DNA of 64,000 bases from Alcanivorax jadensis T9 (GTDB taxonomy: Bacteria; Pseudomonadota; Gammaproteobacteria; Pseudomonadales; Alcanivoracaceae). The translations under genes and the position numbers were made by a program. Of this stretch, positions 1-64,000 are shown one piece after another. Location of the stretch: contig NZ_ARXU01000004.1 of assembly GCF_000756655.1 (NCBI RefSeq), positions 1 to 64,000 on the forward strand. The letters run 5' to 3'. Each line of letters opens with the position of its first letter. The first letter of the stretch is position 1. The notes under the pieces were generated by a model. The model did not search any database. It saw only the letters and a program-made list of their open reading frames with translations, and was not told the DNA's origin.

Positions 1-963
1 GGCCAGCTTCTGGCTGAGTCCCTGTGCCGACTGCGGTTGAGCATTGCCCGGTGGGGCCGAGCCTTCCGGCACGAACTCCTCCACGACCTGTAACCCTTCC
101 TCCTCCGAGTACTCGAACTGAGTGTTGAGCAGGCCGGCATGGGCCACCTTGTCCAGCTCTGCTTGGTTGATGCCTTGGTTTTCCCTGGCCTTGGCCGTTT
201 CTCTAGCGTAGCTGACGGCGTCCTCCATGGATTGCTCAGCGCGCAGTGTCAGATCCACGTAGTAGATTGGTGCCCGGTGGCTCTGGGTAGTGCTCTTCCC
301 GCGCAGTTTCAATTCCAGGGGCAGGGTGGCTAGGTTGCCGCCAGAGATGGCATGGAAGTAACGCAACCTGGCTGTAAGGGTGCGGATGCTGTTGTAGCCG
401 GTGGTCCGAAACACGAAGCAGCCCAGTTCATCCTCTTCCCCGATCCGCACGTACAGCCGCCCGTAGGGTTTGCACAGATCGTGGGCGCCGAATTCGCATA
501 GGTCGGGTGACGGGCAGGGTAACTGCTCTAGGCCCTGGTCGGTGCGGCGTCGACAGCTCTCACCGTCGCCACTGCACAGCGGGCGGCCACTCTTGCGCTC
601 GAAGAAGGTGTACTCCGCCCGCAGATTCAGGTCCGGATCATTGAAGGGCAGGGTGACGGGAATGTTAAGGTCCGGATCATTGAAAGGCAGGGTGACGGGA
701 ATGCTGCGCAGCTTCTTGCCTTGTACTTCCTGACGTAGAGCCTCATCCAGCGGGTGCGGTAGCCAGCGTAGTTTCTTGCCCTGACCCTCCTGGCGCAGAG
801 CCTCATCCAGTGGGTGCGGTAGCCAGCCCTCCCGGGTCTGGATCTGGGTAGTAATGGTGAATTGGTCGTCTTTCTCCGGCAGACGCTTGCCGTTCTTTTC
901 TACCATGCGGCCAATACTGATACGGCCAATCACGGGGGGCGTAATGGCGAGTCCTTTGATCAT
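1..963 (-). CDS. Gp3-like recombination directionality factor / ICE 'hydrolase or metal-binding' protein, 3' end off window
   Basis: An open frame of 321 codons runs from the ATG at 963 to the left edge without a stop, so the C-terminus is missing. The N-terminus (MIKGLAITPP) and a middle with cysteine pairs (about residues 131-160, SGDGESC, PCPSPDLC, DLCKPYG) followed by RTTGYNSIRTL match a conserved ICE and prophage family. That family is usually annotated as a hydrolase or metal-binding protein and is related to phage Gp3-like recombination directionality factors. The expected role is to help the integrase excise the element; this is inferred from the family. Residues 47-86 and 88-113 are two in-frame tandem duplications that I do not recall in relatives. 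It is the last visible gene of a leftward series after yqaJ, from which it is separated by a hairpin. Confidence 0.72.
   Translation of the reverse strand, partial: MIKGLAITPPVIGRISIGRMVEKNGKRLPEKDDQFTITTQIQTREGWLPHPLDEALRQEGQGKKLRWLPHPLDEALRQEVQGKKLRSIPVTLPFNDPDLNIPVTLPFNDPDLNLRAEYTFFERKSGRPLCSGDGESCRRRTDQGLEQLPCPSPDLCEFGAHDLCKPYGRLYVRIGEEDELGCFVFRTTGYNSIRTLTARLRYFHAISGGNLATLPLELKLRGKSTTQSHRAPIYYVDLTLRAEQSMEDAVSYARETAKARENQGINQAELDKVAHAGLLNTQFEYSEEEGLQVVEEFVPEGSAPPGNAQPQSAQGLSQKLA
625..702 (-). repeat. Tandem 39-bp in-frame duplication inside the RDF-like gene
   Basis: Units 625-663 and 664-702 differ at about three positions. Each encodes IPVTLPFNDPDLN, at residues 88-100 and 101-113. The lower divergence suggests it arose later than the neighbouring 60-bp duplication. 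Confidence 0.93.
706..825 (-). repeat. Tandem 60-bp in-frame duplication inside the RDF-like gene
   Basis: Units 706-765 and 766-825 differ at about nine positions. Each encodes 20 residues beginning WLPHPLDEALRQE, giving two consecutive copies at residues 47-66 and 67-86. Confidence 0.93.
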
Positions 964-991
964 GGGAATCTCCTGTTATAAAAAGCACAGC

Positions 992-1010
992 CGCCGGGCT
1001 GGGCCCGGCG
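992..1010 (-). terminator. Intercistronic GC-rich hairpin between yqaJ and the RDF-like gene
   Basis: Perfect 8-bp arms (992-999 and 1003-1010) enclose a 3-nt loop. Read leftward, the stem is followed within a few bases by a short T-run. It could end or attenuate transcription coming from yqaJ. Confidence 0.5.
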
Positions 1011-1057
1011 TTTATGCTGTTAGGCGTGGCGTGTTGAGTGGGGGGATGGTTGAACGA

Positions 1058-2065
1058 TCAGGCGTTGGGCTTGACCAGGAACCGGCGACTGCCGGCCCGA
1101 TGCTTGGGGAATTGCTGCAGTAGCGCGGGCTGAGTCTTGAGCAGGGCGTCAGTATCGAGCACCGTACTGTCCTTGCTGCGTTTCCAGCTCACCTGGCCAT
1201 CCAGGAAGTAAGCCCGAGCGGCGTCCCCCATGCGTTGCTGGATGCGCTGCTTGAGCCTTGCTTCCCGCTCGGCCAGACGGGCCAGTCGCTCCCGGATATC
1301 CAGCATCTCACTGAAATCACCGTTGAGTGCGGTGTCTTCAATGAGATCCAGGGTTTCGCCATCATCACGAGGGTAGAGCGCCCGCAGCGCCTGGTCGGCG
1401 GAGTCGGAGCCATCGGCCTCGGGTGGCGTATCGGTTTCCACCAAGTGCCAGAAAGCCCGCTCCAGCTCGATCAGTTGCTTGATGACGGCTTCATCCCGCT
1501 CGATGCGATGCACCTGCAACTCCTGCCCGCAGATCAGTACCGCCACGTCCGCTGCCTGCTTGCCGGTGACGGCCAGTTGATGCTGAACCTGGCACTGGAT
1601 GTACTCCGGTACGCCATCGGCCCAGAGCCGGGCACCATTAAGGCCAGTGGTTTTGCACTCCAGGATCTGCACCTCTGGATTGCCCACTACCGAGTAATCC
1701 AGATTGGCCAGCATCCAGGACTTGTCCGCATCCGGGTGCTGGAGTACGGCATTCACTCGCCGCACCTTGTTGCCTGTCGCCTTGGCATAGGCCTCGGCCA
1801 CCTTGGGTTCAAGAAGATTGCCCCAGTACAGCGGGGTATGGATGTCGTCCGGATCGGGGGCCGGTAATAGCCCATCCCGACCGGTCTTGATCATCCACAG
1901 CTCCAGGGGCGACTGATACGGGTTGAGCCCCACTGCCGCAGCGGCATCGCTGGCGCCGATACCTTGTTTGCGGACCTTGAGCCATTGTTCCCGGTTCATG
2001 CCCTTGGTGGACACCAGGCGCAGGGCCGGACGGGATGAGGGTTTGATGGCGCGGGGCGTGCTCAT
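1058..2065 (-). CDS. YqaJ-type viral recombinase / lambda-exonuclease-like nuclease
   Basis: This 335-residue protein has the YqaJ signature after a basic N-terminal tail: W..R..GIGASDAAAAVGLNPY (about residues 29-50). A second block, LDYSVVGN...ILECKTT, supplies the D and E-x-K of the PD-(D/E)XK active site of lambda-type 5'-3' exonucleases. Such enzymes resect double-strand ends so that a single-strand annealing protein can recombine them. In ICEs they commonly sit with Bet-like, DUF932 and RadC genes, as here. The ATG overlaps the upstream gene by 4 bp (2062-2065), so the two are translationally coupled. An alternative start at MNREQW (residue 23) would keep the whole domain. Confidence 0.88.
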   Translation of the reverse strand: MSTPRAIKPSSRPALRLVSTKGMNREQWLKVRKQGIGASDAAAAVGLNPYQSPLELWMIKTGRDGLLPAPDPDDIHTPLYWGNLLEPKVAEAYAKATGNKVRRVNAVLQHPDADKSWMLANLDYSVVGNPEVQILECKTTGLNGARLWADGVPEYIQCQVQHQLAVTGKQAADVAVLICGQELQVHRIERDEAVIKQLIELERAFWHLVETDTPPEADGSDSADQALRALYPRDDGETLDLIEDTALNGDFSEMLDIRERLARLAEREARLKQRIQQRMGDAARAYFLDGQVSWKRSKDSTVLDTDALLKTQPALLQQFPKHRAGSRRFLVKPNA

Positions 2066-2562
2066 GAGTGACCTCCTTCCAGTTGGGCCAGCCGCTCGGT
2101 AAAGCGATCATGGAGATTGATCAGCCGATGGGTCTGGGGTGTCTGATCCGACGGGATCTCATGACTACCGCCCTGGCTGAAGAAGGTGACCACCAGATCG
2201 GTGATCATCTGCTGGATGTCAGCTTGGGATGGAAAATTGCCGTCATTATCGAGCAGATAGGTACCGAGCTGTTCGCCCAGAATGGACACCACCTCGTACT
2301 CGAACACCCCAGGAAACCCTTGCGGGCCGTACCAGTAGGGTTGCACCTGTTTCCAGATATCGGGAATGAAGTCACACAGGGTGCGGATCAGCTCGATACA
2401 GCCATTACCCCAGATCTCCAGAAGCCGGGTGCCGCGCTCCTTGTTCAGCATCACCCCTTCATGGAGAAAGGCACCCCAAATGGCGGCCAGATGCGGTGAG
2501 AGGGGTGGCGCAGAGAGTCTTGATTCCCGGGTTACAGGACTATCGTGATTGCGTTCTGTCAT
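2062..2562 (-). CDS. Conserved ICE hypothetical protein, 166 aa
   Basis: I do not recognise a named domain. The ATG at 2562 (MTERNHDSPV) is preferred over an upstream start because it lies just after a hairpin and opens a non-repetitive protein. The sequence looks globular and alpha-helical, with an aromatic-rich middle (WKQVQPYWYGPQGFPGVFEYEV) and an acidic region containing LLDNDGNFPSQADIQQM. It has no signal peptide or membrane segment. It overlaps yqaJ by 4 bp, so it probably works in the same DNA-processing pathway. Genes of this size and position occur beside yqaJ and DUF932 in related ICEs, but no biochemical role is known to me. Confidence 0.68.
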   Translation of the reverse strand: MTERNHDSPVTRESRLSAPPLSPHLAAIWGAFLHEGVMLNKERGTRLLEIWGNGCIELIRTLCDFIPDIWKQVQPYWYGPQGFPGVFEYEVVSILGEQLGTYLLDNDGNFPSQADIQQMITDLVVTFFSQGGSHEIPSDQTPQTHRLINLHDRFTERLAQLEGGHS

Positions 2563-2582
2563 GGTCAGGCTCCAAACAATAA

Positions 2583-2615
2583 AAAGCCCAACCGGCACAG
2601 AGCGGGTCGGGCTTT
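2583..2615 (-). terminator. Hairpin between the DUF932 gene and the 166-aa gene
   Basis: Arms starting AAAGCCC and ending GGGCTTT pair across 33 bp with one wobble and one mismatch. Leftward transcription gives a stem followed by a T-rich stretch, so it is a possible terminator or attenuator inside the gene series. Confidence 0.5.
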
Positions 2616-2646
2616 AGTCGAGGGAAAAGAGTGAGTCGGGAATCAG

Positions 2647-3615
2647 TCAGGCCACCAGTTCCAGGGTCTGGCTCAGGGCCCGCTGCTTGATCTGGGCACC
2701 CTTGCCGAACCAGGCGGAATCCAGCCGGTTGTCGGTGCTGCGGGCGCGTCGTTCGTGGTCCACGAACTCGGTGACTGCATTGAGCAGTCCGTAGGCCGTG
2801 TTCTTGGCAGACGGTAGCTCTGCACCGCGACCGGCGCCCTCATACAACGCCATGGCCTTCTTCATGGCCTGTTCGTTGGGCTTCACCAGCATGTCACCAG
2901 AGGCGTAGTTCACATCGGTGAAGACCGAGCGCATGACTTTCTCGGCGGTCTTGCGGGTGATGCGCCGCTCGCTGAGGGCCTTCAGGCGATACATGAAGTC
3001 ATCCCAGGCGGAGACGGAGATACCCAGCTGTTTCTTGACGGCCTGGGCATCGAAGGTGGTGTTGTGGCGGACCTTCACCGCTTGGCCGGCGCCATTGAGA
3101 GCTACCGCCAATGTGTTATTGCACACCACCCGGATGCTGGTGAACTGGGCAGTGGTAGCCAGAGTGCCGTCACAGGCGGTGGCCAGCAGCACATAGCCGT
3201 TGGTCTGGTCATTACCTGCCAAGGAGCCTGTTTGCCCGGTGCGGGCAAGGGCCCACAGCTTGCGGCCTCCTTTAAGGACGCCAGCGGTTTCCAGCTCAAA
3301 GCCAGAACGCTCGGTGAGATCCCGATAAAACTCCAGGATCTGCCGTGGCTGAACCACCTTGAAGCGGTTGCTCACTACGGACAGAGGTGCCTGATTGTCT
3401 GAGCGGAACAGAACCTTCTGATCCGGGAAGGATGAGATCTGCCCGAGAGTCCCGGCCTCGCTACTAATGAAGCGGACAGGAGTCTCACGGATCTCCCAGT
3501 CCATGCCGGCTTCGCGCATCCAGACATTGAGGGGTTGTTGGGTGGCGAGCTGGTTACCCAACCCGTGCCAGGGGGTGCGGCCTGCATAGGCCATGCTTTC
3601 GACAAGATGTGCCAT
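2647..3615 (-). CDS. DUF932 (TIGR03299-like) phage/plasmid protein
   Basis: The ATG at 3615 gives a 322-residue protein starting MAHLVESMAY. The N-terminus (AGRTPWHGLGNQL), the middle (SNRFKVVQPRQILEFYRDL) and R-VVCNNTLAVAL are hallmarks of the DUF932 family, found in phages, plasmids and ICEs near recombination genes. The biochemical role is not established, though a link to single-strand annealing or recombination is often proposed. I ignored the upstream in-frame extension (to 3789) because it runs through the intergenic hairpin and radC. Neighbours are radC upstream and the yqaJ pair downstream, each separated by a hairpin. Confidence 0.85.
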   Translation of the reverse strand: MAHLVESMAYAGRTPWHGLGNQLATQQPLNVWMREAGMDWEIRETPVRFISSEAGTLGQISSFPDQKVLFRSDNQAPLSVVSNRFKVVQPRQILEFYRDLTERSGFELETAGVLKGGRKLWALARTGQTGSLAGNDQTNGYVLLATACDGTLATTAQFTSIRVVCNNTLAVALNGAGQAVKVRHNTTFDAQAVKKQLGISVSAWDDFMYRLKALSERRITRKTAEKVMRSVFTDVNYASGDMLVKPNEQAMKKAMALYEGAGRGAELPSAKNTAYGLLNAVTEFVDHERRARSTDNRLDSAWFGKGAQIKQRALSQTLELVA

Positions 3616-3640
3616 GGTAAATCTCCAGAAATAGCAATGA

Positions 3641-3653
3641 GCCCGAAACGGGC
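3641..3653 (-). terminator. Small hairpin between radC and the DUF932 gene
   Basis: GCCCG (3641-3645) and CGGGC (3649-3653) form a short stem in the gap. It is weak as a terminator. It is listed because every gap in this gene series holds a similar structure. Confidence 0.35.
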
Positions 3654-3715
3654 GGCTTAACGAATGAGAAGAGGGGGTTGAGTCAGGGGTAGAGCAAAAG
3701 CAGAAGAGGAAAAGC

Positions 3716-4210
3716 TCAGAGCCAGCCACGCTCGGCCAGGCTGACCCACTCGGAACGGGACACGACGAAGTGATCCAGGACCCGCACATCGATCAGGGCC
3801 AGAGCGTCCTTGAGCCGAGTAGTGATGGTGCGATCAGCCTGGGAGGGCTCACAGCACCCGGAGGGATGGTTGTGGGCGAAGATCACGGCAGCGGCATTGC
3901 AGGCCAGAGCCTGCTGTACCACCACACGGGGATACACCGCCGCGCCGTCAATGGTGCCGCTGAACAAGGGCTCGAAACTGAGCACCTTGTGCTTGCTGTT
4001 GAGGAAGATAGCGGCGAAGACTTCGTTCTTCTCCTGGGCCAGGGCCATCTGCAGGAACTGGGCAACATCGGTAGGCGCAGTGAGCGCCTCCCGACCGGTC
4101 AGCTCATTCAGCAGGATGGTGGCAGCGGTACTGACAATCTCCTCGGATTTAACGCAGCCCTGTACGTGGTACAGGCCCTGCTCGTTCTTTACGAAAGTGG
4201 GAATATCCAT
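3716..4210 (-). CDS. radC: RadC-family JAB/MPN domain protein
   Basis: The ATG at 4210 ([10 protein letters not shown]) gives 164 residues covering the JAB/MPN domain only, without the helix-hairpin-helix part of chromosomal RadC; this is typical of the short RadC copies on ICEs and plasmids. The metal-binding motif is present as FAHNHPSG followed by a downstream SQAD aspartate. Family members are called DNA-repair proteins, but a repair role has not been demonstrated convincingly. A strong terminator precedes the gene (4235-4253), so it probably has its own promoter. Its first codons and upstream region are duplicated in decayed form near 4805-4950. Confidence 0.85.
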
Positions 4211-4234
4211 AAAAACTCCAAAGCGGCATAAAAA

Positions 4235-4253
4235 AGCCCGCACAAGGCGGGCT
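4235..4253 (-). terminator. Rho-independent terminator upstream of radC
   Basis: Arms AGCCCGC (4235-4241) and GCGGGCT (4247-4253) enclose a 5-nt loop. On the minus strand they are followed by a run of five T. It probably ends transcription of the 110-aa gene at 4291-4623. Confidence 0.75.
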
Positions 4254-4290
4254 CTGGTATGCAGTGAAAGGGGGAAATGCGAAATACGGG

Positions 4291-4623
4291 TTAATCGGTG
4301 TCGAGTCGAAAGGCGTGGCCGCAATCCAGGCATTGCAGATTGTCGAGAAAGGTTTGGTCTAGCTTGTCACCGAGAGCTGCACCGGCCTCTCCGCCGGCAA
4401 CACCTCCAATCAGACCGCCAATCACGGCTCCGGCGATGTCGCCGAGCAGAGATCCTCCAGGGCCCGCGACATAGCCCAGTGTCATGCCCACACGGGCACC
4501 ACTGGTGGCTGCAGCTACCCCACTAGCGGCACCTGCAGCTGTGCCGACAGAGCCGCACACTCTGCGTCCGTTGTGGAGTGCCGCTATCCGGATAGATTGG
4601 CAGCTGGGACATTGAATGATCAT
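4291..4623 (-). CDS. Small protein with two zinc-ribbon halves around a glycine-zipper segment
   Basis: This is a 110-residue protein of unknown function. It starts at [10 protein letters not shown] (ATG at 4623) with a CxxC pair. A long Gly/Ala-rich hydrophobic stretch follows (about residues 24-88), with repeated G-xxx-G spacing typical of glycine-zipper membrane segments. It ends with a second pair, CLDCGHAF. The two CxxC pairs could make one zinc site closed by folding of the hydrophobic middle, or two half sites; that is inference. It has no signal peptide in front of the first CxxC. It lies upstream of radC, separated by a terminator. Confidence 0.62.
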
Positions 4624-4804
4624 GAAACCTCCATGCGATGGGTCAGGAAGGTCATTCCTTCCTGGCTTCATGGGGGTGATATGTAGGTGAAAAAATCTGG
4701 AATCGAGACGTAGACTAGGTAACAGAAATGAAATTACTAAGTGGGAAGTCAGTTCAGGTGTGTGAATCGCCACCGGTTTGCTAGACACCTTTCAGCCATA
4801 CAAA

Positions 4805-4886
4805 ATGGTGGCCGCCGTACTGATAATCTCCTCAGGATTAACGTAGCCCTGTACGTGGTACAGGCCCAGCTCGCTCGAATATCCAT
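4805..4886 (-). pseudogene. Decayed duplicate of the radC 5' end
   Basis: Read leftward from 4886, this matches the first ~100 bp of radC: the same ATGGATATTC start, the same run encoding LYHVQG, then EEI-STAATIL. About 17 bp after the start are deleted, which shifts the frame, and similarity stops near 4805. It cannot encode a JAB domain. Confidence 0.8.
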
Positions 4887-4952
4887 AGAAACTCCAAAAC
4901 GGCATGAAAAAGCCCGCACAAGGCGGGCTCTGGCATGCAGTGAAAGGGGGGG
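4829..4952. repeat. Duplicated radC leader and terminator block
   Basis: This block resembles 4140-4271: the radC start region, the hairpin AGCCCGC/GCGGGCT (second copy at 4911-4929) and the following TGCAGTGAAAGGGGG. Differences are scattered point changes plus one small deletion. The rest of the gap, 4953-5157, shows no gene or structure I can name. Confidence 0.82.
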
Positions 4953-5157
4953 GGTATAAAATTCATGATCAAAAGCATCGGTTTGCTGTTTTGGGTTGCA
5001 AGTAGAGCAAGTAGTGTTAGTGGGTGTAGATTCAGTATCCTTCAGGGAAAGCTCATTATAGAGCGGTCGAGATTGAACAGGCTGGACGAGACTCCAAATC
5101 ATCATCCCAACTATTGATGAATTTGACTTGAAGCATAGAGAATGGAGGGTGAAGGTG

Positions 5158-6528
5158 TCAGTTGTCTGACCGGTCGCCGAATCGATCAGAACCAGGGATT
5201 ACAACAACTGCAGTAAGGCCTCCTACCTTACTGGACGTGTAATGAACCTGTCCCTGATAACGCTCAACTATTGCGTGGACAATAGCCAGCCCCAATCCAT
5301 GACCGGGTGTTTGCTCGTCCAGCCTCAATCCTCGCTTGCCCAATTGTGAGTGGGCTGTTTCTGATACGCCCGCTCCGTCGTCGCTGATGATAATTTTTAA
5401 CTGCTCTTGATCTTCACTCAGCGTGAGCTCCACCCAGCGGGATGACCATTTGCCTGCGTTATCCAGCAAGTTGCCAAGGATTTCGTTCAGATCATGCTCC
5501 TCGACAGGCCAGCGATGGTTTTCAGGCAGATCCGTTGACAATTCAAAAGATTTATCGGGGTAGAGGCGGCCAAGCATCCACAGCAGATCCCGGGCCTGTT
5601 TGATCGGACATACACTTTGGCCGACCTGTGGACCCGCAAACCGGCTTCGCCGCATTTCGGCCTCAAGCTGAGCATCTATGTCGTCGAGGCGCGCCGCCAT
5701 TTCCCATCTCAGCTTCTCATCGAGCGGGCGACTGGTGTCTTCCAGGATCTGTCTGACAGCCGCTATGGGGGTTTTCACGCTGTGGGAAAGGTTGGCAAGT
5801 GCGTCACGGGAGCGTTCCAGCCGGTCATCCAGTGAATCCAGCAGTCGATTGAGTTGCCGGACGAGGGGCCGGAACTCCTCCGGGCCGTCTGCGTTAATAC
5901 GGGAGAGCTCGCCTGACTGAAGTTTTTTCAGGTTCATCTGAAGGCCCGCTATTGACCGCAGGGCCAGAGTGATTCCCAGCCATATGCTCCCGATCATCAG
6001 AATGACCAGTAAAACCGAGACGACGGCAGTCCAGATATGGAGTTTGGCCTGGCTCCGATGAAGCGCCTCCATATCCTCGGCAACAATGATCACGAAGGGG
6101 TTTCCGTCGACCGTGAAGGCACGGCGATACCCAAGCATTTGGGAAGGCGCAGATGGTACCTCAGCATCCCTGGCTCTCACGGCTCCCTCCTGCCCGGAGG
6201 TGAGCAACGGCCTCAGAATCGGAGTCCAGGTCTCCGGTGAGATGGACTGCCCAGACGGAGAAGCGATGGCGATGGCGAAGGCGTGGAGGAGCACTTCCTG
6301 AAAATAGTCGCCGGTCTGGAGTGTATCAATCTGGCCACCGGATTGGCGGATCTGGTGTTCCAGAAAAGCTACCTCATCTTTCAAGCGGCGTTCTACTAAG
6401 TCCATGGTCATCCTCTCCAGCAAGGCCCCATGGATGATCCAAGCCAGTGCCATCAGACCAATACCGGCCGGAAGTAGCAGAATCAGGAGCATCCCCCTGA
6501 CTGAGCGAGGTCTAGCGGCTATCGGCAT
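5158..6528 (-). CDS. Membrane sensor histidine kinase (PhoQ/QseC-like), likely metal-responsive
   Basis: The ATG at 6528 (MPIAARPRSV) gives 456 residues and overlaps the response-regulator gene by 17 bp. Layout: TM1 at about 12-34, a periplasmic sensor of about 130 residues, TM2 at about 165-190, then HAMP. The H-box is NLSHSVKTP with His249, the N-box GNLLDNAGK (352-360), the G1 box DDGAGV (383-388) and the G2 box GHGLGLA (409-415). It should autophosphorylate and pass the phosphate to the adjacent regulator. The copper genes start divergently 200 bp beyond that regulator, so copper or silver is the likely signal. The sensor domain shows no clear Met/His metal cluster, so the signal remains inference. 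Confidence 0.85.
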   Translation of the reverse strand: MPIAARPRSVRGMLLILLLPAGIGLMALAWIIHGALLERMTMDLVERRLKDEVAFLEHQIRQSGGQIDTLQTGDYFQEVLLHAFAIAIASPSGQSISPETWTPILRPLLTSGQEGAVRARDAEVPSAPSQMLGYRRAFTVDGNPFVIIVAEDMEALHRSQAKLHIWTAVVSVLLVILMIGSIWLGITLALRSIAGLQMNLKKLQSGELSRINADGPEEFRPLVRQLNRLLDSLDDRLERSRDALANLSHSVKTPIAAVRQILEDTSRPLDEKLRWEMAARLDDIDAQLEAEMRRSRFAGPQVGQSVCPIKQARDLLWMLGRLYPDKSFELSTDLPENHRWPVEEHDLNEILGNLLDNAGKWSSRWVELTLSEDQEQLKIIISDDGAGVSETAHSQLGKRGLRLDEQTPGHGLGLAIVHAIVERYQGQVHYTSSKVGGLTAVVVIPGSDRFGDRSDN

Positions 6529-7180
6529 CGAACAGGTACCCTTGACCACGTCGGGTCTTGATGGTGTCCGGTCCCACCAGCTTCCTGAGCCGCCGCACAT
6601 ACGCTTCGATCACGTTCTCGCTGGGTATGTCGTCGATGCTGTATAGCTGGTCGAGAAGCTGTTCTTTCGAGAAAACCTGCCCGGGACGACTCATCAGACA
6701 TCGGAGCAAACGGAACTCCGTACCGGTCAGGCTATGTTCGGTCTCGTCACCGGCCCTTAACGTCTGGCGATTTTCGTCCAGCTCGAACCGGCCCGCTGTC
6801 AGGGTATCCATTATTCTGCCTTCGCTTCGCCGGACGATGGCGTGAAGTCGGGCAATCAGCTCTTCGGTCTGGAAAGGCTTCGCGAGGTAATCATCGGCGC
6901 CGGCCTTCAAGCCATTGACCTTGTCCTGCCAGTCTCCCCTGGCGGTCAGGATCAACACCGGGAAACTGACCTTATGCGTCCGCCACTGTTTCAGTACGTC
7001 CAGGCCGTTGCCGTCGGGCAGGCCCAGGTCAAGAATACCGGCGCGGTAACTTTCCTGCTGCCCGAGGTGCCGGGCTTCCCGCGCTGTACGGGCGGTATCC
7101 ACGCTGAAACCGGCCTTTTCCAGTTGGGCGCTTAGCCCATTTGTCAGCAGGTAGTCATCTTCCACCAGAAGTAATCTCAT
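6512..7180 (-). CDS. OmpR/PhoP-family response regulator
   Basis: A 222-residue regulator with a receiver domain (acidic pair D8/D9, phosphorylation site D51 in ILDLGLPDG, T79, K101 in AKPF) and a C-terminal winged helix ending RRGQGYLF. Its length and motifs are standard. It forms an operon with the kinase (17-bp overlap) and is divergent from the cupredoxin-copA-copB genes. By analogy with CopRS, CusRS and PcoRS it should activate those genes. Its closest appearance is PhoP/QseB-like rather than classical CusR, so target assignment rests on position. Confidence 0.88.
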   Translation of the reverse strand: MRLLLVEDDYLLTNGLSAQLEKAGFSVDTARTAREARHLGQQESYRAGILDLGLPDGNGLDVLKQWRTHKVSFPVLILTARGDWQDKVNGLKAGADDYLAKPFQTEELIARLHAIVRRSEGRIMDTLTAGRFELDENRQTLRAGDETEHSLTGTEFRLLRCLMSRPGQVFSKEQLLDQLYSIDDIPSENVIEAYVRRLRKLVGPDTIKTRRGQGYLFDADSR

Positions 7181-7269
7181 TCCTGAACTGCCTTTCTAAA
7201 TTGAGCATCAGAGTCCGTCAGTGTCGCTGCCCAAGCTGAATTGTGCCAGAACAAAAAATAATTCCGATT

Positions 7270-7285
7270 TTCAGCCTGGATTCAG
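7270..7285. promoter_or_regulatory. Candidate direct-repeat operator in the divergent gap
   Basis: TTCAG occurs at 7270-7274 and again at 7281-7285, exactly 11 bp apart, in the 203-bp gap between the regulator and the cupredoxin gene. OmpR-family dimers bind direct repeats with 11-bp spacing, so this is a plausible site, but the repeat is short. Confidence 0.35.
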
Positions 7286-7383
7286 GTTGCTGAGCGATGG
7301 TAGCAACCGCTTCTGGATATTGCTCAAGTTTTGAGTGAGACAACCCGGCCCTCAGGGCCAAAGCTGTTCAAAGGAGAAGATAT

Positions 7384-7917
7384 ATGACCGTATCAAAATT
7401 CCTCGTTGCTGCCGCAACTATCTTATTGTCGGCGACCACCTTTGCCGCTGGAATCCATGGTGGAGGACATGATCACGGCGCTGCGAGTGGTGAGCCCGGC
7501 AAAGCCTCAGAGGCCAGCCGAACCATAACAGTCGAAATGTACGACAATTACTATGAACCGGGATCAATCATCGTAAGCCCCGGGGAAACGGTGCGGTTCG
7601 TGGTGGAGAACAAGGGGAACCTCGTTCACGAGTTCAACATCGGCACACCTGAGATGCATGAGGGGCATCAGGAGGAAATGATGATGATGGTCGAACATGG
7701 CGTCATCCAGGGCGGAAAGCTCAACCACGACATGATGGAAATGGACATGGGGAACGGCCAGTCCATGAAACACGACGACCCTAACAGCGTCCTGCTGGAA
7801 CCGGGCCAGAGGCAGGAAGTTATTTGGAAGTTTTCCGATAACAGCAATATCGAGTTCGCCTGCAACGTGCCGGGTCATTACCAGGCAGGGATGTACGGTG
7901 ACGTCAAGGTCCAGTAA
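7384..7917 (+). CDS. Periplasmic cupredoxin, Met/His-rich
   Basis: A 177-residue secreted protein with a signal peptide ending near AAG (residues 21-23), then a histidine-rich tail (HGGGHDHG). The cupredoxin fold carries a type 1 copper site visible as His82 (VHEF), Cys160, His165 and Met170 (FACNVPGHYQAGM). Between the first ligand and the Cys is an unusual Met/His insertion (residues 91-131, including HQEEMMMMVEHG and HDMMEMDMGNG). It probably binds periplasmic copper and may pass electrons or metal to the multicopper oxidase downstream. An AGGAG-like site precedes the ATG. It is first of three co-directional copper genes. Confidence 0.85.
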   Translation: MTVSKFLVAAATILLSATTFAAGIHGGGHDHGAASGEPGKASEASRTITVEMYDNYYEPGSIIVSPGETVRFVVENKGNLVHEFNIGTPEMHEGHQEEMMMMVEHGVIQGGKLNHDMMEMDMGNGQSMKHDDPNSVLLEPGQRQEVIWKFSDNSNIEFACNVPGHYQAGMYGDVKVQ

Positions 7918-8005
7918 CTGAGTTCACTAATGGGGCGTTGATCCAGTGGGCTTGTAGGTATTTATTTTGAGGGTTCTTAGTGAAGAGCGATTTGGAGCAA
8001 AAAGT

Positions 8006-9763
8006 ATGAACAGCCGCTTAGGTTCAGTGTTGTTAAGCCTGCTGATGTCTGCATCGGTCATGGCTGGCGAATATAATCTCACGGTTGATCGGGTCGAAAT
8101 TGACACCGGCGATTTCGTGAAAGACGGCATCGGTTATAACGGTGCATCTCCCGGGCCGGTGATGCGCTTCAAGGAAGGCGAAAACGTCAAGATCAACGTG
8201 ACCAACAACCTGGATGAGATGACTTCCATTCACTGGCACGGCCTGATCCTTCCTTTTGATCAGGACGGTGTGCCTGGTATCAGCTTTCCAGGCATCAAGC
8301 CGGGTGAAACCTTCACCTACGAATTTCCCATCCAGCAGGCTGGTACTTATTGGTTTCACAGCCACTCCGGTTTTCAGGAGCCGGATGGCGCCTACGGTTC
8401 CATCGTTATCGAACCTGAGGGACGTGAACCGTTCCGCTACGATCGCGAATACGTAGTTCAGCTAACCGATAAGCACCCGCACTCCGGTGATCGCATCATG
8501 CGTAACCTGAAGATGATGCCGGACTACTACAACCGCGAGCAGCAGACTGTCGGAGAGTTTTTCTCTGACGTGTCCGAGAACGGCCTGATGAACACCGTTC
8601 GGGACCGTATGGCCTGGGGTGGCATGCGGATGATGAAAGCGGATGTCGAGGACTTGCAGGGTTTTACAGGGCTGATCAACGGTAAAGGGCCGGATCAGAA
8701 CTGGACTGGGCTTTTTGAGCCGGGCGAACGCATTCGGCTGCGTTTCATCAACTCCTCGGCGATGACTTACTTTGATATCCGGATCCCCGGTCTGGACATG
8801 ACCGTTGTGCAGGCTGATGGCAACAACGTTCAGCCGGTTAGTGTGGACGAGTTCCGGATCGGTGTGGCGGAAACCTACGATGTGATCGTCCGCCCGAAAG
8901 GTGAGCAGGCCTACACCATCTTCGCCGAATCCATGGGGCGTTCGGGCTATGCCAGAGCGACACTGGCCCCAGAAGAGGGTATGGAAGCGTTCGTGCCGCA
9001 ACTGCGTGAACCGGCCCGCCTGACTATGGCTGATATGGGCGGTATGTCCGGTATGGACCATGGCGACATGGATATGAATAGCTCAGAAGGGATGTCCGGA
9101 ATGGATCATTCTTCGATGGAGGGAATGGATCACGCAAACATGAGCAACATGGACCACTCAAATATGAAAGGAATGGATCATTCGGGCACGTCCGGCATGG
9201 ACCATGGTTCCATGGCGATGGGAAAAGAAGGTCCAAGCGACCCCTTCTATGCGAAGGGAAGTGGCCTCGTCCCCACGGCAGCCAATGGCGGCAAGTTCCT
9301 GTCCTACGCTGACCTCAAGGCCCAAGATCCACTGTATGAAGACCGCGAACCGACTCGAGAAATAGAGCTTCGTTTGACCGGCAATATGGAGCGGTACACC
9401 TGGAGTATCAATGGCGTTAAGTACGAAGATGCCGATCCGATCCGCCTGAAATATGGTGAGCGGGTCCGCTTCAAGTTTGTCAACGAAACCATGATGACTC
9501 ACCCCATGCACTTGCACGGTATGTGGTCCATTCTAGATGTTGGCGCAGACCAGTGGAATCCGATCAAACACACGGTCAGTGTGCAGCCCGGCACCACCGT
9601 TTACATGGAAACCGAAGTCGACGAGCCAGGCCAATGGGCGTTCCACTGCCACCTCTCTTACCACGCGGCCGCTGGTATGTTCCGTAAGGTGATTGTTGAA
9701 GGTGGGCCAGAGTCGACGCAGGCCAAAACAGACGCGGCTGCTGAAGAAGGAGGTGAGGCATGA
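8006..9763 (+). CDS. copA: CopA/PcoA-type multicopper oxidase
   Basis: A 585-residue periplasmic copper oxidase. Copper-ligand motifs are all visible: HWHG (about residue 76), WFHSHSG (about 115), HPMHLHGMW (about 498) and HCHLSYHAAAGM (about 546). A Met-rich region at about 341-407 repeats the pattern GMDHSSM/GMDHANM/NMDHSNM, the usual CopA Cu(I)-binding segment. I chose the ATG at 8006 (MNSRLGSVLL), which has a GGAG upstream. Its leader is Sec-like and has no twin-arginine motif, whereas most CopA proteins are Tat-exported. It probably oxidises Cu(I) and sequesters copper with CopB, whose gene overlaps by 4 bp. Confidence 0.93.
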   Translation: MNSRLGSVLLSLLMSASVMAGEYNLTVDRVEIDTGDFVKDGIGYNGASPGPVMRFKEGENVKINVTNNLDEMTSIHWHGLILPFDQDGVPGISFPGIKPGETFTYEFPIQQAGTYWFHSHSGFQEPDGAYGSIVIEPEGREPFRYDREYVVQLTDKHPHSGDRIMRNLKMMPDYYNREQQTVGEFFSDVSENGLMNTVRDRMAWGGMRMMKADVEDLQGFTGLINGKGPDQNWTGLFEPGERIRLRFINSSAMTYFDIRIPGLDMTVVQADGNNVQPVSVDEFRIGVAETYDVIVRPKGEQAYTIFAESMGRSGYARATLAPEEGMEAFVPQLREPARLTMADMGGMSGMDHGDMDMNSSEGMSGMDHSSMEGMDHANMSNMDHSNMKGMDHSGTSGMDHGSMAMGKEGPSDPFYAKGSGLVPTAANGGKFLSYADLKAQDPLYEDREPTREIELRLTGNMERYTWSINGVKYEDADPIRLKYGERVRFKFVNETMMTHPMHLHGMWSILDVGADQWNPIKHTVSVQPGTTVYMETEVDEPGQWAFHCHLSYHAAAGMFRKVIVEGGPESTQAKTDAAAEEGGEA

Positions 9764-10509
9764 GTTGTATTCGATCACTTGTTGCGGTCAGTTTCTTTGC
9801 CTCTATCGGATTCTCAACGGCGGTGACAGCTCAGGAAATGATCTCCGACACCACCGCTCGTAAACAGCCGCTCACAACCTGGGGTGTTCAATTCGAGGAG
9901 TTTGAATACCGCTACAGCGACGATGACGAGGAACTGGGCGTCTGGAATGCGGATGCTTTCTATGGCACCGACGAGTTCAAAGTCCGGTTGCTCACAACCG
10001 GGGAGTACGAGATAGAGGAGCAGGCCTACGAAACACTGGAAAACCAGCTGGTCGGCCAGATCCCCATCTCCAAGTTCTTCGACGCCAAAGCGGGCGTACG
10101 TTTCGATACGCCCGAGGGGCCGGACCGTACATATGCCGTTCTCGGTGTAGCCGGGCTGGCTCCCCAATGGTTTGAGATCGATGCAAACCTGTATGTCAGT
10201 AAGGATGGCGATACGTCAGCCGAACTGGATGCAGAGTACGAGCTGCTTCTCACCAACTACTGGATTCTGGCGGCAACGCTGGATGCCACGGTTGCGTTTA
10301 GCGAGGACCGGGAAATTGGCGTTGGTAAAGGACTGGTTTCTACCGAAACCGGACTCAGGTTGAGCTATGATCTGATCAACCGTGCGCTCTCGCCTTATGT
10401 GGGCGTGGTGCATGAGCGCAAATACGGCGATAGTGCCGACTTTGCCGAAGCGGACGGCGGCAGTACAGCAGATTGGTTTGCTGTGATTGGAGCGCGCATC
10501 GCACTCTGA
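9760..10509 (+). CDS. copB: CopB/PcoB-type outer-membrane copper protein
   Basis: A 249-residue protein with a signal peptide (cleavage near TAQ, about residue 25) and alternating beta strands typical of the CopB/PcoB outer-membrane barrel (for example TTWGVQFEEFEYRYSDDD near the start and DWFAVIGARIAL at the C-terminus). It lacks the long Met/His-rich N-terminal region of Pseudomonas CopB, so the barrel domain is nearly alone. Start and stop of copA and copB overlap by 4 bp (ATGA), so the two are coupled. A terminator follows at 10521-10551. Confidence 0.88.
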   Translation: MSCIRSLVAVSFFASIGFSTAVTAQEMISDTTARKQPLTTWGVQFEEFEYRYSDDDEELGVWNADAFYGTDEFKVRLLTTGEYEIEEQAYETLENQLVGQIPISKFFDAKAGVRFDTPEGPDRTYAVLGVAGLAPQWFEIDANLYVSKDGDTSAELDAEYELLLTNYWILAATLDATVAFSEDREIGVGKGLVSTETGLRLSYDLINRALSPYVGVVHERKYGDSADFAEADGGSTADWFAVIGARIAL

Positions 10510-10520
10510 TCAGGTACTTA

Positions 10521-10551
10521 GGGGCTAAAGATATTTCTTTGGCCCGTTTTT
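10521..10551 (+). terminator. Rho-independent terminator after copB
   Basis: A stem of about 9 bp (GGGC-T-AAAG pairing with CTTT-G-GCCC, with one wobble) is followed by GTTTTT. It separates the cupredoxin-copA-copB unit from the permease gene. Confidence 0.6.
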
Positions 10552-10638
10552 CTCGACATTGATGCAAGTGAGATCTACCCAAGCCAGCATTGGCTATTTA
10601 TTGAGTATCAAACGCCGTTCAAAACAACAGGAGGTTGT

Positions 10639-11991
10639 ATGAGCAGCACGCACGACAGAACCACGCGCTATCAGAAAGGCAGTCTTACACTTCCGGGAAC
10701 TGTTATGCTGGGCACCGGTGTCATGATTGGCGCCGGTATCTTCGCCCTTACCGGGCAGATGGCGCAGATGACTGGCGTTCTTTTCCCGTTGGCGTTTCTG
10801 GCCGCGGCGGTAATCGTAAGCTTCAGTGCCTATTCCTACATCAAAATTTCCAATGCCTACCCGTCAGCCGGGGGCATAGGCATGTACCTGCACAAAGCCT
10901 ATGGCAATCGGTTACCGACGGCTTTCAATGCTTTGCTGATGTATTTCTCGATGGTGATTGCCCAGAGCTTTCTTGCGCGAACCTTCGGTTCTTACACCAT
11001 GCAACTGTTCGATGGCGATGAAAGTGGCCGCATGGTGCCCATTCTTGGCGTCTCACTAATTCTGGCCGCGTTTCTGATCAATCTGTTGGGCAACCGAATG
11101 ATTCAGGGCGTGGCTTCCTTTATAGGTATCCTGAAGATCGGAGGCATTCTGGTTTTCGGGCTGGTGGGTATCTGGATTGCCGACAGTGTTTCTGTTGATT
11201 TCTCTAGCCCCGGTGAGGCTGGAACCTTTGGCAATTTCCTGGGGGCAACGGCCCTTGGCATTCTGGCCTTCAAAGGTTTTACCACCATCACCAACAGCGG
11301 CTCGGAAGTCATAGACCCCAAGAGAAACGTGGGGCGAGCGATTATTATTTCCATCGCAGCCTGCGTGGTGATCTACACCCTGGTCGGTTTCGCCGTTGCC
11401 AGTAACCTGTCCCTGGCGGAAATCATCAAAACGCAGGACTACTCTCTGGCGGCCGCTGCGCGTCCCGCATTGGGCGACTACGGCGTCTGGTTTACCGTCG
11501 CCATTGCGATGATGGCCACCGCCGGTGGCATTCTGGCCAGTATTTTCGCCGTCTCACGCATGTTGGCCATGCTGACTGAAATGAAGCTGGTCCCCCACAG
11601 TCATTTCGGCATGCCCGGTAGCATCCAGAAGCACACGCTGGTTTATACCGTGGTGCTTGGGCTTATCCTCACGGCCTTCTTCGACCTGTCCCGAATTGCA
11701 GCGCTGGGCATCATTTTTTACCTGATCATGGACATTGCTATCCATTGGGGCGTTCTGCGCTATTTACGGGAGGATGTGAAGGCCAATGTGTGGGTGCCCA
11801 CGGTGGCAATTGTTCTGGATTTGCTCGCTCTTGGTGGCTTCGTTTGGGTCAAACTGAATACTGACCTGTTTGTTATTGGCGTGGCGGTTGTCACCATGAT
11901 TGTTATCGCAGTGGCCGAGCAACTGTTCCTGAAAAAGGCCACAGAAGCCGAAGAAGCGGGACACAAAGAATCTCATGCTCATCATCACTAA
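10639..11991 (+). CDS. APC-superfamily amino-acid permease-like transporter
   Basis: A 450-residue integral membrane protein with about 12 hydrophobic segments. The first carries the APC signature TVMLGTGVMIGAGIFALTG, which forms part of the substrate site in this family. An optimal Shine-Dalgarno (AGGAGG) precedes the ATG. The C-terminus ends HKESHAHHH, a short histidine tail that could bind metal. It lies between copB and the copper ATPase, co-directional with both. Its substrate is unknown: an amino acid or metal complex is possible, but nothing in the sequence decides this. Confidence 0.82.
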   Translation: MSSTHDRTTRYQKGSLTLPGTVMLGTGVMIGAGIFALTGQMAQMTGVLFPLAFLAAAVIVSFSAYSYIKISNAYPSAGGIGMYLHKAYGNRLPTAFNALLMYFSMVIAQSFLARTFGSYTMQLFDGDESGRMVPILGVSLILAAFLINLLGNRMIQGVASFIGILKIGGILVFGLVGIWIADSVSVDFSSPGEAGTFGNFLGATALGILAFKGFTTITNSGSEVIDPKRNVGRAIIISIAACVVIYTLVGFAVASNLSLAEIIKTQDYSLAAAARPALGDYGVWFTVAIAMMATAGGILASIFAVSRMLAMLTEMKLVPHSHFGMPGSIQKHTLVYTVVLGLILTAFFDLSRIAALGIIFYLIMDIAIHWGVLRYLREDVKANVWVPTVAIVLDLLALGGFVWVKLNTDLFVIGVAVVTMIVIAVAEQLFLKKATEAEEAGHKESHAHHH

Positions 11992-12021
11992 TCACCAGAA
12001 CTCGATAGGGAGGGATCGGCC

Positions 12022-14331
12022 ATGACGGCTGAGCACACGGTCAAAGATCCTGTTTGCGGCATGTCGGTGAATCCACACTCGGCGGAACATCGCAGCGAGC
12101 ATGGCGGGAAAACCTGGTATTTCTGTTCTTCGGGGTGCAAATCGAAGTTTGACGGCGACCCGGGACACTACCTCAGTGGAGAACAGAAACAGGACGAACC
12201 CGTGGCTCCGGGCACCATGTACACCTGCCCGATGCATCCGGAAATTCGCCAGCAGGGCCCCGGAGATTGCCCTATCTGTGGTATGGCCCTGGAGCCCGAG
12301 CAGGTAAGTCTGGATGACGGGCCCTCGGCAGAGCTCAAAGACATGACCCGTCGATTTTGGATTGGCCTGGTGCTGGCCCTGCCGGTATTGGTGCTGGAAA
12401 TGGGCGGACATCTCACCGGCCTTGACCAGATCGTTGCCCCACAAATGTCCAACTGGATTCAACTGGTGTTGGCGACGCCAGTAGTGGCCTGGTGTGGCTG
12501 GCCTTTCTTTGTCAGAGGCTGGAAGTCCGTCGTCAGCCGCAATCTGAACATGTTCACGCTCATTGCCATTGGTACTGGCGTGGCGCTGATCTACAGCCTG
12601 GTGGCGACACTGGCGCCCCAGATTTTCCCCGACGCCTTTCGGCAGGAAGACGGTTCTGTCGCCGTCTACTTCGAGGCGGCTGCGGTCATCGTGGTGCTGG
12701 TTCTGTTAGGCCAGGTGCTTGAACTGCGGGCCCGGGAGAAAACCTCGGGCGCGATCAAGGCGCTGCTGGATCTGGCACCGGCGACGGCCCGAAAGCTGGA
12801 TGACCAGGGCGACGAGTCCGATGTGTCGCTGGATCAGGTCAAGGTGGGTGATCGCCTGCGAGTGCGCCCGGGGGACAAGGTGCCGCTGGACGGTGAGTTA
12901 CTTGAAGGCAGCTCCAACGTGGATGAGTCCATGGTGACCGGTGAGCCTCTTGCAGTCAGCAAAAAGTCTGGCGACCAAGTGATTGGCGGCAGTATTAACC
13001 AACAGGGCAGCTTTATCATGCGGGCCGACAAGGTTGGCCGGGACACCATGCTTTCCCAAATCGTGCAGATGGTGGCCAGCGCCCAACGCAGCCGCGCACC
13101 GATCCAGGGGCTTGCCGATAAGGTGGCGAGCTGGTTTGTGCCCACCGTGATCCTAATTGCCATTGTTGCCTTTATAGCCTGGTCATTCCTTGGGCCGACA
13201 CCGCCCATGGCGTTCGGGCTGATTGCGGCGGTCAGTGTTCTGATCATTGCCTGCCCTTGCGCACTGGGTCTGGCAACGCCGATGTCGATCATGGTAGGTG
13301 TTGGCCGCGGCGCCCAAAGTGGTGTGCTGATCCGCGATGCGGAAGCCCTTGAACGCATGGAAAAGGTAGATACGGTGGTAGTGGATAAGACCGGCACGTT
13401 GACAGAGGGGCAGCCACAAATCACCCGAATTGTTACAGCGAATGGGTACGATGACGATGCTTTGATGCGTTTTGCGGGCGGACTCGAGAAAGGCAGTGAG
13501 CATCCACTGGCCCACGCCATTCTGGACAAAGCCAAGGGCATGGAGCTGAAGCTGCCGGATGCGGAAGACTTCGATTCTCCCAACGGTAAAGGGGTAACAG
13601 GAAAAATCGACGGCAAGCGGGTGCTGCTTGGTAATCGTCTTCTCATGGAGTCGGAGAATGTCGACACCACTAGATTTGACAGCGATGCCGACGAGCATCG
13701 CAAAGATGGTGCTACCGTGATTTTTGCCGCCGTCGATGGAAAAATCGCTGGGCTGTTGGCCATCTCCGATCCCATCAAGAGAACGACCCACGCTGCTATT
13801 GTCGCGCTGCAAAAAGACGGCATTCGAGTGGTCATGCTGACTGGCGATAACTACACCTCGGCCGAGGCGGTTGCTCGCAAATTGCATATCGATGAAGTGG
13901 AAGCGGAGGTACTGCCGGAAGATAAGGGCAAGATCGTCCAGCGTCTGAAAGATGAAGGGGGTGTTGTCGTGATGGCGGGTGATGGCGTTAACGACGCGCC
14001 TGCATTGGCAACGGCGGACGTGGGGGTGGCCATGGGCACCGGCACAGATGTGGCCATCGAAAGCGCGGGCATTACGCTGCTGCGCGGCGACTTGATGGGT
14101 ATTGTAGAAGCGCGTCGTCTGTCGCTGGCGACCATGCGCAATATCCGACAGAACCTGTTCTTTGCTTTTGTGTACAACTCCGCGGGCGTTCCGATTGCGG
14201 CGGGGGTTTTGTACCCGTTCTTCGGGATACTGCTTTCACCGATCTTCGCGGCTGCTGCAATGTCGCTGTCGTCTTTCAGCGTGATTGTGAATGCATTGCG
14301 CCTGCGAGTTATCAAGCTTGGCCCTAAGTAA
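12022..14331 (+). CDS. copA: Copper-translocating P1B-type ATPase with YHS and zinc-ribbon-like N-terminal domains
   Basis: A 769-residue P1B-1 ATPase. The N-terminus has no CxxC HMA domain. Instead it has a YHS domain (DPVCGM at 9-14, FCSSGCK near 40) followed by the heavy-metal-binding motif YTCPMHPE...[10 protein letters not shown] (about 69-93). The catalytic core has [10 protein letters not shown] (metal site, C at 411 and 413), DKTGTLT (phosphorylated Asp455), EHPLAHAI and [10 protein letters not shown]. It exports Cu(I) or Ag(I) from the cytoplasm. The family with this N-terminus includes SilP/CopF-like ATPases. It follows the permease by 30 bp and probably shares its transcript. Confidence 0.93.
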
Positions 14332-14340
14332 TAATCGCTG

Positions 14341-14590
14341 GTGCCGTACACTATTGATCGAACCATAGAAGATGCTGATTTTGAGGCGGTTGACAAACGA
14401 GCGCGTCAGTCTCTCACGGATAACTGCTTCGGGGTGCTGATCGAAATCGACGTCAAAACCACGATGAAGGAGAAGCTGGGCACGGAAATACCTGCCTACC
14501 GGATCTTTGGGCATGCAATCCTAGGCCATCGGCGTGGAGCCTCGAGTAGGGGCTATTTTGCCATAGCTGGCGCCTTAAGCGACTTCATCC
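14341..14590 (+). pseudogene. DUF302 gene remnant, frameshifted
   Basis: From the GTG at 14341 the frame reads a good DUF302 start (FGVLIEIDVKTTMKEKLG, then AYRIFG). Just after YRIFG the expected ACNP continues in another frame, at about 14512, and LGHR-type sequence continues in the first. At least one base has been lost. Similarity fades near 14590. Sequence 14591-14715 shows nothing I recognise. DUF302 genes often follow copper ATPases, which fits this place. Confidence 0.75.
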
Positions 14591-14715
14591 GTGATCTGTT
14601 GACCGTGATCAAGTTCCACGGGGTTTGCTCAGCCCGTTCAACTTTAATCCAACTCATTGTGATTAACTCTCTAGGTGTGTAAAGCCAACAGGTTGCTTAT
14701 AACAGGAAGTCTGCT

Positions 14716-14856
14716 GATGCGCGGTCGCAGATAACGGCTTTGCAAGCGCTTGAGAAGCAACTCGTTTCCCTGAGAGCGAGGTGCAACGATGGCCGTGAAG
14801 TTGATGCTTGCGGGGTTCTTGCAGGCATCAGCGAAGGCATCGTACAACCGCAATAG
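14716..14856 (+). pseudogene. merR-family 3' remnant
   Basis: A 46-codon frame ends at the TAG at 14854. Its product closely matches the C-terminus of the MerR regulator at 17759-18166 (shared RSQITALQALEKQLVSLRA, then ACGVLAGISEG). The N-terminal DNA-binding part is absent and no start codon is suitably placed. It is a second, separately diverged copy of a related regulator gene, cut off on its 5' side. Confidence 0.85.
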
Positions 14857-14881
14857 ATCAAAGTGTCGATTTTATAGTTCT

Positions 14882-14905
14882 GGGTATACGGATTTAATGG
14901 TTGAT
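14882..14905 (+). repeat. Left terminal inverted repeat of the ISL3 element
   Basis: It pairs with 18230-18253; differences are at repeat positions 6, 7 and 14. Confidence 0.93.
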
Positions 14906-14939
14906 GGGGCACCTTCACCCCATCAATCTGATACCACCC

Positions 14940-16229
14940 TCAGATGGTTGATAGATCGACTCCGTAGTTGAGTTCCTCTGCGAAGTCCGGCAGTCCGTAA
15001 CCGATGGTTTTCTTGTAGAAAGGAGAGACCTTCGCAGTCGGTGCCTTCTTCTTGTGCTTCGTGGTGTAGAGCATTCGTGCCCGCATCACCTCGAAGGAGT
15101 AACCGCGCCCTTCACGGTTCTTGTCCTTGGCCAGTCGGTTGATGGACTCCGTGTAAGCGTTGGTGACGGGCATGTCCGTCTCGAAGTAGGTCATGGTCTC
15201 TTCGCGCCAGTTTCCCACTGCCCTGACCAGATCGCTCCAGACTTCCTTTTGGCCCTTCGGGATGGTGGCTATCCACTCGTCCAGGGCGGCTTCTGCCTGG
15301 AGCCGTGTGGTGGCGTCCCAGATGCCGTAGAAGCGCTCCTTGTGCTCGTAGGCGGCCAGCAGTTGCGGGAACGCGCCTGTCCAGGTCTCCATGATGAGGC
15401 GCTCCCGGTCTGAGACTTCGTGAGCGCGTTTCAGCAGGATTTTCCGGTCTCCCTTGAGAGTCCGGCTCTGGGACGGTTTCAGCTCCTTTCTGAGGCCCTT
15501 GCGCACTCTCTCTAGGGCATCGTTGGCCATGCGCACCACATGGAACTTATCGACCACGATACGGGCCTGGGGCAGCACAGCCTTGACCGCTGCCCGGTAG
15601 GGGTTCCACATGTCCATGCTGACGATCTCGACCTTCTGCCGGTCTTTCAGCTTCATCAGGTAGTTGGTCACCACGTCCTGGCGGCGGGTGGCCAGCAGGT
15701 CGAGCAGGGTTCGCTCCTCAATGTTGGTCAGAATGCAGCGGTAGCGCTTGTTCAGGTATAGCTCGTCAATGCCCAGGATGCGGGGCGTCTCGAAGCGGTG
15801 CCAGCGCCCCAGGAACTCGGCGCGGGCGTTGAAGATGTCGCGCACCGTCTTCTCGTCCAGGCCGGTCTGTGCCGCCACAAAGGTTTAGGGGTGGTTGAAG
15901 GATTCCTTCTCCACGTACTCATGCAGCCGCAGTGTCATACGGAATCCGTCCACCATCTCCGGTAGCTGGGGCCTGAATGTTGTCTTGCAGGCCCGGCAGG
16001 TGTATCGGCGGCGGACCACCCAGAGAGTGACCCGCTTGCCGTGGATGGGCAGATCACGATAGGGAACGTCACGCTTGCCGAACCGTACGAACTCACCCTG
16101 CACGCCGCATTCCTCGCAGGCGATGGGATCGGGCACGTCCACCTGGAAGTGCATTTCGTCGTCGGTTGATTTGCAGCCCAGTACTTGGTATTGCGGCAGG
16201 TGAAGGATGTTGTCGGGAAGTTCGGTCAT
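14940..16229 (-). pseudogene. tnpA: ISL3-family transposase interrupted by one in-frame stop
   Basis: The N-terminal part (16229 down to 15885) has the ISL3 zinc-finger pattern (CEECG, then CRACKTTFRPQ). It ends SFNHP at a TAA. The same frame resumes immediately (TFVAAQTGLDEKTVRDIF) and continues to 14940 with the DDE domain (GIDELYLNKRY, SMDMWNPYRAA). The reading frame is unbroken except for this one stop codon at 15885-15887, so a single base change, perhaps TAC to TAA, explains it. The full protein would be about 429 residues. The element can probably no longer move by itself, unless the stop is read through or a related transposase acts in trans. Confidence 0.9.
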
Positions 16230-16250
16230 GGTGTTGTATAGGCGTAGGTG

Positions 16251-16763
16251 TCAGTCAGATCCATCCGACTCGGCATTGGTGTTTGCTTTTTTACCCAACA
16301 AGCTGCTGGAAACGAAAAGTAAGGCACCGAGGACAATTGCAATATCAGCCAGGTTGAAGGCCGGCCAATGCCAGTCTCGCCAATAGAAATCAAAGGAATC
16401 CACAACATAGCCGCGAAAGATCCGGTCAATCAGATTGCCCATGGCGCCACCGAGGATAAGACTGTAAGCGATGGCGTCTCCATTATGACCTTTTTCACGA
16501 ATCAGCTTGATCAGCACGACCGAGACCACTACCGCGATTCCGATAAAAAAATAGCGCTGCCAGCCCCCAGCATTTGCGAACAGACTGAATGCGGCACCGG
16601 TGTTCCATACGTGCACCCAGTTAAAGAACGGGGTCACCGCGATCGACTCGCCATAAGCCATTGTTTGTTGAACCAGCCATTTTACAGTTTGGTCCGATGC
16701 TGCTATCAGGCCGGATATGGAAAACAGGACATACGGCGAGAGATTGTTGCCAATAAAGGGCAT
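16251..16763 (-). CDS. lspA: Signal peptidase II homologue carried by the IS
   Basis: A 170-residue membrane protein of the LspA family with four hydrophobic segments. The catalytic aspartate blocks are visible as GAMGNLIDRIFRGYVVDSFDF (first Asp in NLIDR) and NLADIAIVLGAL (second Asp in FNLADI). It cleaves lipoprotein signal peptides in the inner membrane. As a passenger of ISPpu12-type elements it is separate from the housekeeping copy. It lies 3 bp downstream of the metal exporter gene in the same direction. Why such elements carry it is not known. Confidence 0.9.
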   Translation of the reverse strand: MPFIGNNLSPYVLFSISGLIAASDQTVKWLVQQTMAYGESIAVTPFFNWVHVWNTGAAFSLFANAGGWQRYFFIGIAVVVSVVLIKLIREKGHNGDAIAYSLILGGAMGNLIDRIFRGYVVDSFDFYWRDWHWPAFNLADIAIVLGALLFVSSSLLGKKANTNAESDGSD

Positions 16764-16766
16764 GCT

Positions 16767-17663
16767 TTAACCCTTGAGCGCCAGAATGCGCCTGGCACCG
16801 TTAAGCACGACGAGCCCCGCGATGCTACCGATAACCAGATCCGGATAATTGGAGCCGGTCCACGCGACCAGAACGCCGGCGGTAATGACCCCCAGGTTGA
16901 TCACCACGTCGTTGGCCGAGAATATCCAGCTTGCCTTCATGTGCGCTCCGCCCTCCCGGTGTTTGGCTATCAGCAGCAGACAACTGGTATTGGCAATCAA
17001 CGCGACGAATGCGATAGCCATCATCACCAGCGATTCAGGCTCACTACCGAATACAAAGCGTCTCACCACCTCTACGAGCACGCCCACAGCCAAGATCAGT
17101 TGCAGTACACCAGCAAGATGCGCGGCACGTACCTGCATTTTCACGCTATGTCCAACCGCATAAAGGGCAAGCCCGTACACCGCCGCATCGGCAAAATTGT
17201 CCAGGGATTCTCCAATCAGGCCGGTGGACTGGGCGATCAGACCGGCAGTCATTTCCACCACGAACAGAAGTGCATTGATGCCGAGCAACCAGCGCAGGGT
17301 CCCGGATTCTTGCTTAGCAGAAGCTGCCGAAAACTCGGCGGCCTTGATGGTCTCCGGATTTGCAGCGACGGTTTCCTGAAGCGAGGCGCCTAGCCCCAAG
17401 GTCTTCAGTTTCGAGGTGACGGGCTCGACCTCGCCGTCATGCACGACCTTCAGCCGGCGGTTCGACAAGTCGAAGGACAGCGCCCGAATCTCCTCAAAGC
17501 CGTTCAGGGCTAGGCGAATCATTCGTTCTTCTGATGGACAGTCCATCTTCGGCACGGCATAAACACTGACCCATCTCCCTGGCGCCTCGGAGGAGGCCTG
17601 TATATCGGTATCCGCTGCGGACGTTGCATCACCGCCACAGGCGCCACCACAGGATTTGCTCAT
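16767..17663 (-). CDS. Cation diffusion facilitator-like metal exporter with N-terminal metal domain
   Basis: I chose the ATG at 17663 (MSKSCGGACGG), which has GGAG 8 bp upstream, giving 298 residues. The N-terminus holds a Cys-rich CGGACGG tail and an HMA-like region (YAVPKMDCPSEERMIRLAL). After it come about six membrane segments with the CDF pattern GESLDNFADAAVYGLALYAVG and ANDVVINLGVITAGVLVAW. It is likely to export a divalent metal such as Zn, Cd, Co or Pb from the cytoplasm. The gene matches the CzcD-like orf1 of ISPpu12. Its promoter, with a MerR-type 19-bp spacer, lies at 17697-17727. Confidence 0.88.
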   Translation of the reverse strand: MSKSCGGACGGDATSAADTDIQASSEAPGRWVSVYAVPKMDCPSEERMIRLALNGFEEIRALSFDLSNRRLKVVHDGEVEPVTSKLKTLGLGASLQETVAANPETIKAAEFSAASAKQESGTLRWLLGINALLFVVEMTAGLIAQSTGLIGESLDNFADAAVYGLALYAVGHSVKMQVRAAHLAGVLQLILAVGVLVEVVRRFVFGSEPESLVMMAIAFVALIANTSCLLLIAKHREGGAHMKASWIFSANDVVINLGVITAGVLVAWTGSNYPDLVIGSIAGLVVLNGARRILALKG

Positions 17664-17696
17664 GATACGACTCCACTTGAACAATGTTGTGGTACC

Positions 17697-17727
17697 ATTT
17701 AAAACTATAAAGCTACTATAAGGTCAA
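17697..17727 (-). promoter_or_regulatory. MerR-type promoter of the CDF exporter
   Basis: On the minus strand, -35 TTGACC (17722-17727) and -10 TTAAAT (17697-17702) are 19 bp apart. The overlong spacer contains an imperfect dyad (TTATAG...TTATAG-like halves), as in CadR/PbrR operators. MerR proteins bind such spacers and twist the DNA when metal is bound. The regulator gene is divergent. Confidence 0.82.
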
Positions 17728-17758
17728 TAGAGTAAAGAATCCGTTGGGGAGGAGGCTG

Positions 17759-18166
17759 ATGCGCATTGGTCAGTTGGCGCAGTTGGTAGGGGTCGAAACA
17801 CAGACGATCCGCTTCTATGAACAGCAGGGCTTGTTGCCGCCGCCTGATCGGCAGGACAACGGTTACCGTGTCTATACCGAGAAGCATGGTGAGGGGCTGG
17901 CCTTCATCCGTCGCTGCAGAATCCTGGGCCTGTCACTGGCTGAGATTCACGAACTACAGAGCTATCAGGACGACCCTCATCAGCCTTGTACCGCCGTCAA
18001 CACCTTGCTCGATGATCACATCTCTCATGTGCGGTCGCAGATAACCGCTCTGCAAGCGCTTGAGAAACAACTCGTTTCACTGAGAGCGAGTTGCAACGAT
18101 GACCGGGAAGTTGAGGCGTGTGGGGTTCTTGCTGGAATTAGCGAAGGAAACATGCACCAGCAGTAG
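17759..18166 (+). CDS. MerR-family metal-sensing regulator (CadR/PbrR-like)
   Basis: A 135-residue protein from the ATG at 17759 (MRIGQLAQLVGV), preceded by GGAGGAG. The N-terminal winged helix (about 1-70) includes TIRFYEQQGLLPPPDR, the MerR signature. The C-terminal part has the dimer helix and metal-ligand cysteines: one in DPHQPCTAVNTLLDDH and two in RASCNDDREVEACGV. This pattern is that of the Cd/Pb/Zn branch rather than CueR. It should act on the promoter at 17697-17727. A truncated relative lies at 14716-14856. Confidence 0.9.
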   Translation: MRIGQLAQLVGVETQTIRFYEQQGLLPPPDRQDNGYRVYTEKHGEGLAFIRRCRILGLSLAEIHELQSYQDDPHQPCTAVNTLLDDHISHVRSQITALQALEKQLVSLRASCNDDREVEACGVLAGISEGNMHQQ

Positions 18167-18229
18167 GTGAAGCATCAACCAGATAATCCGATGAGATGCC
18201 GGTCTGTCTCACTCTCATGCAAAGGTAAG

Positions 18230-18253
18230 ATCAACCATTTAATCCGCTTACCC
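18230..18253 (-). repeat. Right terminal inverted repeat of the ISL3 element
   Basis: It is the reverse complement of the left end at 21 of 24 positions and is followed directly by the target duplication. Confidence 0.93.
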
Positions 18254-18445
18254 ATAGTTCTTAACCACGCCGCCACCTGTCGACATAAGCCTCGGTACCC
18301 AGCATGCCAACAGGCGCCTGGAATGGCATCGAGAGACACTTTCACGCTTCATCAAGTAATGCTATTGAAGGCTGTGGCGTAGCAGAAGAGCATGCCAGAG
18401 GGAGCAGAGCTGGCGATCAATAGTTACATAGCTCAATATTAAACG

Positions 18446-18476
18446 TTGACATGGGGGCTACCCCAAGGTTTATGTT
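18446..18476 (+). promoter_or_regulatory. MerR-type promoter of the cus-like operon
   Basis: TTGACA (18446-18451) and TATGTT (18471-18476) are separated by 19 bp. The spacer contains an imperfect dyad, TGGGG-GCTA-CCCCA. This is the layout of MerR-activated metal promoters. It starts 38 bp before the first codon of the small Cys/Met protein, outside the IS. The remaining sequence 18262-18445 holds no gene I can support. Confidence 0.78.
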
Positions 18477-18513
18477 GTTAATAGCACATTGCTTCGGACT
18501 ATGCTGACACCAT

Positions 18514-18888
18514 ATGTTTATTGCTCGGTTTTTCATTAGTTGCCTATTTCTGCTTAGCATCTCCTTGCAGGGGATGGCAGCGGTGCAATTGGCGCAGCCT
18601 TGCCCCATGGAACAAACCATGATGCAGGCAGACATGGATGACCGTTGCAGCATGATGTCCGCCATGCCACAAAACGATTGTTGTCTGGATGGTGAATCCA
18701 ACACGCACAGCGGCCCGGTTTGCAAGCCTGGCCAGGAGTGCCATGCTGGGCAGCTCTCGATCATGAATACGGCTCCGGCGGTTTCTTTTCAGGCAGCAAA
18801 TCCGGCTACCCCTCATTTTTCTAACCCTCTCTATCTCCCCCTTGCCTTATCTACCATCTGGCGACCGCCTCTAGCACTTTCTCACTGA
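18514..18888 (+). CDS. Secreted Cys/Met-rich small protein at the head of the cus operon
   Basis: A 124-residue protein with a clear signal peptide (MFIARFFISCLFLLSISLQG, cleavage near AAV). The mature part is rich in Cys, Met and His (PCPMEQTMMQADMDDRCSMM, NDCCLDG, KPGQECHAGQ), suggesting soft-metal binding in the periplasm. Its end is hydrophobic and unremarkable. I do not recognise a named family, but short proteins of this kind often precede Cus/Czc RND genes. It lies between the MerR-type promoter and the TolC-like gene, in the same direction. Function as a metal buffer or chaperone is inference. Confidence 0.65.
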   Translation: MFIARFFISCLFLLSISLQGMAAVQLAQPCPMEQTMMQADMDDRCSMMSAMPQNDCCLDGESNTHSGPVCKPGQECHAGQLSIMNTAPAVSFQAANPATPHFSNPLYLPLALSTIWRPPLALSH

Positions 18889-18961
18889 TCTTTTCGGGGT
18901 CCGGCCTGGTCTGGGCCCACTGAGGGCGCGTTGCGCGCCATGATCCGTGTTGGAGTGACAC

Positions 18962-20257
18962 ATGTATTGGATATTTCTGAGCGCCGGCCGGTATCGGCGC
19001 GCACTCGGCTGGCTAGCGCCCTCCCTGCTGCTAGCTAGTGTCCAGGCGTTTGGGGCAGAAGGCCTGACTTTTAATCAGGCGCTACAGCTCGCCTTACGTC
19101 AATCACCGGAATTGCGGGCGGAATCGGCCCGCGTCGAGGCCGCTCAGCAGGCAGAAGGGCCTGCCGATGCTTTGCCCGATCCCACCCTGATTCTTGGCCT
19201 CGACAATGTACCTGTGGATGGCGCCGATCGTTACAGCCTGTCGAGTGATTTCATGACCATGCAGCGTATTGGTGTAACCCAGCGTTTCCCCAATCGCAGC
19301 AAACGCACAGCAAGGGCAGAAGGTGCCAGACAGCAAATCGGCTTAACGGAGGCCACGAAAGAGGCCACTCGTCTGGCCGTGCTGCGTCAGACCGCTCAAG
19401 CCTGGATTGAGCTCCACACTCTGGATCGTCAACTAGTCCTGCTGGAAGAACTCATTGCTGAAAATCGTTTGTTCGACAAGGCAGTGCGTGCCCGGCTTTC
19501 ATCGGGTCAAGGAAAGGCTATTGATAGCGTGGCACCCAGGCAGGAAGCCGTGACATTACTGGATCGGCGAGATGCTCTTCTGGCCAGGCAACGCCAGGCT
19601 AAGGCTCGTTTAATACGCTGGCTGGGGGAAGCCGGCCGGCAATCACCGGCTGGCCAAGCACCTGATTTCGCCATCAATGCTGAACAGTTACTGAATAGCC
19701 TGCATAAGCACCCTGAACTTGAGATAGCGTCGCGTCAGGCTTCTGTCGCCCAGGCTAACGCGGACGAGGCTCGTGCCGCCAAGAAGCCGGACTGGGCTTT
19801 AACTCTGGCTTATATGAATCGTGAAGAATTCAGTGACATGGCGATGCTACAGGTCAATGTGGACCTGCCATTGTTCAGCCGGTCGCGCCAGGGGCCTCGC
19901 ATTGCCTCGGCGGAAGCTGAGTGGCAAGCACTGGAATCTCGTGCAGAGGCGGTACGTCGCGAACATGAAGCGATGCTGCAGAGCGATCTGGCCGAATATG
20001 AACGCCAGGAACGCACGCTTGCCCGGCAACGGGAGCGACTGGTGCCTCTGGCAAAAGAGAAAGTGGGATTGGCTAGGGCCGCTTGGCGCGGCGGTGATGG
20101 CAGTTTGGCCGATCTTGTACGGGCACGTAGCGAATGGCTGGACGCCAAACTGAAGGAGATTGATCTCAGCGGGCAGTATGACCAGCAGGCAGCCGCCCTC
20201 CATTTTACCTACGACCACCACGGCATGGTGGGCGAGGAGCAAGATAATGAACATTAA
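18962..20257 (+). CDS. cusC: TolC-family outer-membrane factor (CusC/CzcC-like)
   Basis: A 431-residue outer-membrane efflux protein with a signal peptide (cleavage near FGA, about residue 32). Two long helical OEP repeats follow, with typical starts (LTFNQALQLALRQSPEL, then LLNSLHKHPELEIASRQASVA). The helices contain many R/E/A/Q repeats. It forms the exit duct of the tripartite pump. The gene overlaps cusB by 11 bp. Its order with an adaptor and an HME-RND pump supports a role in Cu/Ag export rather than organic compounds. Confidence 0.9.
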   Translation: MYWIFLSAGRYRRALGWLAPSLLLASVQAFGAEGLTFNQALQLALRQSPELRAESARVEAAQQAEGPADALPDPTLILGLDNVPVDGADRYSLSSDFMTMQRIGVTQRFPNRSKRTARAEGARQQIGLTEATKEATRLAVLRQTAQAWIELHTLDRQLVLLEELIAENRLFDKAVRARLSSGQGKAIDSVAPRQEAVTLLDRRDALLARQRQAKARLIRWLGEAGRQSPAGQAPDFAINAEQLLNSLHKHPELEIASRQASVAQANADEARAAKKPDWALTLAYMNREEFSDMAMLQVNVDLPLFSRSRQGPRIASAEAEWQALESRAEAVRREHEAMLQSDLAEYERQERTLARQRERLVPLAKEKVGLARAAWRGGDGSLADLVRARSEWLDAKLKEIDLSGQYDQQAAALHFTYDHHGMVGEEQDNEH

Positions 20258-21986
20258 ACGCAATGCCTTGATCGGTTTGGCTGCCTCGCTGTTGTTGCTA
20301 GCCGGAATATATTTGGGCCGTTACGTCACCCCTTCGCAGAGCAGTATATCGATGGCGATGGACAGCGGTGAAACCAACAGCAAAGCGGATGAAAAGGAAG
20401 TGCTGTACTGGTATGACCCTATGTATCCCCAGCAGCACTTTGACGAGCCCGGGCCCTCACCTTTCATGGATATGGAGTTGGTGCCCCGTTATGCCAATGG
20501 TGGTGATGATAGCGATCAGCCAACGGTCCGTATTGATGCAGCCATGGTACAAAATCTGGGAATTCGCAGTGCCTCGGTGGTCGTGGCTCAGTCACAATCT
20601 CAGCTTGATGTCACGGGGTTGATTGCTTACAACGACCGCGCCCTGACACGCCTGCAAAGCCCCGCGCCTTCCTTCGTAGACAAGGTCTGGCCTCTGGCTG
20701 AGGGCGACACTATCTCCAGTGGTCAGCCGCTGATGCAATTGAGAGTTCCGGCCTGGACTGGAGCTCAGCATGAATGGCTGGCCGTGCTCGGCAGCGGCAA
20801 CAACGAACTGATCGTCGCCGGGCGGGAGCGCCTGTTGTCATTGGGCATGCCTGCATCCCTGATCCGAAGTATTGAACGCCAACGTAAACCGCTGGAAACC
20901 TGGACGGTGACAGCTCCGCATGATGGCGTGATACGCAGTCTCAATGCTCGTGCTGGCATGACGCTGTCGGCCGGTGCTCCCGTGGCGGAGATTCAGTCAC
21001 TCAACCCCGTGTGGGTGGAGATAGCAGTCCCGGAACGCCAATTGGGGCAAGTCAGTAGTGGTAACGCTGTTGACGTGACCGTTCAAGGAGTGAAGCCAGC
21101 ACTGCGTGAGGGGCAAGTTGCCGACATTCTGCCTCTGGTGGATCAGTCCAGCCGAACTGTGCCGGTGCGAGTGACCTTGTCCAATGACGAGGGTGATCTG
21201 CGTCCGGGCATGAGCGCTCAGGTACGCATTCATGGCGAAGCCACACAGAAAGCATTGGCCGTACCAACCGCAGCCTTATTGCATACAGGAAAGCGCAGCC
21301 TGGTGATGCTTGATGAGGGGGAGGGTCGATATCGTCCGCAGGCAGTGTTGCCGGGGGGCGAGCTGGGAGACCAAACGCTGATCCTGGCAGGGCTGAAGGA
21401 AGACCAGAAGGTGGTTGTCAGTGGTCAGTTCCTGCTCGATTCCGAAGCCAGCCTGCAAGGCATTGCCGTTCAGGAGCTGGCTATGTCAGATGAGACGGAA
21501 ATGATGAACGCACTGCACTATGCCGAAGGTGTTGTCGAGCAACTGAATGGCAGCAAAATAATGCTGGACCATGGCCCTTTCAAGAGCTTGTCCATGCCTG
21601 CCATGACCATGCGTTTTAACCTGGCGAATGAACAAGTAGGCAAAGGGATATCGGTAGGTGATCGCGTGCGCATTGGCATTCGTGATACAGACAAAGGGTT
21701 GATTGTGGAGCGCCTAGAAAAGCAGGTGGCGGAACAAAAAGACACCCAAGTGAATTCGTTGCATTACGCCGAGGGGGTTATCGAGGGGCTATCCGACGGC
21801 AAGGTCAAGCTTAAACACGGTCCTTTTAAGACGCTCGGTATGCCTGGCATGACCATGCGCTTTCGTCTTGCCAGCGAACAGGTGGCCAGCGATATAGCAG
21901 TGGGCGATCGTGTGCGCGTCGGCGTCAAAGATACCGATAATGGCTTGACTGTGGTGTCTCTCGACAAACAGGAGGTTGCACCATGA
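20247..21986 (+). CDS. cusB: CusB-type RND adaptor fused to two tandem CusF-like domains
   Basis: The ATG at 20247 ([10 protein letters not shown]) gives 579 residues. An N-terminal anchor (about 8-25) is followed by the CusB metal motif WYDPMYP...[10 protein letters not shown] (about 54-80), then the lipoyl, beta-barrel and membrane-proximal adaptor domains to about residue 415. After that are two tandem CusF-like domains, from about 421 and 502, each with HGPFK-L-MP-MTMRF. Cu ligands would be the His and the two Met of MTM (M453/M455 and M535/M537). The capping Trp of E. coli CusF (WPEMTM) is Met here in both copies. It overlaps cusA by 4 bp. It should carry periplasmic Cu(I)/Ag(I) to the pump. 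Confidence 0.93.
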
Positions 21987-24900
21987 TCGCTACCCTGATT
22001 CGCTGGTCGTTGGCTAACCGATTTTTGGTGCTGCTGGCGACGCTGTTCATGAGTGCGTGGGGAATCTGGTCTATCAACAATACCCCCGTAGATGCTTTAC
22101 CGGATCTGTCCGATGTACAGGTGATTATCCGCACCAGTTACCCAGGTCAGGCACCGCAGCTGGTGGAAAAACAGGTTACCTATCCACTTGCCACCACCAT
22201 GCTGGCCGTGCCAGGTGCGCGCACAGTACGTGGTTACTCGTTCTTCGGTGATAGTTATGTTTACGTGTTGTTTGAAGATGGTACCGACTTGTATTGGGCA
22301 CGCTCACGGGTGTTGGAATACCTTAGTCAGGTCCAGTCTGAATTGCCGCGTACAGCACGACCATCACTTGGGCCAGACGCTACCGGTGTCGGCTGGATTT
22401 ATCAGTATGCATTGATCGATCGCACCGGCCAGCATGATCTATCGCAGCTAACCTCGATACAGGACTGGTTTCTAAAATACGAGCTGCAGACTCTGCCTGA
22501 CGTTGCAGAAGTGGCAACCATCGGTGGCATGGTACGTGAATATCAGGTAGTCCCTGACCCGGTCAAACTCGCCAGCCATGGGATTAGTCATCAACAAGTA
22601 CGCAAGGCGATAGAACAAGCTAACCAAGAAACCGGGGGAGCAGTGCTGACGCTGGGCGAAGCGGAGTTCATGGTGCGCTCCAGTGGCTACCTTCAATCAC
22701 TCGAAGATTTCCGAAAAATCCCACTAAAACTGGTTGATGGGGTGCCAGTACAACTTGGAGATGTAGCGCAGATTCGCCTTGGTCCGGAGATGCGGCGTGG
22801 TATTGCCGAGCTGGACGGAGAAGGGGAAGTCGTCGGCGGGGTCGTCATTCTGCGTTCGGGCAAGAACGCCCGCGCTGTGCTATCTGCCGTGCATGAGCGA
22901 CTTGAGACACTGCGGGAAAGCTTGCCGGAAGGGGTTGAAATCGTCACTACCTATGATCGAAGTGAGCTGATTGATCGAGCAGTCACAAACCTAAGTTACA
23001 AATTGATTGAAGAGTTCATTGTAGTCGCACTGGTGTGCGTATTGTTTCTTGGCCATTTGCGTTCGTCACTGGTGGCCATCATTTCCCTACCGCTGGGAAT
23101 CCTTGCTGCCTTTATTGTGATGCGTTACCAGGGCATCAATGCCAATATCATGTCGCTTGGCGGCATTGCTATCGCTATCGGCGCGATGGTGGATGCAGCA
23201 GTGGTGTTAATCGAGAACGCCCACAAGAAAATTGAGATTTGGCATCGGGATAACCCAGGGCAATCTCTGACTGGTAATGCGCATTGGCGAGTCATAGAGC
23301 AAGCAGCTGTCGAAGTGGGGCCGGCGCTGTTCTTCTCGTTGCTAATTATTACCTTGTCGTTTATTCCTGTCTTTACCTTGGAAGCACAGGAAGGGCGGCT
23401 ATTTGGCCCACTGGCATTTACCAAAACCTGGGCTATGGCGGCGGCAGCCGGCCTATCGGTGACATTGGTTCCACTGTTAATGGGGTACTGGATTCGGGGA
23501 AAGATACCTTCCGAGGAAAGTAATCCAATCAGTCGCTTTTTGATTAGTTGTTATCAACCCGTACTAGAGCGAGTCTTGGCGTGGCCGAAAACCACCTTGC
23601 TGGTTGCCGGTTTAGTTTTTGTTACCGCCTTTTGGCCGCTAAGTCAGCTTGGTGGTGAATTTTTGCCACCGCTGGATGAGGGCGATTTGCTGTATATGCC
23701 AAGTGCCTTACCAGGCTTGTCAGCACAAAAAGCTACCGAGCTTCTACAGCAGACCGATCGGTTGATCAAAACGGTGCCTGAGGTGGAGCAGGTGTTCGGC
23801 AAGGCGGGGCGTGCGCGGACAGCGACTGACCCTGCACCATTGACGATGTTTGAAACCACCATCCGTTTCAAGCCCAAGGACCAATGGCGTGAAGGCATGA
23901 CAACGGAGAAGCTTGTCGAAGAGCTGGACCGTATTGTACGCGTGCCTGGACTGGCAAATATCTGGATTCCTCCGATACGCAATCGTATCGACATGCTTGC
24001 CACTGGCATCAAGAGCCCAATTGGCATCAAAGTAGCGGGTAATGACCTAGAGATCATTGACCAGGTGAGCCGTCAAATCGAACAGGTAGCCAAACAAGTA
24101 CCCGGTGTCTCCTCAGCATTGGCTGAACGGTTGACTGGTGGTCGTTATGTGGATATCGATATTCGGCGTGGCATTGCGGCTCAGTATGGCCTCAACATCG
24201 CGGATATTCAGTCGGTGGTCAGTGGTTTGATTGGTGGTGAAAACATCGGTGAGACAGTGGAAGGGCTGGAGCGTTACCCGATCAGCCTTCGTTATCCTCG
24301 CGAGTGGCGCGACACGGTGCATCGCTTACGCGATTTGCCCATAGTCACTCCCGAAGGAAAACAAATTACCCTAGGAACTGTGGCGGATATCAAGATTACC
24401 GATGGGCCACCGATGTTAAAAAGTGAGAATGGCCGACTGTCTGGGTGGGTGTATATCGATGTGCGGGGGCGTGACCTGGCCTCGGTAGTGGATGATCTAC
24501 GTGTCTCAGTGAATGATGGAGTCAGGCTGCCAGAGGGGGTCAGCTTGTCCTTTGCCGGTCAGTTTGAGTTCCTGGAGCGGGCCAATGCGAGACTGAAAGT
24601 GGTGGTGCCGGCGACCTTGCTGATCATTTTCGTACTGTTATTCCTGACCTTTCGCCGTGTAGGTGAAGCCTTGCTGATTATGGCGACGTTACCGTTTGCG
24701 GTGACCGGCGGTATCTGGTTCTTGTATCTGCTGGACTACAACTTGTCGGTGGCTACTGGTGTCGGCTTCATCGCCCTGGCGGGTGTCGCTGCCGAGTTTG
24801 GCGTAATCATGTTGCTGTACCTAAAGCAGGCGTGGCAGGAGAGACAGGAGCAGGGCCAAAAGGGTGAAGCTGCCTTGATGGGTGCTATCCGTGATGGCGC

Positions 24901-25111
24901 GGTATTACGTGTTCGACCTAAGGCGATGACTGTAGCTGTTATTATTGCCGGCCTTCTTCCGATTTTCTGGGGGGGAGGCACAGGTAGTGAGATCATGAGC
25001 CGCATTGCTGCGCCCATGGTAGGAGGGATGGTAACAGCACCTTTGTTATCACTTTTCGTACTGCCCGCAGCCTATCTGCTGATGCAACGACGCAACAGGA
25101 ATCCAGGTTAA
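21983..25111 (+). CDS. cusA: HME-RND metal efflux pump (CusA-like)
   Basis: A 1042-residue inner-membrane RND transporter of the heavy-metal branch. It begins [18 protein letters not shown], with the first membrane helix, then a large periplasmic loop, a second loop and 12 TM in total. The heavy-metal signature is [16 protein letters not shown] in TM4; its acidic residue lies in the proton relay. Methionines are spread through the periplasmic part. Together with the overlapping cusB it exports Cu(I)/Ag(I). An inverted repeat, CCAAGCTT-A-AAGCTTGG (25112-25128), starts right after the stop. Confidence 0.92.
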
Positions 25112-25197
25112 CCAAGCTTAAAGCTTGGGTGGTTGCGATTGTGAATAAGTAAATAGAGCACATAAGGATCGCAATCTTCTGGTCTTGGCACCCTGCT

Positions 25198-25227
25198 TAG
25201 TGTCAGATCAGTGCTGATCTGACACTA
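25198..25227. repeat. Perfect 14-bp inverted repeat, operator or terminator
   Basis: Arms 25198-25211 and 25214-25227 are perfectly complementary around a 2-nt centre. No T-run follows, so a simple terminator is less likely than a protein-binding site. It lies between cusA and the BlaI-family gene. Confidence 0.6.
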
Positions 25228-25256
25228 ATAATCGGCGGGGGGTTACAGGTGCTAAA

Positions 25257-25269
25257 GACAAAATTTGTC
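25257..25269. promoter_or_regulatory. Candidate BlaI-family operator GACAAA-A-TTTGTC
   Basis: A 13-bp palindrome with 6-bp arms lies 108 bp upstream of the BlaI-like gene. BlaI, MecI and CopY bind TACA/TGTA-type dyads, and GACA...TGTC resembles these. Autoregulation is inferred only. Confidence 0.4.
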
Positions 25270-25376
25270 CGTGTGATGGTGGGAGAGGGAGCTAGTCATA
25301 CAAAAGCCGATTGACGATCGGTTTTAGGTGTGTCAGTCTGATTACCAGATTGATAATCTCTAAGTGGTTAGGATTC

Positions 25377-25763
25377 ATGCAGCTGGGTGAACTAGAAAAG
25401 CAAGTCTTGCAATACTTCTGGAAGGGGCGGACGGCAGACGCAAAGTCTGTCTATGCGCATTTCGAGAAGCAGCGCGGAGGTACCTTGAATACTATCCAGA
25501 GCACGCTGGATCGATTGTTCAAAAAAGGGCTCCTTTCCCGTGAAAAACAAGGGCATGCCTTTCAATATAGTGCAGCCATGGATCGCCAAGCTTTTATCGC
25601 CAAGCTTATCGAAGAAATTGGCGAAGATTACAGTGCGGATCCTGGCAGTACCCTTATTGCAGCTTTCAGCACCTTTTCTGAAAAGCTGTCGGATGATCAG
25701 GTTTCGGCCCTGGAAAAGCTGATTGAAGCGCGCCGGGCTGCCGACTCGAAGAGTAGTTGCTGA
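25377..25763 (+). CDS. BlaI/MecI/CopY-family repressor
   Basis: A 128-residue protein from the ATG at 25377 (MQLGELEKQVLQYFW). The N-terminal winged helix includes DAKSVYAHFEKQRGGTLNTIQSTLDRLFKKGLL, matching BlaI/CopY recognition regions. The C-terminal helix would dimerise. It lacks the cysteine-rich CxC tail of CopY, ending DSKSSC. Repressors of this family are lifted when cleaved after a signal from a BlaR1-type membrane protease, and such a protease gene follows with a 1-bp overlap. The pair sits directly before the czc-like operon, so those genes are the likely targets. Confidence 0.87.
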   Translation: MQLGELEKQVLQYFWKGRTADAKSVYAHFEKQRGGTLNTIQSTLDRLFKKGLLSREKQGHAFQYSAAMDRQAFIAKLIEEIGEDYSADPGSTLIAAFSTFSEKLSDDQVSALEKLIEARRAADSKSSC

Positions 25764-26725
25764 TGATATTCGGCTATCCGGCGTTGTTTCTTCACTTGTT
25801 GACGATCCTGATATTGGGAATGGTCACAGGAACGATGATGGCTAGTCTGCTGGTTCGTCTGGTTGCCAGTCGTCTGCCGCACTATCAATTGGCTATACGA
25901 AGAAACCTACTTTGGGCCTTTGCCGTTTTTCCGCTGTTTGCCGGGGTGGCTGCAGCGTTGCTTTCCTACCTCCCTGAGTGGAAGCCTCAAGCGAACCTGT
26001 GGCTGGCCGACATTATTCATTGGCATCATGCCTATCTTTTCTCGCCCGCATCCTGGCATGGGGTATTCTTGCTTTTTTGCCTTATTGGGCTGCTGGCCTT
26101 GTTTGCTTGGAGGGGCTGGCAAGGGGTGTCCGAAGTTCAGCGTCAGCAACTTCTCGGACTGCTCAGTGAGCGCGACAAAGATGGACTAGCAGAACTAGAC
26201 ACCCCTGTGCCAATGGCGTTTGTGGCCGGTTTGTGGAGTCCCAAGGCCTATATTACTCGAGGCCTTGCCTCCAGAATCAGTGCGAAAGAGCGGCGGGTTA
26301 TTAGTCTTCATGAGCAGGCTCATATTTGTCGCCGCGATCCGTTGGCCAAGTTCGCCTTCTCCCTGTTGACGTGCCTGTATCCCCCCGGTGTACGCCGTTT
26401 CCTGCAGGCCGAGTTTGAGCTGGCGATTGAACAGTTGGCTGATGAGTGGGTTGTGCAGCGCTATCCCCAGCCTGCAATTATCGCTCAGGCGTTACTCCAG
26501 GTGGAGAAAATCGCCGTAAACGCTCAAGACAGGCAAGCAGATGATGCATATAGCTATTTTGCCCGCCATGCGGTTGAACGGCGTGTTCATCACCTGCTAG
26601 GCGTCAGTGAATATCGTGCTTTGCCTGTGGTGACTGTTGTAGTGCTTGCTATTTCTGCAACATTAAGCAGCGCGGCCGGTGTTGACGTGCTCCATCATTT
26701 ATTCGAAACCCTTTTCCTTCATTGA
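25763..26725 (+). CDS. M56-family membrane metallopeptidase, BlaR1-like without sensor domain
   Basis: A 320-residue protein beginning at the ATG within TGATG, overlapping the repressor stop. It has about four membrane segments (first at about 5-30, last near VVTVVVLAISATLSSAAG). The zinc-protease motif is HEQAH (about 183-187), with LADEW as the downstream acidic partner. BlaR1 has a penicillin-binding sensor of about 250 residues at its C-terminus; this protein ends about 20 residues after its last TM and has none. It may therefore sense something else, probably periplasmic metal, and cleave the BlaI-like partner. Position with RND genes supports this. Confidence 0.82.
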   Translation: MIFGYPALFLHLLTILILGMVTGTMMASLLVRLVASRLPHYQLAIRRNLLWAFAVFPLFAGVAAALLSYLPEWKPQANLWLADIIHWHHAYLFSPASWHGVFLLFCLIGLLALFAWRGWQGVSEVQRQQLLGLLSERDKDGLAELDTPVPMAFVAGLWSPKAYITRGLASRISAKERRVISLHEQAHICRRDPLAKFAFSLLTCLYPPGVRRFLQAEFELAIEQLADEWVVQRYPQPAIIAQALLQVEKIAVNAQDRQADDAYSYFARHAVERRVHHLLGVSEYRALPVVTVVVLAISATLSSAAGVDVLHHLFETLFLH

Positions 26726-26735
26726 GAGAGTTCAG

Positions 26736-28046
26736 ATGAGCTGGATTTCTGTTTTTTTTACGCGTAAAAAACCGATTGCCAATCGGTGTTTTACGCACTT
26801 GATGCTGCCCATTTTACTGCTGATAGGTCAGACCGCTTTAGTGGAGGATGCGGCGGCAGCCTCGCTGACTCTACAGCAAGCTATTGAGCGCAGCCTCACT
26901 CAGCATCCGCAACTGGAAGCCATGTCATTTCGTGCTGGCGCGTCACAGGCACAAATTAACCAAGCCAAATTAAGAACCGCTACCGAAGTCCAGTTCGAAG
27001 TAGAAGATGCGCTCGGTAGCGGTGTCTACGAAGGGGCTGACAGCGCCCAGGCGACCTTGAGTCTGAGCTGGGCTTTGGAAGGTAAACAGATAGATAGTCG
27101 GGTCGGCGCCGCTGAAGCGCGCCAGTCTCTGGTTACCATCGAGCTTGAGCGCCAGCGATTTGATGTAGGAGCGCGTACCGCACAAGCATTTCTCACTGCG
27201 CTGTCTTACCAGGAACGATTGGCTGTAGCCGAAGGGGCAAGAGACAGTGCGGCCCAATCTCTTGAAGAGATACGTCGCCGTGGTCGGGCAGGGGGGGCAT
27301 CCCGAGTGGATGTCCTGCGTACAGAGGTGGAATTGCGTCGCCGTGAACTTGATGTGGAAGACCTGGAGCATGAGCTGGCGATAGCCCGTCAGCAGCTTGC
27401 AGCGCAATGGGGTAACAGTGATTCAGCGGACTTTGAGCTCCTCGGACAGCTTCAGACAAATCAGACGCTGGTTTCCATGGAGGATCTGAAAGTCAGACTC
27501 AAAGACAGCCCTAGAGTCAAAATCTTCCTAACCCGAGCCAGGGTGAATGAATCGGAGATGGCGATAGCCAAGTCTGATGCGCTTGCAAGTTGGCGCTTTT
27601 CTGCGGGTGTCCGTCGCTATGAGGCGACAGATGATTTTGGCGTAGTGGCCGGTGTTGCGATTCCTCTGGGTAAAAATCGGCGCAATGAAGTAAGGGTCAG
27701 CGAATTGCAGGCTAAACGATCAGTCAATCAAGCCATGGCGATCAGCGAGGAATCGCGTTTAAAAGCCAGGCTGTTTGAGTTGTATCAAGCCTTACAGCAC
27801 AGCCGGCATCAGACCAGCACCTTGCATGAAGAAATTATTCCTCGGCTACAGAAGGCGGTGGCTGAGGCAAATAAAGCATATTCGGTCGGCCGTTTTACTT
27901 ATCTGGAATGGCAATCCGTTAAACAGGAATTGCTGGATGCTCGATTGGCGTTGATCAGTGCGCAGTTGAGCTCCCACGTTAATCTCACAGAAATTGAACG
28001 TCTCACCGGAATATCTCTCTCTGCAAACAGTAAGGAGAAAAATTAA
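26736..28046 (+). CDS. czcC: TolC-family outer-membrane factor (CzcC-like)
   Basis: I took the ATG at 26736 (MSWISVFFTRKKP), giving 436 residues with a long signal region ending near AAAAS. The OEP domain starts LTLQQAIERSLTQHPQLEAM and has long Ala/Glu/Arg helices. The second repeat begins near MEDLKVRLKDSPRVKI. It should form the outer-membrane duct for the downstream adaptor and pump. Its TAA overlaps the adaptor ATG (TAATG), so translation is coupled. An earlier in-frame start at 26679 would lie inside the peptidase gene and is less likely. Confidence 0.88.
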   Translation: MSWISVFFTRKKPIANRCFTHLMLPILLLIGQTALVEDAAAASLTLQQAIERSLTQHPQLEAMSFRAGASQAQINQAKLRTATEVQFEVEDALGSGVYEGADSAQATLSLSWALEGKQIDSRVGAAEARQSLVTIELERQRFDVGARTAQAFLTALSYQERLAVAEGARDSAAQSLEEIRRRGRAGGASRVDVLRTEVELRRRELDVEDLEHELAIARQQLAAQWGNSDSADFELLGQLQTNQTLVSMEDLKVRLKDSPRVKIFLTRARVNESEMAIAKSDALASWRFSAGVRRYEATDDFGVVAGVAIPLGKNRRNEVRVSELQAKRSVNQAMAISEESRLKARLFELYQALQHSRHQTSTLHEEIIPRLQKAVAEANKAYSVGRFTYLEWQSVKQELLDARLALISAQLSSHVNLTEIERLTGISLSANSKEKN

Positions 28047-29278
28047 TGAAAGTAGCAATAAAAAATATTGGTCTGCTGTTAGTGGTTTGTCTATTGGCGA
28101 TTCTCCCTACTGTTGGTATTGCTGCTGGTGCTGTTGAAAATAAAGAGGCCGAGCCTGATAAGGGACCCAATAACGGTCTGATGCTTCGCGAAGGAAATTT
28201 TGTGGTGGAGCTGGCTATCTTTGAGACCGGAGTGCCGCCAGAGTATCGCGCCTGGATAACTGACGATGGTAAGGCAGTGGATCCGGAAGTAGTGGAACTT
28301 GAGGTTGTGCTGACACGGCTTGGCGGCGTGCGTGATGAAATCGGTTTTACTGTTCAGGAGTCGTTTTTGCGCGGAGATATGGAAATATATGAGCCTCATT
28401 CATTCAAGGTGACGGTAACCGCGCAATATCAGGGGAAGAACTACCAATGGCAGTATGACAGTTTTGAAGGCCGCACAACCATCGATCAAGAAGTCGCTGA
28501 CTCCATGGGTGTTGTCACGGAGGTCGCTGGTCCCGCTCTCTTGCATGAGACTATTTCTGCCTACGGAAAGCTGAAGCTTCCTCCTTCTGGAAAGCGAGAG
28601 CTGCGAGCTCGTTTTAAAGGACAGATTGTCCGTGTGCACAAAAAACTTGGTGATACGGTTTCCCGTGGAGATATTCTTTTTACTATCGAAAGTAACGATA
28701 GCCTACGGTCTTACTCATTGCGTGCCCCTATGCCCGGTGTGATCGCTTTTATGGATGGGGGGGCTGGTGAGGCGACCGGAGAACGTATCTTGGCCGTCAT
28801 AGTAGATATCGAGCAAACCCAGGCAGAAGTCGCGGTCTATCCTCTTGACCGCCAGCGGGTAAAAGAGGGTAACCGGGTCATGTTGAAGCAGGCAGGTGGC
28901 AAGACGCCGGTGTCTGGCGAGGTGATCTTTATTGAACCTATGGCTGTCTCAGGCCAGTCCCAGAACGTGCTAATAAAACTAGACAAGCTTCCTTTAGGCT
29001 GGAAGCCGGGGCAATTTGTGGCTGCTGAAATCGAAGTGGCTAAGCATCCGGTCGACCTTGCTGTGAAATGTATTGGGTTGCAGGGATTCAGGGATTTTAC
29101 CGTAGTGTTTGCCAAGGTAGGGCAGCAGTATGAGGTGCGCATGCTGGAGCTGGGTCGCCAGGATAAAGAGTGGGTGGAGGTGCTCGGTGGTTTGAAGCCC
29201 GGCACCGAATATGTCAGTGAGAACAGCTTCCTTCTCAAGGCCGATGTCGAAAAGTCCGGCGCTTCCCACGATCACTAA
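28046..29278 (+). CDS. czcB: HME-RND periplasmic adaptor (CzcB-like)
   Basis: A 410-residue periplasmic adaptor with a signal/anchor (about 5-26). The extra N-terminal domain typical of CzcB-branch proteins follows: GPNNGLMLREGNFVVELAIFETGVPPEYR, with EVVLTRLGG at the end. Next are the barrel-sandwich region (GQIVRVHKKLGDTVSRGDILFTIES), beta-barrel and C-terminal parts. It lacks the CusB Met motif and CusF domains, and ends GASHDH. This points to divalent metals (Co, Zn, Cd, Ni) rather than Cu(I). It is 12 bp from czcA. Confidence 0.9.
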   Translation: MKVAIKNIGLLLVVCLLAILPTVGIAAGAVENKEAEPDKGPNNGLMLREGNFVVELAIFETGVPPEYRAWITDDGKAVDPEVVELEVVLTRLGGVRDEIGFTVQESFLRGDMEIYEPHSFKVTVTAQYQGKNYQWQYDSFEGRTTIDQEVADSMGVVTEVAGPALLHETISAYGKLKLPPSGKRELRARFKGQIVRVHKKLGDTVSRGDILFTIESNDSLRSYSLRAPMPGVIAFMDGGAGEATGERILAVIVDIEQTQAEVAVYPLDRQRVKEGNRVMLKQAGGKTPVSGEVIFIEPMAVSGQSQNVLIKLDKLPLGWKPGQFVAAEIEVAKHPVDLAVKCIGLQGFRDFTVVFAKVGQQYEVRMLELGRQDKEWVEVLGGLKPGTEYVSENSFLLKADVEKSGASHDH

Positions 29279-29290
29279 AGGCCTGTAGAT

Positions 29291-32200
29291 ATGCTAGAAA
29301 TCATAATTCAACACGCCATCCAGCGCCGCCGTTTGGTGCTGGTGGTTGTCGCTCTTCTGTCTTTTCTTGGATTGTGGAATTTCAGTCGCTTGCCGATTGA
29401 CGCGGTGCCGGATATCACAAATGTCCAGGTGATGATCAATACTGAGGCGCCGGGATATACCCCGTTGGAAGTTGAGCAGCGGGTTACCTATCCGATTGAA
29501 ACCACGTTGGCTGGCCTACCTGGGCTCGAATATACCCGCTCGGTCTCCCGTTATGGCTTATCTCAAGTAACAGCAATTTTCAGTGACGACACTGACGTCT
29601 ACTTTGCTCGACAACTAGTAAGTGAGCGGTTATCAGGTGCCCGTTCAGATCTGCCTATGGGTTTGCAACCAGAGATGGGGCCAATCGCTACCGGGCTGGG
29701 TGAGATCTTTATGTTTACGGTGGATGCGGAACCCGGTGCCGTTGATGCACAGGGCAATTCCATTACACCCACGGACCTGCGTTCAGTGCATGATTGGATC
29801 ATTCGCCCGCAATTGTTGCGTGTGCCCGGTGTTGTTGAGGTGAACCCCATTGGGGGCTATAAGCGGGAAATTTTGGTGGCTCTTGATCCGGGTAAGTTAC
29901 TTGCAGCCGGTATCAGTCAGCAACAGATCGTAGAGGCTGTGGAGGCCAATAATCAAAATCGTGGTGTGGGATTTGTAGAGCAGAACGGCTCTCAATGGTT
30001 GCTGCGGGTGCCGGGTCAAGTTGTCTCACTTGAGGCTCTTTCCAATACCCTTGTGACGGCAGAGGATGGCAGTCGGTTACGACTTAAGGATGTGGCTACG
30101 GTAGAAGAGGGGCTGGAATTACGTTCGGGAGCGGCAACCCAGAATGGCCGCGAAGTGGTAATGAGTACGGTGTTTATGCTGGTCGGTGAAAACAGCCGAA
30201 CGGTCGCTAGCGCAGTGGGTGAAAAGCTTGAGGAAATCAAGGCTGGCCTACCGGAAGGTATTACCGCCACCGCTGTCTACGACCGCACCGGTCTGGTAGA
30301 AAAAACCCTGGAAACTGTACAAAAAAACCTATTGGAAGGGGCGTTGCTGGTCATCGTTATCCTGTTCCTTTTGCTGGGTAATGTTCGTGCAGCGCTTCTA
30401 ACTGCTGCTGTGATTCCCATCGCCATGTTAATGACCATTACTGGCATGGTACATGCGCGAGTAAGTGCAAATTTGATGAGCCTGGGTGCGCTAGATTTTG
30501 GTTTGCTGGTGGATGGCGCAATCATCATCGTGGAGAATTGCCTGCGCCGACTGAGCCAAGCGAAGGGGGCGGGGTCGTCACCAAGTCAGAAAGAGCGTCT
30601 GGTTATTGTCTTTACGGCAACCAAAGAGGTGATGCGGCCTGCACTGTTTGGTGTCTTTATCATTACCGCCGTCTATCTTCCGATATTTTCCTTGTCCGGC
30701 GTAGAAGGGAAGATGTTTCACCCCATGGCGCTGACAGTGATCATAGCCTTGGCTAGCGCCATGTTGTTGTCAGTAACGTTTGTGCCTGCCTGTGTAGCTT
30801 TGCTTTTTCGCAATGGAGTGGAAGAGAAGGAAAATAGAGCCATGATAGGGTTGCGAAATGGCTACCAACGTCTGGTAAAAAAAGCCGTAGCTCTACGTAT
30901 GGTGGTTGTCTCTTTAGCTGTATTCGTTGTGCTCGTATCAATGTTTATGGCCAGTCGTCTTGGCAGTGAGTTCGTGCCGAATTTGGATGAAGGGGATATT
31001 GCTATGCATGCCCTTCGCATCCCTGGAACCTCCCTTGGTCAGGCAATTTCGATGCAGAGAACGCTGGAAGAAAAAATCCGGAAGATGCCTGAAGTGGAGA
31101 GAGTTTTCGCCAAAATTGGCACAGCCGATGTGGCAACCGATGCCGTTCCACCAAGCGTTGCGGACAACTTCATTATTCTCAAGCCTAGGGATCAGTGGCC
31201 AGATCCAGGGAAATCCAAGGCGCAAGTCGTCGAGGATTTATCTGCCATCGTCGATACTGTTCCGGGTAGTCGTTATGAATTTCTGCAACCGATACAGATG
31301 CGCTTTAACGAGCTGCTGGCCGGTGTTCGCGCGGAGCTGGCTATTAAAGTATTCGGTGATGACTTCAAACAGCTTGAGGCTGTGGGAAAGCAGATTGAAA
31401 GTGTGGTGTCTGAAATAGACGGGGCTGCGGACATTCAGATGGAGCAAGTAACTGGCCTACCTGTTTTGACGATTACACCTAAGGAGTCAGTGTTATCGTC
31501 GTATGGCCTAGATAAGTCAACGCTGCAATCCCAGTTGTCTATAGCATTAGGGGGTGAAGTGGCAGGGCGTTTCTATGAGGGTGATCGTCGAGCCGATATC
31601 GTCGTTCGACTGGCTGAAAAATATCGAACCGACATGGAAGGCTTGGGATATCTTCCTATTCAGGTTCCTGGTTTCGGTTCGATTCCCTTGCGCGAGCTGG
31701 CTAGTATTGACTTGGTTGATGGATTCAACCAAGTAAACCGTGAAAATGGCAAGCGTAGGGTGGTCGTCACCGCTAATGTGCGTGGCCGAGATCTAGGTTC
31801 GTTTGTGGAGGAAATTCGCGAAGCCATCAATGAAACCGTACAGGTGCCGGCAGGTTACTGGGTGGAATACGGCGGCACCTATGAAAAACTGCAATCTGCT
31901 AGTCAGCGACTGACGCTGGTTGTGCCACTGACATTGTTGATGATTGTGGCGCTGCTGTATTTTGCACTGGGTTCTATCAAGGATTCACTCGTGATCTTTA
32001 CTGGTGTGCCGCTAGCGTTGACGGGCGGTGTGCTACTGCTGTTTCTCAGAGATATCCCCTTTTCCATTTCTGCAGCTGTGGGTTTCATCGCGCTCTCGGG
32101 TATTGCCATCCTCAATGGGTTGGTAATGGTGTCGTTTATCCGTGAGTTGATGCATGAAGGTGTAACGCTGGATGACGCGATTATTGAAGGCGCGGTGACC

Positions 32201-32419
32201 AGATTACGGCCAATTATAACCACCGCACTGGTGGCATCATTGGGTTTTGTGCCGATGGCGCTGAATACGGGTATCGGGTCTGAGGTTCAGCGACCACTGG
32301 CGACTGTCGTTATTGGCGGCATTATTTCTTCTACCTTGCTAACGCTATTTGTCCTGCCAGCCCTGTACCGGCTGGTCAATGGGAAGGCAGCGCAGCAAAT
32401 CAACAACAAGGGAGTTTAG
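29291..32419 (+). CDS. czcA: HME-RND metal efflux pump (CzcA-like)
   Basis: A 1042-residue HME-RND transporter (MLEIIIQHAIQRRRLVLV start, first TM directly after). The TM4 motif is LGALDFGLLVDGAIIIVENCLRRL: the D-F-G-LLVDGA-E pattern of the CzcA/NccA/CnrA group, with two conserved acids (D and D) and a Glu used for proton coupling. This differs from the [16 protein letters not shown] of the CusA copy here. It should export Co, Zn, Cd or Ni. Exact metal choice cannot be read from sequence alone. Confidence 0.92.
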   Translation: MLEIIIQHAIQRRRLVLVVVALLSFLGLWNFSRLPIDAVPDITNVQVMINTEAPGYTPLEVEQRVTYPIETTLAGLPGLEYTRSVSRYGLSQVTAIFSDDTDVYFARQLVSERLSGARSDLPMGLQPEMGPIATGLGEIFMFTVDAEPGAVDAQGNSITPTDLRSVHDWIIRPQLLRVPGVVEVNPIGGYKREILVALDPGKLLAAGISQQQIVEAVEANNQNRGVGFVEQNGSQWLLRVPGQVVSLEALSNTLVTAEDGSRLRLKDVATVEEGLELRSGAATQNGREVVMSTVFMLVGENSRTVASAVGEKLEEIKAGLPEGITATAVYDRTGLVEKTLETVQKNLLEGALLVIVILFLLLGNVRAALLTAAVIPIAMLMTITGMVHARVSANLMSLGALDFGLLVDGAIIIVENCLRRLSQAKGAGSSPSQKERLVIVFTATKEVMRPALFGVFIITAVYLPIFSLSGVEGKMFHPMALTVIIALASAMLLSVTFVPACVALLFRNGVEEKENRAMIGLRNGYQRLVKKAVALRMVVVSLAVFVVLVSMFMASRLGSEFVPNLDEGDIAMHALRIPGTSLGQAISMQRTLEEKIRKMPEVERVFAKIGTADVATDAVPPSVADNFIILKPRDQWPDPGKSKAQVVEDLSAIVDTVPGSRYEFLQPIQMRFNELLAGVRAELAIKVFGDDFKQLEAVGKQIESVVSEIDGAADIQMEQVTGLPVLTITPKESVLSSYGLDKSTLQSQLSIALGGEVAGRFYEGDRRADIVVRLAEKYRTDMEGLGYLPIQVPGFGSIPLRELASIDLVDGFNQVNRENGKRRVVVTANVRGRDLGSFVEEIREAINETVQVPAGYWVEYGGTYEKLQSASQRLTLVVPLTLLMIVALLYFALGSIKDSLVIFTGVPLALTGGVLLLFLRDIPFSISAAVGFIALSGIAILNGLVMVSFIRELMHEGVTLDDAIIEGAVTRLRPIITTALVASLGFVPMALNTGIGSEVQRPLATVVIGGIISSTLLTLFVLPALYRLVNGKAAQQINNKGV

Positions 32420-32422
32420 GTT

Positions 32423-33316
32423 GTGAAATTGAAATACTGGATTGGTCTTCTATCCATTTTGGCAAGCAGCATCGCCATGGGGCATGGCATGTCAGCAGAG
32501 GATAAGGCGAGGGCGCTCAATGCCGGTTTCATGGAGTACATTGAGCTTGGAGCGATGCACATGGTCACAGGCTATGACCATTTACTGTTTCTGTTCGGCG
32601 TGGTGTTCTTTCTGACCCGCTTCAGTGACATTGTTCGTTTTATAACCGCGTTTACCATTGGCCACTCGATTACTCTGGTGTTTGCCACCCTCTATAGTAT
32701 TCAGGCGAATTACTACCTAGTGGATGCGGTTATCGCTCTGACTATCTGCTATAAGGCGTTTGATAACCTTGGCGGTTTCAAGACTTATCTGAAGATGAAG
32801 TCACCAAACTTAATGTGGATGGTTTTCGCTTTCGGTCTTATTCACGGGTTTGGACTGTCGACGCGATTGCAGCAATTACCTCTGGCAGAAGATGGTTTGG
32901 TTTTTCGCATCCTGGCTTTCAATGTTGGCGTAGAGTTGGGGCAGATTGCTGCGCTGGCCATCATGTTGTTTTTATTGTCTGGTTGGCGCCGCATGGCATC
33001 GTTCAAACGCTTCAGTCAAGCGACCAATGGGCTGCTGATGGTGTTGGGGTTGCTGTTGCTGTTGATGCAGCTGCATGGATATCTACACTCAAGCAATCCT
33101 GATGAATTTCCGCTGAACAAGGATGATCACCAGCATACTCATGAAGACATGGGGGTTGCTAATTCTCCGCTGTCCGGGTACGAGAAGCGCTTTGATTTGG
33201 ATGCAGAGGATAGTGTTAACGGTGAGGTTGAAACAGAGGGTCGTGAGCCGGAGGAGTTGCCAAACAGTGCCTCTAATCCTCACGCCCATGGTGACGGCGA
33301 AGCCCATGTACATTAA
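32423..33316 (+). CDS. HupE/UreJ-like membrane protein with His-rich tail
   Basis: A 297-residue protein from a GTG start 3 bp after czcA. The N-terminal signal (MKLKYWIGLLSILASSIAMGHGM) is followed by the HupE/UreJ_2 domain with about six TM. It contains YIELGAMHMVTGYDHLLFLFGVVFFL and GHSITLVFA, with conserved His and Asp that may coordinate metal. The C-terminal third is soluble and acidic, ending HAHGDGEAHVH. HupE proteins are thought to move Ni or related metals. Close linkage to czcA suggests a helper in divalent-metal resistance, perhaps metal return or buffering; this is inference. Confidence 0.82.
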   Translation: MKLKYWIGLLSILASSIAMGHGMSAEDKARALNAGFMEYIELGAMHMVTGYDHLLFLFGVVFFLTRFSDIVRFITAFTIGHSITLVFATLYSIQANYYLVDAVIALTICYKAFDNLGGFKTYLKMKSPNLMWMVFAFGLIHGFGLSTRLQQLPLAEDGLVFRILAFNVGVELGQIAALAIMLFLLSGWRRMASFKRFSQATNGLLMVLGLLLLLMQLHGYLHSSNPDEFPLNKDDHQHTHEDMGVANSPLSGYEKRFDLDAEDSVNGEVETEGREPEELPNSASNPHAHGDGEAHVH

Positions 33317-33348
33317 TAAATTTGATCTGTTTTTATGAGGAAAATGTT

Positions 33349-33696
33349 ATGAGATGGATGAAAATCTTGATGACGATGATGGCCTTGAGTTTTGCCTCGC
33401 CGGTGTTTTCTCACGGCGGAGGGCATGCCACGGTAACCGCCGATCAGGCGGAGGAAGTAGCCAAGTATGTGGCTGTCGAGCTCACCGAGGAAGATCGGGG
33501 TATGGGATTTGGCAAACTGGACGAAAGCTGGAGAGAGATCCCCGACGAGAGCGTGGGTATCAGTAAATCTGGCCCCGGATATTACATTGTGGCTATGAAT
33601 CATGAAGATGAGGAGCGAACGCTTTATATACTTATGTCCAACACGGGTAACGTGTACGACGTAAACTTCACTGGTGAGTTCAAAGGAATTGATTGA
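33349..33696 (+). CDS. DUF6488 secreted protein
   Basis: A 115-residue protein with a signal peptide (MRWMKILMTMMALSFASPVFS) and a mature start HGGGHATVTADQAEEVA, a candidate amino-terminal metal site with three His. The rest is a small alpha/beta domain (YYIVAMNHEDEERTLYILMS). It matches the DUF6488 family, which occurs next to HME-RND operons. No function is known to me. It follows the HupE-like gene by 32 bp. Confidence 0.75.
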   Translation: MRWMKILMTMMALSFASPVFSHGGGHATVTADQAEEVAKYVAVELTEEDRGMGFGKLDESWREIPDESVGISKSGPGYYIVAMNHEDEERTLYILMSNTGNVYDVNFTGEFKGID

Positions 33697-33726
33697 TATT
33701 AGGCTAGGGAATCAGGAGGAAAAATT

Positions 33727-34077
33727 ATGTCAATGCTAGTCATTAAATACCTAGTATCAGCCGCAATTATAGTCTTGGTTTCCGAGCTAGCTAAGCAGAG
33801 TGATAGGGTGGGGGCGCTATTGGCGTCACTGCCTGTCGTTACACTAATGGTCTTGGTGTGGCTTTATTTTGAGGGCCAACCCACTGCCAAACTGGCCAAT
33901 CATGCTTGGTATACCTTTTGGTATGTGCTCCCAACGCTGCCCATGTTCGCCTTATTCCCAGCAATGCTTGAGCGCTGGGGATTTTGGCTGGCTTTATTAG
34001 TGTCAGCTTTTTTGACCGTATTTTGTTTTGCTCTGCTTGCTTTCTTGGTAAAACGCTGGGGAATTGATCTATGGTGA
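33727..34077 (+). CDS. DUF3147 membrane protein
   Basis: A 116-residue protein with four hydrophobic segments and little else, matching DUF3147. An AGGAGG precedes the ATG at 33727. It closes the czc-like series. Its role is unknown; the position suggests a metal-linked membrane function. The 205 bp after it (34078-34282), up to the end of the convergent integrase gene, shows no further feature. Confidence 0.75.
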   Translation: MSMLVIKYLVSAAIIVLVSELAKQSDRVGALLASLPVVTLMVLVWLYFEGQPTAKLANHAWYTFWYVLPTLPMFALFPAMLERWGFWLALLVSAFLTVFCFALLAFLVKRWGIDLW

Positions 34078-34282
34078 GGAAAGCGACTATTTTGCGGAAA
34101 ATTGCCCAATCCTGTTTAGACTAATGTCGATTGCTGGCTGTCAGAATTCAATAATAGGCGTGTTATTTAGGCGTGGGTCAAATATGTGAGTATATTCTTC
34201 ATAGAAAGAGTAGGTAGCCTGAATGCTTAGTTGAGCTCTAGATGTCACTTGGAGCGAAAACTCCCATTTAACGCATCAGCTA

Positions 34283-35623
34283 TCATCTTGGTTCTGTCAG
34301 ATCCTGGAGCCGGGAGCCCAATTTCTCCCAAGCCTCGCTGCATTCCTTGGTATAGCTATGGCGTTGATAGGTCCTTTTAACCCTATTTTCTTCGGTGTGG
34401 TTCAGGCAGCGTTCTGCGACTTCAGGAAGTACGCCTAGAGCGGTCATCATGGTTGCGCCGGTTCTGCGAAGGTCGTGAGGTGTCCACTTGCCACCGGGTA
34501 AACAAAGAGCTTGCGCGTTGTTAGTGCGATTGCTCATGGTGCCACTATTTGACGGGCGCTGTCGGTCAGAAAGCTGCTTGGTTATGGTTTTTGAGCAGAG
34601 AGGGCCGGTTTCCGCTCTGTTCGGGTAGCACCATGGGGACAGGCCTGTCATTTCCTGCAGCTGTTGGAAGAAACTGACAGAAAAGGCTGACAGGTGTACT
34701 TGATGAGGCTTGCCGTTCTTGCTGTTTTCGGCAGGAATAAGCCAAGTTCTTTGCTCTAGGTCAATATACTCCCAGCGTGCCGCCAGAAGTTCACCAATGC
34801 GGCAACAGGTGGAAAGTGCTATCCAGACAGCCAATTCAGAGGTTTTCAGCAGGTTGGCAGAGGGTAGGGCGTTTGTCAGTTGTCGAATCTCGTCCTCGGA
34901 TAGCACTCGGTCACGTTCAGTCTCCTTACCTCCGATTTTGGCTTTCCGAATACTGCTGCTGGGGTCGAATTCAATGATGTCTCGGTCCACGGCAAAGCGG
35001 AACATCTGTCGCATCAGGCTGAATACGACTTTCACCATGCGGGTGACACCCCGTGCCGCCATGGCATCTGTCACCTGAGTGATGTGCCCTTTACGGATGT
35101 CTGCGACAAAGACTTGGCCAATGAGGGGGAGAACGTCCTTCTCGAACATGCGCCGGACTTCTGTACCCTTGTCTTTCCGGTGTGACACGTCAATTTCCAT
35201 CCATCGCTCAAAGAGCTGGGAAACGGTTTGCCGAGAAGCCAGTGCAGCGGCCTCGGCCTCTTTTTGTGCCGCTTCTTGCTCAAGGCGTGATAGCTCTGCT
35301 TGCCTAGCGGCCTCTCGAGCGGCCCGTTCTGAGTTAAGGTGCTCTCCAATGTTCTTGATGCCTGAGACGTAGAGCCGCGATAACTCGCTGGCTTGGGTGC
35401 GGGCTTGCTTGAGAGTGAGCCCGGTGGTGCCAGTGCGTGAGTAAACTCCAAGCGGGTGAAACTGGCGTTTACCTGTCTGGTCACTGTAACGGAAGTAGAA
35501 GAGATGCTTCCCGTTTGGCTGAAGTCTGACCATGAATCGACCATGCCCACGTGGGCCGTCTTCGGTTAGCCAGGCATCTTTGGGGTCTTTTGGAGTGAGG
35601 TGTCTATCTGTGATGATGCCCAT
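34283..35623 (-). CDS. int: P4-type tyrosine integrase of the element
   Basis: A 446-residue integrase with a DUF4102 N-terminal arm-binding domain (RFMVRLQPNGKHLFYFRYSDQTGKRQFHPLG), a coiled-coil rich segment (about 100-130), a core-binding SAM-like domain and a catalytic domain. Active residues are visible: R275 (CCRIGELLAARW), H383 and R386 (HDLRR), H409 and probable nucleophile Y419 (VKRTYQRHSY). It recombines attP and attB at the 3' end of a tRNA gene. It reads away from the tRNA-Pro fragment 164 bp upstream, so it sits at the right end of the element. Confidence 0.93.
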   Translation of the reverse strand: MGIITDRHLTPKDPKDAWLTEDGPRGHGRFMVRLQPNGKHLFYFRYSDQTGKRQFHPLGVYSRTGTTGLTLKQARTQASELSRLYVSGIKNIGEHLNSERAAREAARQAELSRLEQEAAQKEAEAAALASRQTVSQLFERWMEIDVSHRKDKGTEVRRMFEKDVLPLIGQVFVADIRKGHITQVTDAMAARGVTRMVKVVFSLMRQMFRFAVDRDIIEFDPSSSIRKAKIGGKETERDRVLSEDEIRQLTNALPSANLLKTSELAVWIALSTCCRIGELLAARWEYIDLEQRTWLIPAENSKNGKPHQVHLSAFSVSFFQQLQEMTGLSPWCYPNRAETGPLCSKTITKQLSDRQRPSNSGTMSNRTNNAQALCLPGGKWTPHDLRRTGATMMTALGVLPEVAERCLNHTEENRVKRTYQRHSYTKECSEAWEKLGSRLQDLTEPR

Positions 35624-35639
35624 GTATGCTCCGAAATCT

Positions 35640-35763
35640 CGTCACCGTTCCGTCACCGTTTCTCAATCGCTTTCGGTGGATTCTAGTGGACGTTGTTGGA
35701 CAATGCAAAGATGTATTTTTAACTAACTTACTGATATTTAATGGTTTATAGATTCTGTTGGAC
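35640..35763. repeat. Candidate integrase arm-type repeats
   Basis: CGTCACCGTT occurs at 35640-35649 and 35651-35660. TGTTGGAC occurs at 35694-35701 and 35756-35763. They lie between the integrase start and the att core, where arm-type sites are expected. Confidence 0.45.
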
Positions 35764-35787
35764 GGCGACGGACAAGCTGTAACCTTT

Positions 35788-35832
35788 ATGGGGTGCAAGG
35801 GGTAGGAGGTTCGAATCCTCCCGTCCCGACCA
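35788..35832 (+). other. Attachment-site core: 3' part of tRNA-Pro(GGG)
   Basis: The 45 bp read as the tRNA from anticodon loop ATGGGGT (anticodon GGG) through stem GCAAG, T-arm GGAGG-TTCGAAT-CCTCC, acceptor strand CGTCCCG, discriminator A and CCA. The 5' half (acceptor start, D-arm) is missing to the left. A native-looking terminator follows directly. This is the right junction of the element; the complete tRNA-Pro gene is expected at the left junction outside the window. Confidence 0.9.
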
Positions 35833-35842
35833 ATCGAGATAC

Positions 35843-35876
35843 AAAAAAGCCCGGCTGGAAACAGCCGGGCTTTTTT
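35843..35876 (+). terminator. Terminator of the displaced tRNA-Pro gene
   Basis: 15-bp perfect arms (35843-35857 and 35862-35876) enclose a GAAA loop and end in six T. It is 10 bp after the CCA of the tRNA fragment, as expected for the original chromosomal tRNA locus. Confidence 0.9.
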
Positions 35877-36104
35877 GTGCCTGAAATCCGGCAGCTCCAC
35901 CAAAGGCTAATCCTGCGCCAGGAACGGAGCGTAGCGAAGTAACGCACGTCGTTCCGTGCGGCCCAAAGGGTGAGCTCAGCGAATAACACCTCTCGAGGTC
36001 CGAAACGCCCACGTTCAAGAAAACCTCACTATTTCACCCGCAAAATCTCAAAATCGGCCGCAAAGGCCCCGGTTTTCGTTAAAAAATGCGCAAGCGAAAG
36101 TCCC

Positions 36105-36129
36105 AGTTGTCACAAAATTTGTGACAACT
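36105..36129. promoter_or_regulatory. 25-bp perfect palindrome
   Basis: Arms of 12 bp (AGTTGTCACAAA and its complement) flank one central A. No reading frame crosses this stretch convincingly. It is a strong candidate binding site for an unidentified regulator. Confidence 0.7.
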
Positions 36130-36142
36130 CAGCGCCTTGCGG

Positions 36143-36201
36143 ATGTCGATTCAATCGACATACTGGTTGACCATGTCGAAATTTTGCCATTCTTTCGACA
36201 T
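36143..36201. promoter_or_regulatory. Two ATGTCGA inverted repeats in tandem
   Basis: ATGTCGAT-TCA-ATCGACAT (36143-36161) is followed by ATGTCGAAA (36173-36181) and TTTCGACAT (36193-36201). Four ATGTCGA half-sites thus lie within 59 bp. The rest of the 35877-36526 gap holds no gene I can support. Confidence 0.68.
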
Positions 36202-36526
36202 TGATTGCTCCTGAGATCGCCGACTTATGGGTGAAGTGTCTCTCATGCCGGTTTCTAGCCCCGCCGTAGGAATTCGGGGACGTAACGCACGTAAGGGGTA
36301 TAGAAGAGAATAGCGGCTCTCAAAACGCGTGACCTGGTCTAGACCAGTAGTGTGATTCGAAAGCGCCCAGCCAGATGCGAAAAGTAGCCAGAGAAAGCTG
36401 GCAGCCCTGTGGCCTTGTGATAAGGTTCACAGCAAATATGAATAAACTTCAGGCTGCCAGGGTGGTGGCTGATATCGCTGGTGACAGGGACACTAAACCG
36501 GCACCTGAAAGGATTTGGGGGCAGCA

Positions 36527-39500
36527 TTGAATCAGGGAACCACCTCGACCAATTTCGATTTCCTGCAAGAGCACGACCCACTGTTCGTGGAGCTGGCGGC
36601 GTCGGCGGAGCGGGCCTTTGCCAGTGACCCCAACACCACCCTGATCAAGCTGCGTCAGTTTGCGGAAGCCATTACCCAGCATCTGGCAGCACGTGCCGGT
36701 GTCGATTTTGATGAACAAACCTCCCAGGCGGACCTGCTCTATCGCTTGAATCGCGAGCTGCGCTTCGAACCGGTGGTGCGAGAGTTGTTCCACACCCTGC
36801 GTATCGAGGGTAACAAGGCCACCCACCAGTTCCGCACCCAGCACCGCGAAGCCATGGATGGACTGAAAGTGGCACGCGCTTTGGCTATCTGGTTCCACCG
36901 TGCTTTCGGCAAGGCGGGAGCCGGTTTCAAACCAGGCCCCTTCACGCCCCCCGAAGACCCCAGTACTCAGCAGCGCCAGCTACAGGTGGAAATCGAAAAA
37001 CTCCAGCATGAGCTGCAGGAAGCCAACGTCAGCCTGGGTTCCAGTCAGCAGCTCAATGACCTGATCGAAAAAGAAAAAGCGGAATATGAAGCCCTGGCGC
37101 TGGCCATGGATGAAGAGTCTCGCGCTCTGGCCAAACAGGCAGAAGACCATGAAGCCGCGCTAAAGCAGCAACAGCAAGATTACGAAAAAACCATCCAGAC
37201 CCTGCAGCAGCAGTTGAAAGAGCAGGGCGAGAAAGCGGCCTCCAGCCAGATGCAGTACGTGGCCACCCAGACCCAGGCCGCCAGCAAGGAAATCGTGCTG
37301 GATGAAGCCCTGACCCGCGTACTCATCGATAACCAGCTACAGGAAGAAGGCTGGGAAGCCGACAGCGAAGAACTCACCTACCAGAAAGGTGCCCGACCGG
37401 AGAAAGGCCATAACCGGGCCATCGCAGAATGGCCCACCACCTATGGGGGCAAGAAAGGCCGCGCTGACTATGTGCTGTTCGCAGGCCTTACCCCCATCGC
37501 CGTGGTCGAAGCAAAAAAGGAAAACACCAATGTGGCGGGCAAGATCCGCCAGGCAGAACGCTACAGTAAGGGCTTTCAGATTGCGGCACCGTTAGTGCCC
37601 GCCTTCGAGCTGGCAGGGCGTACCATCGCTTGGCCCGATGATAATGACGCGCACTACAACGTGCCCTTTGTCTATTCCTGTAATGGTCGCCCCTATGTGC
37701 CGCAGCTGGCAGAGCAGTCCGGCACCTGGTTTCGGGATGTCCGCGCACCCAGCAACACCAAGCGCGCACTACCCAAATTCCACACCCCGGGAGGCCTGCT
37801 GGATCAGCTCAAACGCAGCAAGGAAAAAGCCGAGCAGGCGCTGCAAAGCGAACCCTTCGGCTACCTGAAACTGCGCGACTACCAGGTAAAAGCTATCCAT
37901 GCGGTGGAAGACGCCCTGTCACGGGACATCCGACGGGCTCTGCTGGCCATGGCCACCGGCACCGGTAAAACCCGCACCGTTATTGGCTTGATGTACCGCT
38001 TCCTGAAAGCGGAACGTTTCAAGCGCATTCTCTTTCTGGTGGATCGCTCAGCGCTAGGCCAGCAGGCCATTGATGCCTTCAATGAAGCCCCCCTGGAACA
38101 GAACCAGACACTGTCCAAAATCTATAACGTGGCCGAGCTGGGCGACATGGCTGCTGAAGCGGAAACTCGTGTGCAAGTCGCCACCGTGCAGGCCATGGTC
38201 AAACGCGTGTTCATGAGCGACACGCCGCCGCCGGTGGATGCCTATGATTGCATCATCGTCGACGAAGCCCACCGGGGGTACACCCTGGACCAGGAAATGA
38301 CCGAAGGCGAACTGGCCACCCGCGATGCCAGCCAGTATCTGTCCAGCTACCGCCGGGTGCTGGATTACTTTGATGCTGTCAAAGTCGGCCTCACCGCCAC
38401 CCCGGCCAAACACACCAGCGACATTTTTGGCAAACCGGTCTACACCTATTCCTACCGGGAAGCCGTAGCCGACGACTGGCTCATCGACCACGAGCCGCCC
38501 ATTCGCTATGAAACCCAGCTCACCCAGGAAGGCATCAAGTTCGACAAGGGTACAAAAGTGTCCGTCATCAACACCCGGAGCGGCGCCGTGGAAACCGCCG
38601 AGCTGGAAGACGAAGTGAGTTTCGAGGTCGACACCTTCAACAAGCAGGTCATCAACGAAAACTTCAACCGGGTGATCTGCGAACAACTGGTGAAAGAACT
38701 GGATCCCTTCGGTGATGAAAAGACCATGATCTTCTGCGCCACTGATCGCCACGCCGACATGGTCAAACGCCTGCTTGATGATGCCTTCAAAGCGCTCTAC
38801 AACGGCACTTACAACCAGGCCGCCGTCGCCAAGATCACCGGGCAGAGCGACAAGGTGTCCCAGTTGATCAGCCAGTACAAGAACGAGCGCTACCCCAGCA
38901 TCGCCATCACTGTGGATCTGCTCACCACCGGCATCGACGTACCCGCTATCTGCAACCTGGTATTCCTGCGTCGGGTGCGCTCGCGCATCCTCTACGAACA
39001 GATGATCGGCCGCGCCACCCGCCGCTGCGACGACATCGGCAAGACCGTATTCCGCATCTACGACCCGGTGGATATCTACGCCGCCCTGGATGATGTGAAC
39101 ACCATGAAGCCCCTGGTGAAAGACCCGAACATCACCCTGGAGCAGCTGGTCAACGAACTGGCCAACCCGGACACCCTGGAGCAGGCCCTTAACGCCCCCG
39201 GCGAACAGCAGGACGAAAGCCATGCCGACGTGGTGCTCAGCCAGCTCAGCCAAAAACTCATGCAGGTGCTGCGCAAGGCCGGACAAAAGGCGGACACCAA
39301 CCCCCAGGTCAAAACCAAGCTCAGCGAACTGGAGCAGCTGTGGGGCGTGGAGCCGAAAACTCTCCACAAACACCTGCACGATCTCGGCCCCAAACAGGCT
39401 GCCGCCTTCCTGCAGCAGCATGGCGGCCTGATCGACCAGTTGGCGGAAGTCAAAGTGCTGCTCGGCAGCGAACGCATGCCGCTGATCTCCGATCACGACG

Positions 39501-40051
39501 ATGAACTGAAAGACCGCACTCAGAGCTACGGCAAGTACCAGCGCCCGGAAGATTACCTGGACAGCTTCAACCAGTTCATCCAGCACCAGCTCAATGAGTC
39601 CGCGGCCCTGGCCGTGGTGGTCAACAAGCCCCGCGACCTCACCCGTGAGCAACTCAAGGAAGTGCGCCTGCTACTAGACAACAACGGCTACACCGAAGCC
39701 AAGCTGCAAAGCGCCGTGCGCAACCAGACCAACAAGGACATCGCCGCCAGCATTGTCGGCCATATCCGCCGCGCCGCCCTGGGCGAAGCCCTCAAACCCT
39801 TCGAGCAGCGTGTCACCGAAGCCATGGACCGCATCTACGCTCAGCACAGCTGGGCCCCTAACCAACTCAAGTGGCTGGAGCGTTTGGCCAAGCAGCTGGT
39901 CCACGAAGTCATCATCGACCGGGACTTCGTTAACCAGCGTTTTGGCGAGCAGGGTGGCGTCAAAATGCTGGATAAAGTGCTGGAAAATCAGCTGGATACG
40001 GTGCTGGATGAGCTGGGGGAGGCGATCTGGCCACCCCAGGATGCAGGCTGA
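36527..40051 (+). CDS. hsdR: Type I restriction enzyme R subunit (HsdR)
   Basis: I chose the TTG at 36527 (MNQGTTSTNFDFLQ), which has GGGGG 5-6 bp upstream; a TTG at 36515 is possible. The protein has 1174 residues. It starts with a DUF4145-like domain (about 10-130), then a coiled coil rich in Q/E/K (about 150-250). The PD-(D/E)XK nuclease follows (ADYVLF...VVEAKKE, about 312-330). The SF2 motor has MATGTGKT (about 474), VDEAH (about 577) and the later motif LLTTGIDVP. An EcoEI-like C-terminal domain binds the methylase complex. It translocates DNA and cuts unmethylated targets. It is first in an unusual R-fic-M-S order. Confidence 0.92.
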   Translation: MNQGTTSTNFDFLQEHDPLFVELAASAERAFASDPNTTLIKLRQFAEAITQHLAARAGVDFDEQTSQADLLYRLNRELRFEPVVRELFHTLRIEGNKATHQFRTQHREAMDGLKVARALAIWFHRAFGKAGAGFKPGPFTPPEDPSTQQRQLQVEIEKLQHELQEANVSLGSSQQLNDLIEKEKAEYEALALAMDEESRALAKQAEDHEAALKQQQQDYEKTIQTLQQQLKEQGEKAASSQMQYVATQTQAASKEIVLDEALTRVLIDNQLQEEGWEADSEELTYQKGARPEKGHNRAIAEWPTTYGGKKGRADYVLFAGLTPIAVVEAKKENTNVAGKIRQAERYSKGFQIAAPLVPAFELAGRTIAWPDDNDAHYNVPFVYSCNGRPYVPQLAEQSGTWFRDVRAPSNTKRALPKFHTPGGLLDQLKRSKEKAEQALQSEPFGYLKLRDYQVKAIHAVEDALSRDIRRALLAMATGTGKTRTVIGLMYRFLKAERFKRILFLVDRSALGQQAIDAFNEAPLEQNQTLSKIYNVAELGDMAAEAETRVQVATVQAMVKRVFMSDTPPPVDAYDCIIVDEAHRGYTLDQEMTEGELATRDASQYLSSYRRVLDYFDAVKVGLTATPAKHTSDIFGKPVYTYSYREAVADDWLIDHEPPIRYETQLTQEGIKFDKGTKVSVINTRSGAVETAELEDEVSFEVDTFNKQVINENFNRVICEQLVKELDPFGDEKTMIFCATDRHADMVKRLLDDAFKALYNGTYNQAAVAKITGQSDKVSQLISQYKNERYPSIAITVDLLTTGIDVPAICNLVFLRRVRSRILYEQMIGRATRRCDDIGKTVFRIYDPVDIYAALDDVNTMKPLVKDPNITLEQLVNELANPDTLEQALNAPGEQQDESHADVVLSQLSQKLMQVLRKAGQKADTNPQVKTKLSELEQLWGVEPKTLHKHLHDLGPKQAAAFLQQHGGLIDQLAEVKVLLGSERMPLISDHDDELKDRTQSYGKYQRPEDYLDSFNQFIQHQLNESAALAVVVNKPRDLTREQLKEVRLLLDNNGYTEAKLQSAVRNQTNKDIAASIVGHIRRAALGEALKPFEQRVTEAMDRIYAQHSWAPNQLKWLERLAKQLVHEVIIDRDFVNQRFGEQGGVKMLDKVLENQLDTVLDELGEAIWPPQDAG

Positions 40052-40065
40052 TATATATAAAAAAC

Positions 40066-40141
40066 CGAATTTTCTATATATAACTATGCGAATATGTATA
40101 GCAAATTGCGAGTTTCTATACCTGATATCGCGATACCTATA
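40066..40141. promoter_or_regulatory. Four phased iterons between hsdR and fic
   Basis: CGA and TATA, 4-6 bp apart, recur with TATA at 40075, 40097, 40117 and 40138, i.e. every 20-22 bp. Three copies read GCGA. All fall on one DNA face upstream of the fic ATG. The Fic C-terminal winged helix is a possible binder. Confidence 0.65.
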
Positions 40142-40168
40142 GGAAACGGCCGAAACGGAGCGCCACCC

Positions 40169-41245
40169 ATGACCACCGTCACCCCGCTGCCTCTTGAGGA
40201 TATCGAGCGCTTCGAAACCCGCGCCGTGCTCAAGAAAACCGCAGAGGCGCACCGTTATCTGGCCGAACTCAAAGGGGTGGCTGCCACCATCCCCAACGAA
40301 GCCATCCTGATCAACACCCTCACCCTGCAAGAGGCCAAGGACAGCTCCGAAATCGAGAACATCGTCACCACTCACGATGAGCTCTACAAGGCCAACCTGT
40401 TTGCCGAAGCGGTCACGAACCCCGCCGCCAAGGAAGTGCAGGACTACGCCTTTGCCCTGCAGGAAGGCTTTCGGGTCGCGCGCACCCAGCGGTTGCTCCG
40501 TCTTCACGACATCATCGCCGTGCAGCAACAGCTGGAGCGCAACAAGGCAGGCTTTCGTAAACTGCCGGGCACCGAGCTGAAAAACTCACAGACCGGGGAA
40601 GTGGTCTACACTCCGCCGCAGGATGCCAACGACATCGATGCACTCATGAACAACCTGGTGGAGTACATCAACGATGACGGCTGCTGTGATGCCGATGAGC
40701 TGGTGAAAATGGCGGTCATTCACCACCAGTTTGAAAGTATCCACCCCTTCTACGATGGCAATGGCCGCACCGGGCGCATCCTCAATATTCTCTACCTGGT
40801 GGCCAAGGGGTTGCTGGATCTGCCGGTGCTTTATCTCAGCCGCTACATCATCCGCAACAAGGGCGATTACTATGCCCAGCTACAGGCCGTGCGGGATACC
40901 GGTAACTGGGAGCCCTGGTTGCTCTACATGCTGGAAGGCGTCGCGCAAACCTCCCAGACCACCATCCAGTTGATTAATCAGATCAAGCAGCTCATGCAGC
41001 ACTACAAGCACCGCATGCGTGAAGAGCTGCCCAAGATTTATCGGCAGGAGCTACTCAACAACCTGTTCAATCACCCCTATACCAAAATCGACTTCGTAAT
41101 GAACGATCTGGGTGTCAGCCGAATTACCGCCACCCGCTACCTGGATCTGCTGGTCGACCATGGCTTCCTGCACAAGGAAAAGATTGGTCGCGCCAACTAC
41201 TACATCAACCAGCCGCTGTGCGAACTGCTCATCGAGCACGCATAA
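40169..41245 (+). CDS. Fic-domain protein with N-terminal inhibitory motif and C-terminal winged helix
   Basis: A 358-residue protein from the ATG at 40169 (MTTVTPLPLEDIERF). The Fic_N domain holds the inhibitory motif S59-S60-E-I-E63-N64 ([ST]xxxE[GN]), whose Glu blocks ATP binding. The active motif HPFYDGNGRTGR starts at His192. The C-terminal 90 residues form a winged helix (KIDFVMNDLGVSRITATRYLDLLVDHGFL). Such class II Fic enzymes AMPylate proteins when inhibition is released. Here it separates hsdR from hsdM, so it may act on, or guard, the restriction complex. The iterons before it suggest self-regulation. Target unknown. Confidence 0.88.
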   Translation: MTTVTPLPLEDIERFETRAVLKKTAEAHRYLAELKGVAATIPNEAILINTLTLQEAKDSSEIENIVTTHDELYKANLFAEAVTNPAAKEVQDYAFALQEGFRVARTQRLLRLHDIIAVQQQLERNKAGFRKLPGTELKNSQTGEVVYTPPQDANDIDALMNNLVEYINDDGCCDADELVKMAVIHHQFESIHPFYDGNGRTGRILNILYLVAKGLLDLPVLYLSRYIIRNKGDYYAQLQAVRDTGNWEPWLLYMLEGVAQTSQTTIQLINQIKQLMQHYKHRMREELPKIYRQELLNNLFNHPYTKIDFVMNDLGVSRITATRYLDLLVDHGFLHKEKIGRANYYINQPLCELLIEHA

Positions 41246-41272
41246 CGCCAATGGAATAACGGAAACACCTTC

Positions 41273-42949
41273 ATGACTAACAACGATATCGTCCAGAAAC
41301 TCTGGAACCTCTGCGACGTCCTCCGCGACGACGGCATCAACTACTCCGACTACGTTACCGAGCTAGTGTTGCTGCTGTTTATCAAAATGGTTCACGAAAA
41401 CACCGAAGCGGGCACCCTGAAAAACCACCCACTGCCGCCAGGGTGCCGCTGGACCGATCTCAACGAAAAATCCGGCATCAACCTGCTCAACGACTACAAG
41501 CGCATCCTGCTCAGCCTTTCCACCGGCAAGGACAACGACGGCAAGCCGGTCCACGAAGACCCGCTCATCAGCGCCATCTACGCCGACGCCCAGACCCGCC
41601 TGCGCGAGCCCCGCCATCTGGAGCAGATGATCAAGACCCTGGACCAGATCGACTGGTTCAGCGCCCAGAAGGATGGCCTCGGCGATCTCTACGAAGGCCT
41701 GCTGGAAAAGAACGCTAACGAAACCAAATCCGGCGCCGGGCAATACTTCACTCCCCGCGCCCTGATCGATTCCATGGTGCGCTGCATCCGGCCGCAAATC
41801 GGCGAAACCATTCAGGACCCGGCCGCCGGCACTGCCGGCTTCCTGGTGGCCGCCGATCAGTACATGCGCGAACAAACCGATGACTATCTCGATCTCAGCG
41901 CCAAGGATGCCAAGTTTCAAAAGAACAAGGCCTTCATCGGCGTGGAGCTGGTGCCCTCCACCCGCCGCCTCGCCTTGATGAACTGCCTGCTCCATGGCAT
42001 GGAAGGCGACAAAGAGGGTGTGGTTCACCTGGGTAATGCCCTGGGTATGGTCGGCCAGAGCCTCGACAAGGCCGACATCATCCTCGCCAACCCGCCCTTC
42101 GGCACCGCCAAGGGCGGCGAAGCCTCCATCACCCGAGATGACCTCACCTACAAGACCAGCAACAAACAGCTCGCCTTCCTGCAGCACATCTACCGCAACC
42201 TCAAACCCGGTGGCCGCGCCGCCGTAGTGCTACCGGATAACGTGCTGTTCGAAGCTGGCGTCGGCACCGACGTGCGCCGCGACCTGATGAACAAGTGCAA
42301 CCTGCACACCATCCTGCGCCTGCCCACCGGCATCTTTTACGCCCAGGGGGTCAAAACCAACGTACTGTTCTTCACCAAAGGCAGCGCCAAAGACAAGCTG
42401 CAAGAAGAAAACTGCACCGAAAACGTCTGGGTCTACGACCTCAGAACCAACATGCCCAGCTTCGGCAAACGCACCCCCTTCGGCGAACAACACCTCAAAC
42501 CCTTCGAGTCTGTTTTTGCTCCCCTCGCCCCTGCGGGGAGAGGGGCCGGGGGAGAGGGGGGCGCGGCGCAAGCCGCCTACCCACAAAACCGCACCGAAGG
42601 CGAATACAGCTTCAACGCTGAAGAAATTGATCTAAGCGCCGATGCAAAAAAAGCCGAAGAAAACCAGGACGCCGACGAACAACTCATCAAAAGCCGCTGG
42701 CGCTGCTTCACCCGCGAATGGATCGCCAACCACAAGGGCGACTCGCTGGATATTGCCTGGCTCAAGGACAGTGACAGTGTGGACGCGGCGAACCTGCCTG
42801 AACCGGAAGTTTTGGCCGGGGAAGCCATGAGTGAGTTGGTGCAGGCGTTAGGAGAGCTGGATGGCTTGATGCGGGAGTTGGGGGCAGAAGAGGAGGCTGA
42901 TGGGCAAAGAATACTGCTGAAGGAGGTTCTTGGGGAGCGGCAATTATGA
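41273..42949 (+). CDS. hsdM: Type I DNA methyltransferase subunit (HsdM) with in-frame repeat insertion
   Basis: A 558-residue N6-adenine methyltransferase. The HsdM_N helical domain covers about 1-140. SAM motif I is DPAAGTAGF (about 182) and catalytic motif IV is NPPFG (N273). The C-terminal region binds HsdS. Between the usual blocks GKRTPFGEQHLKPFE and EGEYSFNAEE lie about 25 extra residues rich in Gly, Ala and Pro, encoded by a GC-rich palindromic repeat (see 42518-42575). The methylase is probably still active because the insert is far from the catalytic motifs. It overlaps hsdS by 4 bp. Confidence 0.92.
   Translation: MTNNDIVQKLWNLCDVLRDDGINYSDYVTELVLLLFIKMVHENTEAGTLKNHPLPPGCRWTDLNEKSGINLLNDYKRILLSLSTGKDNDGKPVHEDPLISAIYADAQTRLREPRHLEQMIKTLDQIDWFSAQKDGLGDLYEGLLEKNANETKSGAGQYFTPRALIDSMVRCIRPQIGETIQDPAAGTAGFLVAADQYMREQTDDYLDLSAKDAKFQKNKAFIGVELVPSTRRLALMNCLLHGMEGDKEGVVHLGNALGMVGQSLDKADIILANPPFGTAKGGEASITRDDLTYKTSNKQLAFLQHIYRNLKPGGRAAVVLPDNVLFEAGVGTDVRRDLMNKCNLHTILRLPTGIFYAQGVKTNVLFFTKGSAKDKLQEENCTENVWVYDLRTNMPSFGKRTPFGEQHLKPFESVFAPLAPAGRGAGGEGGAAQAAYPQNRTEGEYSFNAEEIDLSADAKKAEENQDADEQLIKSRWRCFTREWIANHKGDSLDIAWLKDSDSVDAANLPEPEVLAGEAMSELVQALGELDGLMRELGAEEEADGQRILLKEVLGERQL
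42518..42575. repeat. REP-like palindromic repeat inside hsdM
   Basis: CCCCTC-g-CCCC-tgc-GGGG-a-GAGGGG (42521-42545) forms a hairpin, followed by CCGGGGGAGAGGGG. This resembles dispersed intergenic GAGAGGGG repeats of gammaproteobacteria. It keeps the reading frame of hsdM. Confidence 0.72.
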
Positions 42950-44358
42950 CAGAGGCAGTCAAACCCCTTGAGTGGATTCGGTCCCCCCTCGGTGAGATAG
43001 TTAGTTTTCAAAATGGATTTGCTTTTAAAAGCAGCACTTATTGTGATGATGGTGCATTTGTTATCAGAATCGGCAACGTACAAGCAGACGGCATATCGCT
43101 TCATAATCCTGCCTACGTCAATATTGAACAGCTCGGCGCAGAGAAATTCATGCTCCGGTGTGGGGATATGCTTATGTCTCTCACAGGGAATGTGGGGCGT
43201 GTTGCAACAATTAGAGAAAAGCATTTGCCTGCCGTATTGAATCAGCGTGTTGCACGGCTAGTTCCATCGGTAAAAATGGATAGTAGGTATATTTATCACC
43301 TAACTCGGTCAGACTTGGTTCAGAGAGAAATTCAGAGGTCAGCTAAAGGAGCTGCTCAGCTTAATATAAGCACAAAAGATTTGTCTTTGATTGAGGTGGT
43401 TATCCCGCCGCGAGCCGAACAAAAAACCATCGCCGAAAAACTCGACACCCTGCTGGCCCAGGTGGAAAGCACCAAAGCCCGCCTCGAACGCATCCCGAAA
43501 ATCCTCAAACGCTTCCGCCAATCCGTCCTCGCCGCCGCCGTGAGCGGGAAGTTGACGGAAGAGTGGCGAGGAACAAACGCAATTTCATTCCAGCAGCCTC
43601 CAATCACTATTGGTCGAGAGTATGAGGAGGTGCCTGAAGGGTGGGCTTGGAATGATTTGGTTGATTTGGCAAAACTGGAGTCTGGCCATACCCCAAGAAA
43701 GTCTAGAACGGATTATTGGGAAAATGGTGATGTTCCTTGGATTAGCCTTCAGGATATTCGGGCCGCTCATGGCAGGGTAATTGAGAAAACAAAGTTCATG
43801 CCCAATATGAAAGGGATAGAGAATTCCAGTGCGCGAATTCTTCCAAGGGGCACTGTTTGTTTCTCCCGTGATATCTCTGTGGGCTATACGACAATCATGG
43901 GCTGTGAAATGGCAACGACGCAGCACTTCGTGAATTGGATATGTAGTCCTGAGCTCAATAATTATTACCTGATGTATGCTTTTATGGCGGCCAAAGATCA
44001 CCTGACAATATCGGGGCAAGGGTCAACGGTAAAAACAATCTACATGCCTGCATGTAAAAAATTTCGCCTGATTGCCCCGCCGCTTGACGAACAAACCGAA
44101 ATCGTCCGCCGCGTAGACCAACTCTTCGCCTACGCTGACACCATCGAAACCCAGGTCAACAACGCCCTGGAGCGGGTCAATAACCTCACCCAATCCATCC
44201 TCGCCAAGGCCTTACGCGGTGAGCTCACCGAACAATGGCGCAAGGACAATCCCGACCTGATCACCGGCAAAAACAGCGCCGAAGCTCTGCTGGAAAAGAT
44301 TAAGGCAGAACGCGTAGCGGCCAAGCCGGTGAAGCGGGGAAGGAAGAAGGCGAAATGA
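42946..44358 (+). CDS. hsdS: Type I specificity subunit (HsdS)
   Basis: A 470-residue specificity protein with two target-recognition domains (about 10-150 and 215-375) and two conserved helical spacers (EQKTIAEKLDTLLAQVESTKARLERIP and EQTEIVRRVDQLFAYADTIETQ). Each spacer ends in an RG/SG-EL-TE-WR block. The DNA coding for the TRDs is AT-rich and that for the spacers is GC-rich, a sign of TRD exchange. The C-terminus is Lys/Arg-rich. It directs the methylase and restriction complex to a bipartite sequence that cannot be predicted here. Confidence 0.92.
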   Translation: MTEAVKPLEWIRSPLGEIVSFQNGFAFKSSTYCDDGAFVIRIGNVQADGISLHNPAYVNIEQLGAEKFMLRCGDMLMSLTGNVGRVATIREKHLPAVLNQRVARLVPSVKMDSRYIYHLTRSDLVQREIQRSAKGAAQLNISTKDLSLIEVVIPPRAEQKTIAEKLDTLLAQVESTKARLERIPKILKRFRQSVLAAAVSGKLTEEWRGTNAISFQQPPITIGREYEEVPEGWAWNDLVDLAKLESGHTPRKSRTDYWENGDVPWISLQDIRAAHGRVIEKTKFMPNMKGIENSSARILPRGTVCFSRDISVGYTTIMGCEMATTQHFVNWICSPELNNYYLMYAFMAAKDHLTISGQGSTVKTIYMPACKKFRLIAPPLDEQTEIVRRVDQLFAYADTIETQVNNALERVNNLTQSILAKALRGELTEQWRKDNPDLITGKNSAEALLEKIKAERVAAKPVKRGRKKAK

Positions 44359-44386
44359 AGTCGGATTCAAGGTTTGAGCGATAGTC

Positions 44387-45526
44387 ATGACTGCTAGAGA
44401 CTCTCTTCCTGACATTGAGTTGGCATGGAACAGCCGCTGGTGGGAAAAGCCGGTTTGGCGTGACCAGGTTGCGCTATCGGATGCGCGGATCTCTAAACTG
44501 ATGTCAGTGTTAAGAGGTGTTTTCGATGCGGGCTGGCAGGCAGAGAACCAGGATTACCCGAGACATCCGGTCTACCAGAAACTGGTGTTCGGAGAGGGGA
44601 TTTCACAATTCGGCAGCTTGCTAGCGAAGGCGAAGCAATATGAGTTGCTCCGCAATGTTCATGGCTTCAAACGGGTAAGGGAGGGCTATGAAAATCCCGC
44701 GACCTGGGAAGCCGCGGACCTGGAGATGTTGATGGGGGAAGTCTTTTCCCATCCGGGTTTTGAACCCGAATACATAGTGCCGCGTTCTCGAATGGGGAAA
44801 ACGCCAGATCTGATCGTGAGCACAGAGGCCGGACGCTTCACCGTCGAATGCAAGCGCCTTCAGGAAGCCGATGGCGAACAATGGATTGGCGGTTATCAGA
44901 TGGCGTGGCCCCAGTATCTCAGGAAAGCCGCGGAGCCGTATGGCCTGTTTCTTGATAGCGGATATAAGGAGATTGATATCAGGGATTATGGCTATCCAGA
45001 TAGCCTGTCCCCGCCATCACTGCCTGCCGCCATCGATGCAGCCCCTTTCGTGGCCTTGATCAATAGCCTGAAGCAGAAGAGAAAGAGCAATGTGCTGGTT
45101 GCTCACCAGGAATATAAGCTGGCTTTGTTGGATGGGGCAGCCAATTTGGACTTCATGACTGTGCCGGGGTTAAGTGAAAATTTTCTGCTCAGGCGGCTGA
45201 TCGGGAATGGGCTGAAAGCAGGCTCCAAGCAGGTCATGACCTACTATGAAAAGGAAGGTGTCCCTGGAGTGGTATCCATATGGCAGGGCTATCCCTGCGA
45301 TTTCTCACGGCTGGGTGGAGCCATTGTTAAAGAATTGATGAAGCCAGAGCATGAGGGAGTGATGGGCGTTATCGTGCACCAGATGGGAAATATCCTCACC
45401 CATCAACCTCCTCTTTGGATAAAGAGCCCTCTGTATAGAGATGAACCAGTTCTGGAGGCCATCGAGTCAAGGCTGGTGCAGGCTTTCTGTCCCGTTGTGT
45501 ATTCTGGGCGTTGTTGGGGAAAGTGA
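44387..45526 (+). CDS. Unrecognised PD-(D/E)XK-like protein, first gene of the McrBC-like cassette
   Basis: A 379-residue cytosolic protein that I cannot assign to a named family. A likely nuclease core is visible: TPDLIVSTEAGRFTVECKRL (D at about 140, E-C-K at about 153-155), the D-x(n)-E-x-K arrangement of PD-(D/E)XK enzymes, followed by a Q-rich helix GEQWIGGYQMAW. The N-terminal 120 residues are helical with many aromatics. No membrane segment or signal is present. It starts 28 bp after hsdS but differs from hsdR/hsdM in base composition. It precedes the McrB-like gene by 96 bp in the same direction. It could be an effector nuclease or a sensor of the cassette. Confidence 0.65.
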   Translation: MTARDSLPDIELAWNSRWWEKPVWRDQVALSDARISKLMSVLRGVFDAGWQAENQDYPRHPVYQKLVFGEGISQFGSLLAKAKQYELLRNVHGFKRVREGYENPATWEAADLEMLMGEVFSHPGFEPEYIVPRSRMGKTPDLIVSTEAGRFTVECKRLQEADGEQWIGGYQMAWPQYLRKAAEPYGLFLDSGYKEIDIRDYGYPDSLSPPSLPAAIDAAPFVALINSLKQKRKSNVLVAHQEYKLALLDGAANLDFMTVPGLSENFLLRRLIGNGLKAGSKQVMTYYEKEGVPGVVSIWQGYPCDFSRLGGAIVKELMKPEHEGVMGVIVHQMGNILTHQPPLWIKSPLYRDEPVLEAIESRLVQAFCPVVYSGRCWGK

Positions 45527-45622
45527 AGCTCTGTTGGGAATAGCTGGATCTCAGTCATTGATTCCAGCGGTTGAGAATAATTGGTTGATGTGTATTACGG
45601 GATTGCGAATGGAGAATCTCAT

Positions 45623-47869
45623 ATGGATTTGAGCAATGATCAGCAGCTTGCTGAGGTGCTGGCGAAAATTGATCCGATGGAAGTGAATGCAGGATGGGTA
45701 AACAATATTGTCAATTTCCTTGATTATGTCAGGGCGGCGGATCTTGATACCCGAAAGACGCATGAGTTTCAGCGTCGACTTTGGGAAGACAATCCTGTTT
45801 CCGGTATTGGAATGGGGACTGTTGATATCAGCGCTGCACTGGATGATCCTGAGTTCTGCTCATGGATGGCAGAGGAATCTTTCAAACTATTGCCGGAAAG
45901 CCCTGATGCAAGAAAGGCGTTTCTGCAGAACTTTTTCAATCAGATAGTAGAAAAGCTGAAGCAATATTCACGGCGCGTCCCGTGGATGAAAATATTTCGG
46001 GCCTTGGCTGCGCTTTATCCCCGTTACTTTACAACCATCACTTACCGGCGGATGGCCTTTGAGTGTCATCGGGCCTGGTTTGGAAAGCGCAGAAAGAAGC
46101 CCGGCCCGCTAGCCTGTCAATTGGACATGATGGCGAAGCTGGATCAGATTCTTGGCCCTGCCGAAGACTCGACCGAAGCGCTTGCCATCCGTATGACTTT
46201 ACCCTGGATGGTATACGAAGCTCACGTTCAAGTGGAAAGCGCTGAGCCTGAAGTTGAATCCGCTAACAGTCAGGGCGATATTGAGTTGCGACCACTGCCA
46301 GCGTTGCAGCGGCGAAAAGGTCTTAACAGCGTACGCAATGGATTGGCGATGCTGGCCAGTGCGGTCAGTTTTGTAGTGGATGGGGTCACTCGGGAAGAGC
46401 TGATTGATTTTTTGCGGGGAGAGTTTCCGGATTACAGCGATGCTTCTTTGAGAACCGTTGTTAGCCTTCTCAAGAATGAATTCTATGTGGTTCAGGAGGA
46501 GGGAGGCGTCTTTACTCCCACAAGCAGGGGGGAGTCGTATCTTCTGGATAACGATCCGTCTGAACTTGTTCCCCTGTTGATCACCCGAACCCTGGGCGTC
46601 GATCATTTGTTTATTCGCATGAAGAATGGTCCGGTTCAGGTAAGTGAGCTGCTTGATCTCCTTCAGTCTGTAAACCCTGGCTGGAAGTCGCAGTTTGCAC
46701 CCCGCGCATTACTTAAATGGATGCGTGATTTCGAACTGGTAGAAGATTGCCGGGATGGAAACTATGCCTTGACTGAATCCGGCCGATTTTGGGCTAACCA
46801 GATTGATTGGGAGCCAGAGTTTCTGCCGAAAGAGAGCGTTAGTGAAGATGTTCTTCCTGTCGATGATGCCGCAAAACTGGATATGCGGGGTGTCAACCAG
46901 GAAAGGATGATTGCATCGACTATCGATGGTCTCGCATTTTCTCCCCGTTTGGTCAGTCAGCTGCATGTCGGGTTGTGGGCAAATCCGCGCCGTCATTTCG
47001 CGATTCTCGCTGGTTTGTCTGGCTCTGGGAAGACCCTTTTGGCGCAACGCTATGGACAGGCAGTAATGGCTCAGTTTGCTCTGCCAGCTGAGGATCATGT
47101 GCTTGTGATGGCTGTTCAGCCGGGCTGGTATGACCCTTCTCCATTGTTTGGCTATATCAATCCGCTGCAAAGGGACCATTATGTCAGATCACCTCTTCTG
47201 GATTTTTTGCTAAAGGCAGTGAATCGTCCGGATCAGCCCTTTATGGTGATTCTGGATGAGATGAACTTGTCCCATCCGGAGCAATACTTTTCGCCTGTGC
47301 TATCTGCAATGGAGTCTGGTGAGGATCTGTGTTTACACAATGAGGGGGATAGCTTTGATGGTGTGCCGGGCCAGATACCGTTTCCTGCCAATGTGGCGAT
47401 TATTGGCACGGTAAACATGGATGAGACGACTCATGGGATTTCCGACAAGGTACTGGATCGTGCCTTCACGCTGGAGTTTTGGGATATTAGCCTGGACGAC
47501 TATCCCCGCTGGGGCAGTTTTGGGCTGGATGCAGAAGAATTGACGACTGTACAGGCCTGCCTTGCTGGCTTGCTTGATGCATTGGCCCCGGAGCGACTGC
47601 ATTTCGGCTGGCGTACAGTGGAAGATGTGTTGTCCTACCTTTCTCTGGCCCGCCAGGCTTCAGGATTTTCGTTTGTCGATTCTCTGGACGATGTGGTTTA
47701 TGCCAGGGTCCTGCCGAAGTTGCGTGGAACGGAAAGTGAGCGTTTACGGATGGCGATGGATGAGACGATCAAGATCCTGGATCAGCATGGGCTGGAACGC
47801 AGCGTGAATAAAGTGAAGTCTCTAAAGTCAGATCTTGCTGATATTGGCATGATGCGATTCTGGCGATGA
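45623..47869 (+). CDS. McrB-like AAA+ ATPase with winged-helix N-terminal region
   Basis: The ATG at 45623 (MDLSNDQQLAEVL) with GGAGA upstream gives 748 residues. Residues 1-200 are helical and unknown. About 230-420 look like tandem winged helices (DGVTREELIDFLRGEFP, then VQVSELLDLLQS). The C-terminal AAA+ module has Walker A GLSGSGKT (about 464-471), Walker B VILDEMNLSHPEQY (about 540-553; LDEMNLS is typical of McrB) and the block GTVNMDETTHGISDKVLDRA. The last replaces the MNTADRS motif of E. coli McrB, so it may use ATP rather than GTP. The next gene starts 1 bp after its stop and encodes the nuclease partner. It probably assembles as a ring on modified or foreign DNA. Confidence 0.82.
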   Translation: MDLSNDQQLAEVLAKIDPMEVNAGWVNNIVNFLDYVRAADLDTRKTHEFQRRLWEDNPVSGIGMGTVDISAALDDPEFCSWMAEESFKLLPESPDARKAFLQNFFNQIVEKLKQYSRRVPWMKIFRALAALYPRYFTTITYRRMAFECHRAWFGKRRKKPGPLACQLDMMAKLDQILGPAEDSTEALAIRMTLPWMVYEAHVQVESAEPEVESANSQGDIELRPLPALQRRKGLNSVRNGLAMLASAVSFVVDGVTREELIDFLRGEFPDYSDASLRTVVSLLKNEFYVVQEEGGVFTPTSRGESYLLDNDPSELVPLLITRTLGVDHLFIRMKNGPVQVSELLDLLQSVNPGWKSQFAPRALLKWMRDFELVEDCRDGNYALTESGRFWANQIDWEPEFLPKESVSEDVLPVDDAAKLDMRGVNQERMIASTIDGLAFSPRLVSQLHVGLWANPRRHFAILAGLSGSGKTLLAQRYGQAVMAQFALPAEDHVLVMAVQPGWYDPSPLFGYINPLQRDHYVRSPLLDFLLKAVNRPDQPFMVILDEMNLSHPEQYFSPVLSAMESGEDLCLHNEGDSFDGVPGQIPFPANVAIIGTVNMDETTHGISDKVLDRAFTLEFWDISLDDYPRWGSFGLDAEELTTVQACLAGLLDALAPERLHFGWRTVEDVLSYLSLARQASGFSFVDSLDDVVYARVLPKLRGTESERLRMAMDETIKILDQHGLERSVNKVKSLKSDLADIGMMRFWR

Positions 47870-47870
47870 T

Positions 47871-49430
47871 ATGGAACTTCCTGTCTTTCTCGAATCAGAA
47901 GGGGGGCTGACTCAGGTCGGCTGTCTGTCTGTTAGGGCAACACTGCAAGGCTTATATGAGCTTGGCCGTTATCAAATTGCGGTGCCTTTCAGTGGTGCGC
48001 GCTTGTACGTGGATGACGCCTTGCTGGAAATGGATCGCCAGCAAGCATTCTGGATTTGGCAGCCGGGATTTTATTCCGGTGAAGTGACGGTTGAACTTGA
48101 ACTGGCCGACGAAAGCAGATTTTGGCGTTACGTCGCAGATGTGGCGCCTGCAGAAAACAAGTCCGGGCGGGATCAGTTCCATGAATACCTTTCCGCGATA
48201 GTAGAGTACTCCCCATCGCTGGTACTGGGCAGCGAGCCAGGAAAGCATGGCCTGGCCGGTCAGTCAGATAATGCACGGTCTATTTGGTTGCGCTATTTTC
48301 GCCTCAAGAAGTATGTATCAAGTTATCTTGACGGACTAAAACTAATCAGCGAACGGCCTGTAGTTAGGCCTGAAAGCTATCGGGAGCAGGTGCCGTTGTC
48401 GATGGCCCGCAGGGTGGATGTGGCCACCTTGCGGCGGCTGGCGGGTGATCCTGCCTTGCTGGCTGCATTTGCAGGCGTGGGGGACGAGCCGCTCCATGAT
48501 CCCGCCGGAAAATATCTGGATGTGCCATTTCATGAGCCAACCCAGGATAATCCTGCTAATCGTCTAATGGCAGATCAGCTGAATACAGTTAGGCGACATG
48601 TCAGGACCTTGGCTGCGATCTTGTCTGATTGGAAAGACAGGACGTCAGATACTGAAACGGATCTGTTGCCACGGTTGCCGAGAAAGTTGGCATTCCTGCG
48701 TGATATCGATCAGAAGTTATTGCGCTATTCACGCATGGAGCCGTTCTGTCATGCCAGTGAAAACCGGGGCGGTGTTGCCGGACTGAATACCGTCTCTGGT
48801 CATCCGCACTATCTCCGTGCTTATCAGTCTGGCGGCCGAATTATTCGCCGTGGAATCAACTCGCTTTCCCCTGATGAGAAGCACTATCTGGCGCCGACAT
48901 GGGCGATCTATGAAGGCTGGTGTTTTGTCGTTCTTGCGCAGGCTCTGGAGGCGGCGTTTCCTGAATACAGCTGGTCGCTGGATCAGCCTTCAAGCACGGT
49001 TGATCATTGCCTGACAGGTCGAAATGGCGATGCTTCCATTCGGCTTTATTCTCAGCTGGTTTGTGGATCGATGCTAAGTCGCAACCGCTATGGCTATTGC
49101 TCTGTGTCACGCCAGCGAATACCGGACCTGCTTTTAGAAGTTGATGACTTTAGTGGAAAGCGCTTCATGTGCTTGGACAGTAAGTACTCTGTCAGTCGAT
49201 CCAGAATTCTTGATGCCATGGCGTCGGCGCATATCTATCGGGACTCTATAAGAAGGGGTGATGCTACACCTGTTCTATCTATCTTGCTGGTGCCGGACTG
49301 TGAAAGTGGTATTAGTATGCTGACCAATAACAGTTTTTGGGGGGAGCATGGCGTCGGCTGTTTTGCGCTCTGCCGGGATCCTGATGCGGAGTTGCTCCTT
49401 GATCGGCTCAGATCAGCGCTGAGTTTCTAG
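47871..49430 (+). CDS. DUF2357/McrC-like nuclease subunit
   Basis: A 519-residue protein. The N-terminal two thirds resemble DUF2357 (beta-rich start, then helices with RDIDQKLLRYSRMEPF and HYLAPTWAIYEGWCFVVL). The C-terminal PD-(D/E)XK nuclease has RIPDLLLEVDD...MCLDSKY (PD at about 416-417, D-x-K at 436-438) and a following helix ILDAMASAHIYRDSI. In McrBC, McrC binds the AAA+ ring and cuts DNA; the same role is likely. The gene follows the ATPase with a 1-bp gap, so the two are coupled. Confidence 0.8.
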   Translation: MELPVFLESEGGLTQVGCLSVRATLQGLYELGRYQIAVPFSGARLYVDDALLEMDRQQAFWIWQPGFYSGEVTVELELADESRFWRYVADVAPAENKSGRDQFHEYLSAIVEYSPSLVLGSEPGKHGLAGQSDNARSIWLRYFRLKKYVSSYLDGLKLISERPVVRPESYREQVPLSMARRVDVATLRRLAGDPALLAAFAGVGDEPLHDPAGKYLDVPFHEPTQDNPANRLMADQLNTVRRHVRTLAAILSDWKDRTSDTETDLLPRLPRKLAFLRDIDQKLLRYSRMEPFCHASENRGGVAGLNTVSGHPHYLRAYQSGGRIIRRGINSLSPDEKHYLAPTWAIYEGWCFVVLAQALEAAFPEYSWSLDQPSSTVDHCLTGRNGDASIRLYSQLVCGSMLSRNRYGYCSVSRQRIPDLLLEVDDFSGKRFMCLDSKYSVSRSRILDAMASAHIYRDSIRRGDATPVLSILLVPDCESGISMLTNNSFWGEHGVGCFALCRDPDAELLLDRLRSALSF

Positions 49431-49532
49431 TTGTGCGGGAGATATGAATCCAGCGCGAAGCGTTGATCAAAATATGCCACTTTTTACTGATATTAATATG
49501 ATCTTAGGTGTGAATTTACCCGAAGGTGCTTT

Positions 49533-49697
49533 ATGTCTTCTCCTTCTTTGAAAACCAAAAAGGCGTATTTCGCCAGCGTTCGCCGTCGCAATTATGAAGC
49601 GAGTTTGAGACTAGAGGGCTTTGATGTCACCCCTAGGGCGTCCGGATCACGATTTGTTTCTAAAGAAGACGCCATACGTTTTCATCGTCGCCACTAA
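49533..49697 (+). CDS. YhfG-like small protein (Fic antitoxin family)
   Basis: A 54-residue basic protein (MSSPSLKTKKAYFASVRRRN). The block KKAYFASVRRRNYEASLRLEGF fits the YhfG family; in E. coli yhfG precedes fic, and YhfG/FicA-type proteins inhibit Fic toxins. Here the Fic gene is 8 kb away and already has an intrinsic inhibitory motif, so this copy may be an orphan. A GAAGG lies about 7 bp before the ATG. Just upstream (49431-49532) nothing else is seen. Confidence 0.7.
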   Translation: MSSPSLKTKKAYFASVRRRNYEASLRLEGFDVTPRASGSRFVSKEDAIRFHRRH

Positions 49698-49727
49698 TGA
49701 TGTTTTGTTATTGCCAATGGGATAACA

Positions 49728-50666
49728 CTACTTCTGCCCCTTCGCCTTATACGCCGCCTTCCTGGCCTTCTTCTTCGCCTCCTTTTCTTCCTCTTTCAGC
49801 CTCCGTATCTCCGCCACCTTTACATGCTCCTGCTCTGCCATGGCCGGGGTTTCCAGGGTGAGCTGGCCGAGTCTGCCGCCGCGGTATTCGCTGATCAGCA
49901 GGGTGGCGGCGCGGTCGAAGTCCACGTGGCCGCCGCTGCCCAGGCAGCCCCGTTGTTTGCCGATGGTTTCCAGGAAGGGCACGCCTTCTTCGGGCAGGTC
50001 GTCGCGTTTGAAGCGCTCTTTCATTTGTTCAGGGTAGGCCTGCATGAAGTATTCGGCGGCGAACAGGGCCACGTCGTCTTCCTGCATGGCGGTGGCCTTG
50101 ATGGCGCCGGAGAGGGCCAGGCGGTAGCCGCTGTTACGATTTTCGATTTTCGGCCAGAGTATGCCGGGGGAGTCGATGAGGATCAGGCCGCCGCCCAGTT
50201 CGATACGCTGCTGACGCTGGGTCACCGCCGGTTCGTTGCCGGCCCGGGCCACCTGACGGCCGGCCAGGGTGTTGATGAAGGTGGACTTGCCCACGTTGGG
50301 TATGCCGGTAATCAGGGCGGTAATGGTGGTGGCCCGGTCCCGCTTTTTGTGGACCATCTGCTGGCAGATATCCGCCAGTTTGCGCATCGGTTCCGGCTGG
50401 TGGGTGGTGATGGCCAGGGCGCGGACGGTGGGGTCTTTTTGCAGGTGCTCAAGCCACTGCTGGGTGATGGCCGGGTCGGCCAGGTCGCTTTTGCTGAGCA
50501 GTTTCAGACAGGGCTTGCCGGCACGGAAATTCTCGATCACCGGGTTGGAGCTGCTGTAGGGCAGGCGGGCGTCGACGATTTCGATGATCAGATCCACCTT
50601 GGGCAGGATCTCGCGGATCTCGCGGGTGGCCTTGTTCATGTGGCCGGGGAACCAGTTGATGCTCAT
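49728..50666 (-). CDS. rbgA: Ribosome-assembly GTPase RbgA/YlqF
   Basis: A 312-residue circularly permuted GTPase. It starts INWFPGHMNKATREI, typical of YlqF. The order of motifs is permuted: G4 as SKSDL, then G1 GIPNVGKST, then G3 DSPGI. The C-terminus is Lys/Ala-rich (EEEKEAKKKARKAAYKAK), suited to rRNA binding. It helps late 50S assembly. Its stop lies 31 bp from the convergent yhfG-like gene, so this gene marks the start of ordinary chromosome. The start ATG at 50666 is followed directly by the conserved N-terminus. Confidence 0.93.
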   Translation of the reverse strand: MSINWFPGHMNKATREIREILPKVDLIIEIVDARLPYSSSNPVIENFRAGKPCLKLLSKSDLADPAITQQWLEHLQKDPTVRALAITTHQPEPMRKLADICQQMVHKKRDRATTITALITGIPNVGKSTFINTLAGRQVARAGNEPAVTQRQQRIELGGGLILIDSPGILWPKIENRNSGYRLALSGAIKATAMQEDDVALFAAEYFMQAYPEQMKERFKRDDLPEEGVPFLETIGKQRGCLGSGGHVDFDRAATLLISEYRGGRLGQLTLETPAMAEQEHVKVAEIRRLKEEEKEAKKKARKAAYKAKGQK

Positions 50667-50873
50667 AAGCGGGTGTTGCCTGTCTGCATGGAATATCGGC
50701 GCATTATAGCGGACTTGCTCCGGCGGGGCGTGGATCGTAACCGGGTTGCCTTGAGTCAGGAGGGGGCGGACCTTTGACGCTTTGCGCCAGGGGCGTGATA
50801 CGAATCGTCATTAGTGTCTCATTTTGTCTCCCGTACACTGGGTCCACTGAGTCTGATAACAGCGGAGTAGGGT

Positions 50874-52076
50874 ATGGATCTGCGGGTGCCGGAGCAGGAG
50901 AAGGCGTTTCGGGATGAGGTGCGCACCTTTCTGGAGGAGAGCCTGACCCCGGAAATTCGGGAAGCGGGCAGGATGGTGACCTCGGTGTTTGCGCCGGTGA
51001 AGGAAGCCATGGCCTGGCAGCGCATTCTCAACGACAAGGGCTGGGCGGCGCCGCACTGGCCGAAGGAATTCGGCGGCACCGGCTGGAGCGTAACCCAGCG
51101 GGCCATCTTTGCGGAGGAGCTGGTCCGTGCCGAGACGCCGCCGCTGGTGCCCATGGGCCTGCACATGTGCGGCCCCTGCCTGATCGGCTGCGGCACCGAG
51201 GAGCAGCAGCAGGAATACCTGCCGAAGATTCTCAACGGTGAGCACTTCTGGTGCCAGGGCTATTCCGAGCCGGGTTCCGGTTCTGATCTGGCGTCCCTGA
51301 AGACCTTTGCCGAGAAGGATGGCGACGACTACATCCTCAACGGCACCAAGATCTGGACCACCTACGCCCATTACGCCAACAAGATGTTTGCGCTGGTTCG
51401 CACCAATCGCGATGGCAAACCCCAGCAGGGCATTACCTTCCTGCTGCTGGATATGGATCTGCCGGGCATCACCATTGAGCCCATTGTCGGCCTGGATGAA
51501 GTCAGCGAGCAGTGCCAGGTGTTCTTCGACAATGTGCGCGTGCCGCAGAAGAACCGGGTGGGCGAAGAAAACGATGGCTGGACCGTGGCCAAGTACCTGC
51601 TCACTTTCGAGCGTGGTGGCCAGGAATATGCCCCGGGCCTGAACGTGATGCTGGAAAAGATCCGGCTGATGGCCGAGAAGCAGCAGACCGCCTTTGGCCC
51701 GTTGAACCAGGACCCGGTGTGGCAGTACAAGTTTGCGGCCCTGGAAGCGGATGTGCTGGCGTTGGAATTTACCGAGATGCGTATCAAGTCCGCCCTGTCG
51801 GCAGGTAAGGACCCGGGGGCGTTGTCGTCCATGAGCAAGATTCTCGGCACCGAGCTGCTGCAGAAAGTCACCGAGCTGCGTATCGAAACCCTGGGTAGCC
51901 AGAGCGTGATCTGGCAGCCCCAGGCCCTGGTGCCCGGCGAGGAACAGCCGGTGATCGGGCCGGAGTATGCACTCACTGCCATGCCCCATTATCTGAACTC
52001 GCGGGCCTGTTCCATTTATGGCGGCTCCAATGAAGTGCAGCGCGGGATTATCGCCAAGGCGGTGTTGGGGCTGTAA
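50874..52076 (+). CDS. Acyl-CoA dehydrogenase family protein
   Basis: A 400-residue flavoprotein with the usual helical, beta and helical domains. The ACAD signature is visible: WCQGYSEPGSGSDLASLKT, then the C-terminal IYGGSNEVQRGIIAKAVLGL. It oxidises an acyl-CoA to the enoyl-CoA with FAD. A second ACAD gene follows after a palindromic repeat, suggesting an alpha/beta heterodimer as in steroid or branched-chain degradation. Two GTCTC copies lie just before its promoter region (50816-50830), the same pentamer as in the dyad near the TetR gene. Confidence 0.92.
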   Translation: MDLRVPEQEKAFRDEVRTFLEESLTPEIREAGRMVTSVFAPVKEAMAWQRILNDKGWAAPHWPKEFGGTGWSVTQRAIFAEELVRAETPPLVPMGLHMCGPCLIGCGTEEQQQEYLPKILNGEHFWCQGYSEPGSGSDLASLKTFAEKDGDDYILNGTKIWTTYAHYANKMFALVRTNRDGKPQQGITFLLLDMDLPGITIEPIVGLDEVSEQCQVFFDNVRVPQKNRVGEENDGWTVAKYLLTFERGGQEYAPGLNVMLEKIRLMAEKQQTAFGPLNQDPVWQYKFAALEADVLALEFTEMRIKSALSAGKDPGALSSMSKILGTELLQKVTELRIETLGSQSVIWQPQALVPGEEQPVIGPEYALTAMPHYLNSRACSIYGGSNEVQRGIIAKAVLGL

Positions 52077-52084
52077 ACGATAGT

Positions 52085-52151
52085 GTTGGAGCCTTGCTCG
52101 CAAGACGAAGCGCGTAGACGAGGGTATTCGCCTTGCGAGCAAGGCTCCAAC
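52085..52151. repeat. GTTGGAGCC-family inverted repeat, copy 1
   Basis: 20-bp perfect arms, GTTGGAGCCTTGCTCGCAAG (52085-52104) and its complement (52132-52151), lie in the gap between the two ACAD genes. A longer copy is at 59084-59168. It could form a strong RNA hairpin that sets the ratio of the two ACADs. Confidence 0.85.
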
Positions 52152-52193
52152 GGTGGGAAGGGGTGAGGCCCCGCCCGGGAATGGAGAACAACG

Positions 52194-53318
52194 ATGAATT
52201 TTCAGTTGAGTGAAGAACAGCAAATGCTGGCGGACAGCGCCAAGCGGTTTGTGCGCGACAACAGTGATGTGGAAAAACATCGCCAAAATAAAAAGCTGAT
52301 GCCACTGGATGCGGCCACCTGGCAGCAGTTTGCCGATCTGGGCTGGCTGGCGGTGCCGTTCGAGGAAGAGCATGGCGGCCTGGGCATGGGCCAGCTGGAA
52401 ACCATGGTACTGCTGGAAGCCCTGGGCGAGGGCCTGATCATGGCGCCCTATATTGCCACCGTGGTGCTGGGCGGCGGTTTTCTGCGCCAGGCCAGCGCGG
52501 CCCAGCAGGCGGAAACCATTCCCGCCTTGCTGGAAGGCAAGCTGCAGGTGGCCTTTGCCGCGGAAGAGTACGAGCGGGTGTTCACCCTGGAAAACACCGC
52601 CATGGCTGCCGAGGTGCAAGGCACTGACGTCGTGCTGAACGGCATCAAGAGCTGCGTGATGAACGGCGACCAGGCGGACCTGCTGGTGGTGCTGGCGCGC
52701 ACCGGTGGCCAGCCCGGTGATCAGGATGGCCTTAGCCTGTTTCTGGTGGATGCCAATGCGCCAGGTGTGGAGCGGGTGGCCCACCGCACCGTGGACGGTC
52801 GCCAGGGCGCGGAGATTCGCTTCAATCAGGTGAAAGTATCCGAGGCTGCACGTATCGGTGAACTGAACGGCGGCTATGCCATCGCCCGGGATGTGCTTCA
52901 TGAAGGCCTGCTGGCCCTGTCGGCGGAATCCGTGGGCAGCCTGTCTGTGCTGCTCAATGAAACCGTGGAATACAGCAAGACCCGCAACCAGTTCGGCATG
53001 CCCATCGGCAAGTTCCAGGTGCTGCAGTTCCGCATGGCGGACATGTTCATCGCCATGGAACAGACCCGCTCCTTGCTGTTGGCCGCCACCCTGAAAACCG
53101 TGGAAGGCCATGATGATGCTGCCAAGGCCGTGCATGCCATGAAGGCCCAGCTGGGCCGGGCGGGGCGCAAGATTGCCCAGGAAGCGATCCAGATTCACGG
53201 TGGCATGGGCATGACCGATGAGCTGGGCGTGGGCCATTATGTGAAGCGGGTGACCGGTGTGGATGGCCTGTTCGGCAATGCGGATGTGCACCTGATGGCC
53301 ATGGCTCGGTCGGCGTAA
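52194..53318 (+). CDS. Acyl-CoA dehydrogenase family protein, second
   Basis: A 374-residue ACAD, shorter than the first. The N-terminus (MNFQLSEEQQMLADSAKRFVRD) and C-terminus (AIQIHGGMGMTDELGVGHYVKR) are standard. Its middle is less conserved, as often seen in the non-catalytic or partner subunit of heteromeric ACADs. It follows the first gene by 117 bp, with a hairpin repeat between. The substrate cannot be read from sequence. Confidence 0.9.
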   Translation: MNFQLSEEQQMLADSAKRFVRDNSDVEKHRQNKKLMPLDAATWQQFADLGWLAVPFEEEHGGLGMGQLETMVLLEALGEGLIMAPYIATVVLGGGFLRQASAAQQAETIPALLEGKLQVAFAAEEYERVFTLENTAMAAEVQGTDVVLNGIKSCVMNGDQADLLVVLARTGGQPGDQDGLSLFLVDANAPGVERVAHRTVDGRQGAEIRFNQVKVSEAARIGELNGGYAIARDVLHEGLLALSAESVGSLSVLLNETVEYSKTRNQFGMPIGKFQVLQFRMADMFIAMEQTRSLLLAATLKTVEGHDDAAKAVHAMKAQLGRAGRKIAQEAIQIHGGMGMTDELGVGHYVKRVTGVDGLFGNADVHLMAMARSA

Positions 53319-53421
53319 GGGCGTCCTGTTGCGGGTGGGCGAGTCCGGGATCGGATTTGCCGACCACGGTGACCATGCGGTATAAGCCATGGAAACCATC
53401 GGGCACACACCGGGAGTCTGA

Positions 53422-54048
53422 ATGTCACGTAACGCGGCCGCGTCGAAAACCCTGCTGAAAAACCTGCAGGTGCCGGAAGGCGACAAGACCTACGAGAAAA
53501 TCCTCGATGCGGGTCTGGCCCTGTTTGTGGAATTCGGCCTGCGCCGCACCACCATGGAAGATGTGGCCGGCAAGGCCGGTATCGGCCGGGCCACGGCCTA
53601 CCGCCGGTTTGCCGACAAGGACCAGTTGATCCAGGTGGTGATCCTGCGTGAGTGTCAGCAACAGCTGGCCAGGATCGAAGCGGAACTGGCACAGATCGAC
53701 AACGGTGTGGAACGGGTGCTGGAATCCTTTGTGCTGGCGGTGACCCGGGCCCACCACCACCCGCTGCTGCAGCGGCTGCTCACCTCCGAGCCGGAAACCA
53801 TCTTGCCGATTCTTACCCAGCGCCTGTGGCAGATGATGGGGTTTTTCCGAATGTACATGGCCAGCATGCTGGACCAGGAGCAGGAGAAGGGCGCCATTCG
53901 CAAGCAATCGTCCGAGGCCCTGGCCGAGCTGATGCTGCGCCTGACCCAGTCCATGGTGCTGTCGCCGGACGGCGTGATGAACCCGGCCAACGAGGCCGGT
54001 GTGCGCCAGTGGGCCAATGACTATCTGCGCCCGCTGCTGACCCCCTGA
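53422..54048 (+). CDS. TetR-family regulator
   Basis: A 208-residue TetR protein. The helix-turn-helix is RTTMEDVAGKAGIGRATAYRRFADKDQLI (about 48-76). The C-terminal ligand domain is helical with no clear cofactor. It lies between the ACAD genes and the MpaB/acyl-CoA ligase pair, so it probably controls one or both, responding to an acyl-CoA or fatty acid. A GAGAC dyad follows at 54127-54154. Confidence 0.9.
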   Translation: MSRNAAASKTLLKNLQVPEGDKTYEKILDAGLALFVEFGLRRTTMEDVAGKAGIGRATAYRRFADKDQLIQVVILRECQQQLARIEAELAQIDNGVERVLESFVLAVTRAHHHPLLQRLLTSEPETILPILTQRLWQMMGFFRMYMASMLDQEQEKGAIRKQSSEALAELMLRLTQSMVLSPDGVMNPANEAGVRQWANDYLRPLLTP

Positions 54049-54126
54049 CATTATGTTCCTTACCTTGACCAAAACGCGCTAAACAGAAACGCGAAAACTG
54101 TGTGATGCGCTTGTCTGTGTGATCAA

Positions 54127-54154
54127 TTGAGACGTATTTTAATATTTGTCTCAA
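54127..54154. promoter_or_regulatory. TTGAGAC-N14-GTCTCAA dyad upstream of the MpaB gene
   Basis: 7-bp arms (54127-54133 and 54148-54154) lie 27 bp before the ATG of the oxygenase gene. The same GTCTC pentamer is repeated before the first ACAD gene. It is a candidate site for the adjacent TetR protein. Confidence 0.45.
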
Positions 54155-54180
54155 TCGAGTATGCATCGACAGGATTTGCC

Positions 54181-55098
54181 ATGACACAAACGGCCACTGA
54201 CACACCGCGCGATATCCCTCAGCCCCTGGGCCCGGATTCCTACACCTGGCAGGACTTCGGCTCCTGGCGTTTTCATCTGATGCTGCCCCAGGCCTTCGTG
54301 CTGCAGGTGGCGCACCCGATCATTGATGCCGGAGTGGGCGAGCACTCGGTCTACAAGACCGACCCCTGGGGGCGCGCCAAGCGGTCCACCGAACTGCTCT
54401 GGCCTATCGTCTATGCGCGCCCGCAGAAAGCCATCGAAATGGGCATCAAGCTGCGCGACCTGCACCGCACCATCAAAGGCGTGGACAAGCACGGCAACAA
54501 GTACTTCGCCCTGGACCCGGAAGCCTACAGCTGGGTGCACATCACCGGCTACGACGCCACCATCCGCATGCATGAAATGCTGGGCAAGTCGCCCACCGCC
54601 GAACAACGCCGGGCCATGTTTGTGGAGTGGCGGCAGCTGGGCAAGATGATGGGCATTCGCGACCAGGACCTGCCTGCCACGGAAAGCGACTACTGGGCCT
54701 ATTTCCACGGCATCATCCGCGACCGCCTGGAGTGGGGCGAGGTGGTTCAGGACCTGATGAGCCCGGAACATTATCTGGAAATTCCCAAGCCGCCGGGCAG
54801 CCGCATTCCCGATACGGCCTGGGGCCTGATCCTGATTGTTATGGGGCGCTTCATGCGTTTCAACCTGCGCGCCACCTTGCCGCATCAGTTCCGGGAAAAA
54901 TTCCAAATCCCCTGGAGCAAGACGGACCAGCGATTGTTCCGTGCCTGGTGTGGCGTCTACCGCGTGCTGCATGCACTGACACCGAAAAAGCAGCGGCTAA
55001 TTCCCCTGGCTCGCAATGCCTACCGCGACGCCGAGCGTCACCCGGACGCCTATCACCTCAACACTATTCCCGAAGGTGCCCACTATGACATCGGATAA
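54181..55098 (+). CDS. Cytosolic MpaB/DUF2236-family oxygenase-like protein
   Basis: A 305-residue protein from the ATG at 54181 (MTQTATDTPRDIP). No signal or TM is evident. It carries the DUF2236 pattern HPIIDAGVGEHSVYKTDPWGRAKRS and YSWVHITGYDATIRMHEML, where a His serves as haem ligand in MpaB and latex-clearing proteins. The family performs oxygen-dependent cleavage or oxidation of hydrophobic substrates, but most members are unstudied. It overlaps the acyl-CoA ligase gene by 14 bp, so the two should act in one lipid pathway. A second MpaB domain occurs 2.7 kb away in a lipoprotein. Confidence 0.85.
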   Translation: MTQTATDTPRDIPQPLGPDSYTWQDFGSWRFHLMLPQAFVLQVAHPIIDAGVGEHSVYKTDPWGRAKRSTELLWPIVYARPQKAIEMGIKLRDLHRTIKGVDKHGNKYFALDPEAYSWVHITGYDATIRMHEMLGKSPTAEQRRAMFVEWRQLGKMMGIRDQDLPATESDYWAYFHGIIRDRLEWGEVVQDLMSPEHYLEIPKPPGSRIPDTAWGLILIVMGRFMRFNLRATLPHQFREKFQIPWSKTDQRLFRAWCGVYRVLHALTPKKQRLIPLARNAYRDAERHPDAYHLNTIPEGAHYDIG

Positions 55099-56752
55099 CC
55101 GCCCCTGGCTGTCCACCTATGAATCCCTGGGTTACGACTGGCATTCGTTGCCGGCGTTGCCCGAGAAAACCCTGTCCGATTATGTTCGCGACTACGCGGA
55201 ACAGTTTCCCGACCGGGAAGCCCTGGTGTTCCTGGGCAAGGCGATCAGCTACCGGCAACTGGATAATCTGGCCGATCGCATGGCGGCACTATTTGCCGCC
55301 CAGGGTGCCAAGGCCGGCGATGTGCTGGGCCTGCAGATGCCCAACACGCCCCAGTATGTAGTGGCCTTTATCGCGGCGGCCCGGTTAGGCATGGTCAGCA
55401 CCAGTATTTCCCCGCTGATGACGCCGCCGGAAATTACCCATCAGGCCAATGATGCCCAGGTGAAAATCCTGCTCACGCTGATGCCGTTCTGGCAGACCTC
55501 GGTGCCGCCGGTGCTGGGCAAGGTGGACACCCTGAGCACGGTGATCGTCTCCGGCCCCATGGACCTGATGACCGGGCAGGGCGAGGCCCTGGAAGAGACT
55601 CACGAAGGCGTGCAGGTGATCTCCCTGCATGATCACCTGCCAGACACCGCCGAGCCGGTGAACACGCACGTGGATATGGATGCAGTGCTGTACCTGCAGT
55701 ACACCGGCGGCACCACAGGCCTGCCCAAGGGCGCCCGGCTGACCTCGCGCAACCTGTTCATGAACAACCTGCAGGCCAATGTCTTTTACGGTTACCGCAC
55801 CGGCGAGGAAACCGTGGCCTCCGCGTTTCCCCTGTTTCATATCGGTGGCGCGGCAGTGGTGTTCAATGCCCTGCGTACTGCGTCCACCTTTCTGTTGATT
55901 CCTGACCCTCGCGATATCGATCACTTCGTTGCCGAAATGACAGCGCGAACGCCCACGGTACTGGCGGCGGTGCCGGCGCTGTATCAGATGCTGTGTGCCA
56001 ACGAGACCTTCAAGAGCCTGGATTTCAGCGGCCTGCGCATGGCTATTTCCGGGGCGGCGCCCTTTGCCAGGGAAGAAGTGCAACGGCTGGAAAGTGTGAT
56101 CGGCAAGAACAAGTTCTGCGAAGTCTACGGCATGACCGAAACCAGCCCGGTGATCACCCTGAACCCGGCCTCCCACTTCAAGGAAGGCCATGTGGGCATT
56201 CCCCTGCCGGGCACGGAGGTGCGCATCGTGGATGTGGACACTGGCAAAACGATGCCCCTGGGTGAGCCCGGGGAAATCATCGCCGCCGGCCCCCAGGTGA
56301 TGCAGGGCTATCTGGCCATGCCCGAGGCCACGGAAAAAGCCCTGCAGGAGATCGGCGGTAAGCGCTGGATGCACACCGGGGATATCGGCGTCATGGATGA
56401 AGATGGCTTTGTCCGCGTCTGTGATCGCAGCAAGGACATGCTGATTGTCGGTGGCTACAAGGTGTTTTCCGTGGAAGTGGAAGGCAAGGTGCAGAGCCTG
56501 CCTTGGGTGAGCATGTGCGCCGTGGTGGGTCGCCCGGACAGTAACCGCCCCGGCAACGAAATCGTGCAGCTTTATGTTGAACGCAGCGCAGATTGCGACA
56601 AGAGCGAAACCGATCTGAAGGCAGAGCTGGACAGTTTCTGCCGGGAAAACATGTCGCCCTACAAGGTGCCGAAGGAAGTGTTCTTCCTGGATGCCATTCC
56701 GCTCACCTCCGTGGGCAAGATCGACAAGAAAGCGTTGCGGAAAACCGCCTAG
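55085..56752 (+). CDS. AMP-forming acyl-CoA ligase
   Basis: A 555-residue ANL-family enzyme from the ATG at 55085 (MTSDNRPWLSTYESLGYD). The P-loop is YLQYTGGTTGLPKGARLTSRN, the adenylate motif YGMTETSPVITLNP, and the C-terminal hinge region has HTGDIGVMDEDGFVRVCDRSKDMLIVGGYKV. The catalytic Lys is in SVGKIDKKALRK. It activates a fatty or related acid to its CoA thioester, giving substrate for the ACADs upstream. Confidence 0.92.
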   Translation: MTSDNRPWLSTYESLGYDWHSLPALPEKTLSDYVRDYAEQFPDREALVFLGKAISYRQLDNLADRMAALFAAQGAKAGDVLGLQMPNTPQYVVAFIAAARLGMVSTSISPLMTPPEITHQANDAQVKILLTLMPFWQTSVPPVLGKVDTLSTVIVSGPMDLMTGQGEALEETHEGVQVISLHDHLPDTAEPVNTHVDMDAVLYLQYTGGTTGLPKGARLTSRNLFMNNLQANVFYGYRTGEETVASAFPLFHIGGAAVVFNALRTASTFLLIPDPRDIDHFVAEMTARTPTVLAAVPALYQMLCANETFKSLDFSGLRMAISGAAPFAREEVQRLESVIGKNKFCEVYGMTETSPVITLNPASHFKEGHVGIPLPGTEVRIVDVDTGKTMPLGEPGEIIAAGPQVMQGYLAMPEATEKALQEIGGKRWMHTGDIGVMDEDGFVRVCDRSKDMLIVGGYKVFSVEVEGKVQSLPWVSMCAVVGRPDSNRPGNEIVQLYVERSADCDKSETDLKAELDSFCRENMSPYKVPKEVFFLDAIPLTSVGKIDKKALRKTA

Positions 56753-56759
56753 CTTGAAA

Positions 56760-56843
56760 CGTAGGGTGCACTGAGCCTAAGGCGAACTGCACCGACCCAA
56801 GGCCTATGTGGTGCAGTTCGCCTTAGGCTCAGTGCACCCTACG
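56760..56843. repeat. 34-bp perfect inverted repeat after the ligase gene
   Basis: Arms 56760-56793 and 56810-56843 are perfectly complementary around a 16-nt loop. They start CGTAGGGTGCACTGAGCC. No T-run follows. It belongs to a different repeat family from the GTTGGAGCC copies. Confidence 0.88.
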
Positions 56844-56897
56844 GGAAAGGCTGGCGATATTTTTTACCCATACCAATAACGATAAAGGGTCACGACC

Positions 56898-58541
56898 ATG
56901 ACAAAAATAACGCTGCAACATAGCAAGGTGATCCTGCTGGGCATGCTGCTGGTTCTGCAGGGATGCTCGGCGTTCAAGGCATCCCACTTCGTGCCGGAAT
57001 CTGCAGAGAACATGCGCGAGTGGGAAGTGGAAGGGCGCTTTGTACTGCGGGCAGACAGCACCGTCAGCAAAAGCCATTTTGCCTTCCGGCAGATCGGCGA
57101 GGAGTACGCCCTGTCCATTCTCATGGAGGAACCGGTGGGCGAACCCAAAGTCATCATTCACGGCAACGTCTATGAGCCGGACAGTGAAACCGTGGATGTG
57201 ATCGGTGGGGCGGAGGCCATGAACGTGGCCGAGCATCTGCAGGCGCATATTCGTGCCGGCAATCTGTCCTACTGGCTGCGGGGTCTGCCGGCCACCGCCG
57301 ATGCGGTGGTGTATCAGGAAGATCTGGACCGGGTGGATCGTATCGAGGAAGCCGACTGGGATATCGACTACAAGGAATATATGGCGGTGCAGAATTACCT
57401 GTTGCCGTCGGAAGTGAAGTTCAAGGGTGAGCAGGGGTCGTTCACCCTGGATATGGTGCGCGCGGAAACCGCTTATCTGACCAGCCCCTGTGGGCAGAAT
57501 GTGTCGGCTAGTGAGCTTGAGTCGCCGCCGGAAAATAACGCCGTACAGGATGCAGTGAGACAACTGGTACCCAGCGACGGTAGTCCGCCGATTCCCCGCT
57601 GGGTGGACGAAGCCGCCTTCTGCCGGCAACTGGTGAAGGTCCACGGCAAGATCCCGGACTCCCGCGTGGGTTTGTACGGGCCGGAATCCATGATGTGGAA
57701 GCTGTCCCGGGCGGGGATGCCGGGAGCCTTCGGTGCCGGCCGGGCGCTGCTGTTGCAACTGGCCCATCCCTGGGTCACTGCCAGCATCGATGAGCATTCG
57801 GTAGTGCGCGATGATCCGCTGGGCCGGGCTCGTCGCACCTTCCAGCATGTGGGCACCATGGTGTTCGGCAGCATGCCCCAGGTGATGACCTCGGCCAATC
57901 AGGTGCGTGATATCCACGAGGAAATCGAAGGCGAGGTGCCGATGGATTCCGGCGCTTTCAAACGGGGCAGTGAATACCGGGCCAACGAAGTGGCGGCCAT
58001 GATCTGGGTCCATGCCACCCTGTGGGAAACCTTGGCCTACATGTACGAAAAAATGGAAGGCGAGCTGACCCTGGCAGAGAAGGATCAGTTCTACGAAGAA
58101 ACCAAACTGTTTGCCATGCTGTTCGGTGTGCCGGAACAGGCCCTGCCGAAAGACTGGAATGCCTTCATGGCATACAACCGCGCCATGTGGGCCAGCCCCC
58201 AGCTCACCGTGGCGGAAAACGGTATTCGCCTGAAGGAAGACCTGTTCGACCCGCGCTCCATCTGGATGATCTTCCCGTTGTGGGTGCAGGAGCAAGTCAC
58301 CGCCGCCAATCTACCGCCGCGTATTCGGGATGAATTTGAAATGAAATACGGCTGGTGGCAGAAGTTCAACAACGCCTGGATCATGGGCGGCGCCAAGGTC
58401 ACCCAGTGGATGTTGCCCAAGAGCCTGGAACGCAACCCGCTGTATCATGAAGCCAATGCACGGCTGGAAGGCGAGCGGGTGGGGGGCTATAACCAGTTCC
58501 TGATCGAGGCGCTGCTGGACAAGGAGCGGTTGGTTAACTGA
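56898..58541 (+). CDS. Lipoprotein: LolB-like domain fused to MpaB/DUF2236 domain
   Basis: A 547-residue protein with a lipoprotein signal (lipobox LQGC at about residues 14-17). Residues about 30-200 look like LolB: WEVEGRFVLRAD, FRQIGEEYALSIL, a segment LSYWLRGLP, then EADWDIDYKEYMAVQNYLLPSEVKF. From about 215 to the end is a DUF2236 domain (HPWVTASIDEHSVVRDDPLGRARRTFQHV, and IWVHATLWETLAYMYEKMEG with the probable haem His). LolB normally receives lipoproteins in the outer membrane with a hydrophobic cavity. The fusion suggests a cavity feeding a hydrophobic substrate to an oxygenase at the outer membrane. An FMN-binding gene overlaps its stop. Confidence 0.83.
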   Translation: MTKITLQHSKVILLGMLLVLQGCSAFKASHFVPESAENMREWEVEGRFVLRADSTVSKSHFAFRQIGEEYALSILMEEPVGEPKVIIHGNVYEPDSETVDVIGGAEAMNVAEHLQAHIRAGNLSYWLRGLPATADAVVYQEDLDRVDRIEEADWDIDYKEYMAVQNYLLPSEVKFKGEQGSFTLDMVRAETAYLTSPCGQNVSASELESPPENNAVQDAVRQLVPSDGSPPIPRWVDEAAFCRQLVKVHGKIPDSRVGLYGPESMMWKLSRAGMPGAFGAGRALLLQLAHPWVTASIDEHSVVRDDPLGRARRTFQHVGTMVFGSMPQVMTSANQVRDIHEEIEGEVPMDSGAFKRGSEYRANEVAAMIWVHATLWETLAYMYEKMEGELTLAEKDQFYEETKLFAMLFGVPEQALPKDWNAFMAYNRAMWASPQLTVAENGIRLKEDLFDPRSIWMIFPLWVQEQVTAANLPPRIRDEFEMKYGWWQKFNNAWIMGGAKVTQWMLPKSLERNPLYHEANARLEGERVGGYNQFLIEALLDKERLVN

Positions 58542-59074
58542 TGCCAAGAGTCATCGCACTGCTACTGATGCTCGGGCTGGCGGCAACGCTGCCGGCCTAT
58601 GAGGTGCAGATCCGTCACCTCAGTCAGCCGGATTTTCTGCAGCAGGTGTTTGCTGACCAGGAGCCGCAAGCGGGCTTGCTGCCCTTGCGTGGCGAACTGC
58701 GCGAGCGGGTGACAACGGTGTTGGGCCACCCCTATCGGGGCCTGCGTCTGCGCTACTGGCATACCGATACAACCAGCGCCTGGATCATCGACGAAAAAAG
58801 CAAGGACATGCCCATGACCGTGGGTGTAGCCGTGGGGCCAGAGGGGATTGTGGATCTGGAGATCCTGGTCTACCGGGAACCCCGTGGTGGCGAAGTGCAC
58901 CAGGCGTTTTTCCGTCGCCAGTATCGCGGTATGACTCTTGGTGAAAACGATGCCCTGTCCGGCCAGGTGGACGGCATCACCGGCGCCACCCTGTCCGTGG
59001 ACGCTACCAGCCGGGTAGCCGCCATGGCATTGGTGTTGCATCAGGCGGTGATGGAAGGCGCCTCTTCACCATAA
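58541..59074 (+). CDS. Secreted FMN-binding domain protein
   Basis: A 177-residue protein with a signal peptide (MPRVIALLLMLGLAATLPA). The FMN_bind domain ends in DGITGATLSVDATSRV; the Thr of the GAT motif is the usual site for phosphoester-linked FMN added by ApbE. Its ATG overlaps the stop of the LolB-MpaB gene (TGATG). It probably carries electrons in the periplasm, perhaps to the MpaB-like haem partner; that partnership is inference from coupling. A large palindrome follows. Confidence 0.87.
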   Translation: MPRVIALLLMLGLAATLPAYEVQIRHLSQPDFLQQVFADQEPQAGLLPLRGELRERVTTVLGHPYRGLRLRYWHTDTTSAWIIDEKSKDMPMTVGVAVGPEGIVDLEILVYREPRGGEVHQAFFRRQYRGMTLGENDALSGQVDGITGATLSVDATSRVAAMALVLHQAVMEGASSP

Positions 59075-59083
59075 TCACACTAC

Positions 59084-59168
59084 CCCCCCGTTGGAGCCTT
59101 GCTCGCAAGGCGAAGGGGGTCGGGGTTGCTTCGGGCCTTCGCCTTGCGAGCAAGGCTCCAACGGGGGG
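59084..59168. repeat. GTTGGAGCC-family inverted repeat, copy 2
   Basis: 33-bp perfect arms (59084-59116 and 59136-59168) surround a 19-nt loop. The inner 20 bp are identical to copy 1 at 52085-52151. A run of G follows. It lies between the FMN-binding gene and ydbH. Confidence 0.9.
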
Positions 59169-59242
59169 GGGGGTAGGCAGTTGCCAGAACCCCGCCAAGC
59201 CACCACTATCGAACCATTGTTGCTGCACTGGCTTTAACCCAC

Positions 59243-61852
59243 ATGGTTCGATTCTTTCCGCCTGTTGTTCGAGGCCTTGGTTATGCGTTGCTGCTCGTGC
59301 TGTTTCTGGCACTGGTGGCGGCGGGCTGGCTGTATAGCCAGGGCCTGCGCGTGAGCAAACCGGGCTGGGACAACGGCCTGACCCTGGCCCATTGGCGTTG
59401 GCAGCCGGACGATTGCGCCCCCGTGGCGGGTGAGAACCTGGTGCTACGCGATCTCTTTCCCCTCACCGTCCACACGCGGACGGTCACTCTCACCACCTGT
59501 GACAGCGGTGCGGACGATGACAGTGTTGTGATGCCGGACTCCTTGCCTTGGACGCCCCCCTTTGTGCTTTCCATCGATACCTTGTTGTTGCCCGCGATGG
59601 GGGAGGTAACGCCACCACAGTTGCAGGTAGCGGCCCGTCAGCAACAGCAGCACTGGTTGGTAAAAGTGGAGAGCACAGGAAGCCATCTGAAGGCGGAATA
59701 TGAGCGTGATGACGGGCAGTGGTCGTTGCACGGCAACGGTGCGTTGAATGAATGGCTCACGGACTGGCAGGGCACATGGCAGCTTGAAGGCGATGGTGTA
59801 TGGCAGGGACAACCCGCTGGCACCCTGAGCGCAACCCTGCAGGATGCCGGTCTGCAATCTCAGCCGCAAAAAGCCGACCTGGCGATGAAGGCCCGCTTTG
59901 CCGGTGAGCAGTGGCAGGCTGACATGAGCCTCACCGAGCCGTTGTCGCTCAATGAGCAATGGCTGCTGGCGATTCCGGAACCGTTATCCCTGCAAGGGGA
60001 GGGTGTCGCCCTGTCTCAAGCCCGTGGGCAGTTTCAGTTTCAAGGGCCACAAGGGCAGATTCATGTTGCCGCCCGCAGCGATGACAGTTCCGTGGAGCAG
60101 GGTGCCGGACAGGTCACGTTGACGGGGCCGCAGCTGGATGGGCAGCTAGATTTTCAGTGGCAGGATCGAATGCTGACCCTGTCGCCGGCAAGCCTGGCGT
60201 TACCGGAAAAGCTTTCCGCCCGTTGGGAGCAACCTCTGAGCGTGCCCATGACGCTGGAGGGCGGCACGGAGTTGCCGGTGGTGCTGGGTTATCAAGACCT
60301 GCGCCTGCAAGCCAGCCCCAGCCGGCTCCAGTGGCAGGGCAAACACTGGCAGTGGCAGGGAGCGCTGGCGTTGCAGGGCCGTTGGCAAGGGTTCCGGCTG
60401 GATGGCCACTGGCAGGGCCAGGCCGCCAGCGATGGCTTGAAGGGCAAGCCGATTACCCTCAACGCTCGAAATGGCGACGATCGTCTGGCCTTCCGCTTGC
60501 CGCTGGAATCCCTGCATCGGGCACCCTACGGCGGCAAAGCCACGGTGAAAGGCCAGTACGCCGACTATCCGCTCGATGGCAGCGTGTCGTTCCGCCAGGC
60601 CGATGACGGTTGGCAGGGCACGCTGTCGGCCACGTCATCCATTCCCGACTATGACCGGGGCGGTGATGTTTCCCTGCAGGTGCCATGGCACCTGAAAGAC
60701 AGTGCCGTGGTGCTGGCGGATGGCAGTCGATTGTCGGTAAGCGAAGGGCTGGTGGAACAGGTGCTGCTGCGCCCGCTCACCGTGACGGCCAGCGGCCCGG
60801 TAACGGTGAGCAGTGCCGGGGCCCATGGTCATGTGCAACTGCGCAGTGGCGGCCTGCTGGCGGCCCGCTGGCGGTTGCCGGTGGTGGCAGGCAGCGCCCG
60901 ACTGATCGGCAAAAAAGTCACGGCACGGCTGACCATTGCCGATTGGCAAAGCGAGCTGACGGCGGATGCCTCTCTGGCAGGTGACGTGCCCCGAGGCAGT
61001 TTTCAGGTCCACAGCCAGTTGATCCCGGCTATGGGCCAGGGCCTGGCAATGACGCCACAAGAAGGCACGCTCGCCGGCAAGGGTAGCTGGCAATGGCGTG
61101 ACACTCTGTCTGCCCAGGGGACAATCCGCCTGGCGGATACGCGAATGGACTGGGGTAGCGTCACGGCCCGGGGGATTCAGGGAGCCATGGAAGGGCACTA
61201 TCGTGATGGTGCGGTGTCTCTAAAGAGTGTGGGGCCGGTGACAGCGGATACCCTGGATATCGGTACCCCGATCACCGACCTGTCCCTGCAGGTGGAAAGC
61301 GACCTGACCCGTTGGCAGTTCAGCGATATCCAAGCCGATCTGCTCGGCGGTTCCCTGCGTTCGCCGGCGCTGGACTGGCCCTCACCCCGGCCCCAGCCGG
61401 TGGTGATTACTCGCATTGATCTGGAGCAGGTGGCTGCCCTGCAGAATCCGCCGGCGGTGTTTCTGGATGGACGTGTTGGGGGCTATGTGCCTTTGCAACT
61501 GGGTACGGATTTTCTGGTCGTAGAAGGGGCGAGGCTGGCTAACGAGGAAACCCTGTCTCTGCGTATTCCACCGTCATCCAGTGTGCAATCCATGGCCGGC
61601 TCCAATCAGGCGGTGAAACTGGCACTGGACAGTCTCAGTGTGCTGACCATTCCGGATTTTCAGGCCCGCATGAATATGGACCGGGAAGGCTGGCTGGATG
61701 CCGCGGTGACGATCAAGGGTCGTAATCCGCAGAGAAATAATCTGCCGGTGGTGTTTAACTACACCCATCGGGAAAACATGCTGGTGCTGATGCGCAGCCT
61801 GCGTATTGGCGATGATATAACCGAGAAACTGCGCACGGAGAGAAGCCAATGA
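59243..61852 (+). CDS. ydbH: YdbH-family intermembrane protein
   Basis: An 869-residue protein with one N-terminal TM (about 10-32) and a long beta-rich periplasmic part of many W/Q/G-containing strands. This is the pattern of AsmA-like bridges. The C-terminal domain (ALDSLSVLTIPDFQARMNMDREG and NNLPVVFNYTHRENMLVLMRSL) matches YdbH. With TamB and YhdP, YdbH moves phospholipids to the outer membrane in E. coli. The gene overlaps ynbE by 4 bp, as in E. coli where YnbE completes the bridge. Confidence 0.9.
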   Translation: MVRFFPPVVRGLGYALLLVLFLALVAAGWLYSQGLRVSKPGWDNGLTLAHWRWQPDDCAPVAGENLVLRDLFPLTVHTRTVTLTTCDSGADDDSVVMPDSLPWTPPFVLSIDTLLLPAMGEVTPPQLQVAARQQQQHWLVKVESTGSHLKAEYERDDGQWSLHGNGALNEWLTDWQGTWQLEGDGVWQGQPAGTLSATLQDAGLQSQPQKADLAMKARFAGEQWQADMSLTEPLSLNEQWLLAIPEPLSLQGEGVALSQARGQFQFQGPQGQIHVAARSDDSSVEQGAGQVTLTGPQLDGQLDFQWQDRMLTLSPASLALPEKLSARWEQPLSVPMTLEGGTELPVVLGYQDLRLQASPSRLQWQGKHWQWQGALALQGRWQGFRLDGHWQGQAASDGLKGKPITLNARNGDDRLAFRLPLESLHRAPYGGKATVKGQYADYPLDGSVSFRQADDGWQGTLSATSSIPDYDRGGDVSLQVPWHLKDSAVVLADGSRLSVSEGLVEQVLLRPLTVTASGPVTVSSAGAHGHVQLRSGGLLAARWRLPVVAGSARLIGKKVTARLTIADWQSELTADASLAGDVPRGSFQVHSQLIPAMGQGLAMTPQEGTLAGKGSWQWRDTLSAQGTIRLADTRMDWGSVTARGIQGAMEGHYRDGAVSLKSVGPVTADTLDIGTPITDLSLQVESDLTRWQFSDIQADLLGGSLRSPALDWPSPRPQPVVITRIDLEQVAALQNPPAVFLDGRVGGYVPLQLGTDFLVVEGARLANEETLSLRIPPSSSVQSMAGSNQAVKLALDSLSVLTIPDFQARMNMDREGWLDAAVTIKGRNPQRNNLPVVFNYTHRENMLVLMRSLRIGDDITEKLRTERSQ

Positions 61853-62037
61853 AAAACCTCGCGCCGGGTTTGTTGCTGGCGGCGGCCATGCTGCCCGCCT
61901 GCACACCGACGGTGGCACTCAAGGCACCGGAAGAGCCCATCACCATCAACCTGAACGTGAAGATCGATCATGAAATCCGCCTCAAGGTGGAAAAGGATAT
62001 CGATCAGTTGTTCAGTGAAGACAGCGACCTGTTTTAG
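61849..62037 (+). CDS. ynbE: YnbE-family lipoprotein
   Basis: A 62-residue lipoprotein: signal MKNLAPGLLLAAAMLPAC, lipid Cys near residue 18. The short mature part has TINLNVKIDHEIRLKVEKDID, the strand that docks onto YdbH. It lies in the order ydbH-ynbE-ydbL found in many gammaproteobacteria. Confidence 0.9.
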   Translation: MKNLAPGLLLAAAMLPACTPTVALKAPEEPITINLNVKIDHEIRLKVEKDIDQLFSEDSDLF

Positions 62038-62048
62038 GAGTAGGGACC

Positions 62049-62372
62049 ATGAAGATTGTAAAGACCATGATTGCCACCCTGACCCTGCTGTTGAGCATGG
62101 CGGTGTTTGCGCTGGATCTGGATGCGGCGAAAAGCCAGGGCATGGTGGGTGAACAACCGGACGGTTATCTGGGCGTGGTCAAGGCGACCCCGGCTGCTGT
62201 GGAACTGGTGGCGGATATCAACCAGAAACGCCGTGATGCCTATGAGCGTATCGCCAAGCAGAATGGCATCACCCTGGATCAGGTGGCGCGCCTGGCCGGC
62301 CAGAAGGCCATCGACAAGACCGATGCCGGTGATTATGTGCGAACCCCGGACGGCCAGTGGGTTACCAAGTAG
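62049..62372 (+). CDS. ydbL: YdbL-family (DUF1318) periplasmic protein
   Basis: A 107-residue protein with a signal peptide (cleavage near VFA, about residue 21). DUF1318 pattern: AKSQGMVGEQPDGYLGVV, NQKRRDAYERIAKQNG and LAGQKAIDKTDAGDYVR. In E. coli YdbL is thought to chaperone YdbH-YnbE assembly. It is 11 bp after ynbE and ends the operon. Confidence 0.9.
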   Translation: MKIVKTMIATLTLLLSMAVFALDLDAAKSQGMVGEQPDGYLGVVKATPAAVELVADINQKRRDAYERIAKQNGITLDQVARLAGQKAIDKTDAGDYVRTPDGQWVTK

Positions 62373-62384
62373 TGGTAATGCAAG

Positions 62385-62510
62385 GTCAGCGGTGACCGCA
62401 TCAGCACCGAAGACTTCGGCGAGAACAAGCCGGTAGCGGATAACAGCACCCGCGAAGGTCGCGCCAAGAACCGCCGTGCGGACATCATCGTGAAAACCGA
62501 AAGAAGAAAG
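62385..62510 (+). pseudogene. OmpA C-terminal domain remnant
   Basis: In one frame this reads VSGDRISTEDFGENKPVADN, then STREGRAKNRRADIIVKT, the end of an OmpA-like peptidoglycan-binding domain (N-x-x-GR-x-x-NRR). No start or upstream part exists; ydbL ends 12 bp before. The frame runs on into the terminator. It is the tail of a lost ompA-family gene. Confidence 0.82.
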
Positions 62511-62542
62511 CGCAGTTCAAGTAACCGCGTGATTCGGGAAAC

Positions 62543-62576
62543 AAAAAACGGGATGCTTCGGCATCCCGTTTTTTTA
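62543..62576 (+). terminator. Rho-independent terminator after the OmpA remnant
   Basis: AAAAAACGGGATGC, a TTCG loop, and the complement followed by T. Probably the native terminator of the lost ompA-like gene, now serving ydbH-ynbE-ydbL. Confidence 0.92.
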
Positions 62577-62623
62577 TGGTCGTTGGTGGAGTTTACGTCT
62601 CACTTTTCTACCAAGCGCTCTGT

Positions 62624-62789
62624 TTGTAGGAGCTTTGCTTGTTCCCCAGGGGATCTGCGACATGCGAACCGCGAAGCGGGGGGGCTGATAACATCAGACG
62701 TCGCTAGTGCCTTTGGCGAAATCGGGATAATGTTGCACCGTTTTTTCCTCGCTAAGGCTCGGTTCGCCATGCAAGCATGGCTCCTACAA
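62624..62789. repeat. Compound REP-like repeat before recD
   Basis: TTGTAGGAGCTTTGCTTG (62624-62641) pairs with 62772-62789 at 16 of 18 bases. Nested inside are ATGCGAACCG and CGGTTCGCCAT. The loop is about 130 nt. No gene is seen between the terminator and recD. Confidence 0.65.
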
Positions 62790-62790
62790 T

Positions 62791-64000
62791 CTATTTAAAA
62801 AGCCGCTCTGCCAACCCCGATGCTCGCCAGGTACGTTTCTTGACGGCGCTGTCCAATACCGCTGGTTTGCCGAATTCAAGCAAGGTGAAACGGTCACGGG
62901 CGCGGGTGACGGCGGTGTAGATCAGTTCGCGGGTGAGCAGCGGATGGGGGGCGTCCGGTAACACCAGCAGGGTATGCCTGAATTCCGAGCCCTGGGATTT
63001 GTGCACCGTCATGGCATAAACGGTTTCTACCCCGTCCAGGCGGCTGGGGAGTACCCATTTGATGCGACCGTCCGGTAACTGGAAGGCCACTCGCAGCAGC
63101 AGCTCCGGTTTGTCATTCCGCTGTTCCAGCAGGGGCAAGGTCAATCCCACATCACCGTTCATCAAGCCCAGCTGATAATCGTTGCGGGTCATCATCACCG
63201 GCCGCCCCGGATACCATTCCCTTTCCGGGGCCAGGTCCTGTTGTTGCAGATGGCGGGTGATGCGCTGGTTCAGTTGTTCCACCCCAAAAGGTCCGCTGCG
63301 CAGGCCACTGAGCAGTTGCTGGTGGGTGAGCTGCTTGAGTAATCCGGCTGCCCAGCCATCGAAATCCTGTCGTTGTGTGGGCGGCGTTGCTACTGCGTTA
63401 AACAGGGCGCGCAAGCCGCCGCTGCCGTTCAGTAGTTGCGTTTCCAGTTGCTGGCCGTCGCTGCGCAGGGGATGGCGATGCAGGCTGTCGTTGTACTGTT
63501 GGAACGCCTTGCGCACCTGCGGCAGGTTTTCCTCGTTCACCGCTCGGGCCAGTTCGCCGATGCCGGGGCTGTCCTTGGACCGCCAGTTGGTTCGCAGCAT
63601 GGCGGTCTGCTGGGCGAGGGCGTTGCCCGGGGCCTGTTCGGTTTCCTGGTAGTTGCTGATGTCGGCGCCGCAGGTGTCTTGGACAAAATCGATGGTGCTC
63701 TGTTTATAGCGGCCCTGGTGGGCATGGCGACACAGATCGCCCATCACCGCGCCGGCTTCCACGCTGGCGAGCTGGTCCTTGTCGCCCAGCAGGATCAGCC
63801 GGGTGTGTGGGCTGAGGGCTTCAAGCAGCCTGGCCATCATGTCCATGTCGATCATGCTGGCCTCGTCCACCACCACCAGATCCGCGTGCAGCGGGTTGTC
63901 GGCGTGGTGACGGAAGTGGCGGCTGTCCGGGCGGGTGCCGAGCAGGCGGTGCAGGGTGGTGACTTCCGTGGGGATGGCGTCGCGTACCGCGGTTACCACG
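62791..64000 (-). CDS. recD: RecD, exodeoxyribonuclease V alpha subunit, 5' end off window
   Basis: About 403 C-terminal residues of RecD are visible and the frame runs through the right edge. Helicase motifs: Walker B VVVDEASMIDMDMMARLL, motif III LLGDKDQLASVEAGAV, motif V VYAMTVHKSQGSEF, motif VI LIYTAVTRARDRF. RecD is the fast 5'-3' SF1B motor of RecBCD, which processes double-strand breaks and degrades foreign linear DNA. Walker A lies outside. recB should be upstream (right). Confidence 0.93.
   Translation of the reverse strand, partial: VVTAVRDAIPTEVTTLHRLLGTRPDSRHFRHHADNPLHADLVVVDEASMIDMDMMARLLEALSPHTRLILLGDKDQLASVEAGAVMGDLCRHAHQGRYKQSTIDFVQDTCGADISNYQETEQAPGNALAQQTAMLRTNWRSKDSPGIGELARAVNEENLPQVRKAFQQYNDSLHRHPLRSDGQQLETQLLNGSGGLRALFNAVATPPTQRQDFDGWAAGLLKQLTHQQLLSGLRSGPFGVEQLNQRITRHLQQQDLAPEREWYPGRPVMMTRNDYQLGLMNGDVGLTLPLLEQRNDKPELLLRVAFQLPDGRIKWVLPSRLDGVETVYAMTVHKSQGSEFRHTLLVLPDAPHPLLTRELIYTAVTRARDRFTLLEFGKPAVLDSAVKKRTWRASGLAERLFK

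Follow-up and report, generated by a model that had tools for sequence, protein, structure and literature searches.

A predicted outer-membrane lipoprotein of Alcanivorax that joins a LolB-like domain to an MpaB/Lcp-family oxygenase domain, and its candidate flavin electron partner

Introduction

What might a LolB-like domain do on the same polypeptide as a predicted haem oxygenase, and where would such an enzyme obtain its electrons? Both questions are raised by one gene of Alcanivorax jadensis T9 that lies in the 64,000-nucleotide window analysed here (positions 1 to 64,000 of contig NZ_ARXU01000004.1; coordinates refer to this window unless another locus is named). An earlier note on this DNA described the gene product as a lipoprotein in which a LolB-like domain and a DUF2236 domain form one frame, and suggested that it oxidises hydrophobic compounds at the cell surface, possibly with electrons from a translationally coupled FMN-binding protein. 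The enzyme family itself is already known; what is new here is the architecture and its genomic context. A literature search for a paper holding both LolB and DUF2236 found none, and no electron partner of the rubber- and alkene-cleaving haem oxygenases of the MpaB/Lcp family has, to our knowledge, been established.

Results

A conserved fusion in one reading frame

The gene (56898-58541, + strand) runs from an ATG start as a single uninterrupted ORF of 547 aa. A Pfam scan places both domains in this one frame, as had been claimed, and both lie well above cut-off: LolB (PF03550) at residues 41-184 (E=3e-13; 50.4 bits, cut-off 23.7) and MPAB_Lcp_cat (PF09995) at residues 268-489 (E=3e-47; 162 bits, cut-off 23). 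The earlier note had asked for other proteins with this architecture, and we find it in 18 orthologous rows from two families of one order, at 49-98% identity. The fusion is present in all five Alcanivorax genomes sampled and, at full length, in 8 of 15 genomes of the second family. No fusion beyond Alcanivorax and this one other family was found in our order, class and phylum samples, the class and phylum samples holding relatives of the catalytic domain only. One locus of the set (L044, 5941-12026) has two fusion copies close together. We give practically no weight to the explanation that two genes were merged by a sequencing or assembly error, and found no evidence in its favour; the identical open frame recurs in genus mates, in the second family and in independent assemblies, and its conservation across 18 rows rules such an artefact out. 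A phmmer search with the full protein also matched prion chains; these matches were rejected as chance, arising from a Gly/Trp-rich stretch.

The protein begins with a lipoprotein signal peptide (residues 1-22) followed by the lipidation residue Cys23 (56898-56966, + strand). The LQGC lipobox noted earlier is thus upheld, with Ser24 at the +2 position. Gly22 and Cys23 are invariant across the 18 aligned fusion rows, and the +2 residue is Ser in these rows except for Ala in one of the 18. The lack of an Asp at +2 is consistent with outer-membrane sorting, and we predict with high confidence that the fusion is an outer-membrane lipoprotein.

The LolB-like domain

The first domain (residues 31-193; 56988-57476, + strand; PF03550) has the computed fold of LolB. 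This part of the full-length model is confident (pLDDT mostly 75-91), and its VIA Z scores to LolB structures are 15.6-17.4, the best matches being 8orn (Z 17.4, 156 aligned, 3.1 A), 8cm1 (Z 16.8) and 1iwm (Z 16.1). The last of these is the structure against which the earlier note had proposed to check the domain, and the modelled residues 31-193 match it; LolA structures score clearly lower (Z about 10). Using a profile built from the fusion LolB alignment, we retrieved E. coli LolB, whose hook QPL68GS aligns with E-P-V80-G-E of the fusion (57129-57143, + strand). A polar or charged residue at L68 is reported to impair E. coli LolB (PMC10368991, a paper on Xanthomonas LolB, which also gives the E. 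coli hook), and a hydrophobic residue is retained at this place in the fusions (V80, or Ile in one row). Several core positions of the domain are invariant in the 18 rows.

The fusion therefore shares fold, lipobox and hook loop with LolB (1IWM, 8cm1, 8orn), but it differs in having an enzyme attached, in carrying Val or Ile at the hook where LolB has Leu, in coexisting with a true LolB and in its score of 36.5 bits against the LolB equivalog TIGR00548 (NCBI), which is below the cut-off of 59.6. In a tree, the fusion LolB domains are monophyletic with good support, and a long branch separates them from canonical LolB. A separate canonical LolB is present in every fusion genome checked, which rules out the fusion as the only LolB of its genome. 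From the sub-equivalog score, the long-branch clade and the coexisting canonical protein, we conclude that the domain is LolB-like in fold and hook and is not the LolB of the cell. Could it be an additional, specialised LolB, a lipoprotein insertase whose cargo is modified or sensed by the oxygenase domain? The kept fold, hook and hydrophobic hook residue would suit such a role; set against them are the canonical LolB that all fusion genomes checked have kept and the missed equivalog cut-off, and we regard a second LolB as very improbable.

The catalytic domain and its predicted haem site

The second domain (residues 232-547; 57591-58538, + strand) belongs to the MpaB/Lcp (DUF2236) globin-type family by PF09995 and by VIA Z. 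A first full-length model was poor over this region (pLDDT about 60), and we used instead a model of the domain from a deeper, 45-row alignment (pLDDT 94). In fold searches this model matched t-anethole oxygenase (8s1j) at Z 19.5 over 258 aligned positions and the latex clearing protein Lcp (5o1l) at Z 17.7, with ordinary globins at Z 6.8 or lower. When solved DUF2236 structures were sought by sequence, the one match was weak, to Lcp (E=0.002).

The residues of the haem site can be followed from Lcp into the fusion. The motif R310-A-R-R313-T314 (57825-57839, + strand) aligns with the R164..K167-T168 haem-site motif of Lcp (PMC5522427), and His340 (57915-57917, + strand), the predicted proximal haem ligand, corresponds to His198 of LcpK30 and His195 of Lcp1VH2 (PMC5522427, PMC6311187). 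A profile alignment to Lcp1VH2, encoded on plasmid p174, likewise places R310, T314 and H340 on the Arg, the Thr and the known haem His of that protein (PMC6311187). The Arg, Thr and His are invariant in the 18 fusion rows; in the 45-row superfamily alignment R310 is found in 45/45 rows and H340 in 44/45, and position 314 is Thr or Ser. The ligand His whose loss would have told against the earlier assignment is thus kept, and the alignment of these three residues to Lcp predicts haem binding. On the basis of fold and site residues the fusion is most likely a haem globin oxygenase, in agreement with the earlier note; a b-type haem and cleavage of C=C bonds are predicted. At the position of the distal Lys ligand of LcpK30 (K167) the fusion has Arg313, and in this it departs from the Lcp rubber oxygenases proper; this Lys is moderately conserved, in 59% of Lcps (PMC5522427).

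Two known systems are instructive for comparison. The fusion resembles the bacterial MpaB-family b-haem oxygenases that cleave C=C bonds (t-anethole oxygenase 8s1j; Nro1 of Gordonia, PMC12724181) in its haem-site residues and in a catalytic fold that agrees over almost the full length of the domain, but these proteins stand alone, whereas the fusion has a LolB domain at its N-terminus and is predicted to be an outer-membrane lipoprotein, and identity is about 12%. With Lcp (5o1l, 5o1m; Lcp1VH2) it shares the globin-type domain, the Arg/Thr/His haem motif, export, and a genomic association with ApbE or redox genes; Lcp, in contrast, is a free secreted Gram-positive protein without a LolB domain, and its K167 is Arg in the fusion. 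Lastly, Cys198 (57489-57491, + strand) and Cys242 (57621-57623) are both invariant in the fusions and the aligned stand-alone relatives have no Cys at position 242, which suggests a disulfide between the two domains.

A linked FMN-binding protein

The stop codon of the fusion overlaps (TGATG) the start of a conserved neighbour that encodes an FMN_bind protein of 177 aa (58541-59074, + strand) with a hydrophobic, signal-like stretch at its N-terminus. The coupling to an FMN-binding protein that the earlier note described is upheld. The protein contains the sequence D-G-I-T-G-A-T-L-S (58970-58996, + strand), which matches the [S/T]GA[S/T]-like flavinylation motif of ApbE targets as defined in PMC8238504, and the core DGI[TS]GATL is retained in the FMN_bind orthologues aligned. 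Almost every orthologous locus has an FMN_bind gene directly downstream of the fusion, the exceptions being L047 and the second of the two copies in L044, beside which no FMN_bind match was found (the gene adjoins the first copy only). A search of 26 genomes found the FMN protein in 12/12 fusion genomes, a count that does not take in the full-length fusion of G658; four second-family genomes without the fusion are also without the FMN protein.

A PepSY_TM gene directly follows FMN_bind in five genomes (G283, G255, G067, G215 and G152), and PepSY proteins form a class that has been proposed to carry electrons across the membrane for flavinylated proteins (PMC8238504). In the A. jadensis genome and several other fusion genomes PepSY_TM is not adjacent to FMN_bind. 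The A. jadensis genome encodes three ApbE proteins, and its homologous PepSY_TM gene stands alone elsewhere, beside a glutaredoxin-like gene (contig C10, 60583-61263). In these five genomes the combination of PepSY_TM and an FMN_bind protein with a flavinylation motif is like that of the PepSY-class flavinylated extracytosolic electron-transfer systems, with the difference that the partner here is a predicted haem oxygenase lipoprotein; a term search of the main text of PMC8238504 turned up neither an oxygenase nor a lipoprotein. Given linkage in two families, the flavinylation motif and the five PepSY_TM genes, a redox link between the fusion and the FMN protein is probable. The supply of electrons by the FMN protein that the earlier note considered is supported to this extent, the flow of electrons itself being what we infer from it. 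The proposal of oxidation at the cell surface fared less well, since a flavoprotein partner in the periplasm argues that the enzyme would sit on the periplasmic face of the outer membrane.

A simpler explanation has to be weighed at this point. The LolB part might be a mere anchor or spacer at the outer membrane, with an oxygenase that attacks exogenous hydrophobics by itself, in the manner of Lcp, and an FMN protein that serves another partner or only rescues oxidised haem. No need for a stoichiometric electron donor or reductase is known for Lcp-type dioxygenases, and the part of the flavoprotein may thus be limited to restoring haem that has become oxidised. In several genomes an FMN_bind-PepSY_TM pair also lies downstream of the gene for an outer-membrane porin, of the O/P type or similar, without an oxygenase (L128-L133); this indicates that the pair is a portable module, and the divergence of the LolB domain on its long branch would also fit a spacer. 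However, FMN_bind co-occurs with the fusion across genomes and through changes of neighbourhood, and the LolB fold and hook have been retained instead of eroding into a tether. We consider the anchor explanation unlikely, and prefer an oxygenase that is served both by its LolB-like domain and by the FMN protein.

A gene neighbourhood suggestive of catabolism

Upstream of the fusion, on the same strand, are conserved genes for a TetR-family regulator (53422-54048, + strand; Pfam scan), a second, stand-alone MpaB/DUF2236 protein in which no signal peptide is seen (54184-55098, + strand; PF09995, E=4e-57) and an acyl-CoA synthetase-like AMP-binding enzyme (55085-56752, + strand; PF00501). Together with the fusion and FMN_bind they form a set that recurs in both families, although the order varies and some loci are incomplete. 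Two acyl-CoA dehydrogenase-like genes, assigned to this family by eye from their translations, precede the set (50874-53318, + strand; 50874-52076 and 52194-53318), and such genes also adjoin the orthologous loci L040, L043 and L048. A FadL/TodX porin is encoded in the fusion locus of G152. Farther upstream, the window holds type I restriction-modification genes (HsdR-like and HsdM) with a Fic-domain protein between them (36515-42946); four ORFs of 317-762 aa without a Pfam match at E 0.001, which may not all be genes, lie between these and the acyl-CoA dehydrogenase-like genes (44387-50774).

Directly downstream is a YdbH-YnbE-YdbL intermembrane phospholipid transport set (59243-62372; YnbE named by eye). 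This raises the possibility that the enzyme acts on the envelope of its own cell, on unsaturated acyl chains, quinones or other prenyl lipids, and serves to remodel or protect the outer membrane and not to degrade food. The transport set follows the operon in the A. jadensis lineage, and the acyl chains of lipids are known ligands of the LolB fold (PMC10368991). The linkage to YdbH is, however, confined to the closest relatives, and for this reason we set it aside as functional evidence. Moreover, the conserved neighbours, a TetR regulator, a second oxygenase and an acyl-CoA synthetase, are typical of catabolism, and FadL/TodX near the fusion in G152 also speaks against action on the envelope. 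We judge this alternative improbable, and favour catabolism of hydrophobic compounds.

Putatively exported relatives and lcp loci

The nearest relatives without a LolB domain include proteins with signal-like N-termini, one of which is followed by an FMN_bind gene (L127). The ancestor may accordingly have been an exported oxygenase that already had a flavoprotein partner, with the LolB domain a later addition. One genome has three stand-alone MpaB/DUF2236 genes in tandem (L134, 4539-7684).

Loci of rubber oxygenases offer a parallel. On plasmid p174 of Gordonia polyisoprenivorans VH2 (L138, 7826-12495), lcp1 is followed by genes for ApbE, a ferric-reductase-like membrane protein, a NuoF-like protein and a ferredoxin, which are a possible electron supply for the rubber oxygenase. 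A survey reports that in several Nocardia an ApbE gene and a redox gene lie downstream of lcp, followed by an mce transport cluster, and calls the function of this ApbE gene unclear (PMC9070631). Additionally, the trans-anethole oxygenase of P. putida, which may not be a homologue of 8s1j, was reported to require flavin and NAD(P)H in vitro (PMC3774712). From the lcp-ApbE loci and this cofactor requirement we take it as a reasonable hypothesis that exported MpaB/Lcp enzymes receive their electrons by way of a flavin.

Discussion

Based on these data, we propose a reading of the whole locus to which we assign a probability of about 0.5. The fusion would be a b-haem, globin-fold oxygenase of the MpaB/Lcp type that cleaves C=C bonds and is held to the outer membrane by its lipoprotein anchor, facing the periplasm. 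Its LolB-like domain, with a hydrophobic cavity and a hook that dips into the membrane, would take unsaturated hydrophobic molecules from the outer membrane and pass them to the oxygenase, or keep them near it. The haem iron would be reduced by the neighbouring periplasmic protein with its covalent FMN, itself reduced by an inner-membrane PepSY_TM protein, and the products, aldehydes or acids, would be imported and would pass to the adjacent acyl-CoA synthetase for activation and then to acyl-CoA dehydrogenases for degradation. Among these steps, the hand-over of substrate from the LolB cavity to the oxygenase is put forward tentatively, at somewhat less than even odds. More speculative again is a general rule, that extracytoplasmic DUF2236 haem oxygenases are driven by flavinylated transmembrane relays; the fusion would then be a tethered, inner-membrane-powered, trans-envelope version whose lipid-transfer domain extracts its substrate from the outer membrane.

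The conserved operon joins a predicted outer-membrane oxygenase to an adjacent flavoprotein, in several genomes with the inner-membrane PepSY protein beside them, and this makes the question of the reductant directly testable. If our reading is correct, the LolB fold would have found a new use as the substrate-handling module of an enzyme. The Alcanivorax hosts are marine oil-degrading bacteria that are important for the breakdown of oil, and the fusion and its flavin carrier genes suggest that they may possess a membrane-bound machine for oxidising water-insoluble compounds.
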